Positions 1 to 64,000 of a stretch of 64,000 nt of DNA are shown here, one piece after another. The position numbers and the translations under genes are program-made. Position 1 is the first letter of the stretch. Each line of letters starts with the position of its first letter. This stretch comes from Parelaphostrongylus tenuis (Eukaryota; Nematoda; Chromadorea; Rhabditida; Metastrongylidae): contig JAHQIW010000364.1 of NCBI GenBank assembly GCA_019055375.1, positions 1-64,000 of the forward strand, written 5' to 3'. A model generated the notes under the pieces. That model was given only the letters and a program-made list of their open reading frames with translations, ran no database searches and had not been told where the DNA came from.

Positions 1-3000
1 AGTTGTGGTCCTCAATTTTTGAGCATTTTTTAAATTAATTTCTTCAAATAAGAAATAACGAAAGAACGCCATAAACCTTGGGGCCATAAAATTGCTGTGA
101 CCACATCTATTCACTAATGTCGACGAGGACCTGATTATAAAGTAATCTAGTTGTATGTGCTGGAGAAACTAAGTAGAGTGTTTGTTACGTAATGGCAAAT
201 TTCTGAGTAGGAAATTTGAATATCGCTGCAGCAAACGTGTTCAAAACAAAAACGCCAAAGATCTTCAGATTCAGTGTTAAACCTAGCGCTGCAATTCAAA
301 GCATCAGCCATTATATCTGATGAGGCACGCTTGACTAACATCAAAAACTCCAAATTCATGAGCGGGTACTAATGTCTCATAGTCATAAATGGCCTAATTA
401 TACGGATCAGTGTAGAGCTCATGTGAAATGAACTGGATGTATTCGACTTCGTTTCATGAAAGCGTGACAAGAAAAACGATGGGTCTTACAGAACTGTTTA
501 ACACTGACTTCAGGAAAAGCTTGAGTCTTCTCACTAGAGTTACGAAACTATCTTATAAAGTGACTCGTACCTAGATTTGACTTCACGCAGTATATAGTAA
601 GGCTGGATGGGCAAAATAGCTTGAATTTTGGAGGAGACATTATAACAATGACCTCATGTGAACTCACTAAAAAGCACTTGTTTGCTCAATCACGGTATAT
701 ATGTAAATTTAGTGTTGGTGGTTACAAATTAAGAGCCATTTTATGCCTCTTGAGCGAGTCGAAACAAGGAGGTATGTGGTTCATAGATGAAAACTCCTCA
801 GTGTCTCGAGCTCGAAATAAGTCTCGATCAGAGCAGATGATAAAAGATCTATAAGATGAAGGATTAACACAAAAATCAATTCCGCTCAGTTTTCGAAGTT
901 CATAAGCATTCAAAGAATTAAGATCAACAAAAAGGTATCCTGTTTTCAAATTGGACGTTCGCTCGCTTGAAGCGAGAACTTTTAGCTATGGGTTGAGGAG
1001 AGGGAAAGCGTGATTTGAAAAATTGAAAGGAAGAAAAGGAGAAAACAGTTGAGTAAACAATAATCTCTTGTTCTTGTTCTCAATTCTATCTCTAACTATA
1101 AAAAAAAAACAAAACAAAAATCAGAGTATTAGCTAGTCGAAACATGTGTAAGGAATGTCTTAGTGGGATTTACATACGCTTACAGTCTTGTCATTTTTTG
1201 ATTATAGCTCAATAGAAAAATAACCAGTATACTTAAAATGCTCCCCAAAAAATATAAGTGGAAAAGATTCGGGGAGAAAATTTTAGGACAAAAAAATAAC
1301 AAAGATCATAGCCGTGATTTATTCAGAAGTTTTTTTTTTGACAAAAAAGGCAGGGTCGGCTGTCAATCCCGATTCAGTTACACCAATTGCAATGATTAAT
1401 CACCTTATCACAGTAGTTTAACTAATATAGTATACTATAACGCAGTAGTTTCTGTATCTCAACGCATTCTGGTAAGAAATTCCAGTATGAAGCACCACTG
1501 ACTAGCTAGTCTGACTTTTATCAATACCTAATGACCCACTTCACAATTGCCCAATCACATTGTTGCATCAAAATCGGTTTTTTATTTTTGAAAGACCAAT
1601 AATCAGCGAAGACTCAGAGAACTTATTTTTCAAAACAGTCCTTCTATTAGTTGCTGTACGACATAGGAAAAAAAAAGCTCGAAAGACTCAAAATATGGTT
1701 TTAAAGGATAATAATTATCGGATATACGAACACTATAGTGTCGTATGGTATATTAATTTTAGATCAAGCTGACCGTACTACAAACAGAAACTCAAATTGA
1801 AAGGGAAACTGGGTGCTTCCCGTATGATTAACGTGAAAATTATACTGAAACTTGGTATTTCACAGTTTAGAATGGAAATTGAGACTGCTATCGTGATAAA
1901 ACCATATGTATGCGGAGAAGAGCAATGCCTATGTATTGTGAATGCAAATCGTGGGTACAAAAATTCGAAAAAAAAAGCTGGTTTTTAGGAAGAAATCGGA
2001 GAATAAAAAATGCTGCAAAGTCAGAATGTGAGTAATATGGTACAATATGATTAGAAAAGAAGCTTCAAGTTGAGCAGTACTGAGAAATACAAAGCAGATA
2101 AAAGGGAAAAAGTGGAAATGTGATCAAATGCTGGAATGCACTGCTAAAAATGGTCATGGAGATAAACGTCTTCAACAAAAGTGGAATCTCTCAAAGATTT
2201 AGCAGATCGCCGAATTTGCTATTGTCGCCCTGTGCCATTAGCAAGGGATTAAAAAAGATTAGTGGATGTGATTTTCCATCTCCAGAAAGTTATGAATAAA
2301 TCGCATATTCTCCGAATTATTGGTAATTATGAAGTGTTTTTCCATTCAACAAACCCGCGACCCGAAAATGTCCCATATAATTTCCCTTCGCTACATACGA
2401 AATAGTGTGCCTATATAAGAAACGCTAACGTTAAGTGCATAGAAGAAAGGAAAGAGAGCGTGCGGATAGGGGTGTGGGTGTTTGGGTGTGAATGTGGGTG
2501 AAGGTAGCTGGAACAAAGATTAACAGCCTTTTCTGCGAGAGGAACACAGTCGAACAACGAACAGCGAGCCATGACCGGCTAGGAAGGTAATGATGGAGTG
2601 TGGGGGGATGTGAGTAAACGCTGAGCGACCGGTGGAATAGTTGTCGAAGCGGCCCGCGAAGCCACCTCAGTGTCAGACTTGTGCAATTATTACGGGAACA
2701 TTGCCATTAAACAACCAATACGACAACACAATCTACAATTTCAAGGTCATCGACAATCGCAATGAAGTTCATATGCAAAAACAGGCCGATTCTAGGTGGT
2801 CAGATTTTTGTTGACTCCTCCAAGGGAAAAGTAGATGCGTCTTTAACGATATTCGATTAGTTGCTATTCGAAGTTGGGTTATTCTTTGTAGCTACGAACC
2901 TCTCCATTATACATATTGCTTTGAAATTATTTAGAAACGTCTAATACGAATAAATAGGTTGCGGAAATCATAGCTCTCGCGAATGTGAACGTACATGTCC

Positions 3001-3790
3001 AATATATCGCAGAGCTACGTAGAAACCCAGATGATTGTTGGGGTCCTATACCAAGATTGTGGACTAAAGAAGTTCGTAGTGTCGGTATGGGACGCATAAA
3101 TCGGCATAGCGGAATCAGAATACTCTCTCCCACCCTGAAGGTTAGAATGTTCAAAACGCTCTTCACATGGTACACAAGTGGTTCTACTCATGAGTGAATA
3201 CTTATTTTAGATATGAATCCTATAGTCTAACATAAGATTCGCTCAGAAGTGACCATTGAACTAATTTTGAAGTCGATTAGGAGGCGACGGAGCAGGATCA
3301 CTTGACGTCTTGTGCCCAAACGGATACCACCCGTAAATTCCCGGAAGAACATGAGAAAATTTTTTGTGGGTATAGCTAACTCCTGCAGCACAAATTGATG
3401 TACCTCATGCGGTCACCACATATTGAAAATAGTAGCCCCTAATGAACACGAATAAAGATTGCAAAGCTTGTCGGGCTGTTCCAACCGGTTTAAAGCTATT
3501 TACGACCCTGGCTAACGGAAAGGATTGGTGGACAGTGTTCTAGCGCCTGTTCGAGTCAATTGATCAACAGTAGGTTCCTAAAAAGAATTTACTAATAGGC
3601 AAACACTCCATATAATGAATTATAGCAGTGGTATCGCGAATTAAATCGCTTAGCAGTTCTTGGTGAAACTGCCTTTAAGAAGTGAGAACGTGAGCGGAGG
3701 GTTTCACTACTCTCATATCTCTGTAGGTGACCACGATTCCCTTGTGATCAACAAGAAATGTAGCCGCTCTTTAAAGGTGGTATATGTTAC
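1..3790. other. No gene recognised; AT-rich intergenic DNA
   Basis: Only short ORFs occur on either strand and none shows a recognisable motif or a consistent set of splice sites. The one compositional oddity is a GC/GT-rich patch at about 2440-2700, listed separately. Confidence 0.6.
2440..2700. other. GC/GT-rich patch of unknown role
   Basis: This patch is clearly richer in G and C than the surrounding DNA, with a run of GTGTGGGTG-like words followed by several CpGs. It has no long ORF. It could be an unannotated 5' exon or promoter of a gene, or an old repeat; nothing in the sequence decides. Confidence 0.3.
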
Positions 3791-3796
3791 AATTAT

Positions 3797-3814
3797 ATAT
3801 ATATATGCAATATA

Positions 3815-3850
<36 letters not shown>
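3797..3850. repeat. (TA)n microsatellite
   Basis: An interrupted TA dinucleotide run that stops exactly where the RTE fragment's reading frame begins. The LINE fragment therefore seems truncated at, or joined to, this microsatellite. Confidence 0.9.
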
Positions 3851-3853
<3 letters not shown>

Positions 3854-4552
3854 GAACGGATGGGTTTCTAATGCCCCATTCACGCTCAACGGAACGACAA
3901 TTTCCGAATGCTCCAGTTACATCTATCTAGGTCGTGAAATCAACATGATGAACGACCTAGCCCCAGAGTTGAGCAGGAGTAAACGAGCGGCTTGGGGAAC
4001 GTTTAAGAGCATCGAAGATGTAGTGAAGAGGACAAAGAACGTCCGACTCCGTGCCCACCTTTTCGACTCGACAATTATCCCTGCCCTAACGTATGCAGCA
4101 GAAACCTGGTCGCTACGTAAGCAGGATGAAAGATCACTTGCCGTTATCGAACGCGCAGTCGAAAGGTCGATGCTAGGAGTATCTCGTATTTCGCAAATGA
4201 GACAAAGGATCCGAACTTCGACCTACGTCAACGATCGAAAATCAGAGACGCCGTTCTACACGCCAGGATATCGAAAATAAGGTGGGCCGGACACGTGATG
4301 CGCTTCAACGACAACCGATGGACGAGAGCCGTTACCGACTGGATTCCTCGGGACGTCAAGCGCTCTAAAGGAAGACCACTGACCCGTTGGTCCGATTTCT
4401 TCACGAAAGCGATGGAAGAAAGATATGATGCTCAGCGAATTCCTAGAGCAAGGAGGACCCACTGGGCTACTCTTGCACGCGATAGGGAAAAATGGAAGAG
4501 TTGCTGGTACCCGCTCGAGTCACTCGACGATCAACGGGACGACAGGTGATAT
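3846..4552 (+). mobile_element. RTE-type LINE, 3' fragment (end of reverse transcriptase ORF)
   Basis: The translation matches the C-terminal part of nematode RTE-clade reverse transcriptases: YLGREINMMNDLAPELSRSK, then ALTYAAETWSL, then after a frameshift near 4230-4255 RWAGHVMRFNDNRWTRAVTDW and THWATLARDREKW, with a stop at 4547-4549. The same block recurs at about 33.8-34.45 kb (+) and 36.05-36.9 kb (-). The endonuclease and the catalytic RT motifs are absent, and the 5' edge abuts a TA microsatellite. With one frameshift it is a dead fragment. Confidence 0.9.
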
Positions 4553-4859
4553 ATGCAATAATGTAGAGTGACATGCGGGACTTTGAACATTAGACGAGTA
4601 TCGAACCCACATTTCGCCCTTTCCAAAGTGCGCACTAACCAATTGTAGTAGCGAGGCTCCTGTTCTGCTACCCACCCTTCCTGAACAATCGATCTGTCAA
4701 CAAACAGTCATGAACAGCTTGGCCTGATAAACGCGATATGTGATTGACGCGTGAGGTTTAGAGTCTTGCAAATCACCTTACATTATTGGTTATATGATTG
4801 CGACACTATAGCACCACTGAAAAAAAAAGTTTAAATACAGAATTCTTGTTGATTACTAT

Positions 4860-4900
4860 TATATATATATATATATTATATATATATATATATATTATCG
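4860..4900. repeat. (TA)n microsatellite
   Basis: Short TA dinucleotide run, interrupted once. Confidence 0.9.
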
Positions 4901-4911
4901 CAAAAAGAGTA

Positions 4912-5000
4912 GTAGCGGAGTGCCTTGGTAATGGTTAGCACACGCTCCCGGAAAGGGTGAATTACGGTTTCCTTCCTATCATCTGGCAGAATTAAAGATT
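4912..5000 (+). repeat. tRNA-like SINE fragment
   Basis: It holds a degenerate A-box-like stretch (TGGTAATGGTTAGCACACGC) followed by a CTCCCGGAAAGGGTGAA block that also appears in the better preserved tRNA-headed SINEs at 39-43 kb. Only the head is visible. Confidence 0.35.
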
Positions 5001-8000
5001 TGTAACGCTCTCCAAATAGAGACGATAATGATATCTTAGAAATTTCTTGAATCTCTGCACACATTAACAAGTGATAGTAACGTGATTGATCAATTTATCG
5101 TTTTCCGACATCGATATCTCGGAATCAAAACAAACTGAAGACAGTCGTAGATGAAATTAGGTGCTCATAACTACGTCTTCAGTTAGTCGATGTGCAAAAA
5201 TTGTGGCACCCAGTCAAAGAAGAAACCAGTTGCAAAAAATGCGACAACGGCGGAATTAGGAGAGATTCTGCTGACTAGGGGAATTCTTGTGGAGGAGTAA
5301 CGAATCGTCCTCAAAATAACTGTTGCCTGCTGCTGAGAAACTTGGAACGTTGTAGTGCAACTATCTAAGAATTTTGAAAATGTTTATTAGTAATATTGTC
5401 CGGCTTTTGATTCTTGAATAATATGGTTACCTACAACTGTCAATTACATATGTAGTACTCGCATGGACTAGAAGGGAATAATCCGCTCCTAAGTTTGATG
5501 AAAAGTAGACAACCCTATTTGGATTGTTGATTTATTTTTAGTACTTATATGAACTAGTAAGGAATAGCCTATTAACATGAATCTGATGAACAACGGAGAA
5601 GCGTAATAAATAATCAAATGTTATAATAATATCGACCTTAAAATCTAGATGTAATGAGAGGCTTGTCTTGATTTCAATTTGAATATTAAAAGAGTTAAGG
5701 GTGGATTGAATCAGGCGCAAATTTCCCCACTCAATCAGTGGATGTAGGATTCAAAAATGACATAGGGCAAAAACCTCTGGATTAGGTTAACTCTCAGCCT
5801 GAGCTTTGTAAATGACTCTTGACCCATGACATAGCAGTTGACGACGAGTAGCTCTGCAAAAGATAGAAGCTTAGTGACAGCTTAACTGAATAAAAGTAAG
5901 CCTTAATTGGAGAGGGTGAGAGGCTAAGCTGATGTGAAGGGTAGCGGAGAAAGTGAAAGCAGCGAATGTTCACTAGCACCAGCATAATAGTATTGTAATT
6001 CATTCATTCGTGGAGCCATACAAAAGTTCTAAAGCTGTGTGATTTCGTGTCAAGTGCGATATATTCGCCAAGAGATTAGCCAGGATTGAGCAGAGCTCGT
6101 TCCAAATGGGCTGCCCGCTGCGCGATTTTGATGAAGGCAAGGCGGACTGAGAGGCTTCGCTCGTCTCTCACCGTTATAAGCTGTATAGCTGACTACTCGA
6201 AGGCTGTGGATATGATGGTATCATGGAATTATAAAGTACTGATAATGCTATATTCATCTACATTCTACTGCTCCTCTCCAGTCAGTATATCAGCATTCAC
6301 ATTCAGCCGACTATGCATCTCGTTCGTGTATTTGTGTATTGTACGACAAAAGGAGAAAGGTAACTGATAGAAAATCAGTATGACAAAAAACTTCAGAAAA
6401 GTGCCTGGATCTAAACTAAAGGAGTGACGCTCATGATCCATAAAGATGCCTTCAAAAAATAATGTTATGAGGCATCAAACCATTGAGGTCACCTTGAGAT
6501 TCTGCCATATTAGAAGCAACTTTCCGATATTTGTAATAGTTTCTGCATTTTTCCATCAATAAATCAAATCCATTAGCGATAACCTCAAAGCAATGAAGGA
6601 CTTCAAACACCATATAGTTGAAGAAGTATCTAACTTCAAGAAATTCCATTGATAATCATGATAATAGCTATTTTAAGGTGATTATCACTAGTAGAAAATC
6701 GAAAATCAAGCCTGTAACTGGTTGTCGACTTAGCGAAACTTCCAACCACCTGACATTCCCTCTAGTGAAGGCTATTTCGAATAACTTTGCTGTGAATCCA
6801 ATGTGAACGACCAGAAATTGCTTTATTTATATCTACAACAAGAAGATATTGGTATATGCAAGTCCAACGTGAACAGACCTCCTATTGGTCACGCCGTAGT
6901 TGATCGTTTGACGGCTCTGCACTTAAATTTTGGGACGTAGCGTAACGCACGTATTATTTGAAGCTTTTTTATGTCCTTAAGGCGTTTTGTCATTGTAAGA
7001 GTCAAAGAGTAGAACGACAACCACAGAAATTAAGTGATGAGCTTTTATCGCGTAGTGGTTACTGGATAAATACTGATTTTAGTTCGATGACCAGCTGCTA
7101 AGCTGTGATTGGTCAATTTTCAAAGGGTTAAGCAAGCATTATAATGGTTCACGATGATTTAAATAAGACTCTATCAAGCAGATGCGCAATAGACTCTACT
7201 GTTTCGGCTTGTTTTTTGTAGGCGCCGATTTCTGTGGCTTTCGAAAGCATCTGACAGGGATTAATATGTGAGAGTGAGCGAAATAACATAATAATTACGG
7301 TAGACTGCGACTTATTCATGATCGAATGACTCTCGGATCGGGCACTCTCCTCACCATAACATTTTGCCGTCTTTCTACACACCACATCTCAAGGACGACA
7401 TTCGCGGCAGACAATAACAAAATGAACTGTTGTCGATGAAGGTCGAGCTGAGGATTTCACATTTTTGTTCAATATCTCAAATCGGAAGACCAGTCAAGTT
7501 ACCGACTATTAGTTTCGATAGCATCATATTGGGTGAAATCTGACTCCGCCTTTTTTTTATTAAAGTAATATCAATGATTGAGGATAATCAAAATCTTTTA
7601 TGTTCAAGAGTGCATTAAAAACACTACTGATTTATGTTTTTTGCACAAAATGTTTAATATGATGGTTTTTACAGGACCTTGACGACAACTATTGCACCCG
7701 AAAGCGATAGTTTTGAAATTTGCTAGCTTGTAAATTGAATTTGGTAATTTCAAGTGGTGATCCGACGTTGCAATGCCGAGATAGTAAGGCCGGTAAGATA
7801 AATCTCCTGAAACCTCCAACTCAAGCTCTTTTAGGACGTTTTTGATCGGTTTTACAACATGAAATGGGCGTTACATGTAGCAAATTGCGAAGTCCGCGCC
7901 ATTTTGATTTTTTTTTGAATGACTTTTGCAAAGATGATTTGCATGACCACGGTGCCTGTATCGCAAGAAAATTCGCATTGGACGATATCTATCTATCAAG

Positions 8001-11000
8001 CAATCTCAAGCAATCAAGCAATCTAAACCACTTTTGGCTAGTAAATCTGTAAAGAAATGTTGCTGCAATTAGAATTTCTTGATTACAAAAGTTGTCATCT
8101 TCAAAGTTTTTGTACGCAAATAAAACATATAAGCAAATAACGTTTTGAGATCTTTGAAACACAAAAAAGGATTCATACATCTTCGTTTTTACTACTATTC
8201 CAGTGAAAAAAAAATGGCAGGTTGTATTTGTACACTCAATAATAAAACATATGACTTCATTCTAGATGGTTTTTCTCGCAAAAATCGCCAGCTTTTCTGA
8301 ACTTTTATAGTTTCAATAACAGAAACAAGAACAAGTTGGCGAGTGGAAAGGAAAAACAGTCACAAAACTAGAAAAGCCTGGTCTAGAAGAAAAGGTCGTT
8401 GAGCACTTGTCCTACAGCTATCTTTGTTACTTGTAAGGTGCTATTTTCATGAATTCGCAGCAGATTGACATCAAAGTTGTTGTTTTGCCACAGAAGCTAA
8501 AAATATTGAACAGTGCATGAGTGTGCATCTTGAGCTATTGCCTTCTTATACATCTCATCCTTCAAGATTTTTTTCATATGAAGTGCACTCTCATGTTAAC
8601 CCTTTTAATGCGCAGCATACTTCTTACTCTTGACAGTAGAAAGCGGTGTATTATATTCAGCTGGAACCTAGATTTCTCAATTTTATCTTCTCCTCAACGT
8701 TCACAAATACATAACTGCTTCAATTAGTGAGCGCAGCAGTTCACATCTTCAAATAATATTTCATTATAGCAGCTATTTCAAACATGGGCACACTGTTTTG
8801 GAATTTTTATAGATTCCAGCTTCCGTCTAAATTCTTACGCCGATTCGCTTACTAAGCTAATTGTGCGGCACTACAAAAATCAGGCCTACCTACAAAAAAG
8901 AAACGGCCTAAAAAAAAATAAAAAATACGCCCCCCCCCCAAACAAAAATTTCGGCCTTCTAAAAGAGTTTCGACATCAGAATACAATAACAAAGTAGTAC
9001 CGTGACAGGTATGTAATCGTTAAGAGAACACTGAAGTTAATTTAATGGAAGCAGCAGGAAAGCGCCGCAACAGCAAAACGTTTCCTCTTTTTTATTGTTG
9101 ATAAAAACTCGTCCAATCAGTCCAATAGATTAAACTATTTCGTTTACGAACGAAATTACGAGGTGTTGGACTGGAGGAAGGTTGAACCAGAATCGCAAGA
9201 AATTTACGACTCTCTCAGGTTCCCACGTTTTAACGACTCTTGTGGTAGTTGACGTGATATTGAGATAAGAAAAGAAGCAGCATGTGCCGGGGCGATAGCG
9301 CTGTGTTGTTGATTTCGTTTGTCTAGAGAACAGTACGTGAGCGAATTTTACCTCAAGCAGTACAGGACGTGGCTTAGAACTATCGTTTTAAATTGGGAAG
9401 AGAGTTCTGGGGCGGTTGCAAAAATTTGAAACTTTCTGTATGAATTTCAAGCAAACAATAATAATTATTGAAATAAAGGCCACCGGTTTTCTCTGCTTGT
9501 TGTGCCTTTCTCTTCAACTTCGTTGATTTCGTCAACCGCAGCTCGCTGTGAAGGACTCTTTTTCTACCAATGACGCCATAACACACGATCTTCGATTGTA
9601 TTGTTGGACAAGGCAGAACCTTCAGACAAAAGTAGAAATAAGAATAATATCCAGGCTCAGTGGGAAAATGCCACGTAAAAAATTGTAATATTCCCATGAA
9701 ATGTGTGGGAGTTATCACATGCTCAGTAAAGTGTACCAGAACTTTCCTTCCAACCGTAACATGATCAGAGAGTCCAAATCTTGTGTCCGTTCTTTAGAAA
9801 GCATTAAGAATTGGTGCAATAACTTATGGTTAGAATCTTACTTCTTTAAGCTCAAATTAGCTCTATTTCAAAGCTATTTCTCTAAAGAAAATTCTCTGTA
9901 GGCTACTGTTGTTGCTGTTCCGCTGAGAAATCAAGTCACACTTTGAATCACTGCATCACACATGGATCACATTGCTAATGTCAAATAGAAGTAGAAACGG
10001 CATGAGGTTACTTTAGAATGATTTTAAAAATGTTGGATTGTGCAGAGTGTTGTATAACAACAACCAACTGTAAACAAAAGGTTGAGTAGCATTTGCGGAA
10101 AAAAATGGAAAAAAAATTGAAAAAATGGAGCACAGATAATAACAAAACGATATATATAAATGGTCAAAACTGTAGGACATAGAAAAGTGTAATGGAATAA
10201 ATTCACTACAACATAACGCAGCTGTGTCCATGTATCTCGCCTATCGTCTGAAGGGCACATATCATTCACGCCCTTATATATGCTGACTTCTATCAATAAC
10301 GGGTGAGCTTGAAGGTGTGTGTTTGACGCTTATCAATACTTTAGTGGTTAAGCCGATGTTTGATTGGCATATGTAATGGATTGAGGAGATCCACTTTTGT
10401 GCCTGGACAGTGTTTTTATCCCTTCCAACCCCAAATACTGGGAGAAGGAGAGTTGATTGAGCGACGAAGTGGTTGAAATCGACCACCAACCACTCTAGTA
10501 TTGTAAGCTACTTCTGACCAATGAGTTACACGCTCCCGCTGTCATGATATGTTTAGCAATGTAATTCGAGAAATTTTGAAAACTCAATCAAACATTCTTG
10601 ACTTCTTGCGATTACTACTTCACCCACATTACATATATTGATGAAAATTTGTGTCACTCATAGGCATGTCGAGAGAGTCTGGATTTGAACGGCACAAAGA
10701 CGGCTCATGGTGAACAGTAGTTACTGAAATAGAAATCATTGGAATCTGCAGATTTCCTATTGAAGGCCACTTCTTGCTTTACTCCTATACATTATATTCT
10801 ACTAAACCACTCGAGCACTTTGTTCTTGACACTTTTATCAATAGCGATATTTAGAACAATGAGGTAGTACTACATAATGACACTCCCTAATTCGTCAATA
10901 TTCTTGCAAAATGCTATGTAGCTCTTCCGAATATTGCTGACATGGTACTCTGAATTCATGCTAAAAAATTTAAGGGGGAAAGAATAATAAAAGGAAAGAT

Positions 11001-12470
11001 ATAGAGCGAGGACTCGAATAAGTTTATCATGCACTCAAGCCCTAAAGAAGTCCTGCTATGAAAATTTGCATGTTCGTCATTGAATTAATGGTCTCAGACA
11101 CCTCGGTAACATTCTGGAGTGTCAGGTTGCTTTTTGTACACCTTCAAAAGATAAATGGTGCAATAAAACCTACTTCAAACAAAGTAAAGTGAGATAATTC
11201 GCAAGAAGTAATCCACGAAAATATTCTGTGCATTGCAGTGGTAGAAATACTGCTACTTACGAATGTGGGGCAAAAAGAACAGATGGTCAGCATGGAAATC
11301 CATGAGGTTAGCTTGTTTTACGCCTCTCAGTTAGATTGACAGCTCTTTCATGGATGACAGCGTTGGCATAAGTCGAATAATAGAAACAGGTTCTCAGTGA
11401 CTTTTTCTAAGTAAGCCAAACTGTTCTGCTCAACTCTGACAGAAAGCCCATGACGAGGAAGTAAGAAAAAGATACTGGAAAGAAAACATCCATCCAGCTT
11501 CTATAATTGCCATATACTGCCACCTGTTCTTTGATGAAAAGTCTAATCGACGTGAAATTGGCTTCTTTTACTGGGCGGGTCTAGCACAGCATGACCAGTT
11601 TACATCTACGACAATCGTCTGGCTGAGGAGGCTTCATTCTCGGGCAATGTCCGGATTGAAGCAATTGCGTTGTTAGTAAGAAACACGGACGATGGGTATT
11701 GATGCGGCTGTCAATGTATGAAGTACAGACAAGGTTGTAAAATGTTTTCGTACACTGTCATTTCGTCTAAATTGCCTTCTACAAAACCTTTCGCGGATCC
11801 ACTCACAGCAAGTTAATGGGTCAGTAATTCCGCGTGAATTTACTGGCTGAACACGATAGAGATAACATCATTAAGCAACTCATTGGTTGCGACACCTGGG
11901 TATCTCCACCTCTCCTTCAATTACGACCGTGACATTAGTATTAAGTTATGTAAAACTGGCAATTTCCTATGCGCATGTTTCTATTTACTCTAATATAGTT
12001 AGCCTAACAAACAACTCACAAAACAGCTACTCACAGTACGCCATTCCACACTTTTTTCCTTTTTTTTTCTTAACTCCAAAAACATAGAAAAGCATGGTCA
12101 CATTATCTTTCTTAAAAACGCAATGCGCAACTTAGAATTCCGGTATAAATTCAATAAATAGCAAAATAACACGAGTTAAACGAACCAAGAATGCTGAATA
12201 ATAACAAAACTTGGACATTGAAACGGGAGTTGAACCCGAGTTCCAGCCACACCCGTACTACTACTACTATATCAGCGAGGTCCTGCGAATTAAGCAGTGA
12301 AGCGCGGCTTCAATTCTCAACAAAAGTTTTGAGTTCTGCATATCACCAAGCAATTTTTTATACATGAGATTGAGGAGCAACTTTTGAAACTTGTTGAAAA
12401 TTCAAAATTTATTCATAAATTGAATTGAAAGCAATATTAACTATTTTTCAGCATCATATCATTAATTTTT
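5000..12470. other. No gene recognised in this 7.5 kb
   Basis: All ORFs are short and without motifs. A small reading frame on the minus strand near 6060-6165 looks protein-like by composition but has no partner exon. A C10 homopolymer lies at about 8930-8940. I see no RNA gene. Confidence 0.5.
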
Positions 12471-12479
12471 CGGACCATC

Positions 12480-12765
12480 ATTATCCACGATCTTCTGCTA
12501 GCGATTTGCAAGCCTCCGGATTTGTTTGAAATACCGTTCCTTGGGTTTTAAATCAAAAAACTCTTGACATCCTTCTTCAACATGATCAAATGCCTCGAAT
12601 CGTCGCCCATGCAGGAAATGTTCTATTGAGCGAAAAAGACCATAATCGGATGGCGCAGAATCTGGACGGTAGGCTTTGTGCGGCATGACCTCGACTCCCT
12701 CCAATTCATAAAACTTCTTCGCAACTTTTCTGTTATATCCACTCTCTCTCAGGTTTTGAGTAAAA
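12480..12765 (-). mobile_element. mariner-family transposase, C-terminal remnant
   Basis: The minus-strand frame includes RPDSAPSDYGLF, the mariner signature around the last catalytic acidic residue (family form YSPDLAPSDYHLF), and then HFLHGRRFEAFDHVEE, matching the family's LxGRRFxSxEEV region. The N-terminal DNA-binding domain, the other catalytic residues and the terminal inverted repeats were not found nearby, so this is a truncated dead copy. Confidence 0.85.
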
Positions 12766-12959
12766 CGTATTTTTCGCCTCTGTAAAACGTTTTGATAGTC
12801 ACTTGATAGCTTAACTTAAGTAAAATTGAATTGCTGTTTATTTTTGGCTTATTTTTGGCGCTGTACAGCAGAACTGAAAATTTGCTTTACGTTCAAGGAT
12901 TTCTCGCCTGATGGACCTTTTCATTATTAAATTTTGATCGTTGAATGGGGAAATATTAG

Positions 12960-14330
12960 CGATTTCAATGGTATAATAGGTTTCCCAAAGGGACTTCTTA
13001 GAGCTCTGTAACGTTCAAACGAAGACTCACGGTTTCTTATGTCCGAATTATTGCTGTTATCCGCACCCGCTCAAAAGTAATCCACTTTCCAATAATTTTT
13101 TTCAAGTAGTTTTGTAACTTGATCAACACATCATATGTGAAAAATTTCAATGATGTACGTGGGTTCTGAAGAGAACCTTTTAGTGCGCTGCATCAACCAG
13201 AATAAAATTATGTTTCACACTTGAGGCACCTTTTGCTGGACAGAGCATTTGCCTTGAACTTTTAGTAACCATTTATTAGTCTGAATTCTGCCGATTCCAG
13301 TGATGTATTTGAGTTTTCAAAAGATTTACTTAGTCAGCTGTAACAGCCAGAAGAAATTAGGTGTCGCGCATTGCAACAATGGCATTAGGCCATCATGCAT
13401 TGTCGCGATGTGGACGGGATTTCGCAAGATTGGCACCAGGCCAACGAGCCATCTCAACATTTGCCACATTGATCAAGTCATAACAAGTCAACAGCCCTTT
13501 GAATGTCTCCTGCTTCTCATCGAGCTCACTTAATTATGAGCATTTTCGCCTGGCTAATCAGCAAAAAAGAAGCTGTCGTGCTTTTTCAGAAAGACGGCGT
13601 TTTACAATCCAAACGTCTGTGCAAGAAAGGATATCCGAAAAGGTTCAGGTCTGTCAAGTTGTTTGACGATGTTGAAAGCATAGGTGACGCGATAAGGTCA
13701 ATTTTAGCGTCATGAATTTGTTTGGGAACACTCATCTTTGCTTCTGCTCCTCGTTTCTTGCACGGTAGGACTGAAGAGTCAGCGTCAGTTAAATGGTGCA
13801 AGAAAAATCTCTTCATGAACCACAGAACAGTCGTGCGAAATAACTACCTTTTCAAATCACTCTCGGATACTGTCAATTTTTTGTGGCCTTCTGAAAGTGA
13901 TCCCTATTTTAGTGTGAGTTTGCCAATCTTTCAAACACAATAAATTATTTTCAACAAATCTTTATTTCAAAGAAAAGCCTATGGTCGTGTAGGAAAAATT
14001 TCGGAGTATCAGAGACAATCATGATTTTCGTCAAAAAAGCCGCATTTGATTCTTGTCGCGAATTGATTTCACAGGTAGTACATAGACTCTAGCCGGCAGG
14101 AAGTGCTTACCGAATGTGAAACGCATCTTCCCTTTGAGCATTACAGAACTCTAAGAAGCCCTTTCTAAAAAAACAAACACACCGTTGGAGTCGATAATTA
14201 TCTGAACTTGAGTATACAAGTCGGATTATAAAAAAAACTTTTACCGGCTAGAAATGCTTGAATGTGAAACAAAATTTTATTTCGACTGTTACAGCGCCAA
14301 AAACAAGCCTTTTGAGAAATGAAATATGTT
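12960..14330. repeat. Dispersed repeat units in inverted arrangement
   Basis: A motif of the form GTTACAGAGCTCTAAGAAG..CCTTT is present on the minus strand near 12985-13020 and on the plus strand near 14130-14165. A second motif (TGTGAAAC..AATTTTATT) recurs near 13200, 14260 and 52590. The stretch between holds no recognisable gene. The outer borders are not clear, so no element type is assigned. Confidence 0.4.
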
Positions 14331-14804
14331 CAAATTCACTTGACTCAAGCTATCGAATGACTAACTTACAATTCAGATTGTGGAACTAATGGAAACCATA
14401 GTCTTATTTGCAGTGTGAGATTTGTATAGCCTTGGTGAAACCACGTGCTTTCGACGAATCAATGTCGGGAACTTTTCCTTTAGCGTATCGTAGCAGTGAG
14501 GGTGTTTCCCGTGGAAATATTCTTGAGATATTTCCATGGATTTACAATGCTCGATACCGGATGAAACAAACATAAAATATGAAATTTTTGAGACTATTAA
14601 GGATCCTTTTCCTCAATCTAATGATGACAACATCATAACGCTCTCAAAAAGAGTAAAGCAAAGAATCTGCATGGAATACACGTATCCCATAGCTGTCGCC
14701 ACAGCTGGGTTCGATGGCGATATGTGCTTACTAGACCAAACCCTTTAGAGCTTGGTTGCTAATGGCTACGAAACATTATGTCGAAGAAGGAATGGCAACA
14801 TCGT

Positions 14805-14905
14805 GGTGGTTTGGATGGTGTAGTGGTAGCATGCGCCCTCACCATGTGTGAAACACGAGCTCGGCTCCCGCATTGGGTCAAATCGTTGCACATCACTCAA
14901 CATTC
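14805..14905 (+). repeat. tRNA-derived SINE head
   Basis: It contains GGTGTAGTGGTAGCATGCGC, an A-box/D-arm-like sequence, and 30 bases on GAGCTCGGCTCCCGC, a degenerate B box. The following ATCGTTGCACATCACTC is close to the body of the 41.6-kb SINE. The anticodon arm does not fold well, so it is a SINE head rather than a tRNA gene. Confidence 0.45.
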
Positions 14906-14909
14906 TCCC

Positions 14910-17650
14910 ATGTATATATATGGAACATAGTAAATGAACAGAGTCGTATAATTGGTAGTATGCTAAGAAAGGTATTGTCCCGAACGCAGCGATTGTTATT
15001 AGAGGACAAGAAGTATCAACGGCCGTTTAATACAAACGAGCAGCCCGGGTGAGATTGCTAATTGTCCAGAGTTCCACTGGATTGATTCGCCGCGTTCATG
15101 AAGACATACATCGAGAAAAGAAAAAACAATGGACAATTGCTTTAGTACAGTGTGGCTCTGAGGAAGGCGAAAGCGCCGAAACTTCAAGCAAATAAGGGTT
15201 TTTGGTAAAAAGATGTTCAGTCATTTTCAACTCTTTGGAAAAAAGGCCTTTTTCGCTTTTTTAGATTTTCAACAATCGTTCGATAGCCTAGTAATTCCAA
15301 TAGTTTACTTGCTTTTTCAAAAGGCCTACTTACTGCGTAGTGGGAGTGGAAATAGGATGCATTTCACACCTGGCATGTCGGCTGGAGCGTGTGAACGGCT
15401 ACATGGTTGGGATTTAGCATCAATCGCAAACAAACGGCACTGAGGTGGCTAAGGTATGTGGATGGCTTATTCACAGACTCTTAGTAACTTGATGACACGA
15501 ATTTACGTGATTCTGGGGCTAAGTCTGCTTTTGAAAGGGTCTTAATGAAACTCCGAGAGATCGAAGAGAATATTATGCTTTCTACCCTTACAATTTCGCC
15601 ATTTAAGCTTAAAAGCGACTGAAAACGAAAGCGCAAGTCTAAAGAATGATATAACAAAGCTTCTTCTACAATTCTGATAGGAAACGATGAGGAATCTACG
15701 AAGCGGGTGATAAGTTTAGAATAAATAACGAGAGTACGCGCGGCAATGTGCGCGTGGTGTAAAACTTCATTTTATTTTCACTGCTGCAGTGCACTGAAAA
15801 GACGTTTTTAGGAAACAGATACAATATTGAAGTCATCAGGAACTCATCTTTCGAACAAAAAGTCTGAGAGGAAAGCTCTGTCCTACAAAAAATGCGCGAA
15901 AACGCACTGAATGTGAAACCTTGCGCTGCAACAGAGCATTGAGAGGGCCTTCAGAAAAGTCGTGAAAGGTATTGAAATAGCGGGGATTTAAGCTGCCGAA
16001 AGGCTCTGAGTCTCTAAAAAAAAGTAGAAACTTTGTGCTTCCAGGAGATTGAAATATGAATATAGAGAACGGAAAGTACTGGTTTTCCAACTGTGATAGC
16101 TTAACATTGGATAAACACATGTTGATTGATTGCGTCATGATTGAAGGACAGTAGGTTTGTGAATGTGAATTCTAAGTGTAAAGCGACATGAAAGTTAGCC
16201 AGTCCTGCTGCAAGGTTTTGGAAAGGATAGGGCTGATTACATAATCATGTCGTGGTTCTTGAGATATTTGGAGGAGCTATCAAACTGGTTTGGAATTGTC
16301 TCTCACGTGAGAATTGACACTGCTGAATGACAATTCGAAGAGGTCGATAAAGGATCGACAAGGGTTTGGCACTCAGATATGCTTGAGAATTCATTTATGA
16401 ATGAGAAGAGGTCGAGCAGGTGTGCGGCGCAATTACCATGGAGTTCCGTTAGCAAAGGTCAGTTGTGATTGCGTAAGGTGTGTCATCCACATTGAGCAAT
16501 GGAAATTCCGCCGGCAATACAATCACGTGAAAGTAATCCTCCTCATGCAAGGTGATATTAGCGAGATTCGAAAATAAAATGATAGTTCTTTATACAAACG
16601 CATCGATGGCTTCTCAAACTGGGTCCAAAGTGCCATGATTGCGAAAAATTGAAATAGCCGCAAGAAAGCCATATGAAGAGCATTAAGTTTTGATTATTAT
16701 AAACCGTAGAAAAGCTGCTTATACGTAATTTCAACGTTTATTTACTGCCTATCATTGTTCCATGTTTAAATTTTGTTATTGAGGAATCAGAAAATGCTAT
16801 GGGACGTTAGATTCTTTGAGAACAGACTGAGTAATGACGTGTAGAATATCGCTTTCTTGTACTGTAATAACGTAAAATCATGTGATATTAATCAGGTATG
16901 ATTTTAAGTGCGTCTTCAAGGATGCTAAGACATGTGTAAAACTCGGAGCTTCAATAGAGCTTTGAGCTTGTGATTGCTCATTTAGGGTTTGCACGCGTTA
17001 TACTTATAATGCTCTTATTTTGCTTTTCTCTCGGTCATATCCCTACCGAGAATTTATTATTCGGATGAAGCACTGAGAGATATGGAAAACTTTCACAGCT
17101 ATTATCTTCATTCAGATTACGATCTCTGTATGTGGCGATATTCCATTTGCGAAACACCAATTAAGTGAATCGTCAGTGAATTGTTGGCCGCGTAAAGGGA
17201 GAGGAAAATGAGGGTCAAGGAGAGCAGCGCGTGCTTGCCCCCGTCTCTTTGCCACACTACATGCAGCCACTAATTTGAATAAAAGACACTGCAAATTACG
17301 TTTACATTACCAACGTTTGCAAACTGGGAAACAACGTTGGAAAATAAATAAGTTTAATCAAATTTTTCCTTTGAAGAGCAGAAGCATTGCGACATACGGG
17401 AGCTGTCGGAGACGTTCTCTCATAAAGAAGTGACCTTTACTGAACTGATGAATGGATATGCGTACCGTGCTTCATTGTGTCTATAAAACTAAAATTGCCT
17501 TTATGCAGCTTTCTTTTCTCTATATGATTTCTTCGTTTTTTAGCCACGTTTTACATCTTTAACTTTCAATACACCTAAGGCTGGTTTGATATTCCGATAC
17601 TTAACTGAGCGAATAGACTCTGCAGACCACTACTTCGAATAAGGTCGCTC
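14910..17650. other. No gene recognised
   Basis: Short ORFs only. A GAGGAAGGCGAAAGCGCCGAAAC motif at about 15160, echoed at about 31080, resembles sequence seen near retroelement ends but is too short to classify. Confidence 0.45.
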
Positions 17651-17659
17651 CAAAACTCT

Positions 17660-18225
17660 CGACGCTAGAGCAATAAACACCCAATTTACTAATCAGAAAT
17701 AACTTAAACTGCATGATTTTGGCATTGTTCAATTGCGTATTTTCCTGGGAACACTTTGGCATACAAGTTCCCTATACTTGCTATAATGTGGAACTATTCT
17801 GGACACAAAATAGTTTGCTAATCATGCACGGTTTGGCAAGTAGGAGAAAATGCTGGTGAAGCGGCATCCAAATTTAATGGAGTTTCCTGTTGACGGCTCG
17901 AGCGAAGGCCAATCCTTCCGAATGTTTTGTCCAGCTTTGAACTTTGTGAACCACTTCTCAGCTGTTCTTTCTGTTACAGTGTCATCGCCCAGAGTTCTGC
18001 TAATCTTGCGCAGCGCTTCACTAGCATTCTCCCCTACGCGCCATCGTGCATGTGTAGCAAGCTAATTTGTTACCAAGAGGACTCTATCTTGAAACTACCA
18101 TGGAAATATTGTATACCACAATGCTTGCAAGCAATTTAGTAATTGAACAATGCCAAAATCCTACAATTTTATTCATTTCTGGTCAAAAAATTTTGTGTTT
18201 ATTGATCTAGTGCCAAAACTCAAGT
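17660..18225. mobile_element. Foldback/MITE-like element, copy 1
   Basis: The left end has CTAGAGCAATAAACAC and the right end has its near-complement GTGTTTATTGATCTAG. Further in, ATTTTGGCATTGTTCAATT on the left pairs with AATTGAACAATGCCAAAAT on the right, so the arms form a long inverted repeat. A related copy lies at 20175-20706 and a diverged one at about 50150-50430. There is no coding capacity, so if it is a DNA transposon it is non-autonomous. Confidence 0.75.
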
Positions 18226-18844
18226 AACGGCCTAGTATATCAGTGCCTATGACAAATTCTTATTCCATGATCAAAAGATATATAGACATGCAAGAATTAA
18301 GCATTTAGTGCTGATCAGTTTCTCAGTAATACTTTGTGCATTCAAGATCGTAAAGCGTCATGGGGATGATTGATTGCATGCTCGACATATTTAATGGAGC
18401 CTATTTGTTTTATCATGTCAGTGTTTTTATCATAGCAGAGAACTAAACTTAGCTCTGCTTTTACATGGCTTTCAACTTTGAGAAAAAGTGAATCCTCTAC
18501 GTTAGGCGCTATCAGACATGTGAGCTTTTGAATGATTACTAATTGGTTGGTGAAAATGTTTCAAGAAAATGCTCGTAACTTTTCTGGGTGCCGGCCATTT
18601 TTTGTGTTTTGGGCTCATTTGGAAGTCCGTCTTCTCTTGCGTTGATTGATATATAATTTATCTACTAGTTTCAAGATGGAGTTAACAAGCGAGGAAATTA
18701 GGTTGTTGATGTTGCACGAATGGCTGTTGGGTTCAAATGCAGCGGTGACAAGTCAACGCATCAGCCTGGCTTAGGGCGAAGTTTATTATATCAGTTGTAA
18801 TTAGTTTGCATTATACTTTAATGTGATATATATTTGTGTATATT

Positions 18845-18850
18845 GTTATG

Positions 18851-18886
<36 letters not shown>
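18845..18886. repeat. (TA)n microsatellite
   Basis: Uninterrupted TA dinucleotide run. Confidence 0.9.
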
Positions 18887-18889
<3 letters not shown>

Positions 18890-19062
18890 TTTGTCTCTGT
18901 TTGGGTGTGATAGGTGCATAAAAAAATGTTTTACAAGCTTTTTCTCAGAACTTTTTCCGCAACCTGTCAACACTGTTATGAAAAGCTCTTATTCAGCAAG
19001 AGAACAGACTTAAAAGGATGTCTTCTTCTCATCTGAGTTCAACCTATGTAAATTTTGAATAG

Positions 19063-21478
19063 TTCATCCGGACTCTCTCTGAGATAGAATTCAGTAGACA
19101 CAAATTTTATTATTCTCGGTATCAATCAGTAAACTGGCGTTTTCTCGGTGAGCAAGCAAGGGTTTTCAAACTCAGTATCATTTCAAGAGAGTTAACGCTC
19201 TGGGAGATTTCGACTTCTTCAGTGCCGGCAATAGAAAGCAACGAGCCAAAGAGACGAGCGTTTTCTAAATATGTTCACACATTTTCAGTCTTATGTAGGC
19301 ATTATGAGGCTGGCCTCCATCAATAGATGGGAAATACAAATAAAGGCAAATGATCTGAAGAAGCTATTTTTTATACGACAAGACTTTAGGCTCCAGGTTT
19401 ACGTTATCTGCCACGATTATTGAACCACTTAACTGAATAGGATGAGTATCATATTGCATTAACTTCGTTTATTCTCCAAACGAGCAAAATTTACTTGAAC
19501 TATAAACTTGATAATCACATTTCTGATGTGAACCGGTTGTTGTAGATAAAAGTATACTTTAGAATCAACTACTTTGAAATGCCCTTGAAAACGTTCTTAG
19601 TCGTTTTTCGAAATCTAGTTACAAATTCGTCTCTGACATCAATCCGGCAGGCACGTGGACTTCGGCAGTTTGCCATGACTAGCCGCTTCTCGGCCACTCG
19701 CCCGCTATCATGGAAATTGAGCCCCGAAGAAAATGGTAAATTGTCGTGAGAAAAATCATGCTCAACACATAGATTCGATGCCTTGTGGTTGGTATGAGCA
19801 ACATGATACCTTCCTTGCGGCTGCTTATTGAAACCTCGACAAAAACATTCATATCTAGTCTTTGAGAGCACTTTCAGCCGTCTAGCCGTCTCTTGACGTC
19901 AGTTTACCAATCTTCTGCGATCAGTCCCCATGTTAGAGGGGCGAGTGGCTGAGTAACGGCACTGATGATGACGAAATCGCTGAAATTCGTGCTTGCTGAA
20001 TTGTCGCTTGCCTGCTGAATTGTCGCCATGGCTGAAACACCACATCTCGAAAAGACGTCTAGAAACATTCTCAAGGGCTATGTATAAATGTTTTTGTTTC
20101 AGTAAACAGTCGATTAAATAAGTTATCATCTTGAACTGCATAGTGACCACGATGATGATCGCTTGTTCCTTAATTTCAGCACTAGAGCAATAAACACCAA
20201 TCTATTGATCAGGAACAAATAAAATTGCATGATTTGAGCATTGTTCAGTTGCGCGTTTTTTTGTGAACAGTTTGGTATACAACTAGCTAAATGACGGAGC
20301 TATTTTGGGAACATGTGCTTGCTACTCATGCACTAACGGCGCGTACGGAAAAATGTTGGTGAAGCGACGCGCAAGACTGGCCCTTCCTGTAGAAGGCCCG
20401 AACACGATTGCTCCTCCAGACTGATCTCTCCAGTTTCAGCCTTCGCTAACCACTTCTCAGTCGTCCTTTCTGTGACTGTTATATTTCGTCAGGCCCCATT
20501 ATCTTGCTCGTCACTTCACTAGTATATTTCCCAACGCGCCATTCGCGCATGAATAGAAAGCGACTTTGTTCCCAAAGCAGCTCCATCTTAAAGCGAATTG
20601 CATATTACAGTGTTCGTAAAAAACGCGCAACTGAACGATACCAAAATCGTGCAATTTCAATCACTTCTGGTCTATTGTTCTAATGCCAAAACATATGAAA
20701 CGACCTAATAGAATCGCTATCGACATCTCTTAAGAATCTAAATATTTGAAAAAGTTTATCACATTTATTTTATCAGTCGTCTACTCCGTTTATTATAATT
20801 ATCTCATAGCCATTATTCATTTTTCTCACTTCTCAATTCTGTCTTCCACTTTCATGTCCAGAAACTTATCGATATCAGCTGTGTAAGAGGCCGAATCAGT
20901 GTGAACTTAAACAAAGCAGATTGTCTTTACTTTAACTACCGTATTCCATGAAAATTTTTCATTAGTGAACAGCAGCACTCCATGCAAAAAGTGATCGCTA
21001 CTCACGCAGGCATTTACACATGTTCCAATGAGCTTCGCGGACCGTAAGTTTTGTTTTGCCATTGTTTAACTCACCAGTTTCCTAACTTTTAATCAATATT
21101 TGTATCAATTTCCCTTTGTTTATATCATTTGGTAGTGACAAACAACTAAAGGCTTCACATTATCAAGTTTGTCTGATGCAAAATTATACCGCCTTCAAAG
21201 CTTGTTGCTCGTCTACACTATTCTGGCACTCTATGGAAGAGGTTTGTCTACTTTGACGTCTGTCTATCACTAACACTGCGCACCTACATTAGTGGAATAC
21301 TGTCTACCTGTGTGAGCTCCATATAAAAACAAATCACCGATGTCTTTATAAGCGGGGCTCAGAAGAAGAAGCGACCACTTGTGTGCCACAGTGCACCTCT
21401 AACCGCAGTGTTCCACATGCGGACGGCAGCGTATGCACCAATAAGCCCATGGAGAATGAAGAGTGCCTTTCTCACTGA
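19063..21478 (+). CDS. Candidate secreted/surface gene with Ig-like and Cys-rich exons (3' part, plus strand)
   Basis: I do not recognise the family with certainty. The best supported exons are 20966-21043, 21136-21241 and 21293-21478. Their phases agree (2 then 0), acceptors are TTTTTCATTAG, TTTGGTAG and CTACATTAG, donors are GTAAGT and GTTTGT, and the last intron is only 51 bp. The first encodes HAGIYTCSNEL, which resembles the Ig-domain strand-F signature (DxGxYxC). The last is rich in cysteine; its end (C-x6-P-x3-G-x2-C-x9-C) resembles the second half of a thrombospondin type 1 repeat, followed by TGA at 21476-21478. Two weaker upstream exons, 19063-19147 (with a VNW that could be Ig strand C) and 20862-20922, also join in phase. 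No signal peptide or start was found. Codon changes between the two copies show no clear purifying selection, so it may already be a pseudogene. Confidence 0.4.
20175..20706. mobile_element. Foldback/MITE-like element, copy 2
   Basis: Same family as 17660-18225: the left end begins CACTAGAGCAATAAACACC and the right end carries GGTCTATTGTTCTAATGCC. The inner arms ATTTGAGCATTGTTCAGTT and CAACTGAACGATACCAAAA are complementary with mismatches. It sits in copy 1 of the tandem duplication and has no equivalent at the matching place in copy 2. Confidence 0.7.
20826..20906 (-). pseudogene. Degenerate duplicate of the last S1 peptidase exon
   Basis: It aligns to the functional terminal exon at 24848-24937. 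The acceptor has changed from TTCAG/GTT to TTTAAGTT, which removes the CAG. Hydrophobic positions are replaced by Ser (VHTDSASYTADIDKF against VHTDLAFYTADIDEF in the working copy) and a TGG has become TGA, shortening the tail. No other peptidase exons are present in copy 1, so this is a relic of the duplication. A use as an alternative 3' exon is possible but unlikely. Confidence 0.8.
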
Positions 21479-21721
21479 ACAGTACTATTCTATCCGAGGA
21501 GCGAATCATATTTCTGTCGCAAACGATTAGTATGTTTCAGCGATAGATCGTCCCCAGAAGAGGCAATTTTTAAGAATAGGATGATGTAAATGATAAGGTT
21601 CTTGATATGATTTCTGATTCTTTCGAATATTTCTCATTGCTTGCGGACGAAGACATTCTCTATGCTGTGGCTTCACGACTCTTCCATGGAATGAATCTGA
21701 AAGTACTTTGGCCAATCACAT

Positions 21722-22016
21722 ATGATAAAAATACCAGCCAATGGAGTGTACAACACTCTGTGTTAGGCGAAAATTTCACTTGACATAGAGTGTAAAACGT
21801 TCGTCTTCGATGACTCTCTATAAGGAGTGGAAGGCTCCCAAGAGAACTGACTATGACAAGAACGAAAGACGACAGGTTCTGCCCGGCTGACGAGTCTGTA
21901 AGGACGAAACACGTGTATCGGGCTGTACAAGAGCCCTTACCATCACATGACAAGTTGGCTCAAATAATAATGGAAGGATCTGTTGAAATTTGAGCGTGGT
22001 CTAAACAACGCTAGAA
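21722..22016 (+). mobile_element. Hammerhead-ribozyme repeat, copy A
   Basis: It runs from AAAATACCAGCC to about AACGCTAGAAATAAAGGG and matches the 320-bp unit seen at 24221-24540 in reverse. It begins exactly where the similarity between the two tandem-duplication blocks ends. It carries a hammerhead motif (21881-21923) with an intact core. No reading frame is present. Confidence 0.75.
21881..21923 (+). ncRNA. Type I hammerhead ribozyme, core intact (copy A)
   Basis: In order: GCCCGG (stem I), CUGACGA (conserved CUGANGA core), GUC-loop-GAC (stem II with loop UGUAAG), GAAA, a short ACACGUGU stem III, the cleavage triplet GUA, then UCGGGC, which pairs with GCCCGG over six positions (one G-U). 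Cleavage is predicted between 21917 and 21918. The layout is that of schistosome-type minimal hammerheads with a very weak stem III. Confidence 0.85.
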
Positions 22017-22129
22017 ATAAAGGGAAAATAAGATTGATTCACACACGCGAGCATGAGCATTTCGGCTATTCTACGGTGTGGGGCACGCTACAATTGATTG
22101 AGTCCTGACGTGTAAGAGATGTGGGGTAC

Positions 22130-22430
22130 GATTTTTGTTATACAGTTACGAACTTTTTCTCTACTTCAAAACAAACTTCGGATAAAACAGATCACTCAGG
22201 CGCTACGAGATTTCCTCTACACGTTCATATGCTTTTCGTGTGTTTTATCGCTCGGTGAAATATGGGACCGCGGAGGGTGTAAAATATAATCTTAATTCAA
22301 TTTACATCATCATGAAAGGGCCTCCTTCATAGAGCGGTTAAGTGCCGCGATAGCTAAAGAGTTGTGCTTTCGAATAATTACTAACACTCCTATGAAAAGT
22401 TTTTGTCCAGCGGTTGAGGTCGTATATTCA
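22130..22430. repeat. Dispersed repeat (also at 53.08-53.34 kb)
   Basis: It shares blocks such as AGATTTCCTCTACACGTTCATATG and the end AATTACTAACACTCCTATGAAAA with 53080-53345; the end is also found in reverse at about 44985-45135. A GGTTAAGTGCCGCGATAGC segment suggests a tRNA-related head. No coding capacity is seen. Confidence 0.5.
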
Positions 22431-23075
22431 TTTGCCATTCTCTAACATATAAGAACCAAAACTTTTTCCGTTAAAGTACACCAAGTAGGTTTCTTTAGAA
22501 ACCAAGCATATCGCTGATTCTCCGTAAACTCAAGCTTATAAGAAATTACCTGAATTCGTGATGAAAAAAGTTTTGTTCAGTGAAAAATTTTCTGAAAAAT
22601 CAGAGATAAAAATGGCTCATCATTGTCCACAAAGGAAATAAAGATTGGAATTACTGCATCCACGAACATGACAGTGTTTGTACGGCTTCTCTAACCACTG
22701 ATTCCTGTTTAAAAACGGCATGTGCATATTATCTATGCTGTACATTATACATTATGCATCTATTGCCTGTGTTTGTAAGTTTTAGATAGTTTATCATGCT
22801 TCTATATGATATAAAACTCCGCAGACACAGTTTCTGTTATTTTTGGCATCAATCAGTAATCTGGTGTTTTCTCGTTGAGCAAACAGTAGTCTTAAAACAC
22901 AGCAATTTTTAAGCAGAATATACCTTTTGGAAGATTTCTGCTTTTCCAGGTCCTGTAGTGAACGGCAAGACAAAAACGAGTGCTTGCTAGTCAACTTAAC
23001 ACAATTCCTCACTTACGTAAGTCTTGTGCTGTTTGCCTGTATCAACAAATGGAAAATACAAATAAAGGTAAATGA

Positions 23076-23422
23076 TCCTTTCATTATTATTTGAGCCAAC
23101 ATGTTATGTGGTCTGGTAAGGGCTCTTGTACAGCCCGAGACACGTGTTTCGTCCTTACAGACCCATCAGCCGGGCGGAACCCGTCGTCTGTCGATCTTCT
23201 CATAGTCAGTTCTCTCGGGAGCGTTAAACTCCTTATAGAGAGTTGTCGACGACGTACGTTTCACACTCTATGTGAGGCGAAATTTTCACCTAACACAGAG
23301 TGTTTTCGCACTCGATTGCTAGCTGGCTGGTATTTTTATCATATTATACCTTTCCTTCGAGTCAAATAATAATGAAAGGATCTATTGAAATTTGAGCGTG
23401 GTCTTAATAAAGCATTCGAAGG
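23076..23422 (-). mobile_element. Hammerhead-ribozyme repeat composite, copy B, with 12-bp TSD
   Basis: The insert is bounded by the direct repeat AAAGGTAAATGA at 23064-23075 and 23423-23434. Copy 1 of the duplication has a single AAAGGCAAATGA at the corresponding position, like an unoccupied site. The insert consists of one minus-orientation unit joined to a short inverted piece (about 23360-23422), so its outer parts are complementary (CCTTTCATTATTATTTGAG against CTCAAATAATAATGAAAGG without the shared C). No ORF. Confidence 0.8.
23133..23175 (-). ncRNA. Hammerhead ribozyme, core mutated (copy B)
   Basis: On the minus strand the order is GCCCGG, CUGAUGG, GUC-loop-GAC, GAAA, ACACGUGU, GUC, UCGGGC. 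Stem I is intact but the last base of CUGAUGA is G instead of A, a position where the catalytic core is normally invariant. It is predicted to be inactive or severely impaired. Confidence 0.75.
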
Positions 23423-23884
23423 AAAGGTAAATGAGATAAAGAGGAAACTGATGAGATAAAAACCTAGGCTTTAAGTTTTTGTAATCCGCCACGATTATGA
23501 AAGTACTTAGCTGATTGGTATGAGTGTCAAATTGACATTCCTGTTGACTTAGTTTGCTCAACTCTAAAGGAGCGAAATTTATTTGGACGATAAACATGGA
23601 TTTTTGATGCGAACTGATTCTCTCAGATATATAGACACTTTTCAATCAACTGCTTTGAAATGTCTTTGCGAATGTTTTTAGCCGTCTTTTTAAGATTTAG
23701 ATACAAATTCATCTGTGGCAACAATTCTGCAGATATACCGGTTTGGGTGACTTTGCCATCATCACCTTTTTTCTCTTCCACGTCTCCTTATCATAAGGAT
23801 TGAGCGCAAGAAAAAATGGTAAATTGTCGTCAGGGAAAAATGATGCCTAGTAGTCAACCTAGAATCGAGCCCTGTGGTTGGAAT

Positions 23885-24165
23885 GAGCGACATGATAAAG
23901 GATAAAAGGATAAAGCTCTCGGCGTTGATCAATCCCTAAGGGATGCGCCATGCATTCGACTTCAATTTTTAACTTCGTTTGAGGTGATTGAATGCACATC
24001 TGGCCTTTACAATGACTCGCGGTGGCCTCCCGCTGAACCGAGTCAGTGCTACTTATCCTCCCAGACAAGTCTGAGACCTGTCTGGTACCAATTCACCGAC
24101 TCCGGAGGGATGGATGGCTTGGAGAGCCATGAGCGCGAGACCGAACCAGATCGAATAGAAATATT
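23885..24165 (-). mobile_element. SINE-A (tRNA-headed, about 300 bp), reverse copy
   Basis: It matches in reverse the full copy at 28325-28630, including the TTTATCCTTTATCAT tail, GCGTTGATCAATCCC, and the GGCCTCCCGCTGAACCGAG and GTCTGGTACCAATTCACCG blocks. The tRNA-like head is largely lost. It is inserted within copy 2 of the tandem duplication. Confidence 0.75.
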
Positions 24166-24200
24166 ACTGACCTTCACAAGCTTTCAAATATTCGAACAAG

Positions 24201-24214
24201 AATGTTACATTTAT
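24201..24214. repeat. Target-site duplication, left (14 bp)
   Basis: AATGTTACATTTAT, repeated exactly at 24786-24799 on the other side of the hammerhead composite. The right copy continues into sequence shared with copy 1 of the tandem duplication, which confirms that the composite is the inserted part. Confidence 0.85.
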
Positions 24215-24319
24215 ACCTTTCCTTCGAGTGCTTTATTAAGACCACGCTCAAATTTCAATAGATCCTTTCATTATTATTCGAGCCAACATGTCATGTGGTC
24301 TGGTAAAGGCTCTTGTACA

Positions 24320-24362
24320 GCCCGAGACACGTGTTTCGTCCTTACAGACTCATTAGCCGGGC
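24320..24362 (-). ncRNA. Hammerhead ribozyme, core mutated (copy C)
   Basis: Identical layout to copy D, but the core reads CUAAUGA instead of CUGAUGA, replacing the invariant G5 by A. Stems I, II and III and the GUC cleavage triplet are intact. Predicted inactive. Confidence 0.8.
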
Positions 24363-24682
24363 GGAGCCCGTCGTCTGTCAATCTTCTCATAGTCAGTTCT
24401 CTCGGGAGCGTCACACTCCTTATATATAGTTATCGACGACCTACGCTTTACACTCTTTGTCAGGTGAAACATTCACCTAACACTGAGTGTTTTCGCACTC
24501 GATTGCTAGCTGGCTGGTATTTTTAACATATTATACCTTTCCTTCGAGTGCTTTATTAAGACCACGCTCAAATTTCAATAGATCCTTTCATTATTATTTG
24601 AGCCAACATGTCATGTGGAGTATAAGGAGTGTGACGTTCCCGAGAGAACTGACTATGAAAAGATCGACAGACGACGGGTTCC

Positions 24683-24725
24683 GCCCGGCTGATGAGTCTG
24701 TAAGGACGAAACACGTGTCTCGGGC
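24683..24725 (+). ncRNA. Type I hammerhead ribozyme, consensus core (copy D)
   Basis: GCCCGG at 24683-24688, CUGAUGA at 24689-24695, stem II GUC/GAC closed by UGUAAG (24696-24707), GAAA at 24708-24711, stem III region ACACGUGU, cleavage triplet GUC at 24717-24719, and UCGGGC at 24720-24725 pairing with the first six bases. All conserved core bases are present. Cleavage is predicted after 24719. Stem III can form only about two pairs within one molecule, but its eight-base palindrome would allow a stable dimeric ribozyme. Confidence 0.9.
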
Positions 24726-24785
24726 TGTACAAGAGCCTTTACCAGACCACATGACATGTTGGCTCAAATAATAATGAAAGGATCT

Positions 24786-24799
24786 AATGTTACATTTAT
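24786..24799. repeat. Target-site duplication, right (14 bp)
   Basis: Exact match to 24201-24214; see the entry there. Confidence 0.85.
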
Positions 24800-24847
24800 T
24801 CTGCCAGTCGTCTACTTCGTTTATTATCATTACTTCTTGGCTATTCA

Positions 24848-24937
24848 TCATTGCTCCCACTTCTCCTTTCTGTCCTCCACTTTCATGTCCAGAAACTCAT
24901 CGATATCGGCTGTGTAAAAGGCCAAATCAGTGTGAAC
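24848..24937 (-). CDS. S1 peptidase exon: C-terminal helix and stop
   Basis: Acceptor TTTGTTCAG, then VHTDLAFYTADIDEF and a charged tail to TGA (24848-24850). VxTDLxFYxxDID is the usual end of nematode S1 domains, where the final helix packs on the barrel. Phase 0 start fits the previous exon's GC donor. A degenerate duplicate lies at 20826-20906. Confidence 0.9.
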   Translation of the reverse strand, partial: VHTDLAFYTADIDEFLDMKVEDRKEKWEQ

Positions 24938-27900
24938 CTGAACAAAGCAAGTTGTCTTTACTTTAATTACCGTATTCCATGAAAATTTTTCATTAGTGTG
25001 CAGCAGCACTCCATTCAAAAATTGAACGCCACTCATGCAGGCATTTACTCATGTTACAATGAGTTTTGCGGACCGTAAGTTTTGTTTTGCCATTGTTTAA
25101 CTGACCAGTTTCCTAACTTTTAATCAATATTTGTATCAATTCTCCTTTGTTTATATCATTTGGTAGTGTCAAACAACTAAAGGCTTCACATTATCAAGTT
25201 TGTCTGATAAAAATTATACCGCCTTCAAAGCTTGTTGCTCGTCTACACTATTCTGACACTGTATGGAAGAGGTTTGTCTACTTTGACGTCTGTCTGTCAC
25301 TACCACAGCGCACCTAGATTAGTGGAATATTGTCCACCTGTGTGAGCTCCATATAAAAAACAAATCACCGATGTCTTTATAAGCGGGACTCAGTAGAAGA
25401 AGCGACCACTTGTGTGCCACAGTGCACCTCTAACCGCAGTGTTCCACATGCGGACGGCAGCGTATGCACCAATAAGCCCATGGAGAATGAAGAGTGCCTT
25501 TCTCACTGAACAGTACTATTCTATCCGAGGAGCGAATCATATTTCTGTCGCAAACGATTAGTATGTTTCAGCGATAGATCGTCCCCAGAAGAGGCAATTT
25601 TTAAGAATAGGATGATGTAAATGATAAGGTTCTTGATATGATTTGTGATTCTTTTGAATGATTTTCGTTCTTGAGAACGAAGACATTCTCTATGCTGCGG
25701 CTTCAAGAACGATAATTCACACAAATATGCGAGCAGCTATTTGATTCGAACAATTTCTTCTTTCATGGAATAAATGTAGAATTACTTCGGCGAATGACAT
25801 CAATAGATAAGCAGGTTTTAAAGTGATCCTTATCATACTCTAGCACTCTCAGCCATCTGTCCGACAAGTGTACTACGATCCCGTCTGACAAAAATTTTTT
25901 ACAGACCACTCAACGTTATTGGGCTTATTGTAACATCATACCACCGCAATAGGTGGTCAAATAGAATGAATGCTGATCCCAACTTTATCGTATGACTTCA
26001 CTTACCGCAAAAACTTTGTCATTCTTTCTGATAAAAGTAAAAAAATTTAGCCAGATGGCCGTCAATACTGTGCTCAGTGTTTAAAAACGTTTTTTGCAAG
26101 TGAACAAACTTCTTGAAAAGGTGGTTGTGATTTCCTCAACAATCAAGCACCTCTTACCGTACATGAAATCTCACCTTTTTTCTCGCCTTTCTTACTCCGA
26201 AAGACATCAGCACAGAACAGTTGCATGTGCTCATTTGGAAGTCAGACTTATCAGTTAAAGGTGAAGCTGGTGAATAAGTACTTGCCTGAGCTGCAGCACT
26301 AGAACCCATTATCAGATCACTGCATGACGATCCGAACGAGACAAGACCTACGAGATAGTGCTTTCCGTCTAACGACGTCGTAATACCGCCTCCGCTGTCA
26401 CCCTTAACATGCTGTACACTTGTTCACGAGAATTTATGATGACGCAAAGAATTAAAAGAAAACGAAGAGCGGGTGAATTTTTCATCAACACAATGTTACT
26501 GAGTTCAGTGTGTCCATGTACTAGAGACTAAGTGGGCAATTTTCAACGATTCAAGGAAGTGTCTCGCTCAACATTCACAAACTCGCCTGAGCATGTAATT
26601 AAACGGATGAAAGGATAAAGCTTTCGGCGACGGTCAATCCATGAAGAATGGTCATACATTTGTCTACAGTTTTTAGCCTTATTCGTAGTGGTTGAAAGCT
26701 TAGCTGGCCTTCACAATGACTTCGGTGGTCTACTGATCTATCGAGTCGGTGCTGCTTATCATCCCAGACAAGTCTGGTACCAGTTTAAAAGCTGCGTAGA
26801 GGTGGACGGCTTGATGAACCAAAAGCGCGATATCGAACTATTGACCTTATGTGCGGCGTCAAGCACTTCTATCACTGCGCTACTTGCGCTCCCATTATAT
26901 AATATGCTATTGGAAACATATTCAACATTCATTAAAATACAAACGAAGGGAAAAAATGTGTTGTTTTACACAGGAAGGACGACTTACTTCCGATAGATAT
27001 ACTTCACGTGAAAATAGTAACTTATTTGCATTGAAGCTAAAGTGTAAAGCCCTTAGCACTATCTTTGCCATGGAGAATTTTATGAGAATATTACACTTCT
27101 TCAGGGACCTTTAATAGCGTTTGATTCACTAACGAAATGCATGCTTTGTATGCTTTTATGATTCACTAACATTTTTTTGGTTCCAGAACAATGTCCTTTC
27201 AGTTGCCATTTTCTTTCTGCCGAAAGATTTCTTTCCAGAGAATTTTAAAATCATTCTGAGGCTTTAACAATAACTCAAATTATGATTGGAAGAATTTTTT
27301 CGTGAGTAGGAGTTATATAATCTTAAGACGATCGTTTCTACGCTGAACATGTAAACGCATTTGTGCGCAGAGTAATCCTAAGGACTCACTCCTTTAGGAA
27401 TTTGAGGTAACGGTGAATACCAATGATCGGGGTCTTTATGTTTAGTCAAAGAAGGTTATCTCATTCTTCAAGGTTAAATGACACAGTGACAAGCGAATGG
27501 GTGTCGAAATATTATAAAAAATTCACGTTAGGTCAAGTGCTCAAGCAAAGAAAAATTCTTCATGCTTCTTGGAGCAGTGACCACGAACTTGTTACACAGG
27601 TTTTTTGTCATCTGCCGATAACATAGGCCTGATGCTTGTCTGGCTTCGTCGATCTTTGTTCCTCTCATCTAAATGACCGACAAGACAGAACTAACTGTGA
27701 TGATATGGCAACCGGATCGAAAATCAAAAACTAGATGAAAGCTCAATAAAATTGTTAAAGTGTGAAAGAGACGTCTTCGTGGTAATATCCTCCAGCCTTA
27801 AGTCAGAATGTGAGACTTTTCGACTAGTGATTAGACCTATTCAGAAGAAATAGACGATATGCTTAGGGTCCCGAAATATCTATTTGCTTATTTATGACAT

Positions 27901-30900
27901 TGCTTTATTATAAAAAATCGTTTCTAAATATATACATATAAATCTACATGCAAATGTTTGCCATAATGGAAAGACAATGGAAAGTTGCCTTTGTCGCAGC
28001 GACTCACAAAATGTTGTATAACATGTTACTGGAAACCTCAAGCTACGCGAGAATGACTTACATGGCAAACATTTCTTTCCGACCGTTCAAACGTGCAGAA
28101 TGTGTCGGGTTGCCGGTTTTCCACGTCCTTAATGCATTCCTCCTCAGTCATTTTCACTCCTAAATAATTTTATATAGTTGTCAAATCCAAGAATTCGCAT
28201 ATTAGATTCACTACTTCTTTTTTTTCACAATTTGGATAGTAATGCGAGTAGAACGCAAAGTTTTCAGTTTAGCCCTCTAGCACTGAAGGATCATAAATTC
28301 ATTGCTCGTATAATTATGTGAAAAACGCGTGTGGCGCAGTGGTTAGAGGTGCTCTGAGTCGCACACGAGGTCAATGGCTCGAACTCGTGCTCATGGCTCA
28401 CTAAGCTTCCATCTCTCCGGGGTCGGTAAATTGGTACCAGACTGGTGTTATACTTGTCTGGGAGGATAAGCAGCACCTACTCTGTTCAGCGGGAGGCCAT
28501 CGCGAGTGATTGTAAAGGCCAGATAGAATTCAATCACCTGAAACGAAGGTAAAAATTAAAGACGAATGCATGGCGCATCCCTCAGGAGCTGATCAACGCC
28601 GAGAGCTTTATCCTTTTATCCTTTATCATTATGTGACACTTCCTTCAAGACTATGTGAGAGGTTCAGCGTGGAAAAAGCAGCCATGTATATAACGAAGGC
28701 AAATTGAAAGGAAGAGCTCTACGTCAATTATATATCAGATTGACTCACAAGATTCGTATGCACATATTATTCATATTCATCCATATTTATACAGCTTTCT
28801 TAAATGTATACAGGTTGTATCGGGTGAGTCAATTAGGTCTCCATGCAAAGATGTGATTGGAAGTTATAAGAGGATATTTGAGATTGCCTTTGGAGACTAA
28901 AGAGTTCTACCCTTTTATATGTTTGAGGGGAATGAGACGGGAAGAGCTGAGGACCGTGTGAAATGTATATAAAACTTTTTAGTAAATAGAGTTGGATAGT
29001 TGTCTACGACAGCCTTGGTTTGAGAATGAGGAGCTTTGCTGATGTGATCTAGAGTTTCATCTAATTTGCGAGAGTTCAGTTGAAGCAAGTGACTTTTGAG
29101 CACCGAAGATGTTAACGCTGCATACTAGGTATAATGTTCAAAACAAACTTTCCAAGGAGAGTGTGGTATTAAGCAGATTATGCATGTTCTATACTAGTAT
29201 TGTGGTTATATTTGCTTGCAAATCAAATCAAAGATGTAGATTTCGACACACCTAGCTCCACTTTTTGAAGAAACGGTGTAGAAGTCTCCAACATGCCCTT
29301 CAGTGCTGAAAAGCGTCATTGTAAAATATAATAGATGTGACGGAAATATTCGTAACGCATTACACTTAATATAAACTCTTTTTCTGAGCTGACTACTAAC
29401 TTGGGCAAGTGACTAACTTTGCGATTTACAAATGTTTTTCATCTATTACCTATATTAACATATAAACAAAATTTGTTAGAAACATTGAGAACGTATCGCT
29501 TACGATCAGCCCCATATCCAGACGAGACCAGTCTAACGTAAGAATCAAAGAGTTCGTCAGTGTCGTGAAGATGTGGCAGGCAAATGTGGTGAATGCCGTC
29601 GGGAACCGGTTCTGCTAATTTCAAAAACGCTATATCCTTAGTGCCAGAGCAACCCTTCTCGAAGAACATTGAGTACAATGCGCTGAAAAATTCCTTTCAT
29701 AATGAGTAGCCTTTTGTTTTCTCCTATGTTGCCCTTCCCTTTGATGCTCATTTTTCTTGAGATGGAGGAAAATGTGAGGGAGAGAGGCGTTACAGCCGAG
29801 TGGTTGTGACCTTGGAGCTCGTTGGAGCTCGTGTGTGGCCAAACCCCATCCCGAACACTGCAGCAGTCATCAACGAACACCCTAGGAAACGCTAATCAGG
29901 CTATCGTTGCGATTTCAAAGACACGTGCTCAACCAGTGTTCAGTGTTCAACTCACCAATAAAGTGCCTTAAACTGAGCAAAATTTGCACATTATATCTAG
30001 TGAATAATAGTAATATTTACAACAAACTGTTCTGAAAGTGGAGTGTGAATTTGAGGGTTACTGAAGACAAAGGGAAGTACCCGGATGATTGGGAAATACA
30101 GAAAATAAATATTTTTCGTGGGTCGATCAATCCAGGGTGAAACGGATGCAATTTGAATAAAAACCAGCATAATAACGAAGCCTTTGGAATATTCTCTATT
30201 CCTACAATATCTCATGTATCCTACGCTATAACTACATGAAATTTTAGTACAGGAAGCCGTGTTCCTTGTTGGTTACGATTTCCACGGAATGTTTCATACA
30301 TTTGTATCACTCGTCAACATGAATGCACTACCTCCTTTTGCCGTCATCTTTGAATTTTCTCTGTAACTTTATTTCTTTTAAACTTTCCTTTTTGCTGGAG
30401 TGTGGGCACCTTTGAGTTGGCTCAATCGGTGTTCTTACGGTCTACAGCACCATCTTGACTCTTGCAGTCATTATGTTTTTGCATATAATCGCATTGTACT
30501 ATTCGATGGTTTTCATCACCATGAAAGATTCAACCCATGTGGGAGATTTGCTCTGTAGCAACAACGAAAGTGTAATGTGGCCAGTATTGCGAAGCGAGCA
30601 CTCTGTCTTGCTCTAGATGGCTTCTCAGCACTGTCAATTTCCAATAGTTACTTATTTCATATGAACGCAACTCAAACGATAACGAACCTCCACTATGCCA
30701 CATAGTGGGGATGATTTCAAAGCATGATTCACTATCGTAGCAAGAGAAACTCGGAACCTCAGGGCGTGAAATTTCGAAAAAATTTGGATTAATTTCTTGG
30801 ATCTCACTGTGAACTTGAAGCAGGAATGCTCTGTTGTCACCCGTGATATGGCGCAATATATAGGATTGCTATTTTGATGTGAGAGGTGCAATAGCCGTCC

Positions 30901-33900
30901 ATGTGATCTCTGTAAGGTACTCTCCACTTGGACAAATTAGTAGATAACTCATAAAATGCAGTGAGTATGCGAAAAAATTGTTTTGCGCTTTGTGCGATTG
31001 AATTCTATTTGATCATATTTCTGTTCAAATAATGGAGGTGTTTTTGGCTAAATTTTTGCCAACCTGCTCTTACCAGGCTCTGAAGAGGGCAAAGCCTCCA
31101 AAACGTCGACTGTTCGGAACAGCTGCATTATAAGGACATCGTATTTGGTTTAGAAATGAAATCAGTAAAGTTAGCTGACTTGAAAAACAGTACTTCTCTA
31201 AACTAGGTGACCTTTTTTAGTGGATCAGTCTAACTGCAATATCAGCTTTTTGAGCTTAATAGTCAGTACTGTGAACACAATTTTTCATCCCGTAAATCTG
31301 TCTCTCTAGTAAGCCCTATTCACAAATGAACTTTCCGGCTGCTTTCCGTTTGGCAAACGAATTCGTCAACAACTGATTCACTCTAGCACCGCGCAGTCGC
31401 AAACGCTACTGAGTTTTGAATGACGTCGTTCGAAGAAGTGATTTCTAGTAAGAACGTCTCACAAATCCTCTATGAAAACAACATTCTCAAATTTGGCACA
31501 AATCATATCTATTAGTCTCGTATTAACGTTCGTTGAAAACATTGACCTTTCTATGTTAATCCACTTGCCCAACTGGTCTGTGGTACAGTTGAAGTCCTTG
31601 TCAACTCGCTGACAAACTCCTCCCACTGATACTTTCATTTTCCTTCGTACTTCTTCAATTTCATACATGTCCATAGTGCTGCAATACGGTTGCAATCATT
31701 GCACTCACTGCCAGTTCTGTCCACCAGTTTTTTTTTTCAGATCAATTATTCAATAAATCCATAAGATTCCCAACTTAGTTTTTGATTTCAGCATGAGGCT
31801 TTGAAGAGATATATCTAAGATTCGAGTAGAAATATTTTGATCGATAAATGAAGCATCAGACTTTACATTTTTGACAACTTGAAACAGCTCTGTTTAATCT
31901 AATCGTAATAAACTCTGGAGTGCCGGAAGCGTTTAAGCTGTTAGAGGTTTCTATTTGGTTCTTCTATATTACTTATGCAAAAAGTGCCGAAGTGGTTGAA
32001 GAATAAAAGTCGGGAAGTAAGAAGTTCAAAGAGTTTTGTGATAAGGGAAAGCTTCGTGGCCTGAAAGATCCAATTTCTGTAGCGTTGACTACGCGACGAG
32101 TAGATGCTGCGCGTTATTGTGTTGGAGGATTGTTGGCTCTTCAACTGACCAATGAAAAAAAACATTCGTTGAGTTTCTGTTGCAATTCGTCGATTTGGTC
32201 GATCAACTCCTCCGTCCCTATCGAATTCACTCAGTTTGTACACTCGATTGCTCTTTGGCTGGTATTTTTTAACATATTATACCTTTATTTCCTCTCTTTT
32301 TGAGGGATCCCGCCCGGTTAGTCGCGAGGGCACGTGGCGCGTCCCCAGGTGGTGGATAGGGGAATAAACGCGAACCCAAAAGCGACCGTGTGCTTCCCAG
32401 AGACGTAGGTGGATTCAGGAGAGAGCAACCCTGCTTTTGCAGCGCCGACTTGACAAAAACTCTATTTCTACGAGTCAAGTCGGCCAAAAGCCTGCAATCA
32501 AGCGGCTGGGAAGTACGTGAGAGGTGTTTAGGAGTCGCCTCCAACAAATAAGCTCCTCCCGCTCCTTCGAGAGAGACTGGCAAGCTACTCGTGAGTACCC
32601 AGCTCCACGTTTAGAGCCTGGCAAGATACACGTTGGGTATCGAAATGCCAAAAACAGTAACAAATATGGGCCTCATTCCCCTGACAGCGAAAGAGCCCCT
32701 GGTACGGCAGCGCCAGGTAGGACGAGTACGGAGAGGCTGCTAAAATCTCAGGGCCGAACTACGCTGCCAAGATAGAAACGGACTAAAATGACGATCTGTA
32801 CCTACAACGCAAGAACCCTTGTTCACCAATCCGCTGTAGAAGATCTATTGATTCAAGCAAGGCGAATAAGGTACGACGTCATTGGCCTGGCTGAGACGAG
32901 AAGGCGCCATCCTTTTCACGCTGTTTGTGACACCGGAGAAGAACTGTTTATTGGTACATGCAATCGCAGAGGTGTCGGCGGCGTTGGCGTCCTCGTCAAA
33001 TCGAATTTGACCGTGAACATTGATTCGTTCGAACAACTAACAACCCGTATCGGACGATTACGGTTGAAACGATGTGGTTCTATGCCGGTTTTGACCATCC
33101 TCGTTGCTTACGCACCAATATCAAGCTATAACGAAGACGAAGTTGAAGTGTTCTATATGAACCTCGAAAATTCTCCAGAGAAGACCATACATTCTTCAAG
33201 GTTATTATTGGAGATTTTAGCGCGAAAATAGGAGGCAGCCATGCGAACAAGGAGGTCCGAAAAGAATTTATTACCATAGATCACATCCACATAATAACAA
33301 GACCCACTGAAGTCTCACTAGAGTACAAAATACCGCTCTTTCTCATTTTCATCGATCCGAAGAAAGCCTTTGATTCAGTGGAAACAGAAACAGCTATAGA
33401 AGCTTTGGATAACCAAGGTGTCCCAGATCGGTGCATAATGACTTCCTGAGCTATAAAAAGACTTCGCGACAAAAATTTCTCCATTCTACAACAATACCAC
33501 CATCGACGTAAGAAGAGGAGTTCGACAAGGCGATACAATTTCACCAAAATTATTCACTGCCACCATCCAAAATGTCATACGAACATTACATTGGGACGAT
33601 ATGGGAGTGAAAATTGACGGTCGACAATTAAACCATCTTCGCTTTGCTGATGACTTCGTCCTCATAATACCAAGCATCAGCCATGCGAAACGAAGGTTGA
33701 CCGATTTCGATAACGCCTGTGGAAAGATTGGTCTTCAACTAAATTTAACGAAAACGATGTTTATGAGAAACGAATGAGTATTGAGTGCACCATTCTCGCA
33801 CAACGAAACGACAATCTTCGAATGCTCCACTTACGTCTATCTAGGTCGTGAAATCAACATGAGGAACGACCTAGCTCCAGAGATGAACAGGAGGAAATGA

Positions 33901-36900
33901 GGGCTCGGGGAAGATTAAGAGCATCGAAGATGTAGTGAAGAGGGCTAAGAACATCCGACTCTGTGCCTACCTTTTCGACTCGACAATTATCCCTGCCCTA
34001 ACGTATGCAGCAGAAACCTGGTCGCTACGTAAGTAGGATGAAAGATCACTTGTCGTCATTAAGCACACAGTCGAAAGGTCAATGGTAGAAGTATCCCGTT
34101 TCTCGCAAATGAGAGAGAGTATCCGAAGTTCCGATCTACTTCAAAAATCGAAGATCAAAGACACCGTTCTACACGCCAGGATATCGAAAATAAGGTAGGC
34201 CGGGCACGTGATGCGCTCCTATGACAACCGATGGACGAGAGCCGCCGTTAGCAACTGGATTCCTCGAGATATCTTGAGCTCTACACGAAGACCATTGACC
34301 CGATGGTCCAATTTCTTTATGAAGGGCATATAAAAAAGATATGATGATCAGCAAATCCTTAGAGCGAGGAGGACTCACTGGGCTACTCTTGCGCGCATTA
34401 CGGAATAATGGAATCGTTGCTGGTATTCGCTCGAGTCACTCGACGATCAACGGGTGATACAGGTGATACCCAAACATCCTCTTCTCACTTTTAGAATTTC
34501 AAATTGCATTTATTTTCGCATGAGAAAATAGTGCGTTAGATGAAATATACGCTATCGTGAAGTAGGGCTCGATACCCTTTGCCAACACCTATACGAAGGC
34601 CACAGGGGACGTTTGGTTCAGCTTTCTTCACAGTGGAAAGGATAATCGTTTCAACAAAAAATTTTTGACGTTCGTAAATAAATCATGTCCTCAAACAACA
34701 GTGAAAAAAATACGTGAGAACGAAACGCAGATTCAAACATCATCTTGGACCAGCTATACATTTCACTGGATGCTAGTGATAATGTTTTGACTACTTGGCG
34801 CTTTCGAGAGGGTGCTAAATAAGAAATAAGCAATAGTTGAAATTCTTATTAGGTGAGATTTGAAGTGGCTAAAACACAGAATAACAGCGAGTTTGTGCCT
34901 CTTCTGTGAGGGAATCGACGTCAAGTAATGTTTATTACTTCAAACTTTTATAAAATTGGATCAGCCGATTCCTTGGGGCTGTACTCCTCTGAGAAGGAAT
35001 CAACACCGAGTAGCGCTCAATACTTTTAACATTTATGAACGTTTATTACTCGGCGTCAATTTCTTTATATAGAAATTTAGCTTCAAGAATCGACTGATCG
35101 GAAGGAGTGTGCTACTGAGGAATCGTTGAGGACAAAGGAAGCGCCTGCCTTGCACTTAGACCTGACAAACGGCTCAAAACGTGTTATCATTATAGAGGAT
35201 AGTTCAACAGTGGCAGATAAAGCTTACGTGCACTCCTTATTGTCTGTGTTCTTCCAGAAGCAGTGAGCAGCTGTGATCACATGGCGCTTGCCGATCAAAG
35301 TTCCTCCACAAACTTTTCCTAAACTCTCCAAATTTGACAATATCTTTTAAAGCCTTGCATACTGTGTTTCATCATTTAAAGCAGACTGGGAAAGCAAAAA
35401 TAAACGGTGCAAAAGTATTTGCAGTGTAGTTACAACCGATCGACAGCCATATGTCAAACGACGGACGCTTTAAAAGCTAGACCAAGTGGTCTACGAAGTT
35501 TTGTCTTATTCTACATAATTGCCAAACCTTCTGCCCAGTGACTATCACTTCTGCAAGCATCTTGGCATCTTCTTACACTAAAAGCACTTCCACAAACAAC
35601 ACGATGCAGAAAATGCTTCCCAAGAATTCAACGCATTGAGGCATCGAATTTTATAACGCAGTAATATTCATATTTATTTTTACTGATGGCTAAAGGCTCA
35701 CTGTAACTGCCTCAATTTTAGTTGATAAAGATGCGTTTGAGCTTAGTTTTGATGGTTTGAAAATACACGACTTTTAATAATTATTTCCGTCCCGAACACA
35801 GTCGCTCAGGGTGAAATCCGCGCGCGGGCTGATAATATCTTTACGTGAGTAAGGAACCTTGTGTTCAACATATCGTATATAGTGGATGCTTTATCTCGAA
35901 TTTAACCGTAGCCTTATAAAGTTGATTACACTTCCACTTCAAATTCATCTTTGATTCGTTCTGTGTGATTCACCATATAACGGTCTGCATAACCGGTTGA
36001 GAGACCACATATCACGATCTCAATAGTTCCATTTTTCTCATTTCATCTGTATCACCTGTCGCCCGTTGATAATTGAGTGACTGCAGCGGACAACAGCAAC
36101 ACTTCCATCTTTTCCTATCGCGTGCAAAAGTAGCCCAGTGGGTCTTCCTCGCTCTAGGGATTCGCTGAGCATCATATCTTTCTGCTATAGCTTTCGTGAA
36201 GAAATCGGATCAGCGGGTCAGCGGGTCAGTGGTCTTCCTTTAGAGCACTTGACGTCCCGAGGAATCCAGTCGGTAACGGCTCTCGTCCATCGGTTGTCCT
36301 CGAAGCGCATCACGTGTCCGGCCCACCTTATTTTCGATATCTTGGAGAGTAGAGCGGCGTCTTTGATCTTCGATCTTTGACTTAGGTCGGAGCTTTGGAT
36401 CCTCTCTCTTATTTGCGAGATTCGCGATACTACTAGCATCGACCCTTCGGCTGCGCATTTAATAACGCCAACTATCTTTTATCCTGCTTACACAACGACC
36501 GGATTTCTATTGCATACTTTAGGACAGGGGTAATCGCCGAGTCGAAAAGGTGGGCATGGAGTCGGATGTCCTTTGTCCTCTTCATTACAACCTCGATGCT
36601 CTTAGACGTTCCCCAGGTCGCTCGTCTGCTCCTGCTCAACTCTGGAGCTACGTCGTTCATCATGTTGATTTCAAGACCTAGATAGGCGTAACTGGAGCAT
36701 TCGGAGATTTTCGTTCCGTTGAGCAAGAATGGAGCATTCAAAACCCATCCGTTTCTCATGAACATCTTTTTCGTTACTTTTTATTGAGAGCCATCCTTTC
36801 CACAGGCTTTGTCGAAATCGGTCAACATTCGCTCTGCTTGGCTGATGCTTAGTGGGATGAAAACGATATCATCAGCGATTTCTCTTTTAATCCCATTAAT

Positions 36901-39900
36901 TGCACCTGACAATTTATGATTATGACTTTCTCTCGTACTCCTTGAGCGCTGTATTGCAAAAAGCTTTACTACCGGTGATGCTTCCCCTTATTTTGGAACA
37001 TCCTTGAAAATCAATCACGGTTCTACATGTGGTGTTTTATATACACACTCCTGCTGTACACTGTTATAATTATTCTATTAGTATTGCTTACCCAAAAGTT
37101 TATATGCTCATATCTGAACTTCGGCAATTTCACTAAGCTACAAATACAAGAAGCTCTTGTATATCTCAAGTCAAGCTAATTTTCAATAGAAATAAAGTCT
37201 GCAGTAATAATAGTAAAAAATTTCCAAAACCATCTAGATTTGTTTAAAAGTTTTGCTTTATTCTCACCGTCACTTGACTTTATCAGCACACTCCACGGCA
37301 TTTCGCCCATCAGCACTCTTTCTCCACCCATTACCTAAACATTAACAAATGACAGACAATAAAGGCACTCTGCGTGTATTCTTACATAGGAAAGGAGTAA
37401 AGGGGAGGGTAGCAAACTGAGCGAAGTGAATTATTCTGTCTTGAACGACAAGCATTCTCGGCGCGCTCTCTGCACGCTCGAGTTGAGCTGCAATAATCAC
37501 TGTCTTCTATTTTTCCTTCAGCTTCTGGTTTATGACCTGCTTGCAAATCTATTTTTGTTCCTCCCGCAAACGTCAAAAAGATGTAATTTTTTTCGCAGCA
37601 AGATCCAGCAATCAAAACACCACATATCTATGTATGCTGCTATTTTTAAGCTGAGGAGAGAGACCTGTGGCCGAGTGGCTAATGATGATAGGGACCGGAA
37701 TATTACCACCGCCTCAGCGCTCTCCGGCAATAAATAACAAGCGTCCCACGAAACAGCCAAGTCTGTTTATACTCATAATTGCAACGTGATGCACTCAGCC
37801 AGTATTCTACGCCGTTTAATCAGAAAACAAATCCTCAGTCAAGTGATTAACCGACGAGACGAATCAAATTAAGAAGTATTGGTATCCACATCGTGAAAAA
37901 ATCTGTGATATAAGTCAAATAGAATGGATGTGGTAAAATGATTTTAAAGCAAAATACGATTAATGACTCAATTTTATGCAAACTGCCTTATCGACAAGAA
38001 CTGCGCTGTCGACAAAAGAGAGGTTTGCAGGTGGACTTTTGAATCTACGTACTCAGATTTGGCTACTAGAGGATTATGAGCAAGAATACAACTATATCTC
38101 TGGTATTCATCATCTACGGCACCTTCTTGATATGATTTTTGAAGACTAATCATATCCTTATCAGATTAATTCGTTTTTGAAGGGTCTGTAAGGAGCGGTC
38201 GATAGCAGAGGTATGATTTATTATAAGGGCCGCAAGATAGGCTGAAAGTCACCACAACGCCAAGTAATACCATCAACCGACTTGGGATGATTATTTTTTA
38301 CTCGACGTCGATCCCTTTGGAGGATTATATAGCCCCAAGGGATCGACGGAACCGAGGGATGGTGCTACTGATGAGTCACATTAGGACGAATTAGGCGCTT
38401 ATATAGCACTAGGCCTACCGGCTCAAAACAATTTATACCCTTATCTAATTTTTGATTCAAGGATCAGAAATTTTTCCAGCAAAGCATCAAGTGAGCATAT
38501 GTGACTGTTCGCGATGCATCCTATTACACTTCCTGTCTTTTGGGTCCCTCTACGGTCAACTCAAATATTTCAGACATGAGTAAATGGGGTAAAGTTCTAG
38601 GCGTTGATCAACCCTAGACGGATGTGACATACGTTCGCCTTCAATGTTTAACTTCGTTTGAAGTGACTGTATGCATATCTGGCCTTCACAATGACTGGCG
38701 ATGGCCTCCCGCTGATGAAGAGACACCACTTTGAGGATGCTTATCGTAAAAGATATATGGAGAATAATATCTAAATATTCCAAGTAAAAAACCTTGGAAA
38801 GAATTTCAAATTGTATTACAACTTTTTTCTGAAGATGTGTTCCACACTGCTCACTATTCGACCACTCAGCATTCAGTGTCTATGTAGGTTCGCCCCAGAA
38901 GTGGTCGACTGTGGGAATTGTGGGTCATTTTGGCTTTCCTAAGCTTCCAAGAAGAGATTACTTTCGAAAGCCAGTATTGTTTTGTACAAGTTACACTATG
39001 GGTCCCATTAGGAAAACCTTATAGAGAGATAATCAGCAAGTGGCCAGAAAAGTATCGTCACCGTAATCCTGCTGTACTCATTGATTATCAGTGGGCAGGT
39101 GTTTAGGGAAATGTAAAACTCAGGAATTGAATAATGAGCAAAAATATGACCTCAGGCGGGAATCGAATCCGCGTTTCATCCTATGCGGGGACGCGTGCTC
39201 TACCACTACACCACCGAGGCACATTTTTCTTCAACATCTTTATCTTCATGCTAGCTATCAGCCACCACCCTGGTAGGCTGGTGGCAGATAGTTAACATAA
39301 ACAAAGGGTTGCTGGCTGATAGTTAACATAAAGATGTTGGAGAATGAGCGGGAGGGCAAAAGTGCCTCAGTGGCGTAGTGGTAGAGCACGCGTTCCCGGA
39401 TAGGATGAAAACGCGGATTCGATTCCCGTCTGAAGTCATGTTTTTGCTCACCACTCAATTCTTTGAAGGTAGACATGTAGCGTAATAACATTACGAAAAA
39501 AGCAGTAGAAGTACTAGAAGTTTTGAGTAAAACTCAGGTACAAGAATGTTATCGACTACGCGCTTAGAAAGCCTTTAGAATACTAAATTCACTACTAAAA
39601 TCTCCATGATTCAAGCTATGGGATGACCACTGACAGTCTAGTGGAGAGGCAAATACTGTCAATCTCAGCAGCAAAAAATCTATCTAACGAGAGTGAATTG
39701 TTGACCCCGGCTGACTCATGCGTATAGTTAGATTGTTGTTGGTCGATGCTGATTCCATAGATAATTGGTTGCTCAATAATTCTTGGTAATAGAAATGAAA
39801 AGTCAGGCTTAGCTATATACATCTTATCTAGATTAATACTCTTTAAAGTCAGCATTATGAACTATGTGAAGGCTACTCCGGCTACATACCAAAAATTTCT

Positions 39901-42900
39901 TCATACATATTTTTTCTAAGAACTGTCTTCCTTAAAATATGCTTACAATTTCATGTTTCACAAAACTGTCGAAAGAAAGGTTAATAAATGATCGGAAATG
40001 CGTTGTTCTTCCAAGGATGTCTGTTCCGTATTAAAAAGTACGGACTTATAAAACAGCATTCTTTCCACAAAAATGCGTTTATAAAAATACCCATTATGTA
40101 GAATGATGTGCAAGACTTTCGCGCCAGGCGTGACTCGAACCTATTTATCACTCTAACCGGGAGCGCGTGCTTCAGTCCGTCGCACTACTGGCGCTCGTCT
40201 TGATCGCCACTCTTTCTACGCTAGAACGCACTTGTCTCTCAGCGTCCTAGCCGCCAACGACCTGGCCCAAATATCCTATTTTCGACATTGAACTCAGTCA
40301 CGCTGACAGATATTAGGTTAGATGGTCAAATGTAACTTCTTTTTATTTTGCTCATATTAGCAAACTTCCCAAGGGAGTTTTGCGATCTTCTGGAATTACA
40401 TAATTTAGGCAACGCAGAAGGTCCATGAGCTTAGTGAGCAAATGATATCGCAGAGGTTCGAGGACCTCAGACAGAAAATGGTCCAAGTGGCGAGAGCGAC
40501 ACCTGACAGCCGCCAACTTCAACAGTCAGTTCAATTGCCGGACATCATCCGAACGGTCATTAGAATTCTCCCGGACCACCTCACCTCAATTCATTATCGA
40601 TCCATTATTGCTCTCTTCACACAGTCTCGTTGTCGTGTATCTCATTGCTATTATAAGGTTGCATTCATATAATTGTTGAATGAACTCAAGAGAACTGTGA
40701 GCGGAACATAGCGCTTCCGTGGCGGATCAAACTCACTTAGGCTATGCTCGGCCTACCACCGCGGTTAAGGGACTCTGCCCATATATAATCAGTAATGACC
40801 CCACTGCTATCTCACTATATACTCAACCACTGGATCCCGCCGCCGATGCTTGCAATCCGGGGCAAACACAGCAACCCCAAAAGGGCTCCGCCGCCTAGTC
40901 ATGCTCTCTCAATAACAAAATTCATGGTATCGTCTGACGACGATACATCTCATTCAATCGTGCTCACATAACGATATGACGCAATCATGTACATATTACT
41001 ATTATTATTATTATTATTATTATCATTATAGTAATGTATGTATATTATAGGCTATTTGGTTCCACCCCGCATTTGGTATAACCCATATGAAGAATTTGAA
41101 CTTTGTGCTCTTGTTCGGTACAGGACACAAGTTGGCAGAAGACCAGTCTATCACACAGTCTAAAGTTCAGCCCGACGGACCCGGAAGTGCAACTAGCAAC
41201 TTCAAAGGAAAAAGCCGTCGCAACTGGGAAGTCCAACGCGTGACAGCGCAAAAGTCAGTGCGCCGCTAAGGGCACATTCCAAGGGCGCAATCCAACCACA
41301 TTCAGACATCGATTAGATCATACCAAGACAATCCAGAGACCAATGTCACCTCACATTATAAATCCACTGAACCTCCACATATAATTTAGTGCATCGGCCA
41401 CAAACCTTTGCTATAGCTCATCACTCTACATTAACGGATATATCTGGAACATTATACCATCTCGATAGGTTAAATAAAAAGGAATTAATTTGATCATCTT
41501 ACACCGAATATCTATCAGCGTGATTGGTTCAATTACGATAAACAACTATCTGGGCCAGGCCGTTGACGGCTGTTCGCTGACGAATAGATGCGTTGTAGCG
41601 TGGAAGGAGTGGTGAGCGAAACGGGCGTCAGTAGTGCAACGGGTTAGAGCCCGCGCTCCTGGTTAGGGTGAGATATGGTAGCTGCGAGTCCCGCCTGACG
41701 CGGAAGTTTTGCACATCACTCTACAGCAATGCGTATGTGTGAGACATTATACCACCGTTAGAAGCGGTTAGATAAAAGGAATAAAATTTGAAGATTTTCG
41801 GTAGTCTTTTCAGCAATATTCAATTTTTTCGTGGCAACGAAGTTTGCTTAAAATCAAAATTCTGTCATATAATATTAAAAAAATCTCCTCTGAGGATCAA
41901 AAAAAGGGCTAAGTACAATGCGAAAAGCACCCTCTTTTGCAAGCCAAAAGAACTTTGTTTCTCTTTTTTATTCGACTAATTTTTAGAAGTTCGTTAGAGC
42001 TCTAAGATATATATTTCTACAGACATTATTAAGCCTTTAGCGAATTGTGGTATTGCATCTTAGTGGTATACGAAAGTTTCTACAGTTTCGCGTATCTCAG
42101 CAGTATTACACGCTCCATACTAAAAGTAGAAGAAGGGGATAATGTCACAGTGCTAGTGAACTAAAATGATACGTGTTGTATCGCCTTTCGTTCAGCCGAT
42201 ATTTTGCGGCTGTTACCCTATGAGCATTCCCTTTTTTCGGCTAATTCCTGGTAATTCGTTAGATCTTTAAGATACTAAGACTCATGAAATGCTTAGTGAA
42301 AGTTTGTGAAAATTATATTTCGAAGATCTAAGAGGTTTTAAAAATCAATCGAATGATAAGCAATGTTTATATGATAATAGCCGCAAAACACTGTCTGAAT
42401 CAAAGGCACTGCAGCACGTATCTTTATAGTTGAGTGGACTGCGGCAGCTTCCCTCTCTGCTACTCTTGGTATAGGGCGTGTGATAGATGAGTTGCTCGAA
42501 ACCGTCGAAACGTGCTTATGTCACTGAGATGCAATAGCAAATCTCGTGGAAGGCTTAATAGAAAGTCTGCCAAAAAATCAATGATCTCATAGTTTTTTCA
42601 CAAACAAGGCTTTAATTTGAATCAGTTTTTCTCAATCTATGGGGTGGTTAATAATAGCTAGATAAGAAAACTTAGATGTGTCAATAAAAGCGAGGAATGA
42701 AGAGCACAATCCATAGAGGACAACTGCATTCCACAGAACTCATAATGAAATGAATATTTCTGGTGCAACTATGCATTTTTTGAGAACAAATCATATTTGT
42801 TCTTATTTGACCGCTTTTAGAGGTGATATGATGTTTCCAATATATACCCATTGATGTAGAGCAATGTGCAAAACTTCCACACCAGCCGGGACTAGAACCC

Positions 42901-44509
42901 GCACCTCATTCTTTCCGGGAATGCGTGCTCTATCCGTTACACTACTGACGCCCATTTTACACATAGCTCTTTTCTACACTTCAGCGCACCTATCTGCCAG
43001 CCGCCAGCCGTCAACGGCTTGGCCCGGCTAGTCGATCTCGACATTGCACATTGCTCGAAAGTTTTGCTTGTAAGAGACTCTTCAGTGAAATCAGTTGTAA
43101 CGATAAAGTCTGTAGAATCAGATATGTTCTATGTTATATGTTATACGTTGTTGCCGGACCATCCAATGATGCCGCATTTTTTAGTAGCTATAGAGTTTCC
43201 CTGAAATTGAAATTTTTCTACAAAATACCAAAAAATCCGCTGTAAAGTTGGATCAAAGTACTCTAAAGGTAAGACGTATCATTTTTTCGTTAGTGGAATG
43301 TGCTGAAAAGTTCTTCTTTGAAATCAAGCCTAATCTTACTGCTCAAGCGCTAAGCTGTTGAATGTTTACATGAACATAGATTTAAAAAGAAACGAATGTC
43401 ACATGACGTCTAAAATTGTTCCTCTCTGGAAAGATATGGTTTTCTCGTTGGCACATAGGGAAATTTTTCGACACGTGGGTGTTGCTTTTATTGAAAATAT
43501 TCCTATAAAAACCTTTCTAACAATATTCTCGCAATTTCCGATGGCGATTTTTTCTTAGAACCCTAGTTTACTAAGTAAATCGGGTAAGAGAGGCTGGAGA
43601 GCAAGTATTGCCGTACCACGTTACTAAATTATCTTAACTACAGTGGTACTAAGGAATAAGTAGAAATTTATATTAACATATTTGCTTTTCCTTGAACTTT
43701 CTAGAAATTTATTTCACTCTAGTAGAGAGGTAAATTAGAGATTTTAGATGTGTGATCTCTGCGACCGTTTTTTGACTGGCCTAGAAATAAAAAATACCAC
43801 GGTAATAAGAAGTTGATGATGCCAGTACAAGTTCAGTAAGGGTAGCTATTGGCTCCTACTGAAACATTGTAAACTTATCAAAAAGCTAAACTGCTTATGA
43901 CTCTCACCTTCCTTCGCATTGGATCATTTTCACTGTCATCCTCTAAATCTTCTTCCATGTCGTCGTAGTTTGCATCGGCATAGTCAGATTCATAATCGCC
44001 GTCTTTCGATGTAGTGCTTTTCGATTTTGAAGGCTTTTTTGTTGTAATGTTTCGTGATGCTGAAGACTTCTCTAAGGTAATGTTTCCAGAAGGAGTCTCT
44101 TCCTCTACGTCGTCGTAGTCAGGCTTATAGTCGTCGTAGTCAGGCTCATAGTCGTCGTATTCCGATCTAGTGTTTTCTGATATTGTAGCCTCTAACGTAA
44201 TGTTTTGCGATGTTGAGGTTTTTTCTAAGGTCATGTTTGGCGATGACAAAAGATCTTTTTCCATGCCATTGTAGTCTGCATCGGCATAATCAGGATTATA
44301 GTCATCTTCCGATGTGATGCTTTTTTGATGTTGAAGCCTGTGACGTAACGTTCCGCGAAGTTGAATAGTTCTTTGAGGTAATATTTCCTGATGATGAAAG
44401 CTCTCCTTTCGTGTCATTGCTTTTTTCGTCTTCGTAATCAGATTCGTATTCGTTGTGTTTCGACATAGTATTTCCCAATGTTGAAGACACACTTTTTGGT
44501 TTAACTTGC
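24848..44509 (-). CDS. Chymotrypsin-family (S1) serine peptidase, split gene with acidic propeptide
   Basis: Rebuilt from nine exons on the minus strand: 43908-44509, 37268-37334, 35228-35318, 31463-31678, 29504-29682, 29252-29305, 28062-28159, 26286-26402 and 24848-24937. The last eight total 912 nt (303 residues plus stop) and every junction keeps phase. Counting from the mature N-terminus VMGG, the triad is His41 (VITAAHC), Asp141 (KDIAFLKL) and Ser238 (CHGDSGGG). Cysteine pairs 26-42, 211-224 and 234 with the Cys of SFGSSC fit the S1 fold. The loop between His and Asp is about 100 residues, much longer than in mammalian trypsin, as in several nematode S1 proteins. The residue at trypsin position 189 is Asn, so trypsin-like Arg/Lys specificity is not expected. 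The product is probably secreted, but no signal-peptide exon was identified. RTE copies and SINEs lie in the introns. Confidence 0.92.
24997..25508 (+). pseudogene. Frameshifted copy of the Ig/Cys-rich exons
   Basis: Copy-2 counterpart of 20966-21478. The Ig-like piece is still open (HAGIYSCYNEF) with the same splice sites, but a lost base near 25205-25212 (CTGATAAAAATT against CTGATGCAAAATT) and an extra A near 25352 (six A against five) shift the frame. The final Cys-rich segment is otherwise nearly identical to copy 1. The upstream exon equivalent has also lost its donor (TTGAGC for GTGAGC). Confidence 0.5.
26286..26402 (-). CDS. S1 peptidase exon: active-site serine (GDSGGG)
   Basis: Starts GDSGGG after acceptor GTTAAG and continues KHYLVGLVSFGSSCSDL, which covers the S1 pocket wall (SFG at trypsin 214-216) and the Cys that pairs with the one before the active serine. 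It ends CAG/GCAAGT, a GC-AG intron donor, after the sequence AAAQ; the next exon supplies VHTDL, as expected in the family. Thirty-nine codons, phase 0 at both ends. Confidence 0.93.
26604..26890 (-). mobile_element. SINE-A, reverse copy in a peptidase intron
   Basis: Shares with 28325-28630 the tail (GGATAAAGCTTTCGGCG), the GCCTTCACAATGAC block, the CCCAGACAAGTCTGGTACCAG block and degenerate head sequence near 26880. More diverged than the other copies. Confidence 0.7.
26900..28060. other. Peptidase intron sequence, nothing recognised
   Basis: Intron between the exons at 28062 and 26402. Apart from the SINE at its low-coordinate end I see only AT-rich sequence. Confidence 0.6.
28062..28159 (-). 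CDS. S1 peptidase exon: segment before the active serine
   Basis: Acceptor TTATTTAG, donor CAT/GTAAGT. It encodes KMTEEECIKDVENRQ and TFCTFERSERNVCH, holding the disulfide pair equivalent to trypsin Cys168-Cys182 and the Cys191 equivalent. Asn-Val occupies positions 189-190, where trypsin has Asp-Ser. Phases 1 in and 0 out. Confidence 0.92.
28325..28630 (+). mobile_element. SINE-A, best copy (tRNA-headed)
   Basis: The head GTGTGGCGCAGTGGTTAGAG is a tRNA-type A box, followed 40 bases on by GGCTCGAACTCGTGC, a B-box-like segment. The body includes CCGGGGTCGGTAAATTGGTACCAG and the tail is ATCC-rich. Reverse copies lie at about 23885, 26604, 38583 and 54372, and a diverged forward copy at 51690. 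It sits in the 28160-29251 peptidase intron. Confidence 0.8.
29252..29305 (-). CDS. S1 peptidase exon: small linker exon
   Basis: Fifty-four nt between acceptor CTTTTCAG and donor G/GTGTGT, encoding LKGMLETSTPFLQKVEL in the phase needed (1 in, 1 out). In S1 proteins this place holds a variable loop and the strand FLQxVxL before the Cys168 region, which fits. Confidence 0.85.
29504..29682 (-). CDS. S1 peptidase exon: catalytic aspartate
   Basis: Acceptor TTTTTCAG, donor GATC/GTAAGC. It encodes YSMFFEKGCSGT, then DIAFLKL with the catalytic Asp, then HHICLPH and LVSSGYG. These match the S1 landmarks DIALLxL, VxPVCLP and SGWG. Phase 2 in, 1 out. Confidence 0.95.
29785..29890 (+). repeat. SINE-C head (CCGAGTGG type)
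   Basis: AGCCGAGTGGTTGTGACC is a Leu/Ser-tRNA-like A box. ACTGCAGCAGTCATCAACGAACACC follows, matching the body of the 56.5-kb copy. Truncated at the 3' side. Confidence 0.55.
30530..30875 (-). other. Unexplained 100-codon open frame inside an intron
   Basis: A frame with protein-like composition (HSEIQEINPNFFEISRPEV, SFSCYDSESCFEIIPTMW) ends at a TGA near 30530. It lies in the 29683-31462 peptidase intron on the same strand, but the flanking exons join in phase without it. There is no convincing splice site at its end. It could be a captured exon, a nested gene fragment or chance. Confidence 0.2.
31463..31678 (-). CDS. S1 peptidase exon: long nematode-type insert
   Basis: Acceptor CCGTATTGCAG, donor GATTT/GTGAGA. 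Encodes MKVSVGGVCQRVDKDFNC through MICAKFENVVFIED. It fills the long segment between His and Asp and adds three cysteines (GGVC, FNC, MIC), probably forming extra disulfides. Phase 2 in and 2 out match both neighbours. Confidence 0.9.
32240..32285 (-). mobile_element. Hammerhead-repeat edge fragment next to RTE
   Basis: CACTCGATTGCTCTTTGGCTGGTATTTTT and ATATTATACCTTT match the low end of the 320-bp hammerhead unit (24500-24535). The RTE copy begins right after it, so one element landed beside or in the other. No ribozyme core is present. Confidence 0.6.
32288..34465 (+). mobile_element. RTE-type LINE, internally deleted copy
   Basis: The 5' region begins near CCCGGTTAGTCGCGAGGGCACG. ORF from ATG 32788 encodes an AP-like endonuclease (TYNARTLV, GLAETRR, GVLVKSNLTVN), interrupted at 33229-33231. 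IGDFSAKIGG follows, with Ser where GDFNA is usual. Then the sequence jumps to LIFIDPKKAFDSVE, so the front of the reverse transcriptase is deleted. GVRQGDTISPKLF, LRFADDFVLI (catalytic FADD) and the C-terminal YLGREIN block follow, in several frames with stops. It sits antisense in the peptidase intron 31679-35227 and is non-functional. Confidence 0.92.
32788..33231 (+). pseudogene. RTE endonuclease domain ORF
   Basis: 147-residue ORF with the N-terminal Asn motif TYNART, the catalytic-Glu motif LAETRR and the mid-domain GVGGVGVLVKS. The frame breaks at a stop just before the GDFxA motif. Part of the RTE copy at 32288-34465. Confidence 0.85.
35228..35318 (-). CDS. S1 peptidase exon: catalytic histidine
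   Basis: Acceptor GAGAGTTTAG, donor TGCAC/GTAAGC. It encodes KVCGGTLIGKRHVITAAHC, carrying the catalytic His and the Cys42-Cys58 equivalents. Phase 1 in and 2 out fit the neighbouring exons. Confidence 0.96.
36045..36910 (-). mobile_element. RTE-type LINE, 3' half fragment
   Basis: Reading right to left: FIPLSISQAERMLTDFDKACG, MRNGWVLNAPFLLNG, YLGLEINMMNDVAPELSRSR, ISQIRERIQSS and WAGHVMRFEDNRWTRAVTDW, with several frame changes. It lies in the peptidase intron 35319-37267, in the same orientation as the gene. Dead fragment. Confidence 0.9.
37268..37334 (-). CDS. S1 peptidase exon: mature N-terminus (VMGG)
   Basis: Acceptor AATGTTTAG, donor GACG/GTGAGA. It encodes VMGGERVLMGEMPWSVLI, the S1 N-terminal strand with the PW motif. 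The new N-terminus made by zymogen cleavage would be the Val. Phase 0 in matches the Arg-Arg-Lys end of the acidic exon; phase 1 out matches the histidine exon. Confidence 0.92.
37655..37860 (+). mobile_element. SINE-C copy
   Basis: TGGCCGAGTGGCTAATGATG head, then CAGCGCTCTCCGGCAATAA and TATTCTACGCCGTTTAATCAGAAAAC, matching the 56.5-kb copy in order. It lies in the intron between the VMGG and acidic exons. Confidence 0.65.
38583..38712 (-). mobile_element. SINE-A, partial reverse copy
   Basis: Shares GGCGTTGATCAACCC, TTAACTTCGTTTGAAGTGACTG and GGCCTTCACAATGACTGGCG with the family. Head truncated after the CCTCCCGCTGATGAAGAG block. Confidence 0.65.
39105..39232 (-). mobile_element. SINE-D copy 1 (inverted partner of copy 2)
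   Basis: On the minus strand: TGCCTCGGTGGTGTAGTGG, GCACGCG, then GCGGATTCGATTCCCGCCTG (B box) and a TTTTTGCTCATTATTCAATTC tail. The head resembles a Gly-type tRNA. With 39357-39475 it forms a head-to-head inverted pair around a short spacer. Confidence 0.7.
39357..39475 (+). mobile_element. SINE-D copy 2
   Basis: GCCTCAGTGGCGTAGTGGTAG (A box), CGGATTCGATTCCCG (B box) and tail TTTTTGCTCACCACTCAATT. The spacer to copy 1 contains GGCTGATAGTTAACATAAAGATGTTG, complementary to the sequence beside copy 1, so the palindrome extends beyond the SINEs. Confidence 0.7.
40088..40288 (-). mobile_element. SINE-B, reverse copy
   Basis: In reverse: GCGCCAGTAGTGCGACGG, CGCGCTCCCGGTTAGAGTG, GGTTCGAGTCACGCCTGGCGC and the tail towards 40088. 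The acceptor-like ends GCGCCAG and CTGGCGC are complementary. The upstream GGCCAGGTCGTTGGCGGC block is shared with the 41.5- and 43.0-kb copies. Confidence 0.7.
40385..41300 (+). other. GC-rich island with coding-like frames, unidentified
   Basis: Two stretches stand out in composition. At about 40410-40660 an open frame has coiled-coil-like content (EDLRQKMVQVARATPDSRQL). At 41087-41269 there is a 60-codon ORF from ATG rich in Gln, Lys and Arg. Between them are CpG-rich DNA with a tRNA-like segment in reverse (GGTGGTAGGCCGAGC) and an (ATT)n run at 40996-41030. Possibly the remains of an LTR element or of another gene; I recognise no family. Confidence 0.3.
41540..41785 (+). mobile_element. 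SINE-B, best copy (tRNA-derived)
   Basis: The segment 41625-41701 has perfectly complementary acceptor-like ends, GCGTCAG and CTGACGC, an A-box-like GTAGTGCAACGGGTTAGAG and a B-box-like GCGAGTCCCGCC. The anticodon arm does not fold normally. It is preceded by GGGCCAGGCCGTTGACGGCTG and followed by a non-tRNA body ending GCGGTTAGATAAAAGGAAT. Other copies: about 40088 (-), 42825 (-), 62788 (+). Confidence 0.75.
42825..43030 (-). mobile_element. SINE-B, reverse copy
   Basis: In reverse: GGCGTCAGTAGTGTAACGG, GCACGCATTCCCGGAAAG, GGTTCTAGTCCCGGCTGGTG and the tail TTTTAGAGG / AGCGGTCAAATAAGAAC. Upstream block CCGTTGACGGCTGGCGGCTG retained. Confidence 0.7.
43908..44509 (-). CDS. Probable S1 peptidase propeptide exon: acidic, sequon-rich, frameshifted
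   Basis: A 602-nt exon between a GAG acceptor (TTTATTTTTTGAG) and donor AAG/GTGAGA. It encodes about 200 residues built from Tyr-Asp repeats (DYNPDYADADY, YEPDYDDYKPDYDD, YESDYADANYDD) and six Asn-x-Thr sequons (NIT, NVT, NMT), ending DDSENDPMRRK. Splicing in phase 0 to the next exon puts RRK directly before VMGG, a plausible zymogen cleavage site. The frame shifts by one base at an A6 run (minus strand, 44321-44326); five As would restore one continuous frame. Sulfation of the tyrosines is possible but inferred. Its link to the peptidase rests on phase and position. It could belong to a separate gene. Confidence 0.7.
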
Positions 44510-44519
44510 CTCAAAAAAT

Positions 44520-46430
44520 AAAATGTTCGCGAGTCAGCACATGAAAAATGAATGAAAATAGAATAACAAAGTAATTATCTTTCAAGTCCTTTTGTATTGG
44601 CTCAAATTCATCACTCATGGTAATCTATTGCAATGGCAAATGGTGTCACCGTGAGTGTCTAATTAGATAGAGACTCTTGTTCAAATTTGAAAATCGGTAC
44701 AGTCCTTTTTTGTGACATTTTCCATCAAATTTTGCAATTATGTGTCTTCTTAGTATCACTGAAAAAGGATTTGTGATGGTGTAATGTGCTATCCTTGCAG
44801 ATTTCCGTATTTGAGAACAAAACAGGTATCTTGAGAAAGCTCTCTTGCCTGAATACCAGGAAGCGTATAGGTTGGTGTTGAGAGTCCCACAAATTGCATC
44901 TTAGACGTACCTTGCTATTTCTGCACTACTAATGCGTATTGCTATGTATATCAAATGATAGAAGGAGTGGCAAAGCAAGCGGAAGATAACCTTACAAATC
45001 CGACGGCTCTTTTTTTGTTATACAGTAACAAATCAACGTACGATACTTTTCGCTGAACAAGAATTGTTGATAAGAGTGTTAATATTCATTCGAATCTCAA
45101 ATCTCTGGCTAATGCGCTGCGTGCTCCTTTATTGAAAAGGACCCATTTATGAAGCTGTAGCGTTCAACCTGAAATTTCGTTTTACATCGACCTCGTGCTT
45201 TTACTGTCACCTTCGCGGATGAATTGAAAGCACAAGAACCTATGGAGGCAAACTTCCAGTACCACAGTCATGCGTTTTTATCTAGAGTTTCTTTCGAAGA
45301 GGAGAAAAAGATCTTGATAGAATAGCATAAATCGTACTTTACATGTGCATAATCTAAGCACCGACAATCGATCACTGTGTTGGAACTGCAGGCAGCCCTT
45401 CCGTACCCCTTACCCTAGCCCCTAAGATAAGTCGAAAAGCAAATGTTTGCGTATGTTAATCAATCTTGTTTTTCTCTGTTACATGTCAGTGAAACGTTGC
45501 TTTCTTCTTCGAAAATTTTCCCATGAATCAAGCACAGCTTTGGAATTGCTGAAACTTACGCTGTCAAATAGGTACTGTGAATCTGAATGAATTCTAACTG
45601 TATTCTGCGAGAAGAACACGTGTGTGTAAGACAAATGTTTTTTTTACTGAAGCATTATGAATGAGTCTTTTCGAAAAACGAACAAGTAACGCAGTAGACA
45701 GCAATTCAAGTTTTCCAATAGATACAGTGGAAAGTCTTCACCCAACGAGGGGGTGGGGGCGTTTTTTTCATTTGTGCTCCTACAATGTAATGAACGAATT
45801 TAACCTTATGACGAGAACTCAGTTGTTTCTTGTGTCTTAATCGCCGGATGATCGACAGAAGGAAATGAATGAATAGAGAACAACGTATAGCCATCAAGAA
45901 TGAGGAACTCTTCGCAAAATTCAAAGAAATAAGAAAACGAGATGTGGAGTTGCACTAAAACAAAGGGTTTGTAGGACGTCTCCTAAGAGTACCTAGCCAT
46001 TAACTTCAACACTGATCAAACATTACCGTTTTCTTTAATAAGCGGATATAGAACTTTCAGTGGCAAAGTTTACTGATTATACTGCAGTATAATACTGCCA
46101 ACCGTAGGTAATAAGCGCTGATCTAAGTAGATTACGTGTCAAATTGGCCTTTTTCACGCTTAGAAGAAAGCGAAAACAGCAAAACGTCAGGCAACAATGT
46201 ATGTGGTGTACTCGGTAAACTTGGATGTTAACACTCTCACTATCTGCTCATCAGGGGAGCGTCAAATTTTGAAACGTTAAAAAACAAAAAAATTAGAGAA
46301 ATAACGAGATTTTGCAGATGCTAAGCTCTAAGCTGGAGTAAGCGAAAACCTTTGAAGTAAGCCGCCAAATAGAATGGTTCATCGAAGAACTCAAGTGCGG
46401 ACGTTGACAGAAACTCTTCTGTATGCTGTA
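44520..46430. other. No gene recognised; region upstream of the acidic exon
   Basis: A minus-strand frame at 45834-45924 would read like a short hydrophobic leader (MAIRCSLFIHFLLSI) with a possible donor AAG/GTTAAA, but its phase does not suit the acidic exon. The end motif of the 22.1/53.1-kb repeat occurs in reverse at about 44985-45135. Confidence 0.35.
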
Positions 46431-46436
46431 TAGCTA

Positions 46437-46487
46437 TGTATATATATATATATATGTATATATTATATATATTATATATATATATGT
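46437..46487. repeat. (TA)n microsatellite
   Basis: Interrupted TA run. Confidence 0.9.
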
Positions 46488-46629
46488 GCTATGTGGCTCT
46501 TAACACGATGTTGTTACCGACTTCAGTGACTTTGAAATTACCTAGCATTTTTAGTATTTAAGGGAATGACCAAGCTAGAACAAAGAGATCAAACTGAAAA
46601 TAATCTCGAGAATATAATGTCCTGAAATG

Positions 46630-46735
46630 GTAGGAAGGCCGTGACCTCGTTAGTGGCATGGCAGCACGTGCTCACGGTGTGGTTGGAACGTTGGTTCAAC
46701 TTCCGCTTAAGATCAAATGTTTTGCATATTACCTC
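46630..46735 (+). repeat. Possible tRNA-headed SINE fragment
   Basis: GGCCGTGACCTCGTTAGTGG and, 45 bases on, GGTTCAACTTCCGCTTAAG look like decayed A and B boxes, followed by a TTTTGCATATTACCTCA body similar to SINE-B. Weak. Confidence 0.3.
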
Positions 46736-47445
46736 AGCATTCTTAGATATGCAGTTAAAATTTATGCAAAGACTTTGAACATCATCAAGTGTATAGCGAT
46801 TTGCAATTGGTGCTAAAATAAATAGCAAGTAGACTCTTACTCTGATCTTTATTATGGGCAATGTACCAATTACTCTCAGGATCAGGTTCACAATAAAGTT
46901 GAAAAAGATTTACTTAGAGTTGCACCGAACGAAAGAGGAAAAAGGACTTCTATCAACTGAGATATCTGCATGGAATCATAAAAACGCGTTCGTTTTTACA
47001 AGAGCTAGTCTACTCATAGAGTCAATGATGACGTAGCAAAATTCTTAGCACACATTGGAGTCCATGCGGATATATCGTGTATGCTTTGCGTAATCATTTC
47101 AAAAATAGGCGAGACGTTTGTATAACCCACCTTTTTGATTTTGGTTTCACATACTTAGCACTAGAAGACCGCAAGTGGTGGCATCTGAGTAATGATTTAT
47201 AAGTTGTACTCGACTATGGTTAAACTTATGTAAAGCTATGTGCTCACCGTAATTATTTTCACATGATACACTAAATATTGTTAGCAAAACACTTAATGCT
47301 ACAAAAAGAGCATACTCTCATTTTGTAGCGGGATGACCAGTCGAGTTAGTGAATAGAAATGAGACATACAACGAACTAAAAATCCGAAATAGGTAATCTA
47401 TCACTGATAACATATAGATAATTAGATAGATTGATAACACTTCAC

Positions 47446-47515
47446 CTCCTGATGACAGCACCATTTTTTATTTCGCCTGTTGTCTAGCAGTCGCTTTCCA
47501 CTGAGGCATTGAGTT
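47446..47515 (-). CDS. Possible upstream exon of the S1 peptidase gene
   Basis: Acceptor CCGTTTTAG, donor GAG/GTGAAG, 70 nt, reading CLSGKRLLDNRRNKKWCC. Nematode S1 proteins often have a similar basic prosegment with a Cys ahead of the activation site. The out phase with the listed donor (0) does not fit the acidic exon (needs 2), though an alternative GTGCTG donor would. Tentative. Confidence 0.25.
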
Positions 47516-47549
47516 CTAAAACGGTGTAGAACGCAACTTAATATAAGAC

Positions 47550-48740
47550 AAGTATATTAATACCGATCCCTTATCTTCTCAAAATTCTGAGGAAGTATTG
47601 AAGTAATAATTTGTTCCCTTCCGCCTCTAATTATATTGGAGGTAGATAGCGAATTGTACTCTTTTGAATTCCAAGAAAACCGTGTTGAACTCTTCCAGGT
47701 GATCACTGCATGCTATCCCTGCCTGCCTGGACAGAAGGAAAGCTTTCTAGCTTACGAATCTGATCCTCACTGATCTATATCTATTGCTGTGACAGCAATG
47801 AACCCCTTCCATCAATCAATTGACTGGTCGTCAAATTAGGCTACATGGGGGCGCATTAATAACATTCGTGTCATTAGCTTACCAATGTTCGCCGCGGACA
47901 GTGAGGTGAGAGTGCATTTTTCTCGCGTCGCTTTATTCTATAAAGAAATTGTTTCAATTATTAGTGTTAGTACTCTTTTAATCATCACCCAGTCCAGGTA
48001 TACGCCATGTGATTCAGTACTGTATGTGCACTTCCACTTATTTAACGGCATATTTATTTGAATCTGTATTATCTTCGAGCTTCAAACAAACATGTTCAAA
48101 CTTACTGCTAGCATTGCTGAATGAAATATATTAGCGTTCATTTGTTGAAAGAACAACTGTGGTACGTAAACTATATCAGCAGAAGTCTCATATAGAAGCC
48201 TATAGAGTCTTCATGACTCCAACTATTATCAGCACTCACTGAAAAGTATTATCAGCACTCACGAAAAGCATGTAATGCCCAATGTGTAAGCATATAGTTT
48301 AATTTTCGGCAAGCAACTAATTGCTAATTCATTTCCAATTGCTATGAGAAACCGTGGTTGGTGGATGGAATAGGTGAATATACGAGAAAAGTTTAAAGAG
48401 CTGAAATATAGTTTGCACATATTTGTACAGGCCTTGTCAACAAAATAAACACAAAAAATTCAATGTGGCAAAACACAAAAGAAGGGTAATTTCGACTTAC
48501 AAGAATACTTTGGTCGGCAGAGTCATTACGTAAGCGGTAAAAAACTAGGCGCCCTCCCACGCTTAGGACATCTAAGGTTCGGTATCGTAGCCTCTGTGTT
48601 AGGCGCTGATAGTCTTTGATAGGGTACTTTACAGAAGACTATGCTTGGTTGATCAAGAATTTCAGCATACAAAGCAAAAATCAGTAACAAACTAAATATG
48701 TAGAATTTTTGATGAACAAATAAATATTAACAAATATTAT
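47550..48740. other. No gene recognised
   Basis: A minus-strand segment near 47880-47930 ends in a good donor (ATTG/GTAAGC) after a TTTATAG acceptor but has no clear frame partner. Otherwise AT-rich. Confidence 0.4.
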
Positions 48741-48744
48741 GAAC

Positions 48745-49045
48745 GAAACTGTGCCCCTGGCATGAATGAAACGCGGGTTCGACTCACGGCTAAGGTAGTA
48801 TTTTTGCTCACCATTCAATTCTTAATGGCTGTCGGCTCAACAGGGTTTTTGAAGCGAAATCGCATACCCGAGCAAACCTGTTAGAGGTTGGTGGCTGACA
48901 GCTATTGCAGAGATATTGAAAATTGAGTGGTGGGCGAATGTACCTCTGTAGTGAGTGGTAGCACGCATGGGTATGGACAAAATGCGGGGTCGACTCCCGT
49001 CGGTCGCATTTTCGCTCGCCACTCAATTCTCTCACGTATGTATTA
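48745..49045 (+). mobile_element. SINE-D, two direct copies
   Basis: The first (about 48745-48840) keeps only the B box CGGGTTCGACTCACGG and the TTTTTGCTCACCATTCAATTC tail. The second (about 48930-49045) has GTGAGTGGTAGCACGC, GGGGTCGACTCCCG and TTTTCGCTCGCCACTCAATTC. Both run in the same direction, separated by a GGTTGGTGGCTGACAGC block also found at 39.3 kb. Confidence 0.6.
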
Positions 49046-49384
49046 ACATTGTGGCTGACATTTATTTTTGAGCCATAACAAAAATATATTCTACTATGCC
49101 TAATTTCCTAGGCACATTTCCTATATAAAAGGCCTAGTGTAGACCACTAGTTTTAAAAAATGACATCTCACAACTTATATCTGTCATAATAAGTGTTGAA
49201 TAAGCTAACGATTGCATGGAAATGGTATTGTGAACAAATTGAATGTGGCACTGTTATCCCTGCACTGACCATTAGAATCAGTGCGTATGGACGATCCAGT
49301 AAGTTCCGACAGTGAGGTCGACATGATGTTACCTTCATATATTTATTCAATAATTTATACGATCCGATTACACATTTTTAGTGT

Positions 49385-49625
49385 GCAGATCTCAGTTCTT
49401 CTACCATTCGATTCGTTTTTCGTCTTCTTCTTGAATGACGTAGAATATTGGTCAAGCATTTCTCTCTAGTCTCGTGGATAGCTTGGCTGTTGCGTTCCAT
49501 AGGGGCCTTATCGTTAACTGCTGGAGACTGTTGGTGGATGGAGCTTGGCTCCACGCGAGCTGCAACGAGCAACACAACCACTCAACCATGGCGCCCCCTT
49601 CCGCCCGCGCTCCCTTCCCCACCAT
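49385..49625 (-). mobile_element. SINE-C, reverse copy
   Basis: In reverse: CATGGTTGAGTGGTTGTG head, then GCGTGGAGCCAAGCTCCATCC and CAGCAGTTAACGATAAGGCC. Same order as in the 60.4-kb reverse copy and, in parts, the 56.5-kb copy. Confidence 0.65.
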
Positions 49626-50149
49626 GAAATAACTAAAAGTTCGTGTTGAAATGGCGCATGCAAAGTAATTTCTCATCTTACATTCATTATGTGCATTGCA
49701 ATGTAAAAGCAACAGAAAACATGTGATAGCATAATGATGTAGAGAATTCCTTGTGTAAAGTACAAAATAATCTGCATGGACATCCCGCCGCAATTCTTCA
49801 TTGATCTATAACTCCTGTTATGGACACTGCTGTGAAGAGGAACTAGTGTTCATTGGCGAGCCGATGTTGTTTGGTACCCAATGAAAAGGATAACGATGTA
49901 GCCGCAGTCGTGAGAGATTAGGTGGACAAATATGACTCCGGCGTTTTTTTTTACTGTAATATGGGTAAAAATAAAGACATGTAAAATAATATTCTCATTT
50001 GGAAATGTGCTAGAAATCCTAGGTATATTGACACAATAAATACAATATTAAAGCAAATAAGTAAATATATACAAATATTTTATATGAAGGTCTTTACACG
50101 ACTCTAAAGATAACGACTTTTGCGTCTGCAAAACGTCATTTGTGGAAAC

Positions 50150-50430
50150 GTTACTCTGGATTTTGGTAATTTTCTATTGCACATTTTTTTAGGGCATTTT
50201 GTATACAACTGCCTAAATTTGCTTCAAAATGGAGCCGTCGTGGGAACGAACTCATTGGCCACTGCACGAATATCGCGTAGGGAAACGATGCTAGTGAAGC
50301 GGCGCGCAAGAACAACGAAGCTTGGGCCAAGCTTTTTCTTAGAGCAAGTACAGACAAGTTGTATAGCAAAATGTTTAAAAGAACACGCACAATTCAGCGA
50401 TACCAAAGTCATACAATTCATCATTCCAAA
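50150..50430. mobile_element. Foldback element, diverged or partial copy 3
   Basis: It shares GATGCTAGTGAAGCGGCGCGCAAG and ACGCACAATTCAGCGATACCAAAGTC with the elements at 17.7 and 20.2 kb. Ends are diverged. Confidence 0.55.
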
Positions 50431-50479
50431 GTGATATTGATAAGCCCAAAATGTCAACTAAACTAAACTTGTCATAAAC

Positions 50480-50640
50480 TTTGCAATTTTGATGCATGAT
50501 AATGCCCAACCTCATGCTGCATAACTGATCGAAAACGTCATAAAAGAGCTGAGGTGGGAGGTTTTAAGAGGCTTTTCTTGGATGCCTTAATCTTCCAACA
50601 TTGACGCCGTCAGCTTACCACCTGAAATTACCAGAATCAA
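50480..50640 (+). mobile_element. mariner-family transposase remnant
   Basis: The frame reads LMHDNAQPHAA, the mariner motif around the second catalytic Asp (LLHDNARPHxA), then a stop and LIENVIKELRWEVL, as in the family's spacing. It is a small dead fragment, unrelated in position to the one at 12.5 kb. Confidence 0.8.
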
Positions 50641-51004
50641 ACTGCATATTAGCAAATTAAAAAATAGCGTATTTTGGATACAAATACTGTCTTCATGGTC
50701 CTATAGTCACCACCACACAAATTATTTTGTGCATAATAAACATATCAATAAATAGCGTCATCATATACTTCCAGATAAAAGAAAAAAATTTGCATATCGC
50801 TGTTTTTTATAATTCCAACAAAAAAAACCACATAATCATATTTGTATATTTGATACCAGCCTGGTGTCATTTAGGGTGAAGCCGTCATTTATATAAATTG
50901 AAAGAACCTTCTTTGCACTATCAAATGATACCATGAAAAAGACAAAAAAGCGATTAACGAGAACAAAAAAGTATAGAAAAAGACTTTCTTCTTTATCGCT
51001 CAAC

Positions 51005-51660
51005 ATGTTTTAGTAGATTCATTCTGCTTTTCATTATGACAAACAATTCTTAAAACCACGCTCATCGTTTAATATGTCTAATAATCATTTTGAGTGATGC
51101 ATATGGGCTGTTGTAGGGCAACTTATAAAGCCCGACACACGTGTTTCAACCTTGACGGTACCCTTCGTCTTTTGCCAATCCTCTCGGTGTGCTCCAGGCC
51201 CCCATACTAGAGGAGGCAACGACGAACATTTTACTTGATCCGTCCAGTGAAAGTATCACTGAGTGGAAAGTGTTGCACAATCGATTGCTCTTGGATATCA
51301 GACCACATGCACAGCTCAATAGTGATTATCAGGCACATCGAAAATTCACCGCGACTTTCAGAAAACACTCGAAGCGAAGGGCATGAAATATTTGACGATA
51401 GCAGCAAAGAGCAATCAAGTGTACAACAATTTCTATTCAGTGATACTTCCATTTGATGATTCGTGGAAAATGTTCATTGTTGCCTTCTCTTAGTACAAGG
51501 TACTGGAGCACCCCGAGAGGATTGCCAAAAGACGCAGGGTACCGCCCAACTGATGAGACTGTCAAGGTCGAAATACACGCATCGGGATCTATGAGTTGCC
51601 TTATAACAGACCACATACATGACTCAGAAATGATTATCAGGCATATTAAAAGTCTGTAGA
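51005..51660. mobile_element. Decayed hammerhead-repeat composite (copies E and F)
   Basis: Two facing relics. E (about 51100-51190, minus) keeps GCCCGA, ACACGTGT and GAAAC but lacks the CUGAUGA core. F (51544-51587, plus) keeps CUGAUGA, stem II GAC/GUC and GAAA, with a broken stem III and no proper cleavage triplet. TTGCACAATCGATTGCTC between them matches the unit's low end. Confidence 0.6.
51544..51587 (+). ncRNA. Hammerhead ribozyme relic (copy F)
   Basis: GCCCAA, CUGAUGA, GAC-UGUCAAG-GUC, GAAA, then UACACGCA and UCGGG. Core and stem II survive, with a compensatory-looking change in stem II (GUC/GAC to GAC/GUC), but stem III and the cleavage site are lost. Predicted inactive. Confidence 0.65.
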
Positions 51661-51689
51661 TCGCTAAAATTCGACAAGTCGTTCCAGCA

Positions 51690-51905
51690 GTGTGATCGCA
51701 TGCTCAAGGCTCACCAAGCTAACTATCCCATTGGAGCGGTCAGTTGGTAGCAGACTTGCCTGTAAGAACAGTAGCAGTGACTTCGTACATCGATAGGTCA
51801 CCACGAGTCATCGCTAAGGCCAAACAGGCATACTCAAAAGAAGCTAAGACAATTGCATGGATATCACCTTAGGTACTGATTGAAGTCGACAGCTTTATCA
51901 CTAAG
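51690..51905 (+). mobile_element. SINE-A, diverged forward copy
   Basis: Follows the family order: CTCAAGGCTCACCAAGCT, TCAGTTGGTAGCAGACTTG, ATCGCTAAGGCCAAACAGG, GCATGGATATCACC, TTTATCACTAAGCTTTACC. Roughly a quarter of positions differ from the 28.3-kb copy. Confidence 0.5.
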
Positions 51906-52229
51906 CTTTACCTTAGCCTGGTTGCCGCATGGAAATGGAGAAACGCAGATAATAAGAGATTTTTTTCACAGGATTCAACTGTAAATAGTCTGCTGTTTGA
52001 AGTAGATACTACATAAATACTACTTGAAAAATAAGAAGTCTTACCTCACGAGGGAAGCGAGCGAATGATCGAGGTCGACATAATGAAAGTTCGCCTTAAA
52101 CTCCGACTTTCGCTAGCCTTAGCTTTGAGTGATCAATATTTCTTTTGGTACTTTTCTGTTAGACGGCGCCAAATGATTAATCGCTGCAATAAAATTTTTC
52201 ACAGTAGTGTTATTGCGAGTTTTTATGAA

Positions 52230-52500
52230 GACAACGCTCAAATTTATTTCTTCATTATTATTTGAGCCGACATGTCATATGGTCTGGTAAATGCGCTCTT
52301 GTACAGCCGAAACACGTCCTTTCGACCTTACTGCCTCATCAGTCGGGCAGAGCCCGTCGTCTTTCAATCTTTTCTAGCCAATCCTCTGTGAGGGCTCCAT
52401 TCCTCACACTAAGAGTTATCGAAGACGAACGTTTCCACTGTAAATCAAGTAAAAATATCACTGAACTGACAGCGTTGTACACTCGATTATCATTATAGTG
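52230..52500 (-). mobile_element. Hammerhead-repeat copy G
   Basis: TTATTTGAGCCGACATGTCATATGGTCTGG to CACTCGATTATCATTAT matches the unit in minus orientation. The ribozyme region (52304-52346) keeps the CUGAUGA core. Confidence 0.7.
52304..52346 (-). ncRNA. Hammerhead ribozyme, diverged (copy G)
   Basis: GCCCGA, CUGAUGA, GGC-loop-GUC (one G-U pair), GAAA, then GGACGUGUU and UCGGC. Core retained; stem III and the cleavage triplet are altered (GUU is still a permitted NUH). Activity doubtful. Confidence 0.6.
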
Positions 52501-52669
52501 TTAAATTATCATTCAGAAGCTTGAATCTCTGGCAAGCGTCCCTTTCAGCAGTTAGTTCAAACACCCTTTTATAATGCTGTAAAATCCATAAAATTATGTT
52601 TCACACGACCACCTGCCTCATTTTATCTAGCTTATTTTGCTAGACAAAACTTCCTCCTTAGAGGGCCGA

Positions 52670-52800
52670 TACTCTTTTGATGCACAAGTCTCGAAGTACA
52701 CAAAATGCGTTTGATTTATACTCTTTTGATAGCACAAGTATTGAAGAACTCACAAATATGTTTGATTTTCAGAAAAGCTCTTTTGATAGCGTTGCAGAAA
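52670..52800 (+). repeat. Short tandem duplication (about 60 bp, two units)
   Basis: TACTCTTTTGATGCACAAGT..ATGCGTTTGATTTA is followed by TACTCTTTTGATAGCACAAGT..ATGTTTGATTTT. The frame stays open across both units, but no splice partners or motif are seen. Confidence 0.5.
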
Positions 52801-53074
52801 AAAGAAAATATTTGTGTTTTACATCTCGCCGAACAGAGCTTGTTCTTCAGGCTATTGGTAATCTTTCGATAGCGTAAATTTCATTGACTCCAACTCTGTG
52901 CTAATTTTCTGGAAAGATCGTTTCACTGCAGCACTGCAGTTTAGCAGGAGGAATGAGATCAAGTTTCACAAAATCGGCTGCTTACTCACTGGCTAACCTA
53001 CTAGCGGGGTTCGGGTGATAGATCGGTCGATGACCTGGCGGTTAGGCACGTGGTGTGCAACTTGTTATTCGGAC

Positions 53075-53345
53075 AAAGATCTTTTCTCCGCTTCAAAAGA
53101 AATCCCAGATTGTACGACTGACTCAGATACTACGAAATTTCCTCTACGTGTTCATATGAATATCGTGCTTCTAGCGATTTATACGTGTGATAAAAATGAA
53201 GTTGAGCAGCGGTTGCGCAAGATGATTTCATTATGCTTCAGCCTTGCTATAGGGTCTTTTCGAAAAACGGCTAAGTAGAGGCTAGCCAGAGATTTAAGCT
53301 TTCAAACGATTACCAACACTCTTATGAAAATGCCTGCCCAGCAAA
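53075..53345. repeat. Dispersed repeat (partner of 22.13-22.43 kb)
   Basis: See 22130-22430: shared GAAATTTCCTCTACGTGTTCATATG and the CAACACTCTTATGAAAATG end. Confidence 0.5.
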
Positions 53346-53349
53346 TGGA

Positions 53350-54370
53350 GTGAAAAATATTCATTTATCGCCGGCTAGGAGAAAGAAACTTCTTCTACTG
53401 TTGGCCTATTACGAAGTTCTAATAGATCTTTATTGTTATGACTTATCACATACACCTAAGTTCAATGCAAGAATTCAATGTTTGCCTCTTATGTGTCTGC
53501 TAATACTAAACCGACTGCTGCCTGATATATTGTCGCCGAATGAGCGAACACATTCCAGTCGACAATCGCAGGTCACATCAACATGGCTGAAATTGTGTAT
53601 AAAAGGCAACGTTGTGAACGTCATTTTATTTTAATCGGTAATACACTCTCTTCTCTTCGTCTCGACTATGACGGTTATTACGACCAACATCGTATGAAGG
53701 TCAACTGCTGTGGATTTTCGTTTCGAATCATTGTGGCTTTGATGAAAACGAAAGCACCAAAAAATTAGCCATTATAATAAAGATTTGTAAAGCCTCGTGT
53801 TAGCTCATCAATGAAAAAAAAATGTTGAATTGGGTTGCACTTAACAGAAATGAACTTCTTTCTATTGTCAACACACGGAGTGACTTTTTTGTTTTCCGTG
53901 GCTTCTTACAGCAGATGTGTTTCGTAAGTTTTTCAACTGCTCGATTGATCTCAAAAATAGCTCGAGTGTGAAAGCTCTCCGGAGTGTGCTTGTATCAGGT
54001 TCTATGAAACGCCACTCGTATACATGTGGTCTTTCTTCCAATGTTCAATCCATTAATCTTTCTTATCAAAGCAAGTTCATCATCATATAGTAAATATACT
54101 TATACAACACAAATTTTGTAAAGGGATTGAAAATGTTGAGGAAAATGCCTTATATAACAACATGAAATCGTAAATGTTGTCGAATGCACCAGTCGGTTCA
54201 TTTTTCTGGCTCAAAATTTCTTTTCTTTCTTTTTTTGTGAAAATGAACATTGGAACAAAAGTTTTTTGTCTAAGCTCCACGAGCTACACTTTCTCGAGTC
54301 TCACGAAAAGCATACACTGAACGGAGCACCCACGCATATTTCTTCCAATCAGATATAATCTTTGAACGGA
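53350..54370. other. No gene recognised
   Basis: Open frames of up to about 90 codons, without motif or splice context. Confidence 0.45.
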
Positions 54371-54371
54371 G

Positions 54372-54685
54372 TGGAATAAGGGATAAAGGTCAAAGCTCAC
54401 GGTGCTGATAATCCATAATGGCTGTACTATGCATTTGTCTTTATCACTGTCTGAGGCGATTGATGCATATCAGGTCTTTGCAATAACTCGCGGTGGCCAT
54501 CAATGTATCAAGTTAGTGTTTCTGTACTCCAAAAAAATTCTGGTACTAATTCACCGGTCCCGTAAGAATGGAAGGCTTGATGAGTTTCGAGAGTATGGTC
54601 GAACTATCTACCATTGATTGATCGTCCATGTGTGTATCTCAGAGCATCACTAACCACACGGCCACTGCGCCACCGCGTTCTTAAC
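54372..54685 (-). mobile_element. SINE-A, reverse copy with head
   Basis: From GGGATAAAGGTCAAAGCTCACGG through AACTCGCGGTGGCC and CTGGTACTAATTCACCGG to CACTAACCACACGGCCACTGCGCC, whose reverse is the A-box head GGCGCAGTGGCCGTGTGGTTAG. Nearly full length. Confidence 0.7.
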
Positions 54686-55155
54686 GGAGTGAGTTCGATT
54701 AGGAATTAAGTTCATACTCTTAGAATACGTTGACAAACTATATAGATAAACTTGAACAATAGATTTCTTTGTTACCATAGCTGCACAAATACAGTCATTC
54801 CTCTACATTTATTTGCCTGCAAATCTTTTCATGTTGCGTGCTATATATGCATTCGCAGCATCACAGGATCTGTTGAGAGTAAATCAAAGCGAATCGTACA
54901 TGGACTTAAAGTGCCCAAACTCATTAAGCATCTCTTTATTTCACCTATTTGTAGACTTTCGGTGCAATAAGACGAAGAAAAGTGATAATACTTCTGGTAC
55001 CGATCAAATGAGAATTATTCATTGATTAAGCAGGTAAATCGCCATGCAGTAAAAACTTACAGAAAGAAAACTTATTTACAGAAAGAAGATTAAACTAAAC
55101 GTAGGCTCCATGCTGTCTTCCCACATTAGTTTAGCACCTAAGTGAAAAGTTCTAC

Positions 55156-55299
55156 CTTAATCTCCGGCTTATTATTATCCGACTCCATATTATAAGTGCA
55201 CGGGCAGCGCAGAGGTTGAAAATGGCGCTCAGCACGAGCAGAGGCGTTGCTTGATCCGCACCGGCCTAATCCGGTCCATCTTTCCTGTGGCTTCGACAT
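55156..55299 (-). CDS. Candidate single coding exon, product unknown
   Basis: ATG at 55299, 48 codons open to a donor AAG/GTAGAA. Content is higher in GC than the surroundings, with Cys pairs (GRCGSSN, RCPC). The frame is also open for some codons upstream. No downstream exon was found and no family is recognised. Could be the first exon of a gene running towards lower coordinates, or chance. Confidence 0.2.
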
Positions 55300-56357
55300 G
55301 TCAATATCAAATCCGAATTTCAATAAAATGGCTGTCTTCAATCGGCAAAGGCTCTGACTACTTCTGGTTAAAACTTTGAACGCTGCAGCACACCTATGCA
55401 GAGAAAGCCTAAAGTGGAAGCAGAGCAACAGAAATTGAAGGGCTCATCTGAAAGATGGATGCGAGGCAACAAACCTTATGCCATGTGATGTCGGGTTATA
55501 GTTCTTTTATTACACATTGAGCGTCGTTACATCTATTGTGCTCGGCACAGTACATCCTCCATTCCAATTGCTTCATCACACCCATCGTTCACTGTCTTCA
55601 ACCTTTTGTGCTTTAGTCTTGTTGATACATGAGGGTCTTGGTCTTTAAAAACATGAATGCTGATAAAGGCATCTCCTAATCCGTAAACCGATCCTGGCAA
55701 ATCCTTGAGCGAACATTTCCACGTGGATTAGAGCGAACAAGATTGACCCAAACAATCTCACGCAAATTCTCCACCCTGAGGAAATAAAATTAGAAAATTT
55801 GGATTTCAGCAGTGAAAAACGATTCGCTTTGGAGCGATTATTCGTTGGTATTTGAAGAATGGCCTTCATTCATGGTTAAAAAGCTGATTTTTTGTGAAAG
55901 ATAAGGGTGAGCACCAGCGGCGATGAAGGGACTGATGTCATGTCAGTTCACCATTAAAAGAGAAAGCGGTTAGTGACTACAGTATGAAGATATGAATGGG
56001 TGAAATGAATGGCAGTATTTTGATTGGACAGAATATTTGCTGCTGATGTGCTGCGATATTATTGCTGTTGGGTAATGCATAATTTGTGCTAAATCCTGAC
56101 AAACGAGGATCTTAATAGCTGGCAAAGGGCGAGCGTCATCTACTTGACGTCAGAGCAATGATATGTAAATTAGAAGACGTCTGCTGAAGATTAACGATGA
56201 GAATATACTGAAGCGAACGCACTTTATACAATGTAAGAAGTCTGAAGAAAACTTTGATGCAGTGAAATGGTAATAGGAGAAGAGTTAAAGTTTTGCCTAA
56301 GCAGTTTTCTAGGCATCCAAACTTTCCTATTAAATTGCTTGTAGAAGTGGTCTGATG

Positions 56358-56466
56358 CTGCATATATATATATATATATCCATATATATATATATATATA
56401 TCCATATATATAACGTGCAAATATATATACCTGTATACATGCACATGTATATATATACAAATTTAT

Positions 56467-56500
<34 letters not shown>

Positions 56501-56505
56501 GTTTA
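56358..56505. repeat. (TA)n / TATATCC compound microsatellite
   Basis: Long interrupted TA tract with TCC and GCACATG interruptions. The ORFs read from it are artefacts. Confidence 0.9.
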
Positions 56506-56700
56506 AATGCTCCATGGCCGAATGGTTGTGATACTCTCGCGTCGCACTGAGCCGAGCTCCACTTCCCAGCGCTCTCCAGCAGTCAACAAGAACGCCTCAA
56601 GGAAAGCCAAGATAGGCTCTCCTTGAGATTGCAAGAAGACTTGCTGCACCATATTCTACGACGTTTGGTAAGAAAACCATAAAACGAGTTGAACGTTAGA
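56505..56700 (+). mobile_element. SINE-C, best forward copy
   Basis: Head ATGGCCGAATGGTTGTGATAC, then GAGCTCCACTTCCCAGCG, CTCCAGCAGTCAACAAGAACGCC, and CATATTCTACGACGTTTGG. Leu/Ser-tRNA-like A box; B box decayed. Inserted next to the TA tract. Confidence 0.7.
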
Positions 56701-56999
56701 AGTACTAGGATCGGCATAGTGAAAAAAAAACTGTGAAGACGGATCAGTAAAGTAAAATAAGATATACACATTCATGTTGAGTGATCTGAAAACTTTATAC
56801 GTTGAATCAGACTGGTTTAAAACCCATCTTTCACCCTTTTCGAAGGTACGTGCTAACTATTTGCTTTACCAAGCTCTCCAAGTAATTCAGATTCTCACAC
56901 ACCGTTGCCGCTTTCTTATGCAACAAAGAAGGCTTTTCCAATTCTTCAAAATCTTGGCAAACTTACTTATGATCAGTAATCAGTAGAATATACATTTCT

Positions 57000-59900
57000 A
57001 TTTCTATATACATTTCTAAGAGTTTCAAAGACTGTAGAAGTCCTAACTCGCATATCATTAGCAGCTCCCTCGATCATTAATGTTACTTTTTTGGAGCTGA
57101 TCACTTATAAATCACCTTATTTGTCCTGTAAATGTTGACCTCACCATTGGAAAGATGAACTATTAACTAATAATGTCAACTACACTGAACTATTCTTTGG
57201 CATTAGAATATCATATAGGAGTTGTTCTCTACACTGAGACCAATTATCTTGATAGATTCTATGCTGCAATGCCCACCATCAATAATCATGCTAGTCTAAG
57301 TATTTTTTATTGGTTCCTTGTGCGAAAACATTCAGAAAAGAGATTGGCCTCGAGTGTGACTTGATGCTTTGTCTCCTTCTTGTCTTGCCGAAACTACCAT
57401 CAAGCTCTCTCTACTTGAAATTCCAAAGTGAGGGAATTTGTGATTCTTCACTTCTTCATTGTACTCCCTTAGTGCAGCTTGCGATTACGTTTCGCCTAAG
57501 GCAACGGTAATCACTGTGATTAATCGGTTGAATGAGTTGGCTTGGCGTAGTAATTGACCGAAAAAGGTATAATATAAATAAAAGATAGCCTGTATAGCTG
57601 TAAGATAATGAAGTTCTGAGTACCATAGAAAGATAATATGCTTGGGAACGCTTAGTAAGTGTTTGCTCGAGAGAGGTTTTTCCATTGTGGCCTACGTAAG
57701 TGACAATGTTTTCCACAGCAATAAGCCTTAACTAATCCATAATTTGAAGCAACCCACTAAGAAGCTGCTAAGTAGGTCTGAAGTTCAACGTAGAATAAGC
57801 GCAAAAATTTTCCTTCATAGTTGATAAGTCTATCTAAAGGTGCGTCGCAAAGCAAATTCGATTATAAATTGTAGAAATGATTGAATGGATATCTGGCCTG
57901 TGCAATAAATTTCAGGGCCTATTAATGTATAAGTAATCCGTTCATTTTAGCTCCTAAACTAGTTAATCCATTCTGTAGATTACACAGCGTGGTTTGCCAT
58001 AGATATTAGACACTTACATCAAACTGCGCTGCCCACATTCTGTTAATGTGTATATATTTCAAAAAATTTTCACCATTTTAGTATGCAGTGATACTTCACA
58101 TTCTCCAAAGCAGACGACTCACTGCTTTGATCACCAACTTTACTGATTCATTGAGAAAAAGACAGAGAGGTGGCCGCGATGGTGTGGCGTCGAGCGCTCA
58201 TAAAGGGTACTTTTGATTTTGAAGCCACCTTGAATTTATAATATGCTCGTACCGCAGTATTCATGTGATAACATTTTACACAGTACCGTACCGTCCAAAA
58301 AAATTGCATGAAGTAAAGTCAAAAGTTGGTTATTACATTTTGAACTGAAACTGCAGTCGGCATCTTGTCGCGTTACCGTCCAAACGCTGCGTAGAGTGTT
58401 ACGTGTTGCCGAGTTAGAACGAAAAAATCCTCGACAATGTTGTCTCTTTCATCTTTTCCTCCCTCACTGTTTATAAATAATATTTTATTTTTTACTAATC
58501 CATAATCTACCGCTGAGAAATATCGAATATAAGGCTTGAATCTCTATTTAAAAGCAGTTATTGCAATTTTCTTCGCTGGTTTCGTAGTTTCCTTCTGAAT
58601 TACAGATTACTTTTTGCTCGCCTCCATATTAACAAGTGTCGAGCTACTTTATTGCAACTTTGATAATTTTTCTCTCCTTTAATAAGAATGCGATCACTAT
58701 ATGATAGGCGAAAAAGCTGTTCACTTCTAACGTCGTCAATTCCGATAAGCTTCTGAAGGGCGACTAATGAAAATTATGGTGATCATCAACTGCATCAATC
58801 ATCGCCGCATGGCTGAGCCACGGCTCACATTCTCTTGAGCTCATCTTAATTGGGTGATAGGAAATACTTTGGGAGTTCTTATGGCTCTTTATATTTTCAT
58901 AGGAGAAACTGGGCACAACATGAAACATAAGAATTTGATTTGAATTCGAATTTGAGAAGTACCACTGCATCATGAGAACTGAAATCAGTGGCGCATCGTC
59001 ACAAAGGTGTTTAGAGCTTCAACTAGGATTACATATCAATGAGCCGTCATGAAATCAAGGATATCATGATTTTCGAGTATTACGACGCTTTTTCAAGCAG
59101 TTTATGCAACTAGTCGCTACCGCTTTTACTCTCGCTAGATTTCCACATTTTCCATATCGCTTTTGAAAATTTCAGGGAAAAATACTTCATACAGCTGTTG
59201 AATAGCAGACATAGAAATGCAAGAGTAGCATCTCAGAAGTTTGCTATCACCTGTCTTCATTTCTTTGATTTACACTGCGAAACTTAATGCAGATTGAAGA
59301 CGAAAGCGTATTTGTTATTGAAGCATTTATACTCACTTTAGACTTTGTGCTGATGCGAGTTGCATGAGTCAGGGTACAAGTTAGCTAAAACAAAATTTCG
59401 TCTAGAGTCAAGTCATGATGATTAGTACTATATCTATCAAATAGTTGCATTGATAGAAAGCATCCTTTACTAAGCTTTTGAGTTTTAACCGAGTAACTGA
59501 GAGAAGATTTAAGTGAGTAAAGCCGTCTAACAGCAAAGACTAGTAAGAATATGATGGAAAGATCTGGGAAAACTGTAAACAATAACCACCGTCGCGTTGA
59601 TTTCTGCCGGTGATAGCCCCTTTTGTGTTTTCACCACCCCATCATTTGAAGGACGAGACAAATGTGGTGTAGTTAATGGTCGTAAACGGACGGAAGTGCT
59701 GCACCTGCTGTAGTTACGGATAGAAGAGTACAAATGTCGTAAAGTGATGGCAACTGACAATCCATGTGATAATGATACGGACGCTCAAGATCTTTCTTTT
59801 ATGGAGAATCGTGGAGGTAGCTATGTCATGTTCTAGGAAGTAAATCTGAGGCTACAATGATGCCACTTACATTTGAGTATTCATTGTAATGTATACATCT

Positions 59901-60370
59901 AAACGGAGATGGGCTATTTATCACCGCTGTGGCATACTTTTGAAGTAGTGCAAAAGTAATGGCTGTTTCAAACGGCAAATTTATGAATAATTATAACTAG
60001 GTTCAAACACATTCCTATCAATAAAAATAGGAATCATTACAATCAACAGATTATAGCTAAAAAAATTAACCTTGCTTGTTCACTTAGCACAAAAATGATG
60101 GAATGAATTGTTTCTGCTGCTTGAAAGCCCATTTTGAACTCACCGTTCAAAACCGCAATTACTTTTTCACCAACCATCACTCATTCCGCTGTCTAAAGCA
60201 AATATAAACTAGACAGCAAGTGAAACGTCATTAGCAATCAAGTACAGAGCGAGAAATGTGTATCAATATGACGCATGACACTACCGCATTTATATCGAAA
60301 ATCAATCTCAACATCTTTTTTATTCACATAATTTATTTTATCCGTCATCACAGCTTTCTTTCACTGCGCG
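57000..60370. other. No gene recognised
   Basis: AT-rich sequence with short ORFs. A SINE-A scrap (GAATGGATATCTGGCC) lies at about 57883 and a tRNA-head-like TGGCCGCGATGGTGTGGCG at about 58172. Confidence 0.45.
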
Positions 60371-60374
60371 GATC

Positions 60375-60560
60375 CTAGTGTTTCTAGCATTCAATTCGTT
60401 ATTCGCTTTCTTCTTAAACGGAGCAGAATACTGCAATCTCGAGGACAGCCTTGCTGTGGTGTTCCAAAGGCCTTACTGTTGACTGCCGGAGAGAAGTGGG
60501 GGGAACTCACTCCACGCGCCGTTACGAGCATCACAACCACTCGGTCACGGCTCCCCTATC
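60375..60560 (-). mobile_element. SINE-C, reverse copy
   Basis: Reverse reading gives GTGACCGAGTGGTTGTGATG, CGGCGCGTGGAGTGAG, CTCCGGCAGTCAACAGTAAGG and GGAACACCACAGCAAGG. Close relative of 49385-49625. Confidence 0.7.
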
Positions 60561-61019
60561 CCAATATCAAACGACAAATTTTAACAACACAATAACCATC
60601 ACTACTTCTGCATCAACCTAATAATGATAAGGTGATCTTGATGTGCAAGTATAGCTACGGATGAGTGCAAGCTATTCCTACATTGCATTTCACTTTGACT
60701 AACACATACGTTCGAATAGAGAGAATGTGCACAAAGCGTGGTCTAACTCAACTAAACAAACCATGGCCAACAGAACTTTGAAATAGCTCAGCGAACTACC
60801 AACAAATTAACAATGGTAGAGCACAATAAACATTCTTCTGCGGATACTTTTTGCTGAGACGGTGAAAAATAGGAAGATTAAGGAATGAATATGCGAAGAG
60901 TTTATAGGGTGATTCTGATGGCCGCCGCATTCTTCAAGGATAATAATCTGCTGGAGAGCACTGATGTGCGAACGTACAAAAGGACTCTTCCCTAACTCTC
61001 CTTAGAGCTACAAATGACA

Positions 61020-61050
61020 GATAGGAGAGAGAGAGAGAGAGAGAGAGGAT
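61020..61050. repeat. (GA)n microsatellite
   Basis: AGGAGAGAGAGAGAGAGAG run. Confidence 0.9.
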
Positions 61051-61059
61051 CGAATCTTT

Positions 61060-62780
61060 TACGTTGGCAACACATATCAGCATTCCCACTTTCCTCCATT
61101 TCAATACCTTTCAGTATCAGCCGTCATCGAGAAGAATAATGTCGCTTCTTTTTTTCTTAAATGGATGTAAGGCGCTGTTCGAGATCGTGATGATTTATTA
61201 TTGTAGAATGCAACATGCATGAATTCCAGCAATCTCATTTCGACTGCTATCACAAATGTGAATCAAGTCTGCTTATAGAGTTTCGAAGAAATATAACTAC
61301 GTGCATTAATGGGTAAAAACGGTTAGAAAAATAAGCCCTTATTGCTAATGAGCCTCTAAAGGGCATACAATGTCCTGATTAGGGAAAGGCTATAGCCCTA
61401 CCTTGTTTCTTGATTGCTCGTTGATATATTCAATCACTATATTCACTCTTCTTCAGCTCATCAATAAAAGAATTCATGCTAATCAGTGTATGTTTTTTCA
61501 GACAAATTCAGTCAATTTCTCAACCGCATGTAAAGGAACAATTTCATTTTCTAGGTTAAGAAACGAAACGACTGAGAAGAATGTATTGGTAGTACAATTC
61601 CAATTATAAGCTATATCCGCTCCAACAACAATTATAAAACAGCAGAGTTTCTCTAAGTCTAGCTCTTTTATTATATTTTGTTCTCAAATCTTCCGCAAAG
61701 TAGATGTCTCAGAGGAACTTCCAATAGTGAAAACATTGCACAACTGCTATTTGGATAAGTCAGATTCAAAGTCAAAAACAATACATTGATAAAAAAAAAC
61801 GCACTTCCAACAAAAATGCTGTGACTGAATACTTGCTCTTAAAGATGCGCACTTCAAACTATCACAAAAGGTCTCTCAAGGATGGGATGACTGTCTTCCA
61901 CCAGTAATTATTGAAAGTGAAGATAAAAGAGTGTAAAGTAGTTGTCAGTTGCCAGTAACTGTCTAGTCTTAGCCAAATACAGCCGTTCTAGTAAGATCCA
62001 TAAACTTTTTCAAGAAAGCGGCTTATTTTCAAGGCTTGCTTTGATGTTTGTCAACCAGCACATATTTGTTATCGCTCCGTCATTCAATTCTCGACCAGTT
62101 TCTTTCGGTTATCAAATACTTTAAAAATGGAAACAATCATCACAGCAAAAAGAAAACGCTAGAATGAATTGGATATTCTTTCTTCAACGGAAATTCTCCA
62201 ATATCTGTCGTATTTGTTAGAGGAATCCTTCGTGATTGTCGCTGATCGTCGACGATGCGGTCATCACGTCGGCTGGTCGACACCAATTATCCGCAATAAG
62301 TCGTTCGCTGATTGGCTTGAGTGGCTTGGGGCGTGGTTACCGTAATAACCGCTGAAGAGATCGCTGTCTCATGACGAGGCCTCCCACCTCTTGTCAATCC
62401 CGTCACGATCTCTATCGCTATGCAGTCGTTCGCTATCGACTCACTAATCGGAAAAGAGGTAAACACTAAATTTGGCTGATTGAACAAGCTTTTTCAGTGG
62501 TACTTTTCAATGCAACAGTTCGGTAGACACGCGTGTTCCGGAGGTTTCGTCATAATCAGTGCCGTTTTCTCGAAGTCACTCATGCCAATTGATATGTTTG
62601 CTGCAGTGCAAAGCTTATTTATTCGCTGAAAATCAATTGTTGGAAACCTTGAAGATCTTTTTTCAAGCTTTACAAATCGCGATCAAACTGATACAAGTCA
62701 AAAACGGCCTCAGAAATTGGAATTTTCGTGAACATACGTCTATAGATTGTTTGGTCGACAAGAGGGAAAAACTGTTTCTA
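61060..62780. other. No gene recognised; CpG-rich patch at 62.22-62.47 kb
   Basis: The patch at about 62225-62470 has many CpGs and stays open in frames on both strands, but lacks a clear exon structure. The rest is AT-rich. Confidence 0.4.
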
Positions 62781-62787
62781 AGCTAGC

Positions 62788-62940
62788 TTAACAATCTTAT
62801 ACATTCCCGGCGACGGACAGAGTGAAGTTTGGAGTTCAAGTCCCAACTGACGCAAAAGTTTTACAAATCACTCTACATCAATAAGTATTCTTACGATATC
62901 GTACCAATTCTAAAAGCGGTTAAATAAAAGAAATTCTATT
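62788..62940 (+). mobile_element. SINE-B, 5'-truncated copy
   Basis: CATTCCCGGCGACGGACAG, AGTTCAAGTCCCAACTGACGC, ATCACTCTACATCAATAAG and AGCGGTTAAATAAAAGAAAT follow the order of the 41.5-kb copy; the A-box half is missing. Confidence 0.7.
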
Positions 62941-63081
62941 TGATAATTTTGCTCAGACTTTCAAATTTTCCATATTTTGGCGATTTCCGCTAAGGCAACA
63001 TGTCAGTTTGATAAGTGGCTTTCAGTTTCTTTTTCTAATTTTCTATCTACATCATTTGAGCTATCTTCGCCTGTGAACCAG

Positions 63082-63162
63082 GGTCCCGTCAGCAGTTCCG
63101 AAGGCGATTACTCACAGCGGGAGCTTCGTGTGCCGACCAGCAGCTCACATCATCATGCCTAC
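63082..63162 (+). CDS. Candidate internal exon, product unknown
   Basis: Acceptor CCTGTGAACCAG (or an earlier one near 63060), 27 codons, donor TAC/GTAAGC, phase 0 on both sides. Reads SSSEGDYSQRELRVPTSSS then HHHAY. The composition is clearly unlike the neighbouring AT-rich DNA and codon third positions favour C/G. It probably belongs to a plus-strand gene continuing past the window; no domain is recognisable. Confidence 0.35.
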
Positions 63163-63169
63163 GTAAGCC

Positions 63170-64000
63170 AAGGTGCGCGCGGTGAAAATCTTCAAAAAAG
63201 TTGTTCATTAGCTCTAAGTTTAAGAGTACAACTCAATTATCTGCACCTAATTTTCTAGTTCTTCAGTTTAAACCATAAAAGATTATTTCCAACTGCTAGC
63301 TCGCCTAAACATTGCGCTTATCGATATATCTCTTCAAGTGTTTCTGAAGAGGGATTGACTAGCGGTCATCATAGATGTGAAGATTTGCATAAATTTCACG
63401 CAACCCGTCTCACTTGGTCATGGTCTGTTTATAGAAACATTAGTTATCATGCATTAGACGCTCTTATATTTGTTTGATTTTCCTATTGTTTGTTGCTTCT
63501 ACTCTGAAGAATTCTGGATTCTGATCTCAAAAGACATCCTCACTCGTCACTAAGGAGTTACCAAATTGGTTGCCTTTGTGACGTATCCCATGCGGATCAG
63601 AGGCACTTTATTTGTGGACATTACCTTGCTATTTAGAAAAGGATTTATTTCTCAAATCCCGTGATACCTCTGTTAAAGCGCTCCTAGTTTGCCACCACTG
63701 AGAGTCATTATTTCTTATAAATTGCAGGAAATTTGTCACTCTGGTAATGCACTCGTTCTGAGGCGCAAAAATGCTTTCTATACTGACTTATTTTCGGTCA
63801 GGAGAATATAAAACTTATGAAATCAGTCTGAATGACACTGTTGAAAAATGGATACAGGTTTTATATTACGTTCAACAATACAACTAGAAATGACGAAAGA
63901 GTATGAAATGTGGAGCTTGTCTTTATTTTGACCGAACGAAGTGCTTAAAAATTTACTGTATTGAACGTTGCATACTCTGCTTCAAAAATAAAGTATAAAT
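63170..64000. other. No further exon recognised to the window end
   Basis: AT-rich, short ORFs only. If the 63.1-kb exon is real, this is intron. Confidence 0.4.

Follow-up and report, generated by a model that had tools for sequence, protein, structure and literature searches.

A hammerhead-bearing repeat of the nematode Parelaphostrongylus tenuis as a non-autonomous retrozyme probably mobilised by Penelope machinery

A stretch of 64,000 nucleotides from the genome of Parelaphostrongylus tenuis (Rhabditida, Strongyloidea), hereafter called the window, contains at positions 24683-24725 a sequence that had been predicted, from its letters, to be a type I hammerhead ribozyme lying in a dispersed repeat. 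The locus raises the question of whether this ribozyme is genuine, what kind of element carries it, and by which enzyme that element is copied. Penelope-like elements were proposed in 2020 as the driver that copies animal retrozymes, on the grounds that hammerheads and tandem arrangement are common to both and that the two are found together (PMC7229834), and this proposal becomes testable here.

Judged by sequence, the element at 24683-24725 is a genuine type I hammerhead. Stem I, the CUGAUGA core, the GUC/GAC stem II, GAAA and the GUC triplet are each found where the original prediction placed them, with the expected order and spacing (Table 1). The type I assignment is confirmed by the Rfam covariance model RF00163, for which this site is the sole report in the whole window at the gathering threshold (34.9 bits against a gathering score of 34; E 5.5e-5), and by a strict type I descriptor demanding all six stem I pairs, which matched at 24683 and 21881 in the window and in none of 400 dinucleotide-preserving shuffled windows searched on both strands. 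A chance motif is ruled out by this score together with the empty shuffles. Below the gathering score, the model reports three further matches of 30.4, 29.4 and 27.2 bits; all four are copies of one repeat, and thus do not represent independent events. The one at 21881-21923 had been announced as a second full-core copy: it does retain the full core and is found by the strict descriptor, but its cleavage triplet is GUA and not GUC.

In copies A to D, an outer helix (GGYUC/GAGCC) extends stem I on the far side of an internal loop; U-G and GUAA close stem II, and stem III is the palindrome ACACGUGU. In an alignment of seven copies, 88.5% of the hammerhead cells pair, versus 20-48% when the partner is slid, and in 500 shuffles of these seven rows the observed pairing percentage was reached once and the covariation score twice; three pairs are changed on both sides, a number equalled in 56 of the 500 shuffles and in two slid versions. 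A 41-nt hairpin of the repeat behaves similarly in six copies, with 81.4% of cells pairing versus 30-45% when slid and five pairs changed on both sides; this number of pairs is attained in 49 of 500 shuffles, and the covariation score in two of 500. Both structures were read from the same sequences, which biases these comparisons in their favour over the slid versions. By nearest-neighbour energies, which ignore the tertiary core, the monomeric ribozyme fold of copies A to D is predicted at -13.7 to -16.1 kcal/mol against -20.0 to -21.2 kcal/mol for the best fold, and is thus 5.1-7.1 kcal/mol less stable; closing stem III as a hairpin is predicted to cost 0.6-0.8 kcal/mol, while self-pairing of the palindrome would yield -10.3. 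The best predicted fold of copy D retains ribozyme stems I and II. The poor monomer fold and the self-pairing palindrome suggest a dimeric ribozyme, and according to these models self-cleaving activity is more likely in the dimer than in the monomer.

The ribozyme is part of a unit of 320 bp, numbered here from the first base 3' of the ribozyme cut, with a GC of 0.43 (computed on a unit with a wrong 4-letter junction) and containing a TATA-like box at 222, the hairpin at 156-196 and the type I hammerhead. The longest open stretch is 51 codons in sense and 119 in antisense, the latter exceeding one unit length (for example at 23076-23366, plus strand); no protein relatives of the open antisense frame were found, and the unit contains no ORF combining reverse transcriptase and GIY-YIG domains. 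The first 84 bases of arm C recur at its end with 98.8% identity and a period of 320, so that this arm makes 1.27 laps of the unit, running from 28 to 320 and on to 111, and its head-to-head partner, arm A, runs from 222 to 320 and on to 66. The arms of insertion B end at unit 63-65 and 105-111, as read by hand. For copy D and the pair E/F, no exact target duplication of at least 7 bp was found. In 3000 random placements of the boundaries, chance duplications of at least 8 bp arose in 1.1%, of at least 10 bp in 0.1% and of at least 12 bp in none. A profile of seven window copies has its best window matches at 21720-22015, 23071-23348, 24224-24535, 24619-24788, 51041-51302, 51387-51666 and 52214-52504, these being the same seven copies from which it was built. 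We also note that 919 bp are directly repeated at 93% identity, the first copy (20761-21678) ending near copy D and the second (24792-25708) starting at the right border of insertion A/C.

Table 1. Positions of the hammerheads, hairpins and insertions of the 320-bp repeat in the window
Feature	Position	Strand	Details
Type I hammerhead ribozyme, copy A	24683-24725	+	RF00163, 34.9 bits; predicted cut after 24719
Copy A, stem I	24683-24688 pairing with 24720-24725	+	Letters read directly
Copy A, CUGAUGA	24689-24695	+	Letters read directly
Copy A, stem II and GAA	24708-24710 (GAA)	+	Stem II GUC/GAC
Copy A, stem III	24711-24718	+	ACACGUGU
Copy A, C17	24719	+	Predicted cut directly 3' of it
Hammerhead of copy D	21881-21923	+	30.4 bits; full core, triplet GUA not GUC
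Hammerhead of insertion B	23133-23175	-	29.4 bits; CUGAUGG, A-to-G at last core letter
Hammerhead of arm C	24320-24362	-	27.2 bits; CUAAUGA, G-to-A within CUGAUGA
Two-armed insertion A/C	24215-24785		Arm C (minus) 24215-24618, head to head with arm A (plus) 24621-24785
Insertion A/C, left target-site duplication	24201-24214		AATGTTACATTTAT
Insertion A/C, right target-site duplication	24786-24799		AATGTTACATTTAT
Insertion B	23076-23422		Minus arm 23076-23362, head-to-head plus arm 23363-23422
Insertion B, 12-bp target duplication	23064-23075 and 23423-23434		AAAGGTAAATGA; end ambiguous through microhomology
Copy D	21720-22030	+	One lap, unit 115 to 117
Head-to-head pair E (minus)/F (plus)	51041-51670		Diverged, hammerheads decayed
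Copy G	52213-52495	-	Diverged; 8-bp target duplication TAGTGTTA at 52205-52212 and 52496-52503
Short fragment of the 320-bp family	32234-32286	-	
41-nt hairpin (imperfect palindrome), unit 156-196, arm C	24450-24490	-	
41-nt hairpin, further copy	23263-23303	-	
41-nt hairpin, further copy	21753-21793	+	

The 320-bp unit was used to search the assembly (481,506,261 bases in 5105 contigs), and among the 101 matches obtained by scoring the best 40 of 2517 first-look candidates there are, besides the window copy, at least 40 that are near full length and 96-97% identical to the unit. These many closely similar copies without coding capacity bear out the view that the hammerhead resides in a dispersed non-coding retroelement of a nematode. 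We fetched 30 loci, of which L037 is a second match of the L032 insertion and L059 mirrors L058 and has its target duplication, leaving 28 that include the window's own (L031) as well as L050 and L051, which have letters in common with an earlier locus but differ in their duplications. A target duplication of 11-16 bp flanks 20 of the 28 insertions, with an AT content of 0.75 versus 0.61 for the window, and 18 of these 20 are two-armed and head to head, the other two (L053 and L057) being single-armed. In 14 of the 18, one arm ends at unit 49-66 and the other at 108-120, with no insertion having both ends at one site, and the arm ends centre about 61 and 111 nt past the ribozyme cut; the other four (L038, L047, L049 and L056) have one end elsewhere. 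None of the five two-armed loci lacking a duplication of at least 11 bp fits this twin-end pattern: L032 is one base off (71 and 110), one end is out of place in each of L036, L040 and L055, and in L054 the two ends both fall at the second site (107 and 114). The limits of the end sites were set after seeing the data, so the probabilities computed from them are purely descriptive, and the query ended at unit 111, which favoured arms reaching 111 but neither their stopping there nor the position of the other end. A fixed 5' end at unit 62, apparent in the list of matches, was gone after mapping. In IMG/VR, a search with one exact hammerhead pattern returned no relatives.

Inverted copies that adjoin each other could also be the hallmark of a DNA transposon with inverted repeats (MITE). 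We give this explanation practically no weight, as the two arms of a pair are unequal in length and begin at different points, some copies have a single arm, the target duplications vary from 8 to 16 bp, and arms exceed one lap.

A second retrozyme family offers a comparison within the same genome. In a genome-wide hammerhead search, with 74 of 119,811 candidates scored and 20 of 69 matches over the cut-off, the best 30 hammerheads (L001-L030) all lie in this family, which has a 285-bp unit and a ribozyme stem II of GUCC...GGAC, and which reaches 3.36 tandem units at L016:626-1580 (sense). Once L004 and L006 (which match L003 and L005 in their ends or place), eight single-arm loci and the three-piece L029 are set aside, 13 of the 19 two-armed loci combine an end at 31-58 with one at 90-118, the exceptions being L002, L003, L013, L019, L025 and L030; these loci were picked by their ribozyme and not by their ends, and the end limits were again set post hoc. 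A candidate duplication of 11-15 bp was observed in 10 of the 28 loci that remain without L004 and L006. The ends lie about 47 and 94 nt past the cut, closer to it than in the first family and at a like interval. The two families, of mostly unrelated sequence, have in common a short segment immediately preceding the ends (TTTGAGCG and AAAGCA-TCGA), which in both folds as a GCTCAAA/TTTGAGC hairpin whose loop, placed by eye, contains the first end site.

We then compared these insertions with the abundant Penelope-like elements of the genome, for which the GIY-YIG domain (PF01541) gave at least 150 matches over the cut-off when 150 of 1723 candidates were scored; the comparison covers 32 loci (L061-L092). 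Two of them, L091 and L092, contain open frames (893 and 902 codons) in which both an RVT_1 and a GIY-YIG domain are present. A minimal hammerhead-like motif (CUGAAGA, one extra A before a short stem II, and GAAACGUC) was found in all 32 loci by a search allowing up to four substitutions and one indel each way, with L088 and L089 being neighbours, so that not all loci are independent. Rfam, run on 20 of the 30 loci L061-L090, left the minimal motif unscored and reported one weak hammerhead, in the neighbouring retrozyme copy of L072. The L091 element is two-armed with a 12-bp duplication, and its arms end 67 and 113 nt past the cut of the hammerhead-like motif, or at 59 and 110 if the duplication is taken as the border; the L092 end is at 107 or 103. 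Alignment of 39 copies of the motif with the 5' pseudo-LTR of L092 put the ends of 21 arms at 49-74 and of 10 at 99-113; seven ended elsewhere, some of these belonging to distant lineages, and one continues into the ORF. The nine copies peaking at 52 partly reflect an alignment stop, since the minus arm of L091 ends at 52 in this alignment and at 59-67 when read directly. Thus, Penelope ends at about 50-67 and 103-113 and ends of the 320-bp family at about 61 and 111 lie at like distances from their ribozymes.

Insertion scars left in one genome by two retrozyme families and by Penelope elements can here be compared directly, and they largely agree. Twin arm ends and duplications like those of the resident Penelope elements make the Penelope machinery the most likely agent of mobilisation, and we regard the repeat as a non-autonomous non-LTR retrozyme of a nematode, most likely mobilised in this way, with a probability of roughly four in five. 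This Penelope-type insertion structure, which the original prediction had not seen, is the stronger result. In the mechanism that we propose, the unit RNA, circular or multimeric, would be bound by the Penelope protein, which would introduce nicks 11-16 bp apart in the two strands of an AT-rich target; on each strand, either of two internal sites would serve as the start of reverse transcription, and the two cDNAs would be joined head to head. For Penelope elements, both target strands are described as cut and extended, and the stretch between the two reverse-transcription start sites, the tail, is called unique to these elements (PMC11167929). An inverted pLTR is typical of Penelope inserts, one arm of which may also bear a tail of about 30-40 bp, and the head-to-head inverted arm, the tail on one arm, the variable target duplications, the hammerhead motif before the end sites, the palindrome and the TATA-like box are all features that the repeat has in common with them (PMC3846280, PMC11167929). 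The 320-bp unit differs from Penelope-like elements in having neither reverse transcriptase nor endonuclease, and in that its hammerhead is canonical, not minimal.

Mobilisation by the RTE-type LINE elements of the window is a very improbable alternative. Pieces of such elements are present, with RVT_1 over the Pfam cut-off and an endonuclease that scores below it and has many nematode relatives; the twin end, on the other hand, resembles Penelope copies, and LINE copying is not known to produce regular head-to-head pairs that have two internal ends. No GIY-YIG domain that would mark Penelope remains in the window was found by Pfam in 30 of its 112 stop-free frames of at least 75 codons, and the domains reported in those 30 frames were RVT_1, an endonuclease below the cut-off and a Mos1-type HTH.

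The form of the template bears on the role of the ribozyme. We found 52 recognisable hammerheads around the 28 loci, 43 with an intact core and 38 with the core and all stems, and 32 of the 52, counting the window copy, have the same 43 letters as copy A; the count covers sequences with up to five substitutions from a 25-letter anchor within 1.5 kb on either side, neighbouring copies included, and misses more decayed ones. The arms mostly cover about 0.1-1.5 laps: 34 of 55 exceed one lap, two exceed 1.5 and two reach two, in a sample whose query favoured long arms. None of the 55 starts, at its 5' end, 3 nt or less from the cut site, where about 1.2 would be expected by chance, so that this lack is not significant. 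Taken together with the 34 arms longer than one lap, it gives no hint that a linear cut monomer was copied through to its end, and a linear template ending at the cut site finds no support. That only two arms exceed 1.5 laps leans weakly towards a circle over an uncut multimer, again with the proviso that the sample favoured long arms. In the retrozyme reading, the hammerhead would most likely act as a dimer, cutting multimers into single units that could be circularised by a host ligase. The template might instead be an uncleaved multimeric or read-through transcript, with the hammerhead having no part in transposition, and this we consider less likely than not. The absence of arm 5' ends near the cut, and with it of any sign of run-off copying, would agree with it, as would the report that hammerhead mutants of an anole Penelope element insert normally in vitro (PMC11167929); against it, core and stems are kept in 38 of the 52 recognisable copies, and the scarcity of arms above 1.5 laps is explained at least as well by a circle. 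With its many recent copies, the repeat provides a system for asking what the hammerhead does.

How the retrozymes came to resemble Penelope elements can be viewed in two ways. Rather tentatively, and judging it unlikely as a whole, we suggest that the two families, which have little sequence in common, may live off Penelope by imitating the geometry of its pseudo-LTR, namely a hammerhead followed by two reverse-transcription start sites some 46-50 nt apart, the first in a hairpin loop. The hammerhead may then be partly a recognition handle, through which the Penelope protein would recognise its RNA, besides having a cutting role; this would explain why the minimal motif is kept in all 32 Penelope loci. 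Also improbable, in our view, is that the repeat arose by deletion from a Penelope-like element and is thus a stripped Penelope element by descent and not an independent parasite, in which case the pseudo-LTR of some Penelope family would have the sequence of the unit. The order of parts in the pseudo-LTR (TATA-like box, hairpin, hammerhead, two end sites) is matched by the unit, and a unit-like stretch lies just past the Penelope end at L078, in the same orientation as placed by hand. On the other side, neither the L091 nor the L092 pseudo-LTR matches the 320-bp unit significantly, the latter sharing with it only a possible CA(G/C)TCG motif noticed by eye, and unit matches occur in six of the 30 loci L061-L090, at least some of them apart from the Penelope end and resembling neighbouring retrozyme copies. 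The stretch at L078 (818-1047) may be a neighbouring copy or a related pseudo-LTR.

In its sequence features the repeat agrees with metazoan retrozymes, with partial tandems; what is new is the evidence from insertion ends for the Penelope link proposed in 2020. According to PMC7229834, metazoan non-LTR retrozymes have a type I hammerhead, units of 170-400 bp (here 320 bp), a GC below 45% (here 0.43), no long ORF, target duplications of more than 4 bp (here 11-16 bp in 20 of 28 insertions) and tandem copies (here up to 3.36 units, in the 285-bp family), in contrast to which most inserts of the 320-bp family consist of two head-to-head arms, each covering about 0.1-1.5 laps. The type I repeats of axolotl and newt, as presented in PMC7229834, are similar in their unit of about 330 bp in a weak stem III that ends in a palindrome, and in their probably dimeric action; they differ in being vertebrate tandem satellites for which expression has been shown. 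The Sm-alpha and W elements of schistosomes are likewise repeats of a parasitic worm bearing a hammerhead, but belong to another phylum, and in the available part of PMC8490949 a two-armed insertion is unreported for them. Neither nematod- nor roundworm appears anywhere in PMC7229834, and the open literature searched yielded no account of retrozymes in nematodes; nematode hammerheads may be listed in Cervera 2014 and Lunse 2017, which lie outside this scope. In the one open-literature paper naming both retrozymes and nematodes, the latter appear only for HDV-like ribozymes.

The window contains several other mobile sequences and genes. Three related retrotransposon pieces, at 3848-4551, 33646-34469 and 36049-36876, are mutually 80-87% identical, and we take them to be of the RTE type. 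For the broken endonuclease frame of the retrotransposon, 663 relatives below E 0.001 were found, and among the 120 listed the named organisms are the nematodes Haemonchus, Parelaphostrongylus, Angiostrongylus, Ancylostoma, Necator, Heligmosomoides and Nippostrongylus, presumably all strongylids. The Mos1-type HTH of a mariner-like transposase (PF17906) is encoded at 17825-18061 on the minus strand, and 12501-12815, also minus, resembles another mariner piece by eye, with no Pfam match. Another dispersed repeat family, with copies about 70-88% identical, occupies 23892-24148, 26602-26838, 28375-28629, 38587-38715 and 54376-54579. Finally, with the bacterial code setting, genes for tRNA-Cys (39148-39220) and tRNA-Ser (42878-42951) were predicted on the minus strand, together with a weaker tRNA-like copy at 39364-39437.
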